This document shows, in pieces, positions 1-64,000 of a stretch of DNA of 64,000 bases. Under the pieces are notes generated by a model that saw only the letters and a list, made by a program, of their open reading frames with translations, searched no databases and was not told the origin of the DNA. Position numbers and translations under genes: made by a program. This stretch comes from Ascidia mentula (Eukaryota > Chordata > Ascidiacea > Phlebobranchia > Ascidiidae). The DNA is taken from assembly GCA_947561715.1 (NCBI GenBank), contig OX387201.1, forward strand, positions 253,001-317,000, given 5' to 3'. Position 1 is the first letter of the stretch. Each line of letters starts with the position of its first letter.

Positions 1-26
1 GTGGTGTGATTTCAAACCTTTGTCAG

Positions 27-150
27 ATCAGTTGAAGTTTCAGATGAAGAAGTTGACGAGCGTAATCGTTTTCGGAGGGGTGATAAACATTCGTTGCTGA
101 TCATCGAAACAGGTTCATCCCACATTCCTTTAGATCCAAACTTTTCTTAA
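27..150 (+). CDS. 3'-terminal exon of an unrecognised plus-strand gene (5' end outside window)
   Basis: A possible splice acceptor (pyrimidine-rich run ending CAG at 26) is followed by about 40 codons to a TAA at 148-150. The peptide is charged (SDEEVDERNRFRRGDKHS) and ends IPLDPNFS. Its composition and the clean stop look coding, and the following 1.4 kb is AT-rich and gene-free, as expected of a 3' UTR and intergenic DNA. I do not recognise the family. Frame and acceptor are inferred from one exon only, so it could also be a chance reading frame. Confidence 0.45.
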
Positions 151-1565
151 TTTTGCGTCATTTCTTCTCACCCTAAACAATTAAAATACACACTTAACCT
201 TTTCCACAGTCAAATTTTTTTCAAGTATATCTATTGCTACATAGACACAAGCAGCTACTAAATTTTAAAAGTAACATTGCCTTCACATAAAATGAACGGC
301 AACAGAACAAGCAATGTCAATCAATTGAGCCAGAAGAGATGCTGTGCCAGCAAAGCAGCATAAAAAAAGGGGAATTATAAAAAAGAAATAAGCAATTGCC
401 TCTTAAGAGCTGCCAGTGCGATAGACGCTACATCAGCCTTATCCTGTATTCAAAATCCATGTTGATTTATTCGCACAGTATTTCGCCCAACAATTTATAC
501 TTTTGATACAACCTTACACCTAAACAATAATCTATATGTTGTTGTTGTGAACTGACTTAAACAACAAAATTTACAATATTGTTTTTACCAACAGAAAACC
601 ACACAAGATTCCACGGAAAACTTTAATTAATCGAAAAACCTTCTTGTTTACAATTCCTCTGTGTAGAATCTACAACAATATTTGCAAATGTTAAAATACA
701 GTTCAAGGTTTGTGACACTTATTTGGGTTCCAGCAAAATAAGTTGTATCGAAGCAAGTATTGCAGAATTACATGCTGATGTTTTTATAAAAATAACACTT
801 TTTGACGCACAGCGGTTGTACAAGACCTACGTAAAGTAACCAACAGACCACCTGTTTTGCATTAAATAACTAGCAAATTTTTGAAAGATGTTTTTTTTTA
901 TCAAACTGCACAGGACAACAAAATTATTGAAAGTAATTTGATAAAAAACAGTGTATGGGCATTTACACAGCATTCATGAAGATGCAAAAAATGTTAAACT
1001 AAAGTAACTTTGCTGTAATATTCACAGATCGGGAGTCTGTTTATGCTAGTTGACAGCAAATGTTACATCGATACGTATGGTTGAATTTATGTTGATGAAA
1101 ATAACTAAAACAACAGGCTTGCGTAATTTATTGGATTTCGCTTGAACATGCAGTCACATTTACTGGGTTGGTGTTACATATTTTTTGTCACTTTATTTGA
1201 ATGCACACCACAAACTGATTCAACAACTTTAAATAAAAACCTAATGCAATATCCCCCTCCCATGCCATGGATAAATAATTGAAGATGACAGTTTCAGTTA
1301 AATGGGGTAAATGAGGTACTTCGACAATATCGCATAGTTTTGGGGATATCCTATGTAACACATAAAACTCTTTGTATTATGTAATGCAACAACAACACCA
1401 TACCTAACATTACACACAAAGTATAAACTAACATAAAATTAAAAATTAACTCACAAAAGATAGAGGAGTTGTCAATGGCAACTTATCACACAATTTCAAT
1501 AATAGTTAAACAATGGAAAACAAATTAGCTACTATTTCAAAAAAGAAAGAAAGAAGTCTACTCAC
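151..1565. other. AT-rich non-coding stretch
   Basis: I see no convincing exon on either strand. It probably holds the 3' UTR of the gene ending at 150 and intergenic DNA. No repeat, RNA gene or transposon was recognised. Confidence 0.5.
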
Positions 1566-1966
1566 CGAATATAAAGATCTAGTTGTATTTGCAGGGTGCA
1601 GTTATCATCTGTCGGCCCTCCTCGCAAAGCTCTGAGCGCCTTTCCCGCGGATAGTGATAACATAATGACAGCCTCTATTTCGCGATAATGAAAGAGAACA
1701 AACGCTCTTTTCGCAGTAGAACGACGTTTCGCAGTGGAAAGCGCGCACGGCGCTCTGACTTCTCTCGCAGAGACCATCTTTGTAAGAGACGAGTATGGGC
1801 GCAACTTCAGTTTTGCAGCAACAAAACTAGCGGAAACAAGTACGGCACGAACTTCCTCATTCGGGCGACCCCACACCCTTGAACCCGGGCCATGATCGCT
1901 TGGGATTAAACACAACTCGACGATCGCCATTTCCGTGTCCAGCGCTGTGGCCAAAACCACAAGCAA
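1566..1966 (-). other. orphan exon-like ORF with a strong splice donor, possible first exon of a divergent gene
   Basis: A 134-codon minus-strand frame starts at 1966 and runs into a near-consensus donor (TTCG|GTGAGT) at 1566/1565. It is less AT-rich than its surroundings and lies about 330 bp upstream of, and divergent from, the GRTP1-like start codon. The peptide resembles nothing I know, and no second exon was found to its left. It could be a coding first exon, a non-coding 5' exon or chance. Confidence 0.25.
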
Positions 1967-2296
1967 CTTATGTCAATGCCGTTTTTTGGGAACTGACGCC
2001 AGTTGGTCAGTTTTGAGCCAGCGTAAATGCAGATTTTCATTTCAAAACGAGCTGATTCTCATTCTTAGTCACGGGTGGGCGTAAAAAGAAATTGCACGAT
2101 TACGCGGAACATGCGTTGAACTGTTTATTTAGGTCCTATCAAGATTTTTTTGTATTTCATATGACGTAGCAATGTTGTGACGTCACGTGTTGGTGCATAT
2201 GTAATTTGTCTGCTTGGAACAAGTGGGAGATTGTGTTCGTAGTCGGTCTGGCGCAAGAACTTGGTGGGTTGAAGACTTGAAGCATAAAACAGTGCC

Positions 2297-5200
2297 ATGG
2301 GTTCAGCACCGAACGGGCAATCAAAAGAGAAGACTGACACAGTTGGAACATGCAGGTATAATGATAGACAAAGTATTTTGTATATTGAGGTTGTTTGTAA
2401 GTTTTTGCATGTGCACGTCTGAGATATCCAGACAGAATAATGTAAAAGGTTTTGTGATCCCTTTAAATTATAAATTTGGTATTTTGCAATGATAAGTATT
2501 CCAAGCACAATATTAACTGCAAATGCAGTTGTGTTTGTGACAAACTTGAAATTACTATAACTATTGTGAAAATATTTTTGCAGGAAAATTGATCAATATG
2601 GATTCAAGCGTGATGAGGACTTTGACTACAAGTCTTATGAAAACTTTGAGTCAGAATATCTTGCAGTGTTGGTGAGGCGACGGAAAAGATGGGACCAGAA
2701 TTTCTTCGGAGGAAACCAGCATAAAAATGTTAAACATCGAAGAATGGGTACGTTGAGTTTGTTAGCTGTTTCTTCATGGCTTATTTACTGTTGTTTTGTT
2801 TTTAGTGAAACGGTTTTGTCGGAAAGGTGTTCCTGATGCATATCGAGGCTTGGTAAGTGTGCACCTTACCCAGGAAATTTTACAACATTTCTCAGCACAA
2901 TTAATTCATTAAACCAACAGAAATGTTTAAATGATATCAAAAATTAAAACGCTTTGACATGGAATTGTTTATGTGTAAATTATTTGGAGTAGAAACCTAC
3001 TTATTGGGTCACATATCTCTGATTTTAATAAAATTAATCCATTTTTCAGGTTTGGATGGATGTCAGTGGTGCCACAAAGTTAATGCAGAAAGAACCGAAT
3101 AAATACAATATGTTGCTCGAATCTCAGTCAGGTACATGTAGTTTAATATGCTACTTAGCCCAAGGTAAGTGTCATAAAATTCCACCAGACATCAAGGCAA
3201 GGCTTTGACGCAAGTATTTGGTGTTGACAATGTACACTCTTAAAACTTACAGCCTATTGTCCAATTTTAAACACTTTTCCTTTGTAAACTGGTGTGGTGT
3301 GACATGACCCACACTGAATTGTCACGTTCATCTTTCTTCTCTATTTACAGAAAAAGATAGACTGTTGCAAGAAGCAATCAACACGGATTTATATCGTACA
3401 TTTCCTGATAACGTTTACTTCAAGCAAGAAGCTCAAGAAAACCATAATCAAAAACTTAACAATGTTCTCCTGGCATATGGCAGACACCAGCCCAAAGTTG
3501 GCTATTGTCAGGTATGTGTATAAATTTAACTGTGAAGAATCAAAACAAATAAGGATGCACTACAGCTTCTATGTGAAAATTAAATGCAAATTTTCATCTT
3601 CAAACCAAAAATAGTGTGAAGTTTTGGTTACTAAAGAAGATAATAATGGTGTCTTTTTCTGCTTTCTGAAAAATATTAATTTTATTGAACACTCTTGTGT
3701 CATATTTAGAATGTATTTACCAATATTATTTGTTTGTTTTTTTGTAATAATGTCAACCTCTCCTATAGGAAGCAAATTATGGAAATACAATGTTAATGAT
3801 TGTTTTTCAAAATGATCATTGTGTGCATACCTGACATTTAATTAATGATGTTGTGTATCATTGTAAGAACTGCTTCATGCTCACCTAAATGTTTCTATCT
3901 GCAGTCATTATTATCTTTGGCCAAATATCTGTTTTTTTAGGGAATGAATTATATAGCGGCACTGCTCCTCCTAGTGGTAAAAGATGAGGAAAAGTGTTTT
4001 TGGCTTTTGTGTGCACTTATCGACAAAATTTTGCCCCAATATTACAGTGGAAAAATGGAAGCGCTTCGAGCTGAACTTAAAGTTCTCACAACCATTGTCC
4101 GGTGAGTTTGTCGCTAATCACATTTCTGTTTAAATTTTATTCAGTGAAAACCAATGTGTTTGTGGTGTATGTAAATAAAAATTTCCCTCATGTAGTTAAG
4201 AATTATGAATTACACCCATCACATATTTTTGTCATTCCTGACATGATTTACAGTTGATTTGTTGGGCCAAGTTTAACATACTACAAGTAGTTGTTACGAA
4301 TAAATGTGTAAGTGAATGTTTATGAAATGAAAATAAACGGAAATCTAGATTAACCGAGTTTTGCTAAATTTATTTTCTCAGAATATGCATATTGTGTTTG
4401 GCATGAAGTTAATATTATCATAACTTGCTCATTGCTATGCTTACATATGGCTGTCTATATATACACCATTTTACTAACTGCACAATTTTAGCAGAAACTA
4501 GGGTTATGATCCATATATACGCATGACTCGTGTATATCCTTTCAGACATTTTATTACTTGTTGATTTGAGTTCTAAGAACTTTTTTTAAATATAAATTTT
4601 ATCTGGCCCACAAGCCACAACTGAGGGTGGCTCAAAACTAAGTTCAGAGCATGCTTTTCACTTACTTTGCAGTAAGGTTTGTAAATATGCTGGTTACTTG
4701 AATCCTCATGTAAAAAAACAAGATGAAACTGCACTTTATATACTTTTATTTGACAGCCATTTATCATTTCAGGAATAAATATCCCATCATCCAACAGATA
4801 ATGGACAGCGAAAATGTCCCATGGATGCTAATTTCATCCAAGTGGTTCATCTGTTTGTTTATTGACATTCTGCCTGTTGAGGTACGAGATGGGTTGTGTT
4901 TTTCATGAGTACGTTTTGGTTTTATTAAAAGTTAAAATTATAATTATGTTACACATTAATTAACCTTATTTTAATATCCTGACGTTCTGAACATTGGAGT
5001 CAAGCAAATTTTACTCAAACTAAATAAGTTTAAACCCGCCATAAAACAATTAAATTTGAAATGTTTAACTAATAAAACATGACACAAATTGTGAAATGAA
5101 ATAAAATTAATAAAGGTGCAGTTAAGAGTCATTACTATATTTAAATTTTCTGAGAAGAAAGAGAAAGTAAATGCTGGCTGTAAAAAAATTGCGTTTAAAA

Positions 5201-5754
5201 AAAATTAAGAATCACTGGTTTTGCTGATAGCCAGGTTGGTTTACTGTGTTTAAAACATTTACGATGAATTACTTTCATAGACTGTTCTGCGCATATGGGA
5301 TTGTTTGTTCTATGAAGGATCAAAGGTTTTGTTCAGAGTTGCCTTGTTTCTCATCAAAGACAAAGAGGAAGCTTTGAAAGGAAGCAGCGGAATGCCGGAT
5401 ATTATGGAAAGTTTTAAAAACCTCAAACACGACGATCGTGCTCTTGAGTGTCACCAGTTTATGAAGGTAAATTTGGATGTTGTCAGCGGGATAGTTCATT
5501 GGATGAATATTTACATATTGCTTACGTATCTCGTACCAATCTGAGGCTGGAAGACTGAGAGTTTCATTGTATCACATAATGACAATTCGGTCATTATTAA
5601 CTTGTTTTAACTTTCACACTATGTCTTTGAACAGGATTGTTTCACGGAAACGAACCCTCTTTCAAGAGCGGAAATCACAAAACTAAGGTTGGAATTTGTT
5701 GCCAAGATTGAAGAAAGTGACCAAAAACTGGATGCAAAAAGATCAGGAAAATAG
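2297..5754 (+). CDS. GRTP1: TBC-domain Rab GTPase-activating protein, GRTP1-like
   Basis: Nine exons join in frame to about 362 residues: 2297-2355, 2584-2747, 2806-2852, 3050-3131, 3351-3511, 3941-4101, 4773-4881, 5281-5466 and 5635-5754. All introns are GT-AG. The product is a TBC RabGAP, which speeds GTP hydrolysis on Rab proteins in membrane traffic. The dual-finger residues are visible: the arginine finger in INTDLYR (exon 5) and the glutamine finger in GYCQG (exon 5/6 junction). The segments FPDNV, NVLLAYG, WFICLFIDILPVETVLRIWD and RVALFLIKD closely match vertebrate growth-hormone-regulated TBC protein 1, which has about the same length. The start was chosen because its context (gccATGG) is good and exon 1 splices in phase. 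The catalytic domain looks complete. Assignment to GRTP1 rather than another small TBC protein is by recalled similarity. Confidence 0.93.
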
Positions 5755-6572
5755 ATGTTAGATATGCCAACATTGCAAGTTGTAAGCGTCCACTGTACTG
5801 ATTGTGTTGTTTTTGCAACTTAAACTGTTTGTCAGCTTGACATGCATATATTTTTGCTTCCAGCATATAATTCACTTATTTTTATTGGTATTTTAAATTT
5901 TCTTTTAAGTAATATGTATTATTATCCACAGTCTTTGTAGTCATTGAAGCAATACAAGTGCCAGCAATTATATACATAGTGGCATGATTAGTGAAACTGT
6001 ACAATATGTCATTCCAGTAACTTTTTTGGTAAAGTCCTGGTATTCAGTGTAACCTAATTGCTCAAACGTTGCACCCTTTTTGTGTGTTGGTGATTTTTTC
6101 CTCCAAATTACCTCTGTGATAGCATGCGCGCACTTGTTTTGTAATTTTATTGCTTTTCCATCGTCCTGCTGAAAAGGGGTTAAAAGTCATTTATTTTTTT
6201 GTTTCTTTTCTACCATGAAAGTCATCAGCAGTTGTCACTGCATATCCATAAGTTTTCAGTTCCTATATACCAACAGTATTATCCATCCAATGCAAAACTG
6301 ATTTCTTGTAGCTTTTGAAACATGAAAATGATGGAGTTGGCCAAACAGATATCCCCAAGATCCTCTTTCCGTCATTCCGATTGTTGGTTGGATTGAACTT
6401 TTATGTGTAATTTTGTTGTTATTTTATTGTCATGGGTTATTTATGTTTTAATTAGAATGATTTTTACTGTTTGGTGTTGTGCACTGAGGCGTGACCACCC
6501 CGCAATCCTATTATCATTGCTGCAAAGTTTTCATGTATATTTTTATCAAGTGTGTGCGTTTTATAAAGTTCA

Positions 6573-6578
6573 AATAAA
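6573..6578 (+). terminator. likely polyadenylation signal of the GRTP1-like gene
   Basis: An AATAAA lies about 0.8 kb after the GRTP1-like stop. The interval 5755-7284 has no coding exon that I can support. It holds the 3' UTR of this gene and, from the other side, that of the ABRA-like gene. Confidence 0.5.
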
Positions 6579-7284
6579 ATGACATTAATTTCCTTTTTGT
6601 GGCACAAAAGTTAAACAAAAAATTTAAGATGCAACAAATGTTGATCACAAAGATGGTTTTTAGATTTCAACGCTGTAATATTGACTGAACGCGAAGGCAC
6701 AAATGTGTTGTAAATGCAGATCGAGTGTTAACTCTTATCGATAATATTTGTAATAATGTTGTTATTCGTGCCCTCAATTCGCTGTTCTTACAAACCGCGA
6801 TTCCAAGAACCATTGTTTAAATTCGAGTCCACAATTGAAAGGATTTGCTGTTGCTCGGGAGCAGTCGCAAAACACAAATGTTTAAGTTGTTTTTGAAGCT
6901 TTAGAGTAAATATTTTTTGACAGGATGGAGAAAGGGTCGTGTTGCATTTTGGTACAATAAGTATTAACCTAGCAATTTTAACTTTTCCGTCTGCATTCTA
7001 TAATAATGTTAGAAACTCTATTGTTTGGCTGCAACATGGCGTCCGTCATTCAATTAAGGAACCCGACAATCTTTCATACTATGTGTAACGTAGACTACTT
7101 ACATTATTAACCCTGAGGTTACAACTGTGTAGAACAACTAAAACAAAGTATATTGCTCGTATCACAGTAAGAAATACCACTGAATCAAGAAAAATAAATA
7201 CAAAACAACGTTAAAAGTATTTGTAAAAACCTAATTAAAGCACAAATACATATAAACAACACGTATACAAATATAATAAAAAAG

Positions 7285-8351
7285 TTATTGCGCTAAAAGT
7301 CTTATAATGACGTCATCGTCTCTTCGTTGCCAAAGCATCTCCCCGGGAAAGTCCACTAAGTGGTGCTTGCGAGCTCGTATGAGGGTGCCCACCAGTTTAT
7401 TGGAAATTGAGTTGTATCTAGAAGGTGAAAAAGTGGTAATTATGTCAACACACGTGAATCCAATTACGAACGACGACTTTTCGTTTTGATGATATCAAAA
7501 CTTTATAATTTCGGAATATTTTGCCAGCTCAAGTCATATTTTGGCCAAGCATAAAATTGATTGACATCAGCTAAACGCTGGGCCACAACGAAATTAGTGC
7601 AAGGAATAATTTTCACAGTGATTCAAAGCAGAAGTTTAAAATGTGAACCAAGATAAACCATTTCCAACTTTATTTCCTCACCTTTCAAATAAATTCCCGA
7701 ACCTCACGCACAAAACCCCGTCCTCCCCAGGGAAACCCAAACTTTGAATCACGTGACACAGGACCTGCATCTCCTTGGCAACGTGTTTAATTGCGATCGC
7801 GCCCCTCTCGGCGGTCCTCCCCACCGGTTTCGCATATTCTGGCGTCCCCTTGACCCACTTAGGGCGGTTGCAATCTTCACAACAATGAGATACTGTTTTG
7901 AGATTATGATTTCACAAAACCATTATTACGTAACAAACATATCGCATAAAAGTGTATCCCATCACAATAAGTTCGTCGTCTCAAACTGCTTCGATAAATT
8001 AAAAAGGTTTTAAACATTTTTGTAATAGGTTGGGTTATCTGGATATTGGCAAGGTATATTGTGTAAACAGGAAAACCTTTTTCCGCAATAAGCAGATTGC
8101 GAATATTCAAATGTGTTTTTACAATAAGAAACTGTTCAAAAATTCTGCCAATAACCTTTGTATTGTCCGGAGAAGGGGTTAATCTTCTGTTGCTCCACGT
8201 ATTTATCAGCATGCTCATCCCACTTTCCTACTAAACTAAAAACATCATGGATTGCTGGAGTTGGACGTTTTGAGTCTGCTGCGATACTCATATGGAAACA
8301 GTGTTTGAGGCATTCACTTAGCGCTGAGTATTTTTGTGACTGCAAACTCAT
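7285..8351 (-). CDS. Costars-domain protein related to actin-binding Rho-activating protein (ABRA/STARS)
   Basis: Three exons on the minus strand, 8156-8351, 7682-7874 and 7285-7417, join in frame to about 173 residues. The first exon encodes VGKWDEHADKY and the INPFSGQY motif, resembling the conserved NPFSEEF segment of ABRA. Exon 2 has KPVGRTAERG and the start of the Costars winged-helix fold. Exon 3 supplies LVGTLIRARKHHLVDFPGEM, close to the vertebrate ABRA C terminus, then LWQRRDDDVIIRLLAQ and a stop. In vertebrates ABRA binds actin and promotes Rho/SRF/MRTF signalling in muscle. This protein is much shorter than vertebrate ABRA (about 375-380 residues) but longer than ABRACL (about 80), so it keeps only the conserved C-terminal half. 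The ATG at 8351 is preceded by an in-frame stop. It is head to head with the attractin gene. A donor within one nucleotide of those given cannot be excluded. Confidence 0.85.
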
Positions 8352-9144
8352 TCAACTCCTGAAATTACACATGACGTAAATTAATTTTCACAGTAGAAAC
8401 TTTCGCTTTTTCCAAAGATGAAATCTCTCATCCGAATGGACTAGAGTAGAAATAAATATTTTGGTACAATATATTGCGAGAACGCACGAACAGCGAATGG
8501 TTTTAAAACGTTTGAAATATCGAATAGCTTGCTCAGGTAAATTATCAACAACCTCCATCATAACCACGCAACTTCCAAATAATGACTTATAAACATTTAC
8601 CACTAAGATCCATTAAGCACACAAGCAAAGATGTTGACATCACCAAAGTGTTGATTTGTGACGTACTGCAAAGCCCTTTAGGGCTCAACCCTAATTCTAA
8701 ATGCATGTCTTAACAAAGAACAGCTGCGAAACGTCATGTATGCGACATTACGTCACAAACAGTTTATTTATAAAACGTCGAACCATTTTTTAAGTACCTA
8801 CATTGTATAATTGTCGACAAAAAGTTTTTAATCACATTAAAAATCTTACCGAACAATCTAGTTTTTATTTGTTTTCATTTTTTTACCTTTTGACACAGTT
8901 GACTGATTATAATTGTTACGTCATTACTCACGTGGTTTTGATGTTTGCATACAACGTTTTTAAGCAAATAGTCGGGACAATTTCTCCGTGTGTGTTTGTC
9001 CTGGACTGTGTTATAAAACTTCGCGGGCCAACCAACTATTTTTGTCTTGTGCGTTTTTTTGGGAAGCTAATTGTTGTTTTTGTGTGTTTTCTTCCAAAGG
9101 TTGTTGCAGATTTTGACGAAAAATACATAATGTAAAAATTTAAG
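8352..9144. promoter_or_regulatory. shared upstream region between divergent ABRA-like (-) and attractin (+) genes
   Basis: The two start codons are divergent and 0.8 kb apart. A TATA-like TTTATAAAA lies at 8767-8775. A 110-codon plus-strand frame at 8803-9135 is low in complexity and looks like untranslated sequence. No other exon is evident, though 5' non-coding exons of either gene may be here. Confidence 0.4.
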
Positions 9145-12100
9145 ATGAAATCTTTAAACAAAGCGCTACTTGTTGTTTTTGTTTACGTCACAATCGTCTC
9201 ATCAGAACAACCAGTAAGTAAATTTGTTGTTGATTTGCAAATCTTGTAATTCGATGACCTTCTGATCAAACTAAATTTTTTGGAATACAACCCAAACCTG
9301 TATAATGTGAAATTAACCATTTGAGTAATTGGCTTTGATTTTCTACGTTTTCTTTGTTCTTTGCAGGATCCTAAAAACTGCTATTTACATGGAGAAATAG
9401 TAGATGGAGCTTGTGTCTGTTATGAAGGTTATGATGGCGATGTTTGCCAACATTGTGTTCATCGGTTTCTGTAAGTTGGTTTTATTTTCGACACAATTTG
9501 CTGCTTGACTGTTCATGAAGTAATTTGTTAAAAATAAATTCATTTATGGATGTAAAATAATTGTGATGGGTCATCATAAGTTTTAAATTAATAATTATCG
9601 ATTACTTTGGTAGGAAAAAGAATTGTTACATTGTAAAAAGCAAAAGTGAATTGCCCAGCAATTTTGTATTTTTTTGTTAATTAGTTCTATGCCTGTGCAT
9701 CTTTCTAAACCTTGAAAAAACTTTTCAATTTTAGTTTGAACGATACTGAAGGAACTGTGTCAGATGGACCTGATGTGGTTCATTTCTCTGGGTGTTTAGC
9801 AATTATAAAACCACCAACAATGTAAGATGAAATGGGCCTTTGTTTTATTTTGCAAATATTTTGCACTGTTTCTTTTTCAGGCCAAACGCAACATTACATC
9901 TTGAATTTGTGTATTTAGAGAGTGAGTGTTGCCTTGATTATTTAAATGCTTATGATGGAATTTCAGTCCATGACCCACTACTGGCAACATTCAGGTCTGG
10001 ACATAATTTAGCATACAATATACTGACTGTATTGGTGTTTCTGACATGTAACAATCCCCTAATAGACCCTTTTATTGCACCATCTCACTTGAAGTACGAG
10101 ATAACTCGGTGACAAATAAAACAAGCACCAGTTTTTTTGTTATATACTAATGTTCCATATGTGCAAAAAAAGCCATAATATTGCAAAGCTGCAGACAGGG
10201 TGTGTACACGCACTGTTTCGACCTGTAAGGTCTCATCAGTGCAGCTGTTGAGTGGCACTGTGCTAGCTTTCATACTAGCAGGCACACTAGTCTCCACTTT
10301 GTGGTACCTTTCGGTCAACGTCGATCTGCAGGGTATCTAATGTTCCAAATATATTAAAATGAATTAAAATTTTATTGTGTTTTGCACAATGTACCTTACA
10401 TATACTAAGAACACTCAGCATTTATGTTATTAAAACATCAAGTAATACCTTCTTCCTTCAGTGGACGAATATTTCCAACCTACCCCCCAAGTCTGGTTGC
10501 AAACAGTGGAAGTGCAACATTGGATTTTTACAATGATCACGATCCTATTCGAAGCATGGGTTATGAAATCCGCTACTGGTGAGTTTGTTGCTTGTTATCA
10601 TGTGTAGCCCATTGTTGCCCATTGGTGGCACAACATTAGTGTGAAATAAATGTGATAAGACCACACAAGTTGTTGGAATTAGTTGGAATATTTTGAATTA
10701 TTGTAGGTTGGATGATCCAACAATTGCTGAGGGAAGTGGAATGGGTAAGATGTTAATTTTGGCAAACTAACTCTGTTAATGTGTGTAAACATCATGTGTT
10801 TGGGTCGTTGTTCGAATGCAAGTTGCCACATTGTTATGGAGGTTGTGCTAAAGAAAATACCTCATTATGTTGTGAAGTTTGTCAATTATTTTAGATTGTG
10901 TTGGCCATTGGTTAAACAAGGTTGACAACTTTTGTGACAAACTATCAATATCCAGTTGCATTTGTGATAATCTAACATCCATCATGTGTTGTTGCCAGAT
11001 GATAATGTTTCCATAAACTGCCTGACCGGTTGGTGTTTGTACCAATGGCCACAAATGTTGGACCAAGGTCGAGCCTCATTGGCTGTTGCCAGTAGCAACA
11101 CATCACTCTATGTTTATGGGGGGGAAATGTTTGGATTGGTGGAGTTTCATAAATCTATGATGAGGCAAGTGGTTGGATTTACGTGATTGGTGCCAGTCAT
11201 GCTTAAATGAGTCTTGGTGTCTTAATAAAATCAAAGTTTAAAGGATTACAAAAATGTTTGGCTTCATGATCATGACACAAACATCTTTTGTGACGTTAAT
11301 TCGTGTTACTGCACACTGCAATTTTACTATTTACCTTTTCCAAAGCTACAATGTGTGGCATAGTGGACCTTGTTCACTTATCTGTTAACTTGCTACATTT
11401 ACTATTTCCCATTGTTTATATCAAGGAATTAGCCGTTATAATGTTTGTTGAAGGCCACATTTGATATCTTTGTTATTTTCAGACTTGATATGGAAACAAT
11501 GGAATGGAGTGAAGTTGAGGTTGGGGTGAACCAAACTTCTCCTTCAATGAGGTCGAGTCATTCCATGGTTCACTACAACGTATGTTGATCACATTCGACC
11601 TTGCACATGGCTAGATGTTTACCGGCAGCTATTTTAATTCATGATATGTTTATCTTGAAATTTCAGATGGTTTGATAAATTGTCCACGTTTAAGTATAAT
11701 CCAATGACATATTTTCATAAAATATTTAACTTTCTAGGGATCTCTGCTTGTATTCGGAGGTAAACTGGAAAACAACGAGATCAGCAATGAGTTGTTGAGT
11801 TATGATTTGTTGTCTGGACTGTGGGAAAATGTTGACGTAGCGGTGCCAACAACCACTGTAGTACCTTCACTGATGGGTCACACAGCTCATGTGGCGTCGT
11901 ACAACGGATCTGACGTCATGCTTGTGTTTTTTGGGTACAGCCAACAGTTTGGAGTGAGCAATCTTGTGTTTCAATATGACCTTGGTAAGTTTTTAGAGTG
12001 TTGGTTTGTTTAAATAAAAATGCATTTTTTATGATGGAAAATTTGAGGTACCTCGGACTAACAGTGAAATTAGGATATTTTTTAAATAAAGCTTGCGAGA

Positions 12101-15100
12101 TTTTAACTTTGTCTTGTAGTAAATCATTCCTGGAGCCACGTTAGGACAGAGGGGTATTATGGCATTGGAAGTTATGGCCACGCTTCAACGATTGACATAG
12201 AAACAAACACAGTTTATCTGCATGGAGGTTACAGTGATGAAGTTCTTACCAGTCTCTACAAATATGATGTGGATACAAGAATGTGGTGAGTGGTGGAAAC
12301 TAAATTTCACTAAAACTCATCTCTAACTGTGACAAATGACCAAAAGTTGAAATCATCTCAATTTCTTTTCACAATTAAATAAACCTTTTCTGTAATTTCT
12401 CTCATGGTATTGTGGCACTTGATACAGCCACCCCTGTGTTATATCATCAAGTAATTGTTTGTGTGATGTCATAATTGTTGCTGATTTACTAAAACCTGCA
12501 GAAAATCTAGATTGGATGAATGTTGTCAAAACGCATATAACCATATCATTTATATTTCATTAAACCTTGTTATCTTGCTCATGTCTTAAGAACCCTCGTT
12601 CACTGTGTAAACTTCACCAAGAACTGGTGGTTGCTTTCACTTGCGGAACTCGCACATCATTCTGTAACAATGTTAACACATAATAACTTGTTTTCTTAGG
12701 ACAAGTTTGCCTCCCTCTGATAGTCCACGTTATCTTCACTCCATGGTAATGCTCACCGGATCTCTTTATACCTTCGGAGGCCTCAGTAGGACAACACCGC
12801 CATCTTGTGGCTGTGTGGATGTTCAAGCGTTGAGATTTAACTTAGGTTTGTGTAAATTTTTAAAAGGTCAAAATCATGTTACATTGTTATGGCGCTGTGT
12901 AGTTTTAGGAACGCTCCAATATTGATATTTGTTGTATTGGAGACCAATTAATAAATTCTATCTTGAATTCTGGTACTTTTACCCCCCTAAACTTCGACAT
13001 TTTTGCATCATATTGTCAACTTGACCTGTGGTTTTCTGCCAACCAACAACAATTTGTGACAAACAAAATCCAACTATTTTTTTCAACAGAATGCGGAGAA
13101 TGGCAGAAAGTAGGGGAAGTCCCATCGTACGCAAGTCCCAGATATGGACACTCGGCGCTTGCTCTTAACTCCAGGTATGAAAAACATAACAATGTTGTTG
13201 AATAACAATGGGATGATGCTGTGTTTGTTTCTGTAGCAAAATGTTGGTGATTGGTGGATTTGATGGCAGCATGCTCGGCAACGTCATCACATTCTCACCA
13301 GATAAAATGGGTGGGAAAATATTTTGCCAACTCTGATCGTAATTAATCGGAGCAACAATTAAGCTGTAAATACCAAATAATATTTTACAAGCAATGAGTT
13401 ATAAAAATCATTAACCTGCAGACAGTTGTGTGCACACTGTTTCAACCTATGTCAGGTCTCAGCAGTGCAGCTTTTTTGTGGTGACTTTGTTGTTCATGCA
13501 TTAGGGACCAAACTAGGTTCAAAATACCAGGGACCACAGTAGAACAAACTATGACCAAACAACTGCCTAGGAACAAGTAGTCGACACTGTGTCACTGAAT
13601 TCATTTCATAAATAATTTAAATTCTTGCGTTGTTAATATTAAAATCCTGTACACATAGTTTACTGGATGTTTTGTATGTTAGTTGATGATTGCACTTATC
13701 TGAACAAATCTCAGTGTGCGGATGATGGCGGTTGTTCGTGGAGTAAAAATAAATGTTTAAGAAGTTGTCAATCAAGTAAGTAATGTTGTTTTGCAACAAT
13801 ATTTTTAAACCAAATTCGCCCACAGAATAAGGACAATGGGTACACTGGGTATTCCAGAACCCTTTTAGTTGTTTCCCTCATATTCCTATTATCTCTTGTC
13901 CTCAAACGTGAAACCGACATTTGTTCAGACAACACCGAACTCCCCGCCACCTTCTCAACCAATCAGACGTTCTGCTCAGATATGACGTCATGCAAGGAAT
14001 GCCTCTTTAATTCGTCTTGTTGTTACATCATAGACACATGCTACCCGACTTCGAATAATGAATGTACTGTAAGTCCGTCTGCTTAGACTTCAAGGTTTTT
14101 GTGTTTACGTAACTTGTGTATGTTGGGTATTTTTGTTGAAAAGTCAGATTTATCGTTTAAGGATCAACCCCGTAAGTGTCCTGAACCCCCTGAAGTGATT
14201 TACTGCAGACAACAACTTTCCTGTCATCTCTGCTTCCAAGCTGGTTGTTTGTGGAACCAATCAACGTGCATGCCCTTAAACGGAGGTTGTACTTGGATGT
14301 GACTTTTTACCAGAATTCTGGGTGTTGTTATCAATGTTTTTAAATTCACGCCATTTAAGCTGCAGACACACTGTTCCGAGCTATAAAGTGTTAACCTCTG
14401 CTATGGTGACAGCTTGTTGTGCAAACTGTCTGCTGTTTAGACTGACGAGCTGTCGTCATTATTTTACATCCAAAACCTTCACGTTGTTTCCTTGTAAACT
14501 TTTGTTGATGGTTCCCACTTTTGTTGTAAACTTCAATCGTTTTTGCCAGATATTCTGCACCATCGCACAAAGTCTAGTTTAACAATATTTTTGAATCATA
14601 ATTTATCTGGTTGCGACATTGGTTTGTGAATATGGAATAATAAGTGTCAGTATCCAGTCAACCAAGAATACACAATGTGATTATTGTAAACAATTTTGAA
14701 GTATTTTCGAAGTAGATTCCACTGCAAAGTTCGTGCACGGAAAACGGGTTCATGTTCACGTTGTAACCGAGTTATTTGATCAGACGCGCCAGGGAACATG
14801 ACAGAGGTGGAGGTTTGTGAGGACGAATCGTGCACCTCCTTCACCGACTGCTACAACTGCACCACATCGTACAACAAGTGCGGTTGGTGCGATACCACTG
14901 GCACCTGCTACAAAATTAATGAAATCCCCATTGAGTTTCCGTACGGGACTTGCTTTCATTCGACGGCCGTTTCCGACCAGTGCACAGGTAGCTTGCTCTG
15001 TAAAACTAAAGGCGTTTCTAACACAGAAGCGAAATCGATTCCCCAATGAATTTGCTGGCATCAATTATAGGCTTGTTGCTTCACATATGCAGTAATTTCA

Positions 15101-18100
15101 TGTCACAGATAAAATCACAATGGATATCCAGGGTCCAGATTCTCTTTAGGTAGCAAGTCATAACTTGTCCTCATTTACCATTAACATCCTTAACCTTGTT
15201 TCATTATTTTAAACCCTTTGAAATCTCCAACAAGTTCCGGATATAGATGTAATGAAGTTTATTATAAAACCAAACCGAAAGATTCAGACCCCCCAAACCC
15301 TCAGGAAGATTGTCTCGCATCCATGGTTAGGCTTAACGCTGACTCAAACATTTCAACTTGGACTGGTCATTAAACTTCAACAATTAAAATATGTTAAAAG
15401 TTGACGTTATAAGTTCTACATTTTGTAAATTCTTCCTTTTAATCAACAGACGATCCTTGCACCGAATATACATCATGTGATGATTGTTTCAAGGACGCAA
15501 GATGTGGGTGGTGTGACCTTGGGACGGACACAGGACGTGGGTTATGCATGAGTGGTTCCCTTCACGGCCCACAGAACATCACCGGGTACTGCCCGAGTGA
15601 GGAATGGCATTTCGAGGAATGCATTGGTGAGTTTTGTGGTTGTTTGTAGGATTGATATGGTGGGTTTCGAACTCACGACACTTGATATTACAGTATTTAA
15701 TACCTCTTGTTTCCATCTTTACATAATTTAACGAGTTATATAAGAGCAAACAAAAGTCCCTACTGTTGTTTTTGACATACATGTTTCCCCTACAATTCGG
15801 CATCATCATTATCACTAATTTTTGGGGAGGCAACCATACATGTTTTAAGAGTTCTGTTTACATAATCTGTGTTGAAATGACGAGTCTAATTACAGGACGT
15901 AACTCACGAATCTTTCATTCTCCCCTAAATACTTTCTGTTTATTCTACCCAGCATGTCAGTGTAACGGCCACAGCACGTGTCTCCCAACCTCCCCTGACA
16001 CGTGTCAGTCATGCGAGGATGGCACAGCAGGGAGTCAATGCGAGGAGTGCAAACCACTGTGGTTCGGGGATTCACTCAACGGGGACAACTGCACAGGTTG
16101 GCGGGGGTTTCAAGTCAATACACTAAGCGTATCTTGGTACAAATCAGCTGTGTTTCGATGATAATCACATTTGCTTACCCGGTTATGGTTTTTTCCCTTA
16201 AAGGTTAAAATTTCCTGCTACTTGTTCACGTTTCACAGGAATGATAGAAATTTTATTGCAACATCTCACTGTAATGACACGACTGACACTTTGTAATTAT
16301 ATATTGTATCTTGTGTCAATAATTCCTTGAGATCCAATGGTTTTGGTATGATTTAAACTTGGCATACAGCTTTGAGTATTGTTTCGTCACCAAACTTTGG
16401 GTGTTGCACGTTCAATGCGACAATGGTGACGTAACAATACACAAAATAGATAATAAAGAAAACAATTATTATTCTGTCCTCAGTTAACGTTGAATTTTTT
16501 GAGTTTCCGTCCAACTTAATTCGTCCACGTGAATTTAACTTTTTTATACCCCGTAGAATGTGAATGCAACGGTCACGCGTTTGAATGCATGGATACCGGA
16601 TACTGCAATTGTTACACGACTGGTGTGTCGGGTCGTAACTGCCAAATGTGAGTATGTGAATGCTTCCTTGTAACGAAACGACCAACATTTCAACACCGAT
16701 GCTAAACAATGTTTTATTGCAAACTTTGTGACAATTTTTATTTCATTTTATGATAAAACTTAGATGAAAAAAGGTTTCAACAATCTGTAAGTCACCGATA
16801 TTTGTTAAATTAAAGTTCACGATATTATTGTTATCGTCAATTAAAATAACATGACCTAATTTTTATGTTAAAACTACAAGTTCGACAAATCTGTTGTTTC
16901 AGTTGCCAGGCTGGCTACGTCGGAGACGCAGAGAACGACACTTGCTTTTGTGAGTTTTTATATTTCTTGTTATCTCTCATACCAATGCATTATAATGAAC
17001 CTAACTATGATTAAACGCCTGCAGGATAGATATGTTGCGGTTTGGGTCATTGTATCATGTGGCGATGTTGCGGGTTGATTATTTGATGTTATACAACTTT
17101 CTTCTGTGCAGATCCAACTCAAGTAATGATGAGTTATAGATTCAGTCTCTACAGCAATTGGGTTGAATATGAAACAACTTCCATCAACTTTGAGATCTGC
17201 CCCCCTCATGTACGTCATCGTTGCGTCATTATAATTTCGTAGTCAGTATACATGTTAGTTGAAATAAAGTCCCCCTTCCTGACCTAGACCCAGTAGGAAC
17301 ATCCACTGTCGGCGGTATTCTGTCCGTGCATTTAAGAATTTTTCAATTTTATTTAAAAAAAAAAAATATTTTCCCCTTCTCCAATCTCATTTCTCAAGCC
17401 GTGTCTCAACGCTTGCCACCTCAGGTTTCATTTCCCATTAAATCTGAGTCCAGATTCGCCACCGTCGCTCGACCACGTCGTCGACTAATATGATTTCTAT
17501 CCCAGGAAGCTGACATGAAAGTCGGATTCGTTTTCAACTCGAGCGTCAATAGAAATCTTACACGGATTGTCATCACAACAAACGCCACCAACCATGAACC
17601 TGGCAAGCTGAATTACCAACATATCTAAGAATGATTTAATATTTATAATAATGTGTATTATTAATATCATATGATATTGTGTTTCGTGTATATTTGAAAT
17701 GTCGGTAGAAACTAAGTCTGAAACATTGGAAATACTCCGGACATCCAACCACCGAAAACTTGTTTATTTTACTTGGTAAATAATTATCAACATGATTTTG
17801 CGAAAGTGGTTAACTCGTAACAGTGACAGCTCATGTAATACACATTACATGTTTGTTCCAATTGTTGACAGGAAATGAAACCGTGATGTTTGTTGCTGTA
17901 AATGTTACCGAGAACTTCCAGTATTATTTTGAACAATCTGAATATCACTTCGATAATGGAAAAGTTTGTGTGCGGATTTACGTGAGTGTGATTGACGTCC
18001 CCGTCGACCTTCAGGTAACCTTTGTGGCAAACTATTTTATTAACCAAAAAATTAACCAAGAAATATTATTTTTTTAAATTTCGAGATTTTAAGAATACCC

Positions 18101-20728
18101 GTTGAGTGTTGCAAAATAGTTAAGCATTTTTCTTCCTTCATTTCTTGTTAGTCGAATGATTACGATGGAATGTTTGTAATGAAACCAACATTATTTGGTA
18201 CAAAGTTATTTAAAATATTCAAGTGGCAACTGATCGTTTTAGGTATTGCCGTATGTTAAAGCCAAGTTAAACTACGCACTATACGAACTTATTGAAAGTC
18301 ACGCGCCCACTACATGGGAAATTTCTATGGAAATTGTATTTAATTATCCGTAACCTTGTGTTTAATAAGATGACAATTATCCAATACTTCGCCAACATCT
18401 GGATGATCGTTCTCATATTCGTATCGTAAGTGTTCTGCTTTCGGGGATTCCCCACCCAATCATGTATGATGATAATTTGGGCGGGAAAGTCGTTTCTGAA
18501 ATTTTGAATTTAATGCGAGGATTTTCGAAATCAGACTTTTCTCCTTTTAGTAATTTAGTATTTTGACATCTCCGCCGACGATATTTCGAAAACTTTGGAT
18601 AATCAATAATCAACATTTTTTTACGGAAAATTTAAACACCATGACCCGTGTGATTAATTAACTGTTGCAATATTCTTGGGCAAAATGTTAATTGAACTTC
18701 ACACTGAGAAATTCACTTAAAGCTTGGTTTGGAGAAGCTCAGTCGTGTGTTTGCTGGTGGACATCAAGTTGCCTGCAGTGAATTATTACACTTTGAGAAA
18801 ACCTAATGCTTTTTACTCAGTTAAAGTTAACAAGCGTAAGTTTACACTGTGTCAGAATTTGAGACATTGGTAATTTGAGGTAATTTGGTCAATATTTGCA
18901 TGTTTGGCTTAAAGGTAAATCAACATAATATAAATTATGTGTGATTTAAAAATAATTATATTTGTAAATTTTATGATCATAACAACATATTAGATGTCGA
19001 CCAATTTCAGCTGACGATTTTTTTCGTGTTTTTGTTAAAGTTGTTTTCTCGGCCTCCTGATCATGGCCGTAATTGTGTGGAAAATCAACGAAGTCATTGT
19101 ACGTCATCGCCGCCGAGCTGTAAGTATTGCTGAGTCATATATTTCACTGTTCCAATGATGTTTCTGGGGTGGAGATGTATAGAATGATAAATCCTGTGTC
19201 GATACCTTGGTCTGTGTAATGTATAACAAACCACTGCCCCATGGTTGTAAGCGTCACACGTTTAGAAACAGGAGGTGGCATTTTGCAGACAGGCGTCTGT
19301 GGTTCTGTATTTCCTCTGAAATACCCGCAGTAAACGACAGACGGGCAACCTTTTAAATTCTCTACGCATCAATAACAAATCTCCGTTAATAAGCTTAGCT
19401 GTAACACCAGGCTGTCAGAAAGCTTTGATTTACAGAATGGTGGCATGGTCTGTTCGATGTGTGGTTGTAATAGAACAGAACGTATGTTCATTTAAATATT
19501 TGTAACATATCGCTAGTTGTCCCCACGAAGACGATAAATTGGAGATAATTATATTGTTGTGTGGCAAGTGGGAGTCATAACTTTATAAAAACCACACCAG
19601 GCAAAGTCTATCAGGATGGGAGAAGTCTCTGACATAAACCAGATTTGTTTTTGTGCCAGGACAAATACAGCATAACAAAGTTTTGACGAAAATATTCGTT
19701 CTTGCGGAAGTTAGGTTGATTTAATTACCTGACAAACTCATTAAATCGTCGATTAATCTTTACTGGCTTGTGTCTATGCGTCTGTTAGCAATATAGACGT
19801 ACAGTAGGCTGTTGAACCATGGGTTTGGCGTTAAGGTTGTGTTTCCCATGGCAGAGGCGGGCGATAGAGTTGGAAAGGATGGCGGCCCGACCAATAGCCT
19901 CAGTCAACTTCGACACTGATGTGGGCGATGGAACAACACAGAAGAAAGCAGCGGTAAGTATCGTAGATAACAAATGGCTTGACTTTAGTGGTTCGTGTGC
20001 GACGCTTGGTGGGTGTTTTGAGTCTTTAAAGTTCGCGAAATAGTTTAAGAACCACTGGTTTAACTACTCCATGTCATTTAATGATGGACCATAATGCAGT
20101 TGGAAACTTAGCCACAGATGGACGAGTAAAGTCTAAGCACTGATTCGCCATGTAGGTGGTTTCTAACCAGACAAAAAAACGACGTTTTTCCGTATTTGTA
20201 TTTTTGCGACTACCGACATTGATCTAATCACCATGGCAACCACGATTGTTTTAGTTGCAGCAACCTGATGTATTGTCGGAAGAAGCTTGTGTTTGTGGGG
20301 AAGCTGCCGCCTACACTGTTATCCTGTCCCTGCCAACATCTGAGAATTCGTAAGTGGGCGTGTTTTGAACTTGTTGCACGCGTTTACGGGTCAAGTTTAC
20401 GATCAAAATCATTTTGCAAAGTAGCAAGAACTGTATAACATCTTGTTACGGATGAGTGCGTCAACGATTCATGAAGGTTGGGAAGCAAAATTCTGGTTTT
20501 CTAAACTTGTGTTTTTGTTGCAGAACATTTACCGGGTGTTCTGTAGCTCTTGGAACAACACTTGGCACCAGATTGTGTTTCGAATTTAACTCCCCTGCAG
20601 CTTCGGATATGAAACAGAGAGAAATATCAAAATGGCAGGAAGTTAAGATGTTATTTCATTCAAAACCAAAACATCAGCATCAGATGAGTTTCGACAACCC
20701 TGTTATGGATATATCCGAGCAAATCTAA
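9145..20728 (+). CDS. ATRN: attractin orthologue, type I membrane protein lacking the C-type lectin domain
   Basis: Twenty-nine exons join in frame to about 1124 residues. In order they give: signal peptide (KALLVVFVYVTIVSS), an EGF module (9367-9470), a CUB domain (9735-10578), about six kelch repeats (10999-13310; for example LLVFGGK, VYLHGGY, LYTFGG, LVIGGFDG), four cysteine-rich PSI modules (13683-14285 and 14805-15626), two laminin-type EGF modules (15953-16647, ACQCNGHS and ECECNGHA), a membrane-proximal region, a membrane helix (18370-19119, GLLIMAVIVWKI) and a cytoplasmic tail with MAARPIASVNF, matching attractin MASRPFASV. Vertebrate attractin is involved in pigmentation signalling and myelin maintenance. 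Vertebrate attractins have two further EGF modules after CUB and a CTLD between PSI 2 and PSI 3; neither was found here. Two introns (11165-11482 and 17603-17871) appear to be GC-AG. The exon 18370-18425 has a weak acceptor, so the stalk is the least certain part. Confidence 0.9.
10187..10246 (-). ncRNA. hammerhead ribozyme, type I, complete core
   Basis: Read on the minus strand: AGCTGCA (stem I, 5' side), CTGATGA (core), GACCT-TAC-AGGTC (stem II), GAAA (core), then a hairpin opening ACAG and closing CTGT (stem III, 11 possible pairs with two mismatches), the cleavage triplet GTC, and TGCAGCT (stem I, 3' side). The two stem I strands are exact complements and abut the core at the expected positions. 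Predicted cleavage follows the GTC, between 10194 and 10193. It sits antisense in the fourth attractin intron. A flank resembling GCAATATTATGGC follows the cleavage site and recurs in other copies, so it belongs to a mobile family. Activity is inferred, not shown. Confidence 0.85.
13414..13472 (-). ncRNA. hammerhead ribozyme copy, near-complete, probably impaired
   Basis: Minus strand, in an attractin intron. It has the same order as the 10187 copy: AGCTGCA, CTGCTGA in place of CTGATGA, stem II GACCT...AGGTT, GAAA, a stem III hairpin bounded by ACAG and CTGT, GTC, then TGCAGGT. All three stems can form. One core position differs from the consensus, which would be expected to weaken cleavage. 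Confidence 0.7.
14356..14412 (-). repeat. decayed relative of the hammerhead repeat
   Basis: The minus strand keeps GGAACAGTG...GTCTGCAGCTT, resembling the GAAAC...GTC and stem I end of the other copies, but the first half of the core is unrecognisable. It lies in the attractin intron (14286-14804) at the position where vertebrate attractins encode their CTLD. Confidence 0.4.
19985..20056. mobile_element. possible short inverted-repeat element (MITE relic)
   Basis: AGTGGTTC near the left end and GAACCACT at the right end form short terminal inverted repeats around about 70 bp in an attractin intron. The ends resemble non-autonomous hAT elements. No clear target duplication was seen. Confidence 0.3.
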
Positions 20729-21695
20729 ACCGAATCAACCTGTTATTATTTCTATGGTGGCATTTTTTACAAATTATCCGATCAGTTTAAAATTATTTCT
20801 GTTCATTCGCAACAAATCAGTTCCGTTCAATATTCTGGTTCCACATAAATTCCAAGTTGTTTATTTGTTTATTTAATGATGAATGGATTATTTTATCATT
20901 GTTTGTACATAATGGGTTCTTGTTCATTATTTCTTATTTTATTCTTTTCCGTGTAATTTTCGAAACAATGTTGCATTTTTAACAAAAGCACCTCCTTTTA
21001 ATCCTCGTCTATTGAATAGTTTGTAGTTCGCAAAATTTCTTCAGTTAACTCAAAGTTGGTGCAATAAAAATTGATCTTTCCATGACAACATTGAAATAGT
21101 TGCGAATAGACAGTTGTACAATCCGCTACCAACACCTTACCTTTGCTGCAACAGCCACCGATCATTCCAGGCACAGGGATTAATTTGGTGTGGAATGTGC
21201 AACGAGGTCTTTGCTTGAAGAAATAGTAATGACTTCTGTAAAGAGTTTTTCGTTCTGCAATAAGTGCTATCAGATTGTTAACAAGTTTGAAAGATGTTTT
21301 CCTGTTGCTTTGTTCGCTTCCGCACCAAGCGGTGTGAGCGTAAGGTAAATTCCCCCATGATAAAATCATTTTCGCATCGCTTTCATGTTTGACTGCATTG
21401 GAGTCAGTGTGTGACTGTGTGTTAGTTTATCTCAGCAATTGCATGTTTAACTTTTAAATAATTGACAGAGCAACCATCGTAGTGGTCAGCTATTGATACG
21501 AGACCGGTTGAAACACATGTATTGGTTTTAAATACTTTAAAAAAATCGCAAACATTTTACGAACGTAAATAATAAAAATCTGACTTTACTAATAATAAGT
21601 TTGCTCTTTGATCGTTGTTTTAGGAAATTAAAATTATTTCGGGTGTTGTGAATATTTTGTTAATTCTTAACTTTGATTTGTAAAGTGGTTACAGT
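20729..21695. other. intergenic region between attractin and ACAP, with an orphan minus-strand ORF
   Basis: It holds the attractin 3' UTR (an AATAAA lies at 21063-21068) and the upstream region of the ACAP gene. A 123-codon minus-strand frame (20998-21369) contains a good donor (GCAAAG|GTAAGG near 21148) after about 74 codons, so it could be a first exon of an unknown gene. I recognise no domain and found no partner exon. It is left unassigned. Confidence 0.4.
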
Positions 21696-24600
21696 ATGCC
21701 CAATGACAATTATTTCATTGGATTTGAGGAATGTGTGAAGGATTCTCCAACTTTTAGGTAAATTTTATGACAAAATTTTTACATGATAATAAAACTTCAA
21801 CCACTGCAAAATATAGAATGTTTACAACAACACAGTAATATTTCATGAAATGGCATGATTGGCAGGATCGCCCCACTGCACAGGTCCTTGCTTGGCGATC
21901 ACAGCTATCGTATCGCGATCATGAGGTTTGCAGGCTTAGCAGCCCAGGCATTGCAGCCTAGCTGGATCATGTTTACAACAAGCAACATATATATGTTTTA
22001 TATAATAAGAACATTTATATTTGTTAAGAAAATAAAATATTTGTTCTTTTAAATTTATTTTAAAAGGTATCTACTGTTAAGACATACTATCCACAAATAC
22101 TTGGATAAACTTGAAATGCAAAATTTAAATGTGTTGTAAAAGTATTTTTGAACTGTTTACAGGGAACAAGTTCACCAATCGGAAATAGATGTTGTCACCC
22201 TGGAAAGTCATCTTGATAAGGTGACCATTGTGATGTAATAATCTGCTACTGTTTTATTGAATGAGTGAAAAATCTTGTCCCATATTATTCAACAAAAATA
22301 ATCAGATTTGTTGGTTTCATTTTCAAAGTTGCTCATCTACGTATTCAGTCGAGTTAGAATTTGAGAAATATTTTCTGTTATCTCCTTTCAGGTGATAAAG
22401 CATTGCAATGTCGCGATTGAGACAGGAAAGGTTTACAACAATGCAACCAGGTATAAGTGAAAAAAATGTAGCGATTTTGTATTAAGACTTACAAATTATG
22501 CTTTTTAAGGGGTTTTATTGAAAGTATTGGAGACATGGCGTCACTGAATGCTGACAATGATTTTGTGCAGGTGTGTGCTTGTTTGTTCATTAATAGTTAA
22601 ATACAATATTTGCAGCATTGATATTTAAGTAAAAACTATGCAAGGTTTTTGGTATGTCAGTATTGTCATAGTTTTTTTAAATTGATTTATGCAATAATAT
22701 CTGTAGTTGTGAAAATTTTCATGTGGCCATTTTTCCAACACAACAATGCTTTATCACAGAAATCTCTTAAGAAGTTTGTCGGAACTATGAACGAACTCAC
22801 AAACTTTCAAACTGTGAGTGACCTTTCCTTCTCTTTAACGACCAAATAAGGAAATAAAATCATGGATCTACTGTGACTGAAATAAATTCTTACCCTGTTT
22901 GCATTCCATAAATATAATATGCTGCATTCTTACACAATTGCAAATAACTATTTTTGCAAATAACTATAAGTCTGTGCTTAGTTGTAAATCTACTCATGCA
23001 ATTCTTGTACTTCCTTTAACTTTCCACTACTTTCAATGATACATTGCTGCAATGTTTGGTCCGTTTCCTGTTGTAAGTTAAGTCCACCACTATTAAATAC
23101 TGTCAATACATTCAGTGCTTTAATGTAGGAAATTGAGAAAATTATTTGGTAGTAAATTGTGGCAGTATTCATGATACATGTATTGTTTTAGACCTTGCAT
23201 GACCAAGCAAACCGTTCAGTGAAAACTCAATTGAACAACTTTCTTAAAGAGTAAGTATATACAGTGGGATGTAAGTTTGTTTTAAATGATTGAAAGATTT
23301 GAAAACTAAAATGTTAAAAACGTACATAATTATAAACCGCATGTTATGATACAACTGTAATGTAAACTTGAATTGCAGAGATGTAAAACATGTTCGCGAA
23401 GTGAAGAAAGTGTTTGACAAAATGTCCGATGAATATTCGTCAGCTATGAGTAAACACGCTGCCGTGAGTCGACTAAAACCTCATGAAATTGACGAAGCTG
23501 TAACCCACTTAAATTCAACACGCAATTCATTCAGAAGCGTTTCAATGGATTATGTCAGTGAGGTAAGAAGTAGTTCAATATAACGTCAACTTGATCACTT
23601 TGCATTTGATAAGTTCCACAAGTTTTACCTGCCTTTGTTAAATTTAGAAAATTTGATATATATTGCAAAAACATTGCTATTACATTATGGTGATGAAGAA
23701 AAGATAATAGAATTTGTACATTTATGTTTCAAATATAATCTGTTCTGGTTTCAAGCAATTGACCCGCGATCACTTTCACTCTGTTCATGTTATGACTCAT
23801 TGTGTGTGGGCAATAGGACAATCTAGTGCTAGCAATGCAATTCTCAATAGGATTCGCAACTGACAATGTGGTCAATAAATCAGTTTGGTGCATCATAAAA
23901 TGTTTGCGTAAACATGGTTTCATTTCTGTGTCTGTAGTTTCTGGTATTTAACATCAACATGTTTTTGTTGACAGACAAACTTGTTACACAAGAAGAAGCG
24001 ATTTCAAATCGTCGACAAAGTATGTCCAGATTTATTGAATTTTCATAATATTCAAGCTAATGTGGCTTGTTTGGAAGTAAAACTCTCCATTAGTACTGGA
24101 GTAAATGCTCAGTAATAATCACACAATTTGTTACTTTTGTGTATTTTATTTCCAGATGCTTTCATACATGCACGCCCTGTCAACATTCTTCCATCAAGGT
24201 TACGACCTTCTAAAAGATCTGGAACCTTTCCTGAAGGAAGCATCAACTAAGGTGAATAACATGCAAACTTTATGCTAATGAAGATTTGAATAAACTATTT
24301 GTAGTTACGAAGTTAAATTTCAAACACAACCTCATAAATTGTTTCCACAGCTGGAAGAAATGACAAAATCAACTGAAACTCAACGCAAGTCAATGTTGGT
24401 TCACCAAGAAAGACATCGTTCCATGGTATGATTTCTGTGTGACATACTACTAATCCAACACAAATAGGGAAAACTGCTACTTCGGTTTAGTTCACAGTTG
24501 AATGCATATTGCTGCCACAACCAACATTTTTCAATTTAAGATCTGAACAACTGATGTTAAAGCCATAATATTGGAGAGCTGCAGACAGGGTGTACACACA

Positions 24601-27600
24601 CTGTTTCGTCAATTTAGGATCTAAACAACCAGTGTAAAAGCACAGTGGCACTGTTAATAGCTGCATTGATGAGACCTTACAGGTCGAAACACCCTGTCTG
24701 CAGCTCTCCAATATTATGGCTTTTTTACAAAATGCAGCTCTCATTGACTATTATGGCTCTTTTGCGCATATAATATGATGTTAATTGTTTTATAATAATT
24801 TATAAAAGTACTTGCATGAATTTTCCTGACTGTTTATGTAACTACACCACAGAGTTCCAACACAAAGTTGTTAAAACCAAGCAATTGGGGTCACAACCAA
24901 TCTAAATGAAAACTCAGAACCCCTTCCTACCTCTTGAGTTCCACTTGTTGTGCCAACAATACTCTCACCTACAAGCGCTCATGTATAAGTTGACGTGGTT
25001 TGTTGTTACCCACTTTCACTTTGTAGACTGGAGACAGCGGTATGTTCATGAAATGCATATCAGACGCGATAGTTATCGAAGGCCATCTTTTCAAGCGTGC
25101 AAGCAATGCATTCAAGACTTGGAACAGGTGTGTGAACTTTTAAAAGCTTATCATTTAATTATCTTTATTGTTTTTGTTGCATTCTTATTTGCCACATGAT
25201 TAGTGGAAGTTGGTATCAGTAATAATATGATTTAACATGGCTTCAGAAATTATGAAACGGGATATTTATCATCAGTTAAGAAGTTTATGTGGTGGTCTGG
25301 TGTAGCTGCACCAAGAACTGAGCCTGAATCTGTTATTTTTGAGAGGTTGTATTCATAATTCAGGCTTTTAGTAAACCAGCTTAATACTAAGGATATTATG
25401 TAGTTGGTGGCTGGCTTTAATAGTGGGCCAGGCGGTAGTTAGATGTTGTGTAGGAACGTTTGTAGCGTGAGGGAAACTGATGCTTATAATTCAACCACCC
25501 ATAGTTAAAACTTGTTGAAACAATTGACTTGGTAACAGATGTTATAAGGTACAGGAAGCTTTTGTATTTAATGAATTTAATCAAGTTTTTAATTCTCAAC
25601 CCCTTGTATTGAAAACACACTATGCAAGAACTTGTAAAAGACACCATTAACACATTCAACTTAACTTTAATTTTTCCATCACTGCATTTTAGTCAATAAT
25701 GTAAGCATTAAAAAATGTTTTTCATGCTATTTGTGAGCAGAGTTTTTTATAAAGTTTGCAGTACATGACTTTATTTTCATAACATATTTTTAGTTTTCCG
25801 TTAAGACCCAACTTCCCTATGTGAGTTGGCTCACGCTTGAAATAAACCCACACTGTTTATTGTTTCAGACGGTGGTTCACCATTAAAGACAATAAACTAT
25901 TTTATCAGAAGAAAAAGGTGAGTGTAGTATGACTCAACATACCTCTATATATTACTGCTAATCTAAGTTGCATTGCGTTCCTAGTTCCATGAATTTCTTG
26001 GTCAATAATTACAATAATATGTGCCCCAATCTTCTTGTTGTTAAAATAATTGCAATATTTTAACACATTTTTTAATACAATTTTAACAGAAATATAGCAT
26101 CCTATGTAGGAAATGTTTCAAACATTGTTTAAACGATTAGTGCGTTTGCAACACCCCTGTAGAAAGTGTTTGCTGAATATGAAGTAATTTTTTGTAAGGT
26201 TCTACAAAATCTGTGTGGATTAACGCCATGAATATAGGTTGACGAATGACACCAAGTGACTCGTGCTAACAAAACACATTTTGTTGCTTATTTCAGTAAC
26301 AGGAAGTGACATGTTGTTGTTTTGTCGCAATCGCAATTAGAATCCTGCTTTGTTGCTTGAGAACTAACAGGACACAGAATAACCACAAAAACATTTTCAG
26401 TCTTAGCGTTTGTGTTTATTCACGATAAACTGTGGTATTTCCACGTGTTCAGATTGTTTCTGCTTGTTGCAGCATTATTCAAAGATCTGGAACGATAAAT
26501 CTATGAATTCTATCTAAAATATTGTCACCATTTTTTGTGTGCTTCATTTGTAAGGGGAAACCATGAAAACAACAGGCTGATTAAACACCAGTAGTAATAT
26601 GCCAGGCTGATTAAACACCAATAGTAATATGCCACAACCTTTTTATCAGGATGACATGACGGTAATAGTTGAAGACATCAGACTTGTGACCGTACGCCTG
26701 AACGATGAAGTGGAAAGAAGATTTTGCTTCGAAATTATTTCTCCTGGTAAAAGTTTTCTCCTACAAGCTGAAACGGAAGATGCCAGGATGGCTTGGATCA
26801 AAGCTATACAGGTAACTACATGTTATGTGAGTATGTGGAGTCAAAATTCACTAAATCTGTACATTAGTTAATTTTGTGACTTTTGTAAAAATGTTTAAAG
26901 GTAATTTTGTTTGTAATGAAAATTATTTTTAACTTCAGTCTAGCATTGGAAACGCATTCAAAGAGACGATGGAAGAGATGCAGGTAATCAATTGTAACAG
27001 TGACCTGAGCAAGTCGATCATTTAAAGATTTTTTCTAAACTTACAAACAATTTGGTTTGCTGGTTACATTTGTGACACTTAAATCAAATTTTGTTTGCAT
27101 TCAAAAAAATCATTAACTAAATGTTAAATCTATGTTCAAAATAATTTGGTAAAAATGAGAAGTGTAAAACTGCTTGATTCAATAAGTTATTGTTTTCGAA
27201 CAATGTTGTTTTCCTTTAGACTCCAGGCAACTTGGCAGTTAACAAAACTCTGACATCAGTTTCCAGTCCTCTGTCTCGATCCTCGTCTTCATCTTCTTCC
27301 AACAGCAACTGTAAGTGAAGATAAATGTTGGAAAACTTTTGGTGAAAAAATCTTGAACAGTATTAACTGGGTTTAAAACAATTTCCAACTGTGGTGTTTA
27401 AATGAATTTGAGGAATACCTGCAAAGAGCATTCACAAACATCAATATCTATAAAATAATGTTTGCAAGAAATTTTTTTTAGTTTTGTGAAATTTCAAACC
27501 AACATAAATTAAACATTTTTACTTTTATGTTCTTACAAGTGTCAGGTGAAAGTCCTGTCCAGAAGAAATCTGACAATTCGAATCCGACCTCATTTCTAGA

Positions 27601-30600
27601 GGACGGAGGCCACAATATCATGGCAAGGATTTACCAAGTTCCTGGGAACAGAGTTTGTGTCGATTGCGGAAGGAGCGGTGAGTTTTCAAGATTATCTTTC
27701 GGTCATTCTAAAGTTTTTGTTGGCTGTTGTACCTTAACTTTCTGACAAAGATTTGCCAACAAATTCGATCTTAAAATTTTTATTATTTTTACAAAATGTA
27801 CAATTAAGTCCTCAATTATATTCCAAACATTCAAACAGTTTTGTTGTTTCAGATCCACGCTGGGCGAGTATCAGTCTCGGTGTGACACTCTGCATTGATT
27901 GTAGCGGAGTCCATCGTAGCATGGGAGTTCATGTGTCAAAGGTCAGGTCGCTTACAATGGACAAGTGGGAGCCAGAAGTGGTGAAAGTATGTGAAGTTTG
28001 CATCGACATGGATAATTTACATGATAATCATAACTGTGCATGGAACATACAAAACAACTAATGGAGACCTTATAGGTCGAAACAGTGCGTGTATACACCC
28101 TGTATGCAGCTCTCATTGATTATTATGGCTCTTTTGCGCATATAATGGAGAAATATTGTAATAATTTCTTCAGTGAAATTGTAAATTATTACAAACTGTG
28201 TTGCAGATTATGATGAGATTGGGAAACGAAAGAGTGAACGAAATCTACAACGCAAACCTTCCCCCGGAGAAAAAAATCAAACCAAGTTGTTCGATGTAAG
28301 TTTCTCAATAGTAGTTGCCAGAGTGGCAAAAACAAAAGTTTATGGATTTGTTGTTTCTCATCTAAAATCACCAAGTTTCTCATCTAAAATCACCTGAATC
28401 ATTTGTACACAGCCCTGACCGGCAGTCCTACATTCGATCAAAATATGTCGATCAGGAATTCTCGATGACCCTGCCTTCAGTATTCGAACACAGACCAGCT
28501 TACCATGGGGTTAAAGGTCAGAAGTTTACTCGGTGGGCCGTCAGTCGGAGAAGAAAGGCCGCAACTCAGGGAAAATCAAACAATGTAAGTTTATCTTGGC
28601 ACTGAAATTGATTTCAACAAACCAGGAATTCTTTCTAGTTGTTAATTTCAATATGACATCATAACTCTATTGTCATAATTTCCTTTATTATTTTGGCATT
28701 TTCTGCCTTAGTAATAGATTTATTTAAATTTACAAACATTTTTTTAGCAAACTGCTGCAGTTTCTGTCAAGGAAGAAATCGTAGTGGGTGACGATGTCAG
28801 TCCAGAAACAGGTAGGGTGTCACTTATTGCATGCCACATGTCTCATCTTGCATGCCATGTGTTAATGTTCACCCACAGTGAGAGAGAGAGCATGCCAGTT
28901 GCCATGGGGCTAGCAAATCTTTTTTGAAATACCGAAACACAAGATTGGCATGACAACCTAACACAGCAGTTTTATTGCGAGTGGAATTTTTGTTTCTTTT
29001 TAAATAAAAAGTGGGGGTTTCCCAAACTATGGGTTGCAACCCCATTTGCAATATCTAATTTTGGTGTCACAGGAAATATCACCCAAGACAGAGTTTTAAA
29101 TAAAGTTTTATCTTGTGTTGATATTCGTCGATGGAACAGACATTCTTGTTGAAACAAATCCTGTTGACTTTATAAATTTTATGTGGTTTGAACGTTGATT
29201 TGACGAGGAGCGAGATGTCCACATGCACAAAAGCATTAAAACCACCACAATACTTTGATATAAAACCCTGGGCAAAATTAACCGCAAACAAAAACTTACT
29301 TAAGTTTATGTGAGTGCATTATTGTTAAACAGCGTTAAAAGTTGAAAGTGGCAAGCGTGACTCGCTCTTCCAACACGATGAACTTAACTTCCTCTTCTCT
29401 TACTTTGACTCACGTAAGTTGCCCTTCCAGCACGGCGATTCCCTCCCTTGCATGGCACTTTCCTTGGGTGGTAGCACTATCCTATTCTTAATTCCAGTGC
29501 CAACTATTTCTACACCAACAAACCTCAAACAAATTGTCCAAATACTTTCACAAAGATGAAATCACGTTGTTGTTTTGGGAATTCTTGTCCCTGGATTCTC
29601 TTTTAATTCGTGTTTGAATGCAAATACACGCTAAACATTCAGGTGGTAAATTGTAACCATTACACATTACTACCATTTTTTGTAAAAAAATAGTCCCAAT
29701 AACCAACCACTTCTCTATGGTTTCAGTCAACTTACTGTGTCTTTCTTTTTTCAACCCCTATCTTGTTGCATGGCCAGGCTCAGTAAAGTATTACATGAGT
29801 TTGCAAGTGTGTTAATGCACAGTGCTTTCTGTAGTTGTGTTGAACCAACAGCATTGCAATTAATCTTTCTGCAGTGTGTAACAAATGCTTTAGAAACTTT
29901 TGAGCAGATTGCTATTTATAAACCAGAGATAGCATTTGGTACATGTGTTATTTAAAAGTAGAAGCTAATGAATTATTTCCAATTGATGTCAGAAAAATTC
30001 CAGCCTATAAACTGCAAATCTTTCATAAGTTTTTGGTTAAAACTTTTTAAAAGTAATAAAATATTCCTGCTATCTCCATTTTAGAAAACTAACAATTGTC
30101 TTGAGTTCAAGAGTGACAGCATGTGGCAAAGTTGTTTGTTTTTTGCATTAGTTTTTGTTTTTTTGCATTTGTTTTCTGTTTGTTTAGATGAATCAGATGG
30201 AGTCCCAGACGACATGATTTTGTTTGGCCCTTCCACATCAACTGGTACAAGCATTGTTTGATATTTGGTCCCTAATCATAAAAATTAACAATATATGGTT
30301 CAAAAAATGCAAGAACAATGTTTGCAACTATATAAGACATTTTGCAATACTTTTAACATCATGTACAATTAATAATTCTTGTTAAGATGTTTGATGAATA
30401 TTTGCGTTAAAAAGTAATTGCAAACGTTACGGTTAAAGTTTGTGTAAAAACTTGTTGTAAATTTAGATGCGATTAAGACGGTGAATGAAAGTGACGTAAT
30501 GGACATCAGCAAACTCCACCCAAACCTGCTTCTATTCAAGTATGATTCTATCTTGAATTTTTAACTAATATTTAAAAGCTTAAATCTGTTATAAAAGAAT

Positions 30601-31823
30601 TACATATAGTAGCAGTCTTTTAGGCACAATAAATGTGTTTAGTCAAGTTAACATAATGAAAAGAAACTTTTTAAAAATATTTTAGGGCCACGGATGCAGC
30701 TAATTTGCCGGTGATGATCTTGGCTAAAAGTAACAAAGCTGAATTGAATTGGAAAAATCCAGATGCAGATGGAAAAACTGCCTTAATGCAAGCTGCTATT
30801 GTGGTATGTGGTGTTTTTATGCCAATACTGTGTGGGTAGGGATTATCGTGTCACATTGACAAAATTTAAACTTTTCTCTTTGGTAAATTCACTGGTTATA
30901 GTAATCTTCATATCTTGAACTGCATGTAATGATATTTTGATTATTGTTCAGGGTTGCATTCCAGCTTGCGAATATCTTTTGTTGAACGGAAGCAAAATTA
31001 ATGAGATAGATTCAAGATTACGGACAGCTTTGCATCACGCCTGCATTCACAACCATACAGGTGACTTTCAATGGTGGTGCGATGTGACCGAAAATACTCA
31101 TAAACCACATTAGATGTGTTTTACTTAGTTAAGTTGCCATAACTTATTTGAAGATTGCTTTGCCATATTCACGTTGAGAACAGCCAGCTCATGTTATTGG
31201 TTTGTGTTCCAGGAGTTGCTTGTCAGATGCTGAAGAGAAAAGTTGACGTTAATCTTGTGGATGAGGACGGACTTTCAGCACTTGACCATGCAGTGGAAGC
31301 AGCCAATGCTGATATCGTTACTTTGTAAGCTGATATCTTTTCACAATTATCAAATTGTTTAACTTTCCTTCCGTGCAACGATTTGTTTAGAATCCGCTTG
31401 AAGAAAATGAACGACCAGATGAGGGAGGATAATAATGCAGGCCACCAGAGTAAGGGAATGGTTCTTTATTTTTGATTTCAATTAAACATGTTGCAATCTT
31501 AAGTTTTTGTTGAGTTCCACAAAGCTCTTCTTACTCCATCCTGATCATTTACTCCCACAGCTGATGCGATTGTGTCCGATGTCTTCCGTGATTTCTCCTC
31601 GCGAACTTTTCCCAGTGTTCATTCCCCTGATGCTCAGGACGCCAACAAAATGTTCGGAATTCTCGGCGGATCCAAACCCCCCCTTCAGCAACCTAAAAAA
31701 CCCACACCATTGGCGCCACCTGCCGACAAACAACTGGAAACTGGGGGCGGTGCAATTACAGACGGCGGAAAAGTGATTCTTGCCGAAAGCGAAGATCTTG
31801 ACGGCATAGAATCCTCGGTTTAG
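21696..31823 (+). CDS. ACAP2: ArfGAP with coiled-coil (BAR), ankyrin repeat and PH domains, ACAP family
   Basis: Twenty-eight GT-AG exons join in frame to exactly 890 codons including the stop. Domains in order: BAR (exons 1-10, 21696-24425; [30 protein letters not shown]), PH (exons 11-13, 25027-26811; [18 protein letters not shown] then [14 protein letters not shown]), a serine-rich linker (27220-27310), the ArfGAP zinc finger with four cysteines spaced C-x2-C-x16-C-x2-C (CVDC at exon 16, CIDC at exon 17) followed by the arginine finger in [16 protein letters not shown], then ankyrin repeats (30686-31324; [44 protein letters not shown]). Family members inactivate Arf6 at recycling endosomes and sense membrane curvature. 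Similarity runs the full length of vertebrate ACAP2/3; one tunicate gene may stand for the whole vertebrate set. The ATG at 21696 is the first in frame, but an upstream exon is possible because an AG lies just before it. The linker before the ankyrin repeats is divergent. Confidence 0.93.
24540..24770. repeat. inverted pair of hammerhead-repeat copies
   Basis: A truncated minus-strand copy (about 24555-24609, ribozyme 3' half plus the ATTATGGC flank) is followed by a plus-strand copy (24659-24705) and its flank. A second partial flank (TGCAGCTCTCATTGACTATT) follows at about 24725. The arrangement lies in the ACAP intron between exons 10 and 11. Confidence 0.65.
24659..24705 (+). ncRNA. hammerhead ribozyme copy with shortened stem III
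   Basis: AGCTGCA, TTGATGA, GACCT-TAC-AGGTC, GAAA, a very short stem III (ACA/TGT around CCC), GTC, TGCAGCT. Stem I and stem II are perfect. The first core nucleotide is T instead of C, and stem III is cut to about three pairs, so activity is doubtful. Confidence 0.65.
28055..28145 (+). repeat. decayed hammerhead-repeat copy with flank
   Basis: Stem II (GACCT...AGGTC), GAAA and the stem III hairpin (ACAGTGCGTGTATACACCC...TGT) survive. The first core segment and the cleavage triplet are altered. The downstream flank TGCAGCTCTCATTGATTATT and ATGGCTCTTTTGCGCATATA is shared with the 24.7 kb copy. It lies in an ACAP intron (27987-28206). Confidence 0.55.
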
Positions 31824-33423
31824 TGGCCACTAGATGGCGTCGGCTATATGAAGTCGCCATAAAGGTCAAGGCAGCGTTGCCATGACTACTGGGGCAAAAG
31901 TTCAGTCAAGGTCATCCAGGGGCAATATTTTTGCATTTTTCTTCAACTTCTTGCCAAAATATGACGTCATCACGAACAAACCTTGTAATATTTCGGACAA
32001 TGTCGTTTGTGCTAAGTGCACTTCATGGGATGAATAGAATGTGGTTCATTGTTCAACCGAGTGACGTAGTGCTTGTGACGTACTAACAGTCACCTGTCAA
32101 AATATGTCAGTCTGTTTTCCTGGGTACAGACACTTTCTATATTAACTGGGATAGTTGTATTCTGACACAGGATAGTGCACTTCATTCATCAGCCATTGCT
32201 TGTTGTCAGTAAAAACCTTTGTTGAGCGCGTCGTTGCTACCTAAACCTGATGGCAAACAATCCAAACTAAATTAAAAGTGTTGTTTCACTCCAACGAGAT
32301 CATCCACTGTGTAATTGTGACCGTTAGTCAACCGAAACTTGTGCCACACACGTGGATGTACCAACACACTGCCGCCCAAACACACAACTTTTCATCATAT
32401 AAACTTCACTATTGTAATCACATTTTGCATTATCCATGCTTTTCGTGCATAACCAATGGAGCCAATATTGTTTTTTATTGACCTGCGGAGAGGAGGCAAC
32501 TGTTTTGAAATTGCCAAGCAAGATCGTGAATTTGGAATCTGCCTGATTTAAAATTTCCGCCTCATTCATTTCCGCTAATTATAATTAGCTGTATTTAAAC
32601 CAATTAATTTGAAATTACAATAGAATGTTTTTATGCACATGTTGTTTGTTCGTCAGTGATTTTATATTTTGTTTCGTCACAATGCACCAGTATTACGCAT
32701 TTTACATCAGTGCCGAATAAAACCATGCTTCATTCTATTTTAACATAATCCAGTATTCCCGATGTAACAAACTGATGCATAATCTCATTATTTGTCAACA
32801 GATGCAACTGAATTAAATTTGTTAAAACAAACTCCATCTACCATGTAAGTTGGAAAACGGCGCCAATTTGCCACGTGGCAAAATAGTTTTGCTGAAGTTT
32901 CTTGGCTGCAGCATCTTATAAGGTTGTTTTTTTTTGATAAAACCACAATATGAGGATTGTGAGTGGGCGCATTAGCTGAGATCCGTGGTTTCCAAACTTG
33001 TTCTTAGAGCGGTGTCCGCTGCTGCAACGCTCGTGACCTCATCGCCCTCTTCCGCAAAAAAAAAACAAATTACAAGCAAATTATGTCAACTAATTTATTG
33101 CAAATGTGAAATTCTTGGGCTAAGTTCATTTACATTATAGGTTTTCGAGGCGGTTAAAATCTCCTGGAAGAAGAAACATCTGATTTTTGCTTCACAACCA
33201 GTTTGCTCGCCGTGGGGCGCCAAGAAACCATGGCTTAGTTAAAATGTATGACCTCACTCACAACTGCTGCCTGTAAACACGTGATAAATTGTCGAACTTG
33301 CGCGACGCGTTCACGGGCGCTGCTCTCGGTTTGCGGAACTTCAGGCAACGCGCGATGTTCGCTTTGTCACCGAAGACGAAATATTGGCGTTTCAGGGTTG
33401 GGGCAACAGGTTTGTTGAATAAC
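31824..33423. other. ACAP 3' UTR and intergenic DNA
   Basis: An AATAAA at 32716-32721 is a likely ACAP polyadenylation signal. No coding exon is supported before the LCCL-EGF gene. Its reading frame stays open upstream to 33289, but the signal peptide favours the start at 33424. Confidence 0.45.
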
Positions 33424-35723
33424 ATGTTGTTGATGTTTAACTTGTTGCTTGTTTGTCTGTTCGGATCCTCCTCATCCTTACAACTCAGTGAGTGTTTGAT
33501 ATCAAATTGAAACAACAATATAGCAGGCAGTTACGTATTACATGTGGGAATTGTTCTTGATGAGAAACACGTTGTATTGTATCCATTTTTATGCAGTTTG
33601 ATTTGTTTTTCTGTGACAAATGTATTTGTGTTGTGCAGTTACGTGCGATACGTCATTCTCCACTTTAAAAAGAGAAGAGAATTTGTTGTTGTGTTCTTCT
33701 GGTTGTTCAGTAAGTTCATCTGCTTTATGCGGGACTTGGTTTTACGCCCACGGCAGCATTTGCCAGGCCGCCATCCATTCAGGAGAATGTCCAACAGGTA
33801 AATTGATTCAATCTTCGTTGGAAGTCTCAATTTGTTTGTAATCTAGTGGCACTCGCTAAAGAGGGTTTAAAAAATTTAATTAAATAATTTAAACTCATAT
33901 AAACAGCATTAATTAATTGTAACTAAGCGGATCTTCCTACAACTAATGTTTGTTTAGACAGTTTCGCATGATGCATAATATTTTTTGCCGGCAATGGAAG
34001 GGGAAATGATTTTTCTAACAGGGTTGTTTACACACGAAACTAGTGACCCAGTGTCGACGTCGTGTTGTATGTTTTCAACAGCTAAAGTGGAATGCAGAGT
34101 CACCGTCTATAAATCGAGAGGTCAACCATCATATGATGGATCGACTCGTAACGGAGTTGAGTCTGTTTCATGCCAAGCTTCACCCGTCACCTACAGCTTT
34201 CAACGTACAAATTTTATCGTTGCGAAACATGCAGTAGTAGATGAAAGCGTGCTTGTAAGGATACAACGCCTACATCCAATGACTGTTCTGATTAAAATAA
34301 TATCGATCAACAATCGACGCTTTGCAAATTGATACATTTAAGAGCTCGTGTGGCACGAAATTTAAGTTTTAAAAATCCTGAGATTTTTAGCAAAAGTTGT
34401 AAAATTATTTTGTCGATTTCTCGCTTACGCTCATGATGATTCACCATTAGATCAGGGCGCCAGGCGTTGTATGATCGATCACAAATTCCTTATTATCCGT
34501 CGCCGTCAAGTTCAATGATGTGCCTGCTGCCAACTCTACCATGCGTAGCTTACTTGTGTATTCGGTTTAATTTATCATAGCAAGCGAGTAGTTTTCACCA
34601 AACGCTTAAGAAAAACGCAAAGCCTTTTTTTTGTTTTTAGGAATTGGAAAAACAACTTGTTTTTACACAAGTTCGGAAACACAAGAAAGTTCCGAAGGCC
34701 AGGCTCCATTTTGTCCCAGTGATGAGCAAGATAGTAAGAAATTTCTGTAAACAAATTTTAACATTTACATTAATTCCTCTTCTTTATAGCATGTGACGAT
34801 TGTGCAGTGAACCATTGCAAGAATGGAGGGTCCTGTGTTGACGTCATCAACGGTTTCTACTGCAAATGCAAAGATGGATTCCATGGTGGTTTGTGTGAAT
34901 TTGGAACAGGTGCAAAACCTCCACGTAACTGATTCACTGAAATAACGAAAGTATGTTCGCAGATGTTGGAATTCCCGATACATTAGTTGAGACCAACCTT
35001 ACCACTGGAAACACAACCACACACAATAACACTTTGGACGTTTCTAATCAAACAAGTATTGGTAATGATTCAATAAGTGGTGGTCCTGGCGGTAGTAGGG
35101 ATTTATCAATTGGTGGTAATTCAACATCAGATGAACCAAACGTCGGTGGAAACTTGGAGAGTGACAGCAAACCAAGTAATGGTAATATATCTAACGTCGG
35201 TGGAAACTTGGAGAGTGACAGCAAACCAAGTAATGGTAATATATCTAACGTCGGTGGAAACTTGGAGAGTGACAGCAAACCAAGTAATGGTAATATATCT
35301 AACGTTGGCGGTGGAAGAGACCAAAGTGATAGCATTACACAGGGGGTTCCCAGTTTGAAAAACGGCAACAAAAATCCTAAAGAGGATCGTGATAATCCTA
35401 GAGGCAGCGGTGATCTTGAAAACGGCGATGATCGTGATGGAGATGATGATCGTGATAATAGCGATGATCGTGATGATAGCGATGATCGTGATGATAGCGA
35501 TGATCGTGATGATAGCGATGATCGTGATAATAGCGATGATCGTGATGACTATGATCGTGATGATAGCGATGATCGTGAAAATGGCGAAGATCGTGATGAC
35601 GGTGATCAAGATCCCAAGAATCGTAATAAGGGAAAAACCCGGAAACCAAAAATTCGTATTGGAAGAAAACACAGAGGTCGCAAAAAACCACGTGGTGGAA
35701 ATAAGGCGGGAAGAGGGAGGTAG
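33424..35723 (+). CDS. secreted LCCL-EGF protein with acidic repeat tail
   Basis: Six exons (33424-33487, 33639-33797, 34082-34204, 34641-34733, 34790-34909, 34963-35723) join in frame to about 439 residues. The start is set by a signal peptide (MLLMFNLLLVCLFGSSSS). Exons 2-3 encode an LCCL domain, the fold of cochlin and Limulus factor C (CDTSFSTLKREENLLLCSSG, ICQAAIHSGECP, RVTVYKSRGQPSYDGSTRNG). Exon 5 is an EGF-like module (CKNGGSCVDVINGFYCKC). Exon 6, 761 nt, encodes a Asn/Ser/Thr/Gly-rich stretch with several N-glycosylation sequons, three identical 18-residue repeats, a run of DDRDDS-type hexapeptides, and a strongly basic end rich in RK and RG. No membrane segment follows. The layout suggests an extracellular matrix or secreted protein whose acidic part could bind calcium or cations; that role is inference. 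I know no named protein of this architecture. Other ATGs in frame upstream (33289, 33355) are possible starts. Confidence 0.82.
35139..35300 (+). repeat. three identical 54-bp tandem repeats inside the LCCL-EGF coding exon
   Basis: Units at 35139-35192, 35193-35246 and 35247-35300 are identical base for base and keep frame, each encoding NVGGNLESDSKPSNGNIS. A partial fourth unit follows. Identity at synonymous sites points to recent expansion or homogenisation. Confidence 0.95.
35426..35600 (+). repeat. 18-bp coding repeat encoding DDRDDS-type hexapeptides
   Basis: About nine units of the form GATGATCGTGATGATAGC with small variants, all in frame. Because of the repeat, long open frames also appear in the other reading frames and on the opposite strand; those are shadows. 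Confidence 0.9.
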
Positions 35724-35904
35724 TCTAACAATGACCGATTTCGACCAAACACGAGGAACAATCGACGTGGGATGGGGAGATAAACTGAACTAAACAGTTG
35801 TGCTCTCTTCGATTCTGTGGAAACCCACGAACCTTGTTATGCATCTAATGCAGCTTGGCACTTGCCAGCTCGCCCACTGCCACTGTTTTCGCAAATCACC
35901 ATAA

Positions 35905-35910
35905 TTTATT
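35905..35910 (-). terminator. possible RAD50 polyadenylation signal
   Basis: The minus-strand AATAAA lies about 200 bp past the RAD50 stop and inside the interval expected for the 3' UTR of the converging LCCL-EGF gene. Confidence 0.35.
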
Positions 35911-36078
35911 TTTAAATCCGTTTTATTTGAAGAAACATTTCGGCAACAATTAAACGAACGATGTTTGTGAACAAACAAGCAACAGCACGAATACAATTGT
36001 TACGTCATTATTGCAAACAAAAAAAGCATGCGTAGAATGGAACTTTGTGATCAATATTGCTGATCGTTCACGTGACTG

Positions 36079-36084
36079 AATAAA
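36079..36084 (+). terminator. possible polyadenylation signal of the LCCL-EGF gene
   Basis: A plus-strand AATAAA 355 bp after the LCCL-EGF stop and only about 30 bp from the RAD50 stop codon on the other strand. Confidence 0.4.
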
Positions 36085-36112
36085 CGCGCATGATTGGTCA
36101 AGTGGTCACGCT

Positions 36113-39100
36113 TCATCCTTCTAGACTCCTGATGTCACACTTGGTGACCTTGGACTTCCCCCGGTCGTCCTTGGTGATGCGGAGGAAGTTATCCACGTAC
36201 CGAGATCTTCCCAGGAGCTCCACGAAGTCCTCATCGTGGGTAATGACGAGGAGTTGGAAGTTGCGTTGTTGGGAGCGGGATTCGATGATGCTGAGATCAA
36301 AAACATGGTGGAAATCCCATGAGAGCAGTTTATTTGCAGGAACGCATTATTATTATTATTTGAAATACTTATTATCCGTCACTGTCAAGTTCATTCCACG
36401 TTTCTCGATTTAAACAACGGAGTGGTAGCGTATGGGAGTCGGAGGCGACAAGCTTTTACCTGCCAAGAGCTTGGGCGAGACTTTCTATGTTGTCTCTATC
36501 CAGGTTTGTGGTTGGTTCGTCCAATGCCAGGATGCCACAGTTGATGCAGAAAGTTTCGGCCAGAGCAAGTCGAATTACAAGGGACGCCAAAACCTTTAAA
36601 CAATCACAGGAATTAAATTTACATTTACTTGATTATTTCCCCAATTACAGAAGGAACCATTAAAAAAAATAATAAACGTCAAATTGACGAGAGTAAAGAA
36701 AATCAATTTTATTGAAATGAGAGAAACTCTTCCGTAAATTTTACCTTTTGACCAGCGCTGCAGCGCCCTCTCATGTCCATCTCGGTGTCCCCTGTGTGCA
36801 TGACCACCCTGTAGTTAAACACACGTCGCGAGATGGCGCTGGATCCCGTATCTTCGCTGCTGCAGATTTCTATGTAGTCGATATCTGTGACCCAGTTCGT
36901 TGGTGGTTAGAAGTTTCCTCAGTTAAGTTATTTTAGTCACAAGTGTTTGTGGCAAATTTAATTGGATGAAAAAATACAAATTACAATCCTTCCGCTTTTA
37001 ACTTGGAAGAAAATCAGTTATAATTTAGTTTCCAACTTGTGACCTTTCCCTCTGTAAGTTTGTTGCCAGAGGTCACGGATAATCTTGTTGATCTCATCCA
37101 TTTTAATCTGGTGAAACCGCATGATGGCGCGGTCGAGTGCTTTGTAATATTTCGATAGATCTTGGGAGGCGAGTTCAAGGGTTACCGAGTTCACAAGGCT
37201 CTGCTTGTAACGATCGTCCGCTAACCTGGGGTCAAACCGGTGAGAGGTTAATAAAGTTCAACATACTAATCCTCCACATCATGGAACCTGTATTCGTCTT
37301 TTCCAAGTTCAAGTTTCGTTTTGTTCAACTCCCTCCTCCATTCATCCTGGCGAGCGAGGGATCTTTGCTCCTCTGCATCCAACTTCTTCCGCTCCTGGTC
37401 CAACCTCATCATCTCTCTGTTACGTCATAAACATGTGGAATGTTAGTCGTCACAATCGCGCAAAAGCAAACATTTAAATTAATTCTCGACCCTTTTTTCG
37501 GTAAGATCACGTGTAAAGATAAAATAAGCACTAAAACAACACCGGTAGAGGGACAGTGTAAGTTTGTCAAAGCAATCGCCATAAATTAAAACCAAAGTTT
37601 AGCGACAAAAGTTTTCTGTTGAATTTGTCACAAAAAACCCTAAAAATATTTAAATTCATAAAAAACCTCCGAAGACTTTCCGCGTCCATTCCTTCCAACT
37701 CCGATTCCAAATCCTTCACAGTTTTCTTCACTTTCTCAATATCCTGACGTCTCTCCCTTAAAGCCGAGTTGTCTTCCAAATCTCGCTGTCGATCCTCGAA
37801 TAAAACAACTAGTGAAATATCCCGCTTCGCTACAGCGAACTCAGACCACGTTTTAACCACACAGCTACGCGGGGAATCCCCAAACAAGCAGGTTTACCCA
37901 CGTGACTTACTGTGCAGGTCGCGATTTCCTTCTGTAAACTCGCCACTTTGTTTCTCACTTCCTCTATATTGTGACGTAACAATTCGAGCTTCGATTCAAC
38001 TTTTTCCTCGATCTCTCGCGTTGTTTCCTGGGACCATTTTGCAGAGGTTTCGATTAAAAATAATTTTACAGTTTGATAATTTTTGTGTAATTACATACTT
38101 TCATAATTTATTCAAACATTCTTCTTCAGCTGATGAAGTTTTGGGAAATTTCCCACAATAAAATTAACCATAAAAAAATATTGAAAAACCGCAAAATGCC
38201 GTTGTTTATAACTTTTACGCCACCGGCACAATCACAAACCCTATACAATAAAACCACCGGCACAGTTCACCTTCAACTGACGTCCCACACCGGATGCTTC
38301 AAACTTCTCAATATCGGAATGTTTCGCAATAAATTCCCTTTGTTGTGAAAGAAGATTCTGGAATTCCCGGTTGTTTTCCTGCATCTTTTTGTCGTTTTCT
38401 TTTGAAACTTTTGATTTTCTCGTTTCAAGCGCTTCCACTTTCCTGCGAAATATAATTGTTTCAAAGTTGCACAGAAAAAGATCGCAAGGTCAGTAGATTA
38501 TCATGAAAAAGAACTTTTGCCTTTTTTCAAAGCAAATATCCTGTGGTGGCTTAAATTTCATGCAGTTAAACGTTACCACCCGGGTGGCTTCTAATAAATA
38601 ATAAAATATACCACAATAAGGGTTATGCGCATTCAATATCCCCTGCAATTGATATTTCATTAAATTCACCTTTCCAAAGGTGTAAGTCTCAATTTAAGCT
38701 CATCAATTTCATTCTTCAAACGCGAGATGTCGCCACAGAGCGCGTCATTTTGTTCCTTGAGCTGATGGGATTTTTGCAAATCACTTTCGAGCTGCAACTT
38801 CTCCGCCTAAAAGATGCACGAATTAAAATGGTGGGAAAAGTTATTTCAATCACAACTATTGAAACGAAACAAAATGTCATTTAAAGTATTTTAATTTGAC
38901 CAACAAAATTATGACGGAAATCCACAATGTCATGAATTTCCGGACAAACAGAAAGTTTTCAAACCTGAGCCGCGTTAACTTTTTCCTTCATCTCGTTGAC
39001 GAAAGAAGTTTGATTTTGTATTTCCCGTCGTTTGTCCTCAATCCCCTGCAGAGCTAACAGACAACATGGTTGAACACAAACAACTCCAATATATTCACTA

Positions 39101-42100
39101 CAAAACAAAACGTTGTTCAACCTTCATTGTAACTTTGAGATAATTTCTTCCTCTCAACATTCAGCTCATCCAATGATTTCGATGACGTCATCGGGACACG
39201 TGACTCGAGACGGACAATCTCAAGTTCAACTTTCTTCGCTTCGGCCTGAGAACAACAAACCGTGATAAACTCTAATCCAGTGTTTCCCAACCGGTGGCAC
39301 GCGAGCATCTTTCGGTAATTTGCGGATATAGTTTGAGATGAAAAAAATGCAAGTGATCCCAAAGTATTAGTTACTTCATCCCCTAGGTTACTTTGTAACA
39401 CTCAACTGGGTGGTACGCGTGGAAATTGTTTTACCTGCAAGTGGTACGCAACTACAAAAAGGTTGGGAATCACTGCTCTAATATTACAGAGCTCTCAGCG
39501 ACAAACTTTCCCAATTTCGTGCGGAAGAAAAAAAAGACTGAATTTAAGTTGAAATGTGGATATCAGACATAAAACAAACGAACAAATCTTGTTAAATTCA
39601 CTGCCTACAAATATTTTTTCCTAAACCCAAATATGGTTTTGCAAGATTCTTTAAGGATATTTTGGCAAACTCCCCAACATTTTCACCAGAAGAGTTTCAA
39701 AACACTCACCACTAGTCGGTCAACTTGAGCAACATCGGACTCACAAGATCTCACTTTCTCCTCATCGGATTTCATCCTGGTCATCTCCTCCTCCAGCATC
39801 CGATGTCTTCCATCAATCTCATCCAACTTCTTGTTCAACTCACTCTCACGATGACGTAATTTGGGGATTTCCCTTCCGAGACGATCCAGCTCCAACCTGG
39901 GGAGAAAATAAATTTTAGGGGAAACACCTTAGGCAAGAAGATAACAGTGTTTCAAATAATTTTTTTATGGAACCCTCACTTTTTAGGTTTGTTGTTGAGC
40001 AGAATTTTATGTCGGTCTTGTTTGCTCTGTAGCTCCCTCATCTGGCTGTCAAGCTTCTTCGGGACAAGTTCAAGCTTTTGTTGCAAACTTTCTGCAAGTT
40101 CATCAATTTCCTGAGAAAAACACATTAATATTATTGGTGTAGTTTAACAGCCAAATGAGGGAGCTACAGAACAAACAAGACCGACATAAAATTATTGACA
40201 AATTATTTCCAATAAAATCCATGTAAATTAGCAGGATGTTTCTTCCAAAAATAATAACTCTTTGTAAATGATAAACCTACTCTTGTTTGGATTCTCCAAT
40301 GTTAAATATTTGTACAAACTCATTATAAACTCTGTGTACAAACCGAGGTCTCTTCAAACAGTCTCTGGCACAGTGGACAGGGAATTTCACTTTTGTCGTG
40401 TTGTCCTTCTGGGTTGAGCTTCTTCAAAAACTTTTTGTACATATACTGAATTCCATCGGTAAGACCTACATCAGACATATTATAAAAGGTTGTTCTAATG
40501 CACAAACAAACATTTGGTTTTGGGGATACACGAGCTGTAATATAATAAATGTTTTTTAATTATTTATCGTAAACATCTTGTTACCTTTGTTTCCTTGCAA
40601 CTCTTGTATTTCCTTATCAAGTCGTACAAGGTCACTTTCAAGGTCGTTCGACCCACAAAGTTCGAACAAGTCTCCATCCAATTGTTCTTGTTTCCGTTTC
40701 TTTTCCATCATTTCTTTGCTCACAATTTCACGCTGAGTTTTTTTCACGCTCATTTGTTGTCTGTTGGAAAAGAGTTTATAATTTCAGGCCAAATATCACA
40801 ATGTACATTTATAACCAGATTTGTCAACATAAAGTGGAATTTTTGGGTGATTTCACTAAGTTTTGGTTGGCAGAGACTTATAAACATGTCATAGTGAACC
40901 CACCTTTCATGATCCAAGTTGTTTTGCAATTCTCCAATCTCTTTATTTTTGTGAGAAATCCAATCAGAAACTTTCTTTTGATCTGGAAACATGGATGATG
41001 TCATCACCCCGACATCACGTAAAACTTTTCCATGCTTGCTTCTCATTTCTTCAACCAAACTTTCTTTGTTCATTTTCTCACTTTTCAACATTTCCAACTT
41101 ATTTCTATAACAAGAAAATGTTGAAGAACTCCGGTTCATAAACTTTTGACAGAAATGTTAATTGTGCTTGAAAGCACCAGCAATGCACTTTTATTGAAAG
41201 GAACAGGTACCTCATTGATTTTTGGAGTAGTTTTTTTTTACATATTACAGAGGGGAGAAGTCCACACAGAAACCAACCTTGTTTCTAATGATTTTTGCAG
41301 TTCTTCAATTTCATGTTCAATCGCTTCAATCTGTTTGGGAAGTTTGTTCTTTTTCAAACTCAATCTTTTAATTTCCTCATGTATCGGCTTCGCATCAAAC
41401 GAACTTTCAACTTTGGCGAGATTTGCTTTCTAAAAGTTAACATTGAAAATCTTTTGCTGCGAAAAAATTAACAAATGAAAACCTCGGATGTATACAAAAT
41501 ATATTTTGCGGACAAACTTCTGTAACCAATAATATTAGAAACATAGAGATATTATTACTCACAGCTTCGTTAAACTTCCTCTGTAGCAATTCCAACTGAC
41601 CGCTGTCTGATGCATTTTGTAGGCGGGATAAGTCTTGTTTCACCTGCAAAGAACATTTGAACTCTGGTACTCAGTTTTTTAGAAAAAAACAACCAAACCT
41701 TTGCATGTTTCATCCTTTTATCCGTTAATTCTTCTTGTTTATGTTTATGACTCTGAGCAACCTCTGTCTTCTCTTGTAACGCAGAGCGAAGGTTGCCGTC
41801 AACTTCTTTTAACTCTGCGTCCAATTTAACCTGAAAGTGATTGAAAACCGTGATAACAGAAAGCTAAGTTTATGTTAAACAAACACAACAGTATTTCAAC
41901 TACAATATATTATTAGAAATACATTTGTACAAAAAAAATCTTGATTTGCATCAAAACATTCCAGTTTAATTAGCAAACAATCCACAACCTTTTGCGATCT
42001 TAACTTTCTTTCTTCTTCTTCAACATAATTTTGAAACAAAGAAATAAATTCATGGACTTGGTCTTCTGTAATTTCTCTTATACTGAGGCCGGCCATTCCA

Positions 42101-44461
42101 AACTTGTATGATTTATTGAAACTTTTAATCAAGTTGTCTCTTGTGACTTTTTGAGCTTCAGCATTTTCAATTTCTTGTTCCAGTTTTCCTGAATGTTAAA
42201 AGTTCGTAAATATTTTCCCTGATGGATTCCTTTTTATTCAAATATAAAATTACTCCTGCTTTTATTTACTTGTATGGTGATTCCCCCCAAAAAATGAATC
42301 TAGACCCTGATAATCTCCAAAAACATTTTTAAATACAACTTTTAAGATAACACGCAAACCTTTTCTGACAGACAACTTGTTTTTCTTTTCATTCAATTCC
42401 GCCATTTTATTTTGGAAAGGTTGAATTTTACTCTCACATTCTCGTTGATTTCTTTCCATGGTCAACAGGGACTTCCCCTGTTCTTTCTGCAATTCCTTCA
42501 ATTGTTGATCAGAACCCTGGTTAAATACGTACAAAAATCAGTCAATAGAAGTTTAATTTCAGGTTAGAAACACAGCAAGTGTTATCAACTTAGCATCTTA
42601 ACTATGTGTATTTATGCACACTGGATGCAACATCTTATTACCGGGTAAAGCTGAATTGGTGGCATCGGTTGCATTAAGTTTGTCAAAAATACAAACCAAA
42701 CGGTGGACAAATTTGTTAAATTACTCACGTTAAAAATGTTCCGAATCCGTTTCCTCAGTTTTTCCTCGTCTTCGACCATCTGCTGCTGACGACTCTTCAT
42801 TGCGCCAAGTTCTCCGTCCATTTTAACAATCTGGGATTGCTTCCTTAAAAGTTCAGTGAGTCTTTCCTGGATCGGTCGCATCTTTTCATTTATTCCCTCT
42901 GAACTCTGTTTGGCCGCTTGTAATTTTCTTTCATAATCCTGCAAAAGACAATTCACATTTTCAGTAACTTTTTAACAGCCCATATTTGTGACTCCAGTAC
43001 ACCAGGAAACAAAAAGAACATTGGCTTTGTACGATGTTTGTTTGTTTGTTCAGCACTGTGCGTTGTAATCAGTTGTGTTGATTTCAACATTTTCACATCA
43101 CTTGTTTCTGTGGTTACAACATAATTGCTACCTCCTTTTCCCGTTGAAGACCCAAAGCTTTCTGGCTGTTCTTCTCCAGATATTCCAACGCCACATTTTC
43201 TTGTTTCATTTCTGATGTTTGGAGTTTTTGAATTTTTCTGATTTCATCCAAAGCTTTTATGTATCTGAAAAAATACAATTTCTTTTCACAATTAATAAAT
43301 TTACCGCAAATTTAACTAAAACTATGTTAAAGAAATGTTGTTTAAATGAAATTACCTTGTGGCAGCAAAAATGTCATCGAACTTTTGTTTAACAGACTTT
43401 CCTTCGCTTAACGGCCAGTTTGATTCTTCTTGGTGACAAAATATCACATTGTCGAGTACAGCTTTTGAGACTCCCAGAGTGCTCACCATTTCACGATTTA
43501 ACTCCGCACATTTCGAAGTAATTGAGACTCTTTCTCCATTCCTAAAATAGAACAACTTAAAACTTTTATAACACAATAATAATTTTTTTATAGTGATTCT
43601 GACCTTTCCTTTGTAATAACTCCATCCAGAGTTTTGAACTGAATATTTTTTGCTTTTTGAATCGCCTGCAACGCTCTCTCGACAAGGATCGTCTGACCAT
43701 GAAGATTTCTACACTTTAAACGAACCTGAAACAAAATTTCTTCAATAAACAATGATTCACATTTTCAGACAATCATTGGGATTTTAACCACAAGAAATGG
43801 TGAAATTTTAACATTTGCACCATTGTCATTTGTGATGGAAAAAAAGATTGTTTATTACTGAGTGTGCAACACCTACCAACCTTAGCTCTGACTTCATTTT
43901 CATGTGCAAGCTTCGGGTCATGAACAAAAGCACCACCTTTTGTGTTTAAAGGATGTTCTCCTGTTGTTGCATACTTCAAGCATTCTATGATGGTCTACAA
44001 ACCATAAACCAATCTTATGAGTGATGAAGCTATTGACTATTCACTCACCTATTTAAACCATTTGCAGTGTTAGATTATCAATGCATTTAACCCCATATTG
44101 TTTGTACAGATGACCTTTACAATTTTTGAACCCCTGTTTTCCAGTAAATTTTATTGTTTAATGCGAGGCGACCTAAATGTTTTGTACAGATATTTCAGTT
44201 TCCAACCATCTTCTTCATTTCATTCCATTGCAAGTTTTCTTTGTTTACCACCATTATAGGAAAAGTGTTGGATTTTAAAACTTAATTTTGCGTTGACTGC
44301 ATTGTTTTTTCTGCACTTTTCTCCTCACCCACCGTTTTCCCAGCTCCGTTTGGGCCAACTAACAATGTCAGAGGATGTTCGAACTTGATGACTTGCTGGT
44401 CTTTGTCGTTTGGGCCAAAAGCCCGAATGCCCATAATTGACATCACATCTATCATAGACAT
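36113..44461 (-). CDS. RAD50: RAD50, ATPase of the MRE11-RAD50-NBS1 DNA-repair complex
   Basis: A many-exon minus-strand gene whose pieces align along vertebrate RAD50. Exon 1 (44333-44461) encodes [16 protein letters not shown] and the Walker A motif GPNGAGKT. An exon at about 43.4-43.5 kb has [20 protein letters not shown], the Q-loop region. The middle is long coiled coil broken by the zinc hook CPLC (40368-40379). The C-terminal ATPase half has the ABC signature GRCSAGQK (36745-36884), Walker [12 protein letters not shown] (36460-36593) and the H-loop [13 protein letters not shown] (36113-36290). Further 3' exons are 37044-37225 and 37288-37416. RAD50 tethers and processes DNA double-strand breaks in the nucleus. 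All catalytic motifs seen are intact. Coiled-coil exons in the middle are recognisable but poorly conserved, and their exact borders were not all set. The last exon converges on the LCCL-EGF gene. Confidence 0.95.
39278..39475. mobile_element. non-autonomous hAT-type MITE, 198 bp
   Basis: Terminal inverted repeats CAGTGTTTCCCAACC and GGTTGGGAATCACTG (14 of 15 matching) bound the element. The flanks CTCTAATC (39270-39277) and CTCTAATA (39476-39483) are an 8-bp target duplication with one difference. Both size and duplication length fit hAT MITEs. It lies in a RAD50 intron and has no coding capacity. Confidence 0.85.
40003..40193. repeat. inverted copy of a RAD50 exon fragment in the neighbouring intron
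   Basis: The 46 bases at 40003-40048, within a RAD50 coding exon, recur in reverse complement at 40148-40193 with two differences. The 99-bp spacer contains the rest of the exon and the intron edge. The two arms could pair in the pre-mRNA and mask the splice site between them. Confidence 0.9.
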
Positions 44462-45401
44462 GACTATGTTTATGGTGGCTACTATTTAGGGGAAGCACCT
44501 TCAAAAGAAACCAGCAGCTTTGCATAATGTTAAGTTGCAAATTTGAACATGCTTGTTGTATCACTTTTTTGGAAGCAATGAAAAGACCAAAAACTTTAAG
44601 CAGGAACGTTGAATAACATATGGGACATTTACAGAATAAGCAAAACTTACAGGAAAGCAACCTAATCGTACTAACAATGCTTCTTGTTCGTACTCTTTGG
44701 TAAAAACTACAATTTATTTTTGAGCTTGTGGATGGTTTACACACAGCATTAAACAAAAACTATGTATTGGACAATAACGGGATTCATGACCGGACAAAAC
44801 AGAAATGATAAAAAAGCTACGTTCATAAAAAGTGTCATAGGCCATAGTGGGAGGGGTGAAAAATATTTTGTTTTGACCAAGAGCGGTTTCATGTTGATGA
44901 TAATATTTGGCAAATTATGACGCAGTAAAAAATGGAAGAAAATCAACCCATGACCAGTGAAATGACCCAATGTTAAATAGGGCTCCGTACATTTCTGACA
45001 AGTTATTATTGACACAGAAGTTGGATTGCAAATTTTAAATGGTTGACAACGACTCACAGAAACAGAAAGATTACATATGGCTGACGAAAACATTTAAAAT
45101 ATTCACTACATGGTAGATTATGACTGTTGGAAAGTTATGGGACATGTAATTGCATTTCGCGGTTTTGCTTTGTTTGACAGCAACCACAGTAACCTGGAAT
45201 TAATTTTGTCAAGGTCACCAAATTGCTTCCATTGTCCATTTTCTACATACAGAGTGCCATTTTTTTTGTCGAGTGACCTTTCAAGCTTAATCAGATATTA
45301 CAAGCTTGAGTAAGCACCTAGTTCAAGTTGCACAGCTCACTTCACAAAATGTCCAGACATAAATTTCATTGTAAAATGTTTCATATTTGTGGATTAGCTT
45401 T
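44462..45401. other. interval between hnRNP K-like and RAD50 genes
   Basis: It probably contains the 3' UTR of the hnRNP K-like gene (minus-strand AATAAA at 44713-44718) and the RAD50 upstream region. The genes are on the same strand but over 900 bp apart, too far for a typical tunicate operon. No other gene is seen. Confidence 0.45.
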
Positions 45402-46436
45402 TCAAAATGCACCTCGGCCCCTACCCCCCCTTTCACCTCTACCACGAGGCCCACCACGTTGACCCCGATTAAATCCCCTACCACCACGGGGGCCCCCACC
45501 CCGAGGTCCTGGACCCCCAGGCGGGCCACCACCCCTACCACCACGATTGAATCCCCCAAAGCCCTGGTTAAACCCTCTTCCACCCCCTCTATTGCCGCCC
45601 CTGTCAAATCCACGACCTCTGAAATTGCCACCACCCCCTCCTCCTCCTCCCCGACCTCTAAATCCACCTCTAAACCCCCCGTCCCCAAACTGCTGGAACC
45701 CAAAATCATTGGGCTGCCCAAAATCTCCACAGAATCCTGGGTCATAGTTTTGTATCGGTCCTTTAGGTGGAATTGTAAGCAACAGCTCCAAGATGCTTTT
45801 GATGCAATTGGAAACGACGTCACTGGTGCCTGATATTACACAGATTCTATCCGTTGATCCTGGGCAGCAATCCTGATCCACTTTTATCGTTGCTCCAGTC
45901 TTGGCTCGCAGATCTCTTATTGTCAGACCCTTCAGCCCGATGATGCCTCCAGCCTGGCTCTGGTGGACGAGCATTCTGAGGCTGAACTTTGGGGCTTCTT
46001 CACCTTTCTGAAACCTCCCACCTTCCGTGATCACTGGAAGAATTTGAACCACAATTTTTCCACAGTTTTCGATGGAAGCGCTAACCTGCATCACACGTTC
46101 ATCCGATTCATTGTCATGAACATGAATTTGTGCTTTATAATCTTCTCGCATCTGCTTAATTACACTTCCTGCTCTGCCAATTATGCCACCAGCAGTTCTT
46201 GAAGGAATTAAGCATCTAAAATCAACATTTTCATCAAGATTTCTTGATCGTTTTGCTGGAGTGAAACCATCACCTCCCTGCTGTGCTTGGTCATAGGATC
46301 TTTTGGCCCCAACATCTGGTTGAAACTCCTGCTTGTAGTTATTTTGATCTTGATTTTCGGCTCCATTTCCACCATTTGCCGAGTAATCAGCTTCTTGTTG
46401 GTCATAACCTTCGTATTCTGCTTGGTAGTCAGCCAT
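45402..46436 (-). CDS. HNRNPK: hnRNP K-like RNA-binding protein with two KH domains and RGG tail, intronless
   Basis: A single 344-codon exon. After an acidic, glutamine-rich N terminus comes KRSRNLDENVDFR, close to the vertebrate hnRNP K KRSRNTDEMVELR. KH1 follows at about residues 70-135 (GxxG loop GRAG) and KH2 at about 150-220 (GxxG loop GLKG; HQSQAGGIIGLKG matches vertebrate HQSLAGGIIGVKG). PIQNYDPGF matches the start of the hnRNP K linker. The last 100 residues are almost wholly Gly/Arg (RGG boxes). Vertebrate hnRNP K has a third KH domain at its C terminus; none is present here. The family binds poly(C) RNA and single-stranded DNA in transcription, splicing and translation. Lack of introns among intron-rich neighbours suggests a retroposed origin. 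The start context (catcATGG) is good. Confidence 0.9.
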   Translation of the reverse strand: MADYQAEYEGYDQQEADYSANGGNGAENQDQNNYKQEFQPDVGAKRSYDQAQQGGDGFTPAKRSRNLDENVDFRCLIPSRTAGGIIGRAGSVIKQMREDYKAQIHVHDNESDERVMQVSASIENCGKIVVQILPVITEGGRFQKGEEAPKFSLRMLVHQSQAGGIIGLKGLTIRDLRAKTGATIKVDQDCCPGSTDRICVISGTSDVVSNCIKSILELLLTIPPKGPIQNYDPGFCGDFGQPNDFGFQQFGDGGFRGGFRGRGGGGGGGGNFRGRGFDRGGNRGGGRGFNQGFGGFNRGGRGGGPPGGPGPRGGGPRGGRGFNRGQRGGPRGRGERGGRGRGAF

Positions 46437-47581
46437 GATGCTGATTTGTACAAATAAACTTTATTTATTCAGACACGACTCCCTATATACACTGCATAAC
46501 ACAAATATGATGAAATAAAACAAATGAAAACCCGCAACTTATTCAGTTCCACAAACCATTCCCTTCCCGCGGCATCTTGTCTTGTTCCTATTTTTGGCAA
46601 AAAATATCCCATGCGCCAGAGGGTTTTTCAAGTCTATTATGGGATCGGATTATTGTTAATTCGTTGCCTATTCCTCACCGCTGTGGAGACCCCGACGGCC
46701 TATAATCGGCACCAATTCTATCCATTTCAGATTAAACTGTTCTAACTTAAGTAATAACGGACAATAGAATAACTATCTGCATCGATAATTCTTCCAAAAA
46801 AGGCGATTCTTTTCTACAGCTCTTTCATGATTAATTTTCCTGAGTGAAATGCAAAAAGAACGCCTAAAAGATAAATATTCAAAGTAAAGCTCAAAACAAG
46901 AACTTTAAAAACTATTTACTTAAGATTTTGTTAAATATCTTTCCATGTGATTGCTCAAACAAAGTCTGGTGACAAAGAACTTATTTGTCAGACAATTTAC
47001 ACAGAATCGTGTTGTATTTTGTGACAATGCGTCGTCAGGTTCTAAATGTATGAAGTATTCTCGAAGTTTTCTTGCCATGTTTCATAGAGAACAAAAAACG
47101 AATTGTGACGTAATACACCCCGTACTTAAATCACAGCAGAAGCAGATTTTTTGAACTACTCTTGACGTCATCAAAAAGGGGTAATCCAAGGTCAGGTCGA
47201 CTAGGTTGAAAACCTTTGAATTAAAACCTTTATGAAACTACTCATGCAGAACGCGTAGGTGCACAAAAACGCGGGCAATTAGCAGACGCGTGGATCACGG
47301 CAAGAATACATGCGGCCAACCTGCATGGCATAGAACGAGCTCTGACGAATCTGTGGGCATTTACTTGCATACCAGTGCTGGTGGAAGGTGTTACGCTAGA
47401 ATTGAAACCATGGCGGGAAATTTGAAGTCAAGTTTGTGAGTGAATTTAACTCGCGTTTCTACGTCATAAAGTTGTTTAGGTGGACTGGATATTTGCCATA
47501 AGATATGTGCCTTGCGTGCGTAATGGTTAATTTGCCCTTACTTACAGCTGGTCGAGATAAACTGGAGGCGTCTGGAGGAAA

Positions 47582-47684
47582 CATGGATGAGAGGTAAGAT
47601 GAAGGCAAAACATGGATGAGAGGTAAGATGAAGGCAAAGCATGGATTAGAGGTAAGATGAAGGCAAAGCATGGATTAGAGGTAA
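47582..47684. repeat. 29-bp minisatellite, about 3.5 units
   Basis: The unit resembles CATGGATGAGAGGTAAGATG followed by AAGGCAAAG, with starts at 47582, 47611, 47640 and 47669. The last two units share ATTAGAG for ATGAGAG. Confidence 0.9.
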
Positions 47685-48290
47685 GTCGAGGATTGAAAGT
47701 AAAAAATTCTTATCGGAACAATTGAATTTACAGAAAAAAATAAACCATTGTGTTTTTGTATACCAAGGGACATATCTTGAATAAGGGAAAAAAATTACTA
47801 GCCGTTGAATTCTCTTTTTGGTCGGCTAACTTTGATACAATTCAAAATCTGTCTGCCTCTTCAGCCCAAACGGTCAATCTATAGACTCATTTCAAGGCGC
47901 GTTGACTGGGTAAAAATGCCATAAAACAAACGTAGATAACTTAAAATCTAATGGCTGATGTTGTAGCGGAAAATGTCAGTCTTGCAAAGCCGGCCATGAT
48001 TAATTTCCATCTCGTGCAAGAGCGAGCTTATCGGCTTAAAATCGCACGAGTATCGTGACGAGGCGATAAAACCGATAAAAAATACATTACAATATGCTAC
48101 ACACTAAGTTTTGTCAAAAATGCATGAAGTTCGTGATATAATTTTATTCAATGACACAATTTAAGTTTGGCAGAAAACAACTTTTAAAGCAAAAAATATG
48201 TTTGGCACAAAAGTGTTTGCGAGGGATGTGGAACATTAAAGGAGTTGGCGGAGTCAAAGAACTGATTTATCAGACACAAACAACTGTGTT

Positions 48291-48360
48291 GTATGCTGTT
48301 TGTATGCTGTTTGTATGTTGTTTGTATCCTGTTTGTATGTTGTATGTATGTTGTTTGTAT
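48291..48360. repeat. 11-bp minisatellite, about six units
   Basis: Repeats of GTATGCTGTTT and GTATGTTGTTT with minor variants, about 190 bp past the stop codon of the mosaic receptor on the other strand, so probably in its 3' UTR. Confidence 0.9.
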
Positions 48361-48545
48361 GAAGCAGTCCCGAAGTTTTTCTGTTTGCGTTCAAAAGCTT
48401 CTTGTTCTCAGGTCGTGATGACAAATTATAAAAAAAAAACATTTGTGCAGGAACCACTTTTCAAGCTTTGCTGTCGATTTCATAGTTCTGGTTGTCGAAG
48501 TGAACTGGAGGAACCTGAAAAACATTTGCCGTGTAGTTGTGGATA

Positions 48546-49028
48546 TCACGCACTATGTGTGCTAATTGCCACAAGGTAACAACGAACCACGTCTGCTGTT
48601 TTTTCTTCCGGTGCATTTCCGCTTAATGAATAAACTTTGTTGACAAAACCACTTGGAAGATCACTTGCAGTTTCCGCTGGAAAATGAAAGCTATTTTGTT
48701 AAACAACAAACACAAGGGATTACCGTAGCGCTGGAATTATTCCTACCGACCTATTTTAGAAGCCGTGCCTTTGTTTTTGTACAAGTAGACCGAAATTCCA
48801 CCAACAAGTAGAACCGCACATACGACTCCAATCACTATTCCAGCAATTATCCCCGCGTTGCTCTGTTTGTGTTCTGAGATGACGTAAGAGGAAGTAAATT
48901 AATTGTTTATAAATATATTGAAATAGTTTCTCGTCGTCGCTTTGATGTGAAATGTTTAAATCCGTACCTTCAGGGGGCTTCGGTGTTGTGTAAAATATAT
49001 TATTCCCGTTGTCATCCGTTCCCAAAAC
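48546..49028 (-). other. linker, membrane helix and cytoplasmic tail of the mosaic receptor
   Basis: After CTLD 9 a Pro/Thr linker (48965-49028) leads to an exon with [18 protein letters not shown] followed by a positive YLYKNKG stop-transfer sequence (48760-48878). The last exon encodes a tail with VNKVYSLSG, a tyrosine that might act in sorting or signalling. This orients the lectin modules outside the cell (type I). Confidence 0.8.
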
Positions 49029-52000
49029 TGAAACACAATTAACAAAATAATTCAGCGCAAGTAACAGTTATTGAAGGTGATGTCGGGTATGACCTCAACG
49101 AACAATGACATTCTATTATGCGGTGCTATCGAGTTTGTATTCTTCGCTATTAGGGATTAAAGTCATTATATAATGTATAAAGACTGTGTAAACAACACAC
49201 ACAACTTACTCTTCGGTGTGAGACAAACGTATCCGTGTTCCTCAAGACAGTTGATGTCATTCCACCTTCCGCTTCCTCCGTACATCTCCACACAATCCTC
49301 GTTATCTTCTCCTGCGTTGTTCGGTTCTCCCTCGCTCCAGTAAGTGAAGGAAACCGGTCTCCCGTCCACCCACGACCATCCTCCTGCCATTGTTTTACAT
49401 GGTTTTGAACCGTGGGATAAAAAAAAAATAACGAGACGACCTTGTATAGGTTTTTAATCTGATGCTAAATGTTTGCGGCAAGATGTCTGTTTAACCAATT
49501 GCAACAAAAAGCAATGACGTAGATGTTTCTGCCTTTGTGTCTGCCAAACATTTTTAAACAATATTCCAAACATTGCATAGCGACCTTGTCCGTTGCTCCT
49601 GAGTCCGACCCAGAGAGTTTCAGTTTCATTATACCAACTCAACATCCATTCCAACTCGTGACGTGACGTAAAACTTGCAAGGTGACCTCCGTATGACGTG
49701 CATTCGTATTCGGCGTCAGGCCAACTTTTTGGACTGGTGGAAAGTACAAAGAAAACATTGTAAAGTTTAAGATGATGGAAATTCACATCCATTAAATGTT
49801 TGGCCATAGAAATCTTATTCCACAAGGAAACATATTTACTTGCCATGATTCAGTGAACATCAATATTTTAAGTAAGTTTCGACGAAGACAAATCAGCAAA
49901 AATATTTAATCAATTTTAGTTTAAAGTTCTTCATTGTGACAAGCTTTACTCGCATTTACAATCCCATGTTCCATCCAACTTACTCATTTTGACCGTTGAG
50001 AGTTACGAAAGCCTTACAGCAGAATCCACCGTATTCCTCCCAAGTATAATCTGGACAAGATCCTTCTATTGTACCGGGGGTGGGCGGTATCTCCTCTGTG
50101 GGCAAAAAAAATTACATAAGAACCAACAGAAGTCTTTCACCGTTTAAGTTTTCATGGGATTTTTCATTTAACATTAGGATTACTCGGTTATTCTTCGAAG
50201 ATTTGGGCGGTATCTCATATATGTTGGTATGAACGCATGTAAGTCTTTGATGAATCATATGTAAGTTGGATCCTAATATCACATTTCTCTTTGCGTCATT
50301 TTCTATCTCGCAAATTAGGAAACAAACAACCACTAAAATACCCGTCATTTACTCCAATGTTCCCCACAACGTTTTTACCAAACAAATTACTTATTTTTTG
50401 GCACAGAAGCGAAATTGGAATAATTTCCTGTCACCAAAGTAATCGCACCCTTTGCTATTTGTGACGTTATTTTACCCTTCCAGGACGTGTGGTTACAAAT
50501 TATTCAAAGATTTTCAATAACTCCCAAACCTGTTGATGTTTTGCATACGGAAGGATACGCTTTACTGCACTCGGCCGTGAGCCATTCCGATCCGAACACA
50601 GAGTCGACGTTGATCACACAAGACTTGGAAATGTCAGAAGTTGGTTGGTTTTCTCCCCAGTTTGAAATCCAGACCGGCCATCCGTCCACCCACACCCAGT
50701 CCTGAGTGTCCTGTATGTTAATGTGTTGTGTAAGATACCGAACATAGTTTGCTCTGCAGATGTTGTTGTTTTATTGCTAGGTTTCGTCGCAGTAAAGTTC
50801 CCACTTCATTGCAACCTTCGCCAGATCGTGTTGAGTTACTTCAAAGCCAATCTTAACTTTTGTAAGCAACAGACAATAATGTTTACGTGAAGCTGCTGCA
50901 GGCACTATTTCAACCTAATCTTTCGTTGTGGGTTCGAACCCCACCGGAACCGGAATATTCCAGTAATTTATTTCATCTCCTAAATGTTCGTCCAACCTGG
51001 TTTTGCTTCATTCCGATCCAAGCTGTTTGTCCCCTCAGATAACTTGTGATGAAATGTTGGTCGAACATCGTCTGCAAACTCGCCAAGTCTCCGTTCAGAT
51101 TCCGACAGTTTTGCTGCGCGTCGTCGAAACTTCTCGGAGTCGAGTCCAGGAAGTAACAGACATAGTTGTCTTGTATTGTGTTGTACTGCGAAAAAACCCA
51201 GTTAGCAAGTGAGATGTTGCTTTCAAATCAAAGCTTGGTTCATCTAACCAGTTTGAAAAATTAAAAAGGTGCCACCAAATACTTTAACAGAGTCACAAAA
51301 TCTTGCATGACAGAATCGCCGCTAAACCACAGAAAGGAATGAACAATGAAAAATATATTTTTTCAATAAATCAACCTTTAGTGAAAACTTCACTGTTAAT
51401 TTTTGTTGACAAAGGAATTAAGTTCCATTACTTTAATACAACTGGCAACAATGAATTTACCTGCACCCAACCACTTGGACATTTCGTGTTCTGGTTGAGT
51501 TCAAGTCCTGGCGGAGTCTGTGGATCTTTGCTCATGGAGCAAATGAAGGGAGTGACAGTATCGCAATGCTTGTCGTTCCAACGCCCAGCTAATGCTTCAG
51601 CGTGGTAAAGTTCTCCACAATTCTCTTCACCATTGTGATGGTTCGGTTCGCCTGGATAATGAGATGACGATACAGGGATTATGAAATGTTGATCAATTTA
51701 TCGAGGAATTCCAATGCTTGTTTGGTGTCGATTTGATGTCAAACCTTCAATCGCCCAAAACCAAATCCACTTTCACGTGTTCTCGCGACAGGTTTTGTGA
51801 CGTCAGAGGTACACATTAATCATTATCCAAGGTTGTTTGCAATATTCTTAATATTGATCGAAATTATTAGGTTTATTAACTTATTCCTCCGCTACTGCAG
51901 CACGTGTACCTTCATTCCAGTTAGTGTAAGTCACTTCGTCCCCATTCGCCCACGTGTACAATCCCCACTGGGTGTCGCTAATACCGATCCAGAGGTTGTG

Positions 52001-55000
52001 GTAAGCCCGGATTGATTGAGCCGTGATGAAAGCTGAGAAGATTTAACGTAACTAAAGACCGTGCTGTGATGTCACTACTGATGGTTGTATCTTTCGATCA
52101 AAAATAAGCTATGACGTAAACACTTTTAACAGTTCTGTATGTTCGAAAAGAAACATTCCTTTTCACGAAAAGAAAGTCAAAAAGTTTTTGGATATTTGGT
52201 TAAAACCTAAAATAAGCTTTTAACTAATTAATCAGAATTGCTCTTCTGGCACTTAGTTTCTAAAGTGTTTATTGGAAACCAACGTTTCGTCTGCCATCCG
52301 GCGAGACTTCTTCAGGGTTATGTCAACAGTAAAGCATCACGCACATAAAAGAAGTCTCGCCGGATGGCAGACGAAACGTTGGTTTCCAATAAACACTTTA
52401 GAAACTAAGTGCCAGAAGAGCAATTCTGATTAATTAGTATGCCTGGCAACAAAAATAGCAGTATATAAGCTTTTAACATTAGTTAAAACCGATTTAAACT
52501 CCGTATTTTTACAAACATTTTTCTGATCGAATTTCTTGTTCTTACCGTTTTCATATTTATCGTGAATCGCTGTCAAAGCTCCTCCAACGCTCTTGCAATA
52601 TTCCACTGCACCTCGCCACGTGGCGGCGCACTCGGGTTTATCGGTAACAGCAGGATCGCAAACGTTAATCTCCCCGTGTATCTGATAGCAGTAGTTTGTG
52701 TACATCAACCAGTTTGCCGGGCAACCGCCTGCCGGAAATATCGGGAAATTAAAAAGTTTGACCAGACATTTGGGAGCCATTTATTTTCAACATCGGATTC
52801 TCCGAAGTTCTCCGAACAATAAATTTCAAAAAGTTGCAATTTAGTTCAATTTAACACAAAAAGCAACGCATGCAAATCCAGCGTTTCCTGTGAATGGAGA
52901 AAATATAGAACATTTTACCAACAGAAATACAAACATCTCACCAGGCCAGGGATCAGTGGGTCCGGGTGGGTTCGGTGGAGCCCCCAAATACTTCTTGCAA
53001 ATAAACCCGGATCTTTTCAACCCGCAATTATCGTCGTTCCATCTTCCAGAATTCATTAAAGTCGTCACGCATTGTTCGATTCCAACTGCATCGTTCGGTT
53101 CGCCTGTGCAAGATTTTGTGGCAATTTCTGCTTTCTGGTCATGAAAACTTCAGCAGTCTAAGTTATGGTTAAAACGACAATTTCCAGTGAAGTTATCCTT
53201 GTGACTTACTATGTACAACAAAAATGTTTGAGGAAAATGTAATATTCCCTCTTTTAAAAACATTACGATTTAGTTGTTTAGTTTCTCTCTATTTTAAAAA
53301 CAAGGCTCCCGATCATAGGCGTCGATTTTTTAATGATTTGTAAAATATTAAGGGTGACTTTCCAGGTTTTTGAAATACGCAAAAAACATTTCGTCGATCG
53401 TATCGCCCTAAACATAACGCAAACAACGCGAATTTCGTTTCGTGTCACTTTGTTGCGTAACAATCCACGAGATACTTGTGTTTGTCCTGATTGTGACGGT
53501 AATAATACAGGTCATTTGAAACTAGCTTAACGCATAGTATAATGTGTGTGGTTTTTCTGACAATCATTTTCAATTTAAACAATACCCAGGGGTGACAGCA
53601 CATGCATTGTCACCCCTGTTTGTTTGTGAGGGGTGGCATGTCACCCCAGTCACCCCTATGCTCCCAGTTGAATCCTAATATATTTATCACTGCAGCAGAG
53701 TGATATTTGAATATCATTACATATTTATCCAATGCAGAATTACAAATGAACATGAGATGAAAAAAACGCCCCGATAGTAATTCAGTTCAATAATAAATTC
53801 ACAAACAGAATCAAAACCTTCACTCCAGTTTACGAAATCCACCGGAGTTCCATCTGTCCACTCATATTGTCCATTGACTCCTCCCATTTCACGAAGTCCG
53901 ATCCAGAATCGATCAACCCTCGGCATTTGCTGCGTTTTACAAATTTATTCCTGACTCACTGCGGTTACCATGACAACGCATTAATTTAAAGCAAGGTTTA
54001 CGGTTAACACGTAAGGCCGAGTTGTAAATGAGCGTTCGGAATTTACAACTAAATGCTGTTGAATTGTCGAAACGGTGGAACCCGATTAAAGCAAGTTATT
54101 ACAAGCCTTACTTTTATCTGGTTGGTGATGAAAGCACTTTCTGCGATGGTGTGAATTGAAGCCAATTCCCCTCCCGTTGTCTGACAAGTCTGTTCCAATA
54201 TAACAATATTTATAAGTTATGCTGATAATTTACGTAATAAAATATATCAATATCAAAACGTTTGTTCTTGTTTGAATTTACACCAATTTTTCTCAATAAA
54301 ATGCGTTGATAGTTTGAATGTTAAAATATTTCCAACTAAACATGTGAAATCACAGAATACCCTCTGAGCAGTGTGGACGTCAACAGGCAGCATATCGTTA
54401 AACAAGTAACACATCCCTTCGTATTCAATCCATGTCCCGTCATTGCTACTCCCGCAAGCTGTGTTGGGTTTGCCAGTTGGAGGGTTTGTTGGCTCAATGA
54501 CGTCAATCCCTTTCGGTCGCCTGCAGATCCAATCCAAAGCCTAAAGATAGATTTTGTCAATCCACATGTTGCAGAATGAAAGTAATGTAATATATTCGCT
54601 TCTACGATACCGCATTGTTTATTATGATTGGTTAAAAATGAAGTTATGTAATTCTGTTTTAAACAGAAAAAACCAAAGCTAATATGCTGGACATTGAGCG
54701 GACTTTTCGAACACTGCTGCGTTTATCATATGTGGTAACTTAGGATGTCTGCTCTGCTCAATGACCTAACTTTGGTTTTTCCGTTGAAATTGTTGTTTAT
54801 TTTTCTATATAATATATATTAGTCCATCGTATTGTTTCCAATCCTTCAACAAAATGATCTGCACTCAATCACGACAAACCTGATGGCAGTTCAGATTGTC
54901 CCACATCCCCGACCCCAGGGAGGGTTCAAACTTCATCGCGACGCAAGTATTGTCCTGTGTGGAGGAGGGGGATCCCGGGACCCAGTTCACGAACTCGACA

Positions 55001-58000
55001 GGGAAGCCATCCGACCATGACCAACCCACGTTGTCTCTGCGCAAAATCAAACTTTCAACCCCAGTCGAAGGATGATAAATATGCTGAGTAATGTGACGTT
55101 GGAAGGATAAGAAATATGCAGAGTAATGTGACGTCGAATTGACAAGGGGAATCCCTACTTGATATTTTGCAGTTGCTGCCAATAACTTGATATAATTGGT
55201 TTAGGTTTGTTTAAAAACAAAATTCAATATTGTTAACAGGCGACTTCTTACAATCACTGATGGAAATTAAACTGGGTCGTGAAAGTTTGCAAGCACGTGG
55301 TTTCTTAACACGAATAAAATTGTTAACAAACCTTGTGTTGAGTCCGATCCACACGGAAGTACTCAGGACTCCGATTCCACTCAATTCTCCGTTCAAATAT
55401 TCCTGTTCGTCTTTGCTGTGAATCGAAACCAAATCCCCGCCTTCAGTCAAACACTGAACACAAAGTATTTGGAATCACAAACGCGATCGAAATATCGAAG
55501 CTTTTCATCCAGACCTGATGTCTCGCGTTCTCCCAACCCTGCTTTTTGTCCCATTCTCCCGCTGCTTCGGGCGCGTAAACTTTATAACAGAAACCACTCG
55601 ATACATCCGGGGTCGACCAATCCCATTTACAACCGCCAGATGGCGCTGGTGTGGCTGAGAAATATTAGTTAAGTCCAGTTAGCAAATAACTCTGCAATTA
55701 GTTCAAAGTTGGTTATTTAAATCCTAAAATCAAAGGATGCCATTTAATATCATTGCGAAAGTTTTGTCAACTTGGAAAATACTTAAGTTTTCACACAGTA
55801 ACAAGTCTGAACGCATGGGGGTGAACTCACTAACTGGAGGCGCCGTCCATCCGTCTCTCGGTCTCTCACATATCGAGTAAGCTTGCTTCTCACACCTGTG
55901 ACTGTACCACATTCCTTGACCGAACTGACCACCGTAAAACACAGTGCATTCGCCTAAATCGATATCTGAAAACAGCAACCACATTAGTGACGTCATCGCA
56001 CGACGTAAATTACGTCACTTCGGTCTTACTTGGGTTCCCAATCCCCCAGTTATCATACGTCACTGGGTCTCCACTTTCCCATTCCCAGGACACCCCAGTA
56101 TCGGTTGTGACGTGAGCATGGAGTCCAATCCACCATCTCCAGTCTTCTGATCCGATTATTGTGTGGAGGAAACTCTGCACGTACCTGAATCAAAACACGG
56201 AAGGTTCAGGGTTCGAGTCCCGGCCCGGGTGTGGCATAAGTTATTTTATGGAGATGAATGTATTTTAACAAACTTATTTGGGAAGTTGGTTATTCAGGTT
56301 TGATCAACAGTGACACCTTAGAAATTTTGTCGTCAGGATCACCAGAAAAACATTCATTCAAATATTTTCCAACTCATTTTAAACAATTACTGGTTCTGAA
56401 CATGGACGTTGAATCCTCCCAAACCTTCACAGTATTCCTCAGAATCACCCTCAGAACGCAGAACCCTCTGGAAGAGGTAACAAGTCCCCTCGTAAGCCGA
56501 CCAACCTATGGAGGAAAGAGACCATGAACCAACAGACGATCGAGAAACTTTATTTTTCCAGAGCTAAATCTGGTTTAAATTCGTCAAATCATTCGGTGAC
56601 AAGATCGCCCACAAAACAATGATTTCAGAATCTACTGTGTTGCACAACAACAACAACAACAACATTTTGATAATGCAAGAAGTTATGTGAAGGCTCTGGT
56701 TCACCACGTTGAGGTTTAAATATGAATCATATCCTGTGTTTGTTTGGTCTGAAGCGATCGAACCGAGCAAAACTATGGTGGATTGTCTAATAATAATCTC
56801 AGAATAATTGAAAACAGTATTTTTTTTGCAGTTTGTCGAAACTGACCATCAGGGCATCCGGCAGGGGGCGTCGGAGATACCGTCTCATCCGTTGAATAAT
56901 AATCCTTGTATTTCTTGCAGACGTAACTCTGAAAAAGTTTGAAATATTGTTTGATTTTACCTTGAAAAAACTTGGCAACGTGAAGTTACATCAACCCAAG
57001 AATATTTATATGATGCGATTAATTTATTGAAACCGAAATCGCCATTTTTTACTCACGTTAATGCCGTCGCAGAGATAGTCGTCCCACATTTGTGACGCTT
57101 GGTAGAAATCAACGCAGTTCTCCATCTTACCTTCGTAATTATCCGGAGAGCCGAGATCCCAGTTTGTGTAAAGAACCTTCGCAAAATATCATAAGTCAAA
57201 CAGTTTGTTGCAAATGCTGCCAGGTATATTACTCAATAATTCAAAGCTTCTCTGGCAAGAAAACAACTTGTCCGGATGAAGGTCTATTGAACAACGACCG
57301 AAATGTCGTCCAAACAAGTAGTTTTCCTACCAGAGGAGCTTTGAATCATAAATGGAATTTATATTTGTGATTTTTTTTTTGCTTCTTCCACCCAGTGTTT
57401 TGTTGAACATGAAGAAAAAACTAAAACGCCACCTACCGGATCCCCGTCGCTCCACTCAAACTCGTTGTAGGATCTCAGATCGTTGAGGCCAATCCACCAG
57501 TACGGATAATCCTTCAAGTTGATTTGCTGGGCGAGGAAATCTTGCTCAACTTTGTTCCGGATCGAGACGAGATGAGCTCCCATCTCCACGCACTTCGCTT
57601 CTGCCACAGCCCACGACGCTCTCTCCTCTATAAAGTGGGAGGGAACATTTAAAGGGAGAAGAATTATCTTAAACTTTCGTTTGTTCAACTTTGCTGTCTT
57701 ACTCACCAGAGAAGAAGTAGCAGAAGCTGCTGAACGGAGTCCAACCTGCTTGACAACTTTTCTCGTTACCGGAGAATGCGAACGCGACGGGGTAATATCT
57801 GAAATGGGAAGAACAGATTTTATTTACAAATATTGGATAACATCTGCGTTGTATCCGACTCTGTCAGTTACACCAAAAATTGAAAACAAACACACAAGGT
57901 CAAAAATTATTATCAGTAAAATTAAACCTTCTCAAAGATACAGTACCACTACCGACTCCTTACGTTTCATCAAATGAAGTGATGCCGTTTCTAACCGTGC

Positions 58001-61000
58001 CTTTATAAGAACTCTGAGCAGTTTTTCTCACAATTGTGACCTGGCCTCCGAAGCGGTCAAGCATGACTCCGGCATGTACAGCCGCGTTGCAAATCTGTGA
58101 GCTCTGGAAAATTTCGTATCCAGTGTTGGGATTGATAGCGAATGGACGTCCAACACTGTCCTACTGTTATCTACCACCACCACCACTTGTTATTCCACTA
58201 TGTGAGCAATAAGCCTTTGATTGATGTCAGCAGATTTATTTGAAAGCTGTTTTAGCTTTAGTGCTGCAAGCGTCATCAGTTATTACACTTACAGTTAATT
58301 TATCAGAACAAAAGAGAATTCCCACCATGAGGTCAGATTGATAGAATTTAACAAGGAAGATTATTATGTCAACGTGAACTTCGCATATATTTCAGCTCCA
58401 ACCTACCCCAGTGTAAATATCCGTACCATACACGACAGGAATCCCACTCAAAACCGAACACAACCCTGGACATTCTGCCTGGACCACTGTGACGTCATCA
58501 GCACCGTCAGCTGCCAGTATGACGTCACCCAGTTCTGTGCAAGCCAGCTCACCTGAAGTGGAAAGAGGGAAGTCACCTCGCGAAAAAATGATTAACAAAC
58601 CAAGCCGATGTTGAGGTAAAAACTACAAACGGTGAAACACGATCAATATTATAATTTCTACCAAAATCCACCAAGGTGACTTTTGAAATCAGTCTTAAGT
58701 TCTAAAGTAAGCCACAACTTAGACATCTTCATATTAGACTCACGTAGAGGATTACATCCTGTGATTTCCAACCTCATTCCAATCATATCTCCCACCCAAC
58801 TCTGAGGTTGGATTCGAATCCCAGCGGTGAAAACGTGTTCGGCCAAAACCACTCTCACCGGGGTTTGTTGGTCGCTGTTCCCGGTGAAATTCATCTGCGA
58901 ATATTTCACAGTTAGATGAAGACATGATTTATTTACATTTATTTATCAAACATCTAAACCATGGACCATGATATTAAAAAATCCGACCAATAAATTACAA
59001 CTTTGTAATCCTGCAAACGAATTCGAACAAAATGTAAACACCGAACAAAGCGTGACAAACATTGTACAACAAAAACATCGAAAATAAGCAAAATGAATGA
59101 ATCAGAGTGAATCTTACCAGGATATTACCGATATTGGTGTAATCAGTCCACTCTTGAAGCGTTGGGTCGTTCGCGAATGCAACAGTGAAGCTTGTGACGT
59201 AACGATTGGCGTCGTTTGCTCCCTGTACGATGACCCCGGTAACCCGGATGTTGGATGGGAAGGTCACTTGCATGTAAGCTCCTGCAAGTAGGGATAGAGT
59301 GCTGGCATGAAACTTGAAAACTGCATTTGAAGAATTATCTTGGAATATTTCCTCAGTCCACCGAATACTGAAATATACAGATGTGAGGAAAATTATTAAA
59401 AATCGAATTTCTTAAAGTTGGCAAAATATTTCTATATTTTCTGTCTCGACCAAACTCCTTTCTAAATCTTCTGTTGAAAATAAAACAGTTGACTTCAGGT
59501 TGGACAATAAACACCACCTTTTCCCTCATCTGTTGCCCAACTTCTCGGTCCGTTCAACCTCCCGTCTACCCCCATGTGTTGGTTGTCAATATAAGTTGAC
59601 TCAGTGAGTTGCGAGTCGGCCACGGTTCCATTCTCAACTCCCAGAGCATTAAAACATGCTGCACAATAACAGAGTCGGGGTTATCATGGATCAAATGCAC
59701 TTGTGGTAAATAATCGCTTGACAAACTTGGTTTAAATTTATATATGTGAAATCTACTCGCAAATAGGGGTAAAAATACGTAAAATGGGTTATCGGTAAAT
59801 GGGGAGTTACACACGAGCCGCTGCTACTCACGTAATTAAATTCCAAGGAGTATTACGTAAAGCAATTTACTGAAAGAATATGTCTACAGTTTCGAGTCAT
59901 TAACCAAAACCCACTCACATTTTTGTTCACATGAGTAAATGACGTTCAGGTATTTGTAGATTCCACTGCAAGGGTCTCCAAATACGTCATTACTTGCGGT
60001 CAGAGTGCACGATTCCATGTTGTTGCATTTCTGCGATACGATATCGAGGGAATCGACTGAGTGGCAACCTCCTATAGGAACTCCTTGGTCGCTGCTACAC
60101 CTGCAATCACGAGCAAAGATGAACAACGTAGTCAGGTTTTTGTTGTGAGCCTTAGAATTTCACCATCAAGCGATATCTGATACTAACGTTTCAATGTTGG
60201 ATCTTCCATAGGAAGCGTGATGGATGACGATCTGCATTCCGGGGCAACCGAGGGTGTAAGTCTCCCCCTCGCATATGTTGATCACGTACTCGTCTGCAGT
60301 TACAAGTTAACTGTAAGTAGCTTACAACTGACAACAGTTAACCGACAATAACCTACAACAACATACAGTTAACTTACAATTTACAACAACATACAGTTAA
60401 CTTACAATTTACAGCAACATACAGTTAAGGTTATTTGGCAACTGCGCATTCGCAGCTAGATATTGATGGTGTTTGCCTTAGAACTAAACCAATGCCTGTG
60501 ATCTGTTTGTAGAAAATGAACCGCAAACGATCAATACAAGAGGTAAGCTTAGGATGAGCGATGAACAAAACTTCATGTCAATGTGACCCCTTTGTGGAAC
60601 TCCATTAAAAAGTTCTGTTTTATCACAGGTCACCCGTGACGTCAGTTAAACTTTAAATATCTTACTTTCATCAATCGGTGTGGGTAAAACGATATTTGCG
60701 AACTTCTTGCAAACCATTCCCCTCTCGTTGGCGCAGTTGATGTCATTCCACTTGGCGTTGGAAGTGTAAGCTTCGACACAATGCTCGTTGCTCTCGGCTC
60801 CGTTAGGTTCGCCTGGAACGCAATGACTGAATATTGTGAGGGCGCCATTAGGAATCATGTTGTTGATGTTTGTTTACTTATCAGATGTAATTAACCAAGA
60901 TTTCGATCAAATCTGACCACACTCACCATCCTCCCAGTACAGATAGTTGAAAGGCTGACCGTTCGACCATTTCCAACCAGAGTTTTCGTCGTTTCTGTTC

Positions 61001-64000
61001 GCTCCGATCCACAGAGCATGCGTCATCACCAACGTCACTAGCTGTCCGCTTACGTACGACTGCTCCGCTCTGTATAAATGACGTCAGGAAAATAAAGTTG
61101 GTGAAACTATTTATGATGAGATTATCTTCCAATAAACTTTGAGCAATTCTAAAGAAATTATCAAATTTCTAATTCCTTTGTAGATTTCATGTTGGCGGAG
61201 AATTCGGAGATTGAAGCAACTTCAAAAATATTAAGAACTAACTTTGAATTAACACTGAGAAGATCTCCTCCCATTTCCATGCAGTAATCCCTCGCATGTT
61301 GCCAAGTACGCAGGGAGTAATCGTTGAAATGATAGCAATATATTTCACCGTGAGGATCGAACTGCCAGTCTTTGCCACACCTCGGGTCGTACTGATCTAC
61401 ACGAAAACTTTGGTTAACTCGTTTTCTTATCGCCGCTGGAAGGCGTAGGCGAAAGAAAATAGAGATACACTTGTTATAGTTGGCTACTGATTCATGTAGC
61501 TTGATGACGCGAAACAAACAGATGCAGAGATTGAAGCCAAACACATTTATATTTCCGTTACGTTCACCTTTTTTATAGAAACACCACTTGACGCCACTCA
61601 TTGAGTTGTCCCAGCAACATCCCTTATTCACACACTCAGCCGGTGTTATTCCTCCGTACCCACAATCTAAACGTTCCGTAGGAGTCACCGACGTACAAGC
61701 TGTACACAAGAAGTTACGTCAGTCGTTTTCTCTACGGCAGTGGAATATCAGTTTTAGTTTTCACCTTCGTTAGGTGACGGCGTGGCAAGATCCCCGCCAT
61801 CTATCGTGCATCCCATAACTTCCAACCTCAAACTTGGGTACAGATTGTAGTCGTACGGATAAATACGGATATAGGATGCCAGGACTGGCGCGTTAAACTT
61901 ATTCGCAACAGCCGTGTTGGTGTCTGAGTTTCCAGAGAAAGTCTGAAAAGTTATTTGTTGTTTTTTACTCGACGTTATGAAGTCGTCAATCACTTTTGTG
62001 TCCCGGTCTTGTTAGAAGGTCATTTCAAGGTTAATCTAACCTGAGTGCTACCCGAACGACCTTTGACGAACTGGAAATTGGTTCCGTCGGTCGAGTAGGA
62101 AACCTGGTAACTTTTCACGAACTCGTTCACGTCTGAAGGGCGCCCCTGTGTGGCCACTCCTGACACGGTTCGTTCTGGAACCAATTTAACCTGGAGCCAC
62201 TCTGTTCCCGCATCTGGGACTGTCCCTGTTGTAGAGGGCAAAACACCGGTGAGTTTAGCTTAGTCGATTTTAAGAATTCGTTTAAAGATAACAAGACGGC
62301 ATTTGTTAAGTTTTATTGGTTACAAAACCCGGGTATACTGGACTTGCATTCGAGTCAATTGATTTCCAAACTTCTTTCAGAACAAAAACGTTTTCGTTAA
62401 CCTCTTGCTTAGATGCTCAGTTTAATTTTTATTCTAAAGAGGTGAAAGCTAAGGCTGCCACAAGTCTGCTGGTTAAGATTTTAAAACACCCGGTTCAGTG
62501 CTGGGTAATTTGATGTAAAACTGTTCAAGTCTGCGTAGTTGCATTGGGAAGCTCCATGGCTTTCCTCTTCAGAATTATCTACTCCAAGTTACCTAAGTAA
62601 AGCGATCTTTCGTAGCTGGCGAAAGTTTTGAAAATTTTGAACGTAATATTGCGAGATTCCATCGGTAAAAATCCTGAACTCCACCCACCTTTATGAAAAC
62701 ACCAAACAACGCCGGAGACGGAATCATCGAAACAACATCCTCGGTCCAGACAAGGTTGTTCCCCTCCGCCTCCACAGTCGAGTCGTTGATCGGTCGGAAT
62801 CGCCGGACAATCTGAAAGGATTCCAAGAGTTGTCTTGCTGTAAAGGCCACTTGGTGTTGTAAGAATGCAGGAAACATAAAGACTTTGGTTGAGACCTTTT
62901 AGGTCGAAACAGTGGCCATCTGTCTGCAGCTTATACACAAATAAAGACTTTGGTTTCTTACAAAATTAATATTGCGGTTTTATGGATTTAATTAAATATG
63001 CACCAAAATCGGTCAGAATCAAATTCTTCAACGAACTTAAAATCCTCACGGGAATTTGTGTTCGATTTAAAAATACTCGTCTAAATTCATCCAAGCGCTA
63101 AACACCAGAGTCGTTTCCATGACCACCCACCAGCGTAGTTAAGTTGTGGTGACCAAGCCCCAACCGCTGTGGCGTCGTCCACGTTGTTGAGCCGACCCTC
63201 AGTTGCTTCGTATCCTGGACCATAGGACGAGGAGGAAGAAATCTCCTGATCCAAAATCCTTCCATCTTCCATCCCAAGAGCTTGCCAGCAATCTGCCGAA
63301 CACGTCAGTGAAGCGGTTTAAATAATTCAAGTGAAAACATCCCATCAATATTGTGACGTCAAAGTCAAACAGGTGTTACGACATAAGACCTATGCAGTGG
63401 GGCATCCCTAGGTACGCGAAGTTGCATTATAAAAAAACCCTTTACTGGGAAACCTCTGGAATAATAAGAAGGGAAGCTCACCAATCTTCTGCTTCTTGCA
63501 AATGTATGAGTACTGATTTCCGCACGCGTTGTCGTCCCACTTGAAGTTGGCGTCTTTCCAATACCGGAGGCACGCCGCGTTCCCGTTCGGTTCGCCTTGG
63601 TACCAATCAGTGAAGGTCTGTGGAAATGTTTAGAAATGTGTGGAAATGTGTGGAAATGTGTGGAAATGTGTGAAAATGTGTGGAAATGTGTGGAAATGTG
63701 TGGAAATGTGTGGAAATGTAAGAGAAACTTAACAGGGGAAACCCTAATATTGTGATAAAAATTTCTGCAAATTTTAAATAAAACTGTTTGAAACAAGTTG
63801 GTGGGGCTGGGAGTTGACACAAATATTTTAATTGTTTCGTTTGTTCGCGCATAAAATATTTGATTTAGCATCAGAGATGAAACGTAACAAACAGAAACTC
63901 CTAAATTGATACGTTGTGTCTTTCCACTATAGGGACTTACCCAGGGTGTTTTGTCAGTCCACACCCATACATTGTTGCTCACGTGATCATTTCCACCAAT
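48546..64000 (-). CDS. giant mosaic transmembrane lectin receptor (CTLD, F5/8C, trefoil, SUEL lectin, LCCL), 5' end outside window
   Basis: A many-exon minus-strand gene still open at the right edge. In transcript order: partial CTLD 1 (64000-63482), F5/8C domain A (63292-61765) with a trefoil exon in its first intron, trefoil 2 (61699-61568), CTLD 2, SUEL lectin, F5/8C B, LCCL, CTLDs 3-9, a 20-residue linker, a membrane helix and a cytoplasmic tail of about 50 residues ending at 48546. Junctions checked between neighbouring modules are in phase (for example NYAG|TVPDAG, NPLR|ELACTE, FDE|TYYPVAF) and no internal signal peptide or stop was found, so I treat it as one gene. The layout recalls the mannose receptor family, but the other modules are not in that family. 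Binding of sugars and surface ligands, and a role in immunity, self-recognition or egg-sperm contact, is inference. Splitting into two genes cannot be ruled out without transcripts. Confidence 0.85.
49210..50100 (-). other. CTLD 9 of the mosaic receptor
   Basis: [28 protein letters not shown], then [13 protein letters not shown] and RWNDINC. The EPN and WND motifs predict calcium-dependent mannose-type sugar binding. Confidence 0.85.
50525..51190 (-). other. CTLD 8 of the mosaic receptor, degenerate sugar site
   Basis: [47 protein letters not shown] and SVCKT give the fold, but neither EPN/QPD nor WND is present. Confidence 0.8.
50931..50941 (+). repeat. isolated tRNA B-box-like sequence
   Basis: GGTTCGAACCC followed by CACCGGAACC matches a Pol III B box and could be the remnant of a tRNA-derived SINE. 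No A box or tRNA fold was found. A second B-box-like string lies at 56210-56220. Confidence 0.3.
51455..52735 (-). other. CTLD 7 of the mosaic receptor
   Basis: Three exons: [18 protein letters not shown] with an extra cysteine-bearing loop (52545-52730), [16 protein letters not shown] (about 51905-52035), and [12 protein letters not shown] with RWNDKHC (51455-51650). EPN and WND are intact. A foldback element sits in its first intron. Confidence 0.85.
52223..52438. mobile_element. foldback element with perfect 90-bp inverted repeats
   Basis: The arms 52223-52312 and 52349-52438 are exact reverse complements, separated by 36 bp. The element lies in a mosaic-receptor intron and has no coding capacity. 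Perfect identity implies a young insertion or recent homogenisation. The inner part of the left arm, on the minus strand, reads CTGAAGAAGTCT...AGACGAAAC, loosely like a hammerhead core. Confidence 0.9.
52930..54545 (-). other. CTLD 6 of the mosaic receptor
   Basis: Four exons: [11 protein letters not shown] (54360-54545), [13 protein letters not shown] (about 54115-54200), [11 protein letters not shown] (53815-53930) and [12 protein letters not shown] with RWNDDNC (52940-53105). EPN and WND motifs are intact. Confidence 0.85.
53314..53660. mobile_element. possible DNA transposon relic
   Basis: CATAGG at the left and CCTATG at the right are inverted ends, flanked by CTCCCGAT and CTCCCAGT, a possible decayed 8-bp target duplication. 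It sits in a mosaic-receptor intron. The right part carries internal GGGGTGAC/GTCACCCC inverted repeats. Confidence 0.35.
54880..55660 (-). other. CTLD 5 of the mosaic receptor
   Basis: [53 protein letters not shown] and MWDNLNCHQ. The sugar motif reads SPS rather than EPN, so canonical mannose binding is unlikely. Confidence 0.8.
55830..56515 (-). other. CTLD 4 of the mosaic receptor
   Basis: [40 protein letters not shown], then [16 protein letters not shown]. The EPN and WND positions are changed (NPSK, WYS), so it is probably structural. Confidence 0.8.
56845..57795 (-). other. CTLD 3 of the mosaic receptor
   Basis: The first exon continues directly out of the LCCL domain ([15 protein letters not shown]). 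Next are [39 protein letters not shown], and [12 protein letters not shown] with MWDDYLC. The sugar motif is SPD with WDD. Confidence 0.85.
57236..57354. repeat. imperfect palindromic element
   Basis: ATTCAAAGCTTCTCTGGCAA... at the left pairs with ...TACCAGAGGAGCTTTGAAT at the right over about 33 bp with a handful of mismatches, in a receptor intron. The centre holds GGATGAAGGTC...GACCGAAA, a hairpin next to hammerhead-like core words. Confidence 0.75.
57968..58553 (-). other. LCCL domain of the mosaic receptor
   Basis: Two exons: [20 protein letters not shown] (about 58405-58553), then [21 protein letters not shown] and [16 protein letters not shown], closing with [11 protein letters not shown] in the next exon. 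The conserved cysteines and the NGI and F-F-S-G ending fit LCCL. Confidence 0.9.
58741..59670 (-). other. F5/8C (discoidin) domain B of the mosaic receptor
   Basis: Three exons: [19 protein letters not shown] with [10 protein letters not shown], then [20 protein letters not shown] with FTVAFAND, then [14 protein letters not shown] with MRLEITGC. A complete domain. Confidence 0.9.
59920..60300 (-). other. SUEL-type galactose/rhamnose-binding lectin domain of the mosaic receptor
   Basis: Exon one: [26 protein letters not shown]. Exon two: [20 protein letters not shown], then [20 protein letters not shown] and LNVIYSC. The YGR and DPC-G-YKYL motifs that contact sugar in this family are both present. 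Confidence 0.9.
60340..60425. repeat. short tandem repeat
   Basis: ACAACATACAGTTAACTTAC followed by AATTTAC is repeated two to three times in a receptor intron. Confidence 0.8.
60663..61396 (-). other. CTLD 2 of the mosaic receptor
   Basis: Three exons: [33 protein letters not shown] (61244-61396); [20 protein letters not shown] (about 60925-61079); [12 protein letters not shown] with KWNDINC (60660-60815). EPN and WND intact. Confidence 0.88.
61568..61699 (-). other. trefoil (P-type) domain 2 of the mosaic receptor
   Basis: [37 protein letters not shown] shows the six-cysteine trefoil pattern. It is a single phase-1 to phase-1 exon. Confidence 0.9.
62689..62811 (-). other. trefoil exon lying inside the intron of F5/8C domain A
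   Basis: An acceptor and a donor (AAAG|GTGGGT) bound a 123-nt exon encoding [15 protein letters not shown]...[17 protein letters not shown], a complete trefoil module. It is symmetric (phase 1-1), so it can be included or skipped without changing frame. Inclusion would insert it into the F5/8C fold. Confidence 0.85.
62883..62933 (+). repeat. decayed hammerhead-repeat copy
   Basis: Stem II GACCTTTTAGGTC, GAAA, ACAG...CTGT, GTC and TGCAGCT survive; the first core segment is altered (GGTTGA). It lies antisense in the receptor intron next to the nested trefoil exon. Confidence 0.6.
63482..64000 (-). other. CTLD 1 of the mosaic receptor (partial, cut by window edge)
   Basis: Two exons: [14 protein letters not shown] (63941-64000), then [20 protein letters not shown] and [17 protein letters not shown] (63482-63617). 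EPN is intact; the WND site reads WDD. Confidence 0.85.
63621..63720. repeat. 10-bp minisatellite next to a 3' splice site
   Basis: Ten units of TGGAAATGTG with a few variants fill 63621-63720 and begin at the edge of the acceptor of the 63482-63617 exon. On the transcribed strand they form a CATTTCCACA tract directly upstream of the AG. Confidence 0.92.

Follow-up and report, generated by a model that had tools for sequence, protein, structure and literature searches.

Receptors of the mannose receptor family (MRC1, MRC2, PLA2R, DEC-205, and FcRY) carry up to ten CTLDs, an N-terminal cysteine-rich (ricin-B type) domain, an FN2 domain preceding the CTLDs, and a tail with an FxNxxY motif. DCBLD1 and DCBLD2 consist of CUB, LCCL, and F5/8C domains and a membrane helix, and PKD1-like proteins with CTLD or SUEL domains possess REJ, GPS, and PLAT domains together with a multipass region. 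A further plan was described in Fugu rubripes as DEC205-FUSE, a protein of approximately 2000 aa with five N-terminal CTLDs, LCCL and FA58C domains in the middle, and then seven (v.3 assembly) or ten (v.2) CTLDs (Zelensky and Gready, 2004; PMC514892). It was a prediction without cDNA support, with small introns and no human orthologue, and the same source gives eight CTLDs as the minimum for the mannose receptor family (PMC514892). In ascidians, a macrophage mannose receptor 1-like protein of Ciona robusta (XP_026691626.1) appeared as a CLECT-domain receptor in an immune-stimulation study (PMC10433773), and it is likened to the present protein in that respect only, as the relevant passages of that study give no domain plan for comparison. 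In the open-licence literature, neither later work on DEC205-FUSE (PMC10967652, on antibody vectors, looks unrelated by its title) nor a protein with the set of CTLD, SUEL, trefoil, F5/8C, and LCCL modules was found.

The window analyzed here was a stretch of 64,000 nucleotides of Ascidia mentula DNA (C69:253001-317000, in a genome of 195.8 Mb and 79 contigs), and positions given without a contig are window coordinates. The focal gene was located on the minus strand, from 69,882, beyond the window end on the same contig, to 47,542. Its model comprised 54 exons and a predicted protein of 2,473 aa, with an open frame throughout and GT-AG borders at all 53 introns. Pfam matches to CTLD, SUEL, F5/8C, trefoil, and LCCL were all present when the three minus-strand frames were scanned, and the assembled protein contained 12 stretches of Lectin_C (E 7.6e-224), two F5/8C, two trefoil, one SUEL (E 3.1e-20), and one LCCL (E 1.1e-16). 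A hydropathy scan found a single membrane-like helix near the C-terminus. The initial annotation, which had read a single mosaic lectin receptor with these modules on one strand, at least nine CTLDs, in-phase junctions, and one membrane helix, was thus borne out on each of these points; its extent (48546..64000) was too short at both ends. CTLD5-12 and the final two exons of CTLD4 lie within the window, whereas the signal exon, CTLD1-3, and the first CTLD4 exon lie upstream of its end (64,404-69,882). The CTLD frames extend to approximately 69.4 kb, and no Pfam family was found at the cut-off on the minus strand from 72,001 to 81,500. On balance, we favor the reading that a single gene at this locus encodes a type I membrane receptor and belongs to a tunicate family with at least four members on the DEC205-FUSE plan, with modules shuffled in as phase 1-1 units and a mode of action like that of the mannose-receptor group.

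The predicted order, all on the minus strand, was signal peptide, CTLD1-4, F5/8a with a trefoil inside, a second trefoil, CTLD5, SUEL, F5/8b, LCCL, CTLD6-12, membrane helix, and short tail. The signal exon (69882-69837) and CTLD4 exon 1 (64568-64404) are situated beyond the window, and CTLD4 exons 2 and 3 (64023-63941, reaching 23 bases past the window end, and 63617-63482) encode EPN and WDD. The N-terminal exon of F5/8a (63131..63292, phase 1-1) is followed by trefoil 1 (62689..62811), a single phase 1-1 exon nested in F5/8a, and then by the other two F5/8a exons (62225-62041 and 61942-61765). Trefoil 2 (61568..61699) is also one phase 1-1 exon. CTLD5 (60666..61396; three exons) has EPN and WND, and the SUEL or L-rhamnose-binding lectin module (59919..60293; two exons, phase 1-1) has YGR and FGDPC..KYL. 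F5/8b is encoded by three exons (59658-59518, 59281-59118, and 58894-58744) and LCCL by two (57964..58552). CTLD6 (56847..57798; four exons) contains SPD and WDD, its last exon including the first Cys of CTLD7 (55831..56505; three exons). CTLD8 (54540..55654) ends in exon 54540-54361; neither it, CTLD7, nor CTLD11 (50530..51185) shows a canonical sugar motif. EPN and WND are present in CTLD9 (52942..54540; four exons), CTLD10 (51461..52728; three exons, the last beginning CTLD11), and CTLD12 (49210..50095; three exons). The gene ends with a stalk exon (49027-48968), the exon of the single membrane helix (48873-48751), a cytoplasmic tail exon (48676-48588) with GFVNKVYSL, which fits FxNxxY, and a terminal exon (47571-47542) encoding TPPVYLDQL and the stop.

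Gene models were obtained with a home-made gene finder and hand curation against a paralogue that was found by comparing minus-strand ORFs with other loci; the choice of exons was ours. The initial settings, under which each locus was split into 107-200 exons, most of them tiny, were discarded, and a raised intron penalty gave 57-66. Exons were judged by whether they were missing in the other copy or fitted the domain pattern poorly. From the final 60 focal exons, 70508-70487, 68181-68155, and 59010-58999 were removed along with three that belong to the downstream gene (46440, 46033, and 45563), 58894-58859 and 58801-58744 were merged, the last exon was reset to the stop, and the signal exon was added, resulting in 54. 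For the paralogue (66 exons), the six preceding 668493 were replaced by a signal exon, those at 669042, 672282, 677648, 680879, 689214, and 689308 were removed, 678615 and 678708 were merged, three were shortened (677451, 680408, and 685802), and one was lengthened (to 676972), again resulting in 54. The search for signal exons covered the upstream flanks. The focal one was selected among seven upstream candidates by its phase-1 donor and by a position and length like those of the paralogue's, and that of the paralogue among four starting sites by its donor and like position; the donors were GTGAGT (focal) and GTAAGT (paralogue), both phase 1. The hydrophobic stretch of the focal signal exon is weak, and the signal peptide was graded probable. 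A retrained finder predicted 61 exons and reproduced 50 of the 54 focal ones exactly, which is no independent test because it was trained on these exons.

Downstream on the minus strand, frames at 45535-46440 resembled an hnRNP K-type KH-domain gene when read by eye, and long coiled-coil-like frames at 36000-43700 resembled an SMC-type protein by eye. A repetitive stretch at 34941-35790 contained several open frames on both strands.

The paralogue is an intact, collinear gene on the plus strand of the same contig (C69:668-690 kb), approximately 345 kb from the focal gene. It has 54 exons encoding 2,486 aa, its phase string is identical to that of the focal gene, and GT-AG borders are present at each of the 106 introns in the two copies. 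The two proteins were identical at 2,044 of 2,473 aligned residues, and the overall dN of 0.11 and dS of 0.62 would speak for constraint, despite saturated dS in many exons. Two relatives were identified as neighbors on another contig: C73A (C73:11119328-11139653; 2,507 aa) and C73B (C73:11141264-11164811; 2,496 aa). Each has, after curation, 55 GT-AG exons in a single open frame (five exons removed and four added in C73A, five removed and two added in C73B), a signal peptide, 12 CTLDs by our own profile, and one helix. Pfam, which was applied to the assembled focal and C73B proteins, found 12 CTLDs, two F5/8C, kringle, LCCL, FN2, and trefoil in C73B; the CTLDs of C73A were counted with our own profile. 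Beside this pair, at C73:11110203-11115475, repeated similar frames looked sulfotransferase-like by eye.

C73A and C73B were identical at 1,323 of 2,444 positions, and the focal protein and C73A at 786 of 2,079. The best CTLD match fell at the same position for 12/12 CTLDs between C73A and C73B, for 9/12 between C73A and the focal protein (misses 1, 6, and 8), and for 8/12 between C73B and the focal protein (misses 1, 2, 7, and 8). Apart from its own paralogue, focal F5/8a scored highest with the F5/8a domains of the C73 pair (207 and 211; others 164 or less), yet it precedes CTLD5 in the C69 pair and follows it there, and a change of order involving F5/8a and CTLD5 is therefore probable from these alignments. 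For F5/8b, the comparison gave no resolved partner. In all four genes, seven CTLDs follow the central modules, and a single helix lies near the C-terminus by hydropathy alone, as in the mannose receptor family. These data indicate a putative family of at least four genes with a core of five CTLDs, F5/8C, LCCL, seven CTLDs, and a membrane helix, and the focal gene is not a one-off.

Searches for this kind of LCCL exon found no fifth member among the matches listed. In a single-protein LCCL search with 86 matches listed (150 of 396 candidates scored), three began at query position 42-43, all of them known members; since this threshold left out even the LCCL of the focal gene, four members are a lower bound. 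Five places among the matches listed have an LCCL exon that begins at profile position 41-45; one of them, C2:18.23 Mb, was rejected as a member, as no match collinear with the focal exons was obtained there. Several other loci were noted in the genome. A very large CTLD gene cluster (C1:22.4-27.63 Mb) held approximately 105 of the 150 CTLD matches listed (150 of 770 candidates scored). Long tandem arrays of LCCL exons with near-equal scores and a near-regular spacing of approximately 0.5-1.1 kb, suggesting genes with dozens of LCCL repeats, were found at C72:5124980-5182581 and C69:1890517-1912016, and SUEL lectin exons were clustered at C73:900-953 kb, C2:3.78-4.17 Mb, and C71:2.205-2.214 Mb. 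At C73:4914576-4959016, trefoil and LCCL matches approximately 10 kb apart occurred twice on the same strand, possibly another duplicated mosaic gene. Two GH6 matches were found on the same strand as frames with a cellulose-synthase QxxRW motif and less than 4 kb downstream of them. Such a pairing marks tunicates, and the genome looks like that of a tunicate in this respect.

Compared with the mannose receptor family, the focal protein has a similar arrangement of tandem CTLDs, a single C-terminal helix, and a short tail. It differs in having 12 CTLDs, interrupted by other modules, versus 8-10, and in its additional F5/8C, LCCL, SUEL, and trefoil modules. At E 0.01, Pfam matched no cysteine-rich (ricin-B type) domain in either the focal protein or C73B; FN2 was not found in the focal protein and is located inside CTLD7 in C73A and C73B, not before the CTLDs. 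A plain mannose-receptor reading was rejected, as the expected domains were missing from the Pfam results for the focal protein. DCBLD1 and DCBLD2 share with it an LCCL adjoining F5/8C in a single-pass protein, but the focal protein has twelve CTLDs with F5/8C ahead of LCCL, and no CUB match was obtained by Pfam at E 0.01. A polycystin (PKD1)-like reading was likewise rejected, with REJ, GPS, and PLAT absent from the focal protein at E 0.01 and only one helix. DEC205-FUSE, as far as it is described (PMC514892), resembles the tunicate proteins in its large size, its five CTLDs ahead of an LCCL/F5/8C center (present in the focal gene and C73B), and its small introns; the seven trailing CTLDs of the tunicate genes fit v.3 only. 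Its five leading CTLDs correspond to a contiguous set in C73A and C73B, whereas focal CTLD5 is split from CTLD1-4 by F5/8a and the trefoils. The passages describing it name one FA58C and mention no SUEL, trefoil, kringle, FN2, or membrane helix, and the kinship is proposed purely from the plan described there. The initial annotation knew of no named receptor with this combination. That holds for the exact SUEL/trefoil set in the open-licence literature, but the core plan had been named from Fugu in 2004 (PMC514892). The focal architecture thus elaborates on a previously predicted plan, to which the present analysis adds the gene family, the nested modules, and the probable conversion.

The nesting was seen in both C69 copies, where the trefoil 1 exon sits between F5/8a exons 1 and 2 with phase-1 introns on both sides. 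When trefoil 1 was left out, the F5/8a profile score was 88.2 bits versus 84.8 bits with it, and the match began at position 2 versus 25. By alignment with factor VIII, the break falls in the loop directly after 'PQVN', which we take to be a membrane-binding spike. As the trefoil 1 exon lies within a near-identical tract, its presence in both copies is no independent sign of age. In the C73 pair, a kringle is nested in F5/8b and an FN2 in CTLD7 after the long-loop segment. Phase 1 at both ends was found for trefoil 1, trefoil 2, SUEL, F5/8b, CTLD5, kringle, and FN2. Most likely, trefoil, SUEL, kringle, and FN2 would have been gained as phase 1-1 units through exon shuffling, and one trefoil, the kringle, and FN2 would have landed inside other domains.

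Divergence between the C69 copies was distributed unevenly. Of the 54 exons, 23 had a dS below 0.3, 7 had 0.3-1, and 12 exceeded 1, while no value could be computed for the remaining 12. Most introns flanked by low-dS exons aligned (70-100% over the matched part), with the exception of introns 15, 21, and 50, which failed to align, and 22, 26, 45, and 47-49, which aligned in short pieces; between high-dS exons there was no match except pieces of the last intron. Of 852 four-fold sites, 607 were identical, and a two-state path with parameters set by us divided them into seven tracts (453/475 sites identical) and eight other stretches, some short (154/377); CTLD1-4, LCCL, and CTLD6 were outside the near-identical tracts. 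Since near-identical and saturated stretches alternate, the pattern points to gene conversion. A recent partial duplication or an assembly error could also leave near-identical tracts, and it is favored by the copies being known from a single assembly, by the short separators between some tracts (3, 17, 20, and 22 sites), and by the poorly aligning introns beside near-identical exons listed above. We regard this as unlikely, since the alternating stretches fall at collinear positions, the number of runs among the sites (224) lies below the lowest value in 10,000 shuffles (302), and the longest identical run is 82 against a shuffle maximum of 39, whereas in the C73 pair, the negative control for the longest-run test, nothing was seen (164/501 identical; longest run of 6 versus a mean of 5.2 and a maximum of 11 in shuffles). 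Joining of two or three adjacent genes into one is rated very improbable, even though ab initio models are prone to fusion and our own finder fused the downstream gene and both C73 genes. The paralogue retains all 54 exons, their phases, and their order, none of the four proteins has an internal membrane helix, and a real boundary, that of the C73 pair, consists of a helix, a stop, 1.6 kb, and a new signal peptide. The collinear paralogue and the two relatives argue strongly against two genes.

Half of the focal CTLDs carry sugar motifs: EPN with WND or WDD in CTLD4, 5, 9, 10, and 12, and QPD with WND in CTLD1; the other six lack such a motif. We take the EPN pairing to be mannose-type and the QPD pairing to be galactose-type. 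Three of the 12 CTLDs were searched against PDB, and the top single-domain matches were collectin placenta 1 (CTLD1), MRC1 (CTLD5), and MRC2 (CTLD12); scores summed over chains with several CTLDs are inflated, as the domain repeats. The SUEL domain aligns to solved rhamnose-binding lectins and keeps YGR and DPC..KYL as they do. The tails contain FVNKVY in the focal protein and IVNKLY in the paralogue, and FDNPVV and FDNPMA, without Tyr, in C73A and C73B; FxNxxY is presumably the uptake motif of mannose receptor tails. The LCCL domain of mouse akhirin was reported to bind bacteria (PMC12839204). Judging by the motifs, the protein would most likely act as an endocytic or adhesive glycan receptor. 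The architecture, phases, paralogy, constraint, and sugar-site motifs are read in the sequence; sugar binding, ligands, endocytosis, and tissue are predictions. Recognition of microbes, self, or gametes, which the initial annotation put forward, is a candidate role. Such a receptor would bind glycans on cells or microbes in a multivalent, partly Ca2+-dependent manner, and uptake would follow via the short tail motif.

The main rival to an uptake receptor is an adhesion protein or an organizer of matrix in epithelium, tunic, or gametes. F5/8C, trefoil, SUEL, and LCCL domains are found in adhesion, mucus, and matrix proteins, which together with the missing sugar motifs in half of the CTLDs and the tyrosine-less C73 tails leaves this role a serious though rather unlikely candidate. 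Against it, [FI]xNxxY is kept in both C69 copies though the helix and tail exons have saturated dS, and the tandem-CTLD plan is like that of endocytic receptors. A multivalent glycan receptor with uptake appears the most economical reading.

A bolder proposal, which we consider doubtful, is an ancient chordate receptor family with swappable recognition loops. Phase-1 introns in the loop of the discoidin domain and in the long loop of the CTLD would have taken in a whole trefoil, kringle, or FN2 as a second fold on the binding face, and conversion would keep parts of two copies alike while leaving CTLD1-4, LCCL, and CTLD6 free to diverge. If true, this would amount to modular recognition encoded in the germline, and skipping of the nested exons could yield two forms.

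Apart from this proposal, the family shows domains inserted into ligand-binding loops of two unrelated folds via phase-1 introns, a clear case for how exon shuffling creates binding surfaces. With near-identical and diverged tracts alternating between the two C69 copies, the speed at which conversion proceeds in a receptor would become measurable. Moreover, the Fugu prediction of 2004 could otherwise have been a fusion artefact, and four open tunicate models with five CTLDs, F5/8C/LCCL, and seven CTLDs provide independent evidence that the predicted plan is real. If the kinship holds, this plan predates the tunicate-vertebrate split.
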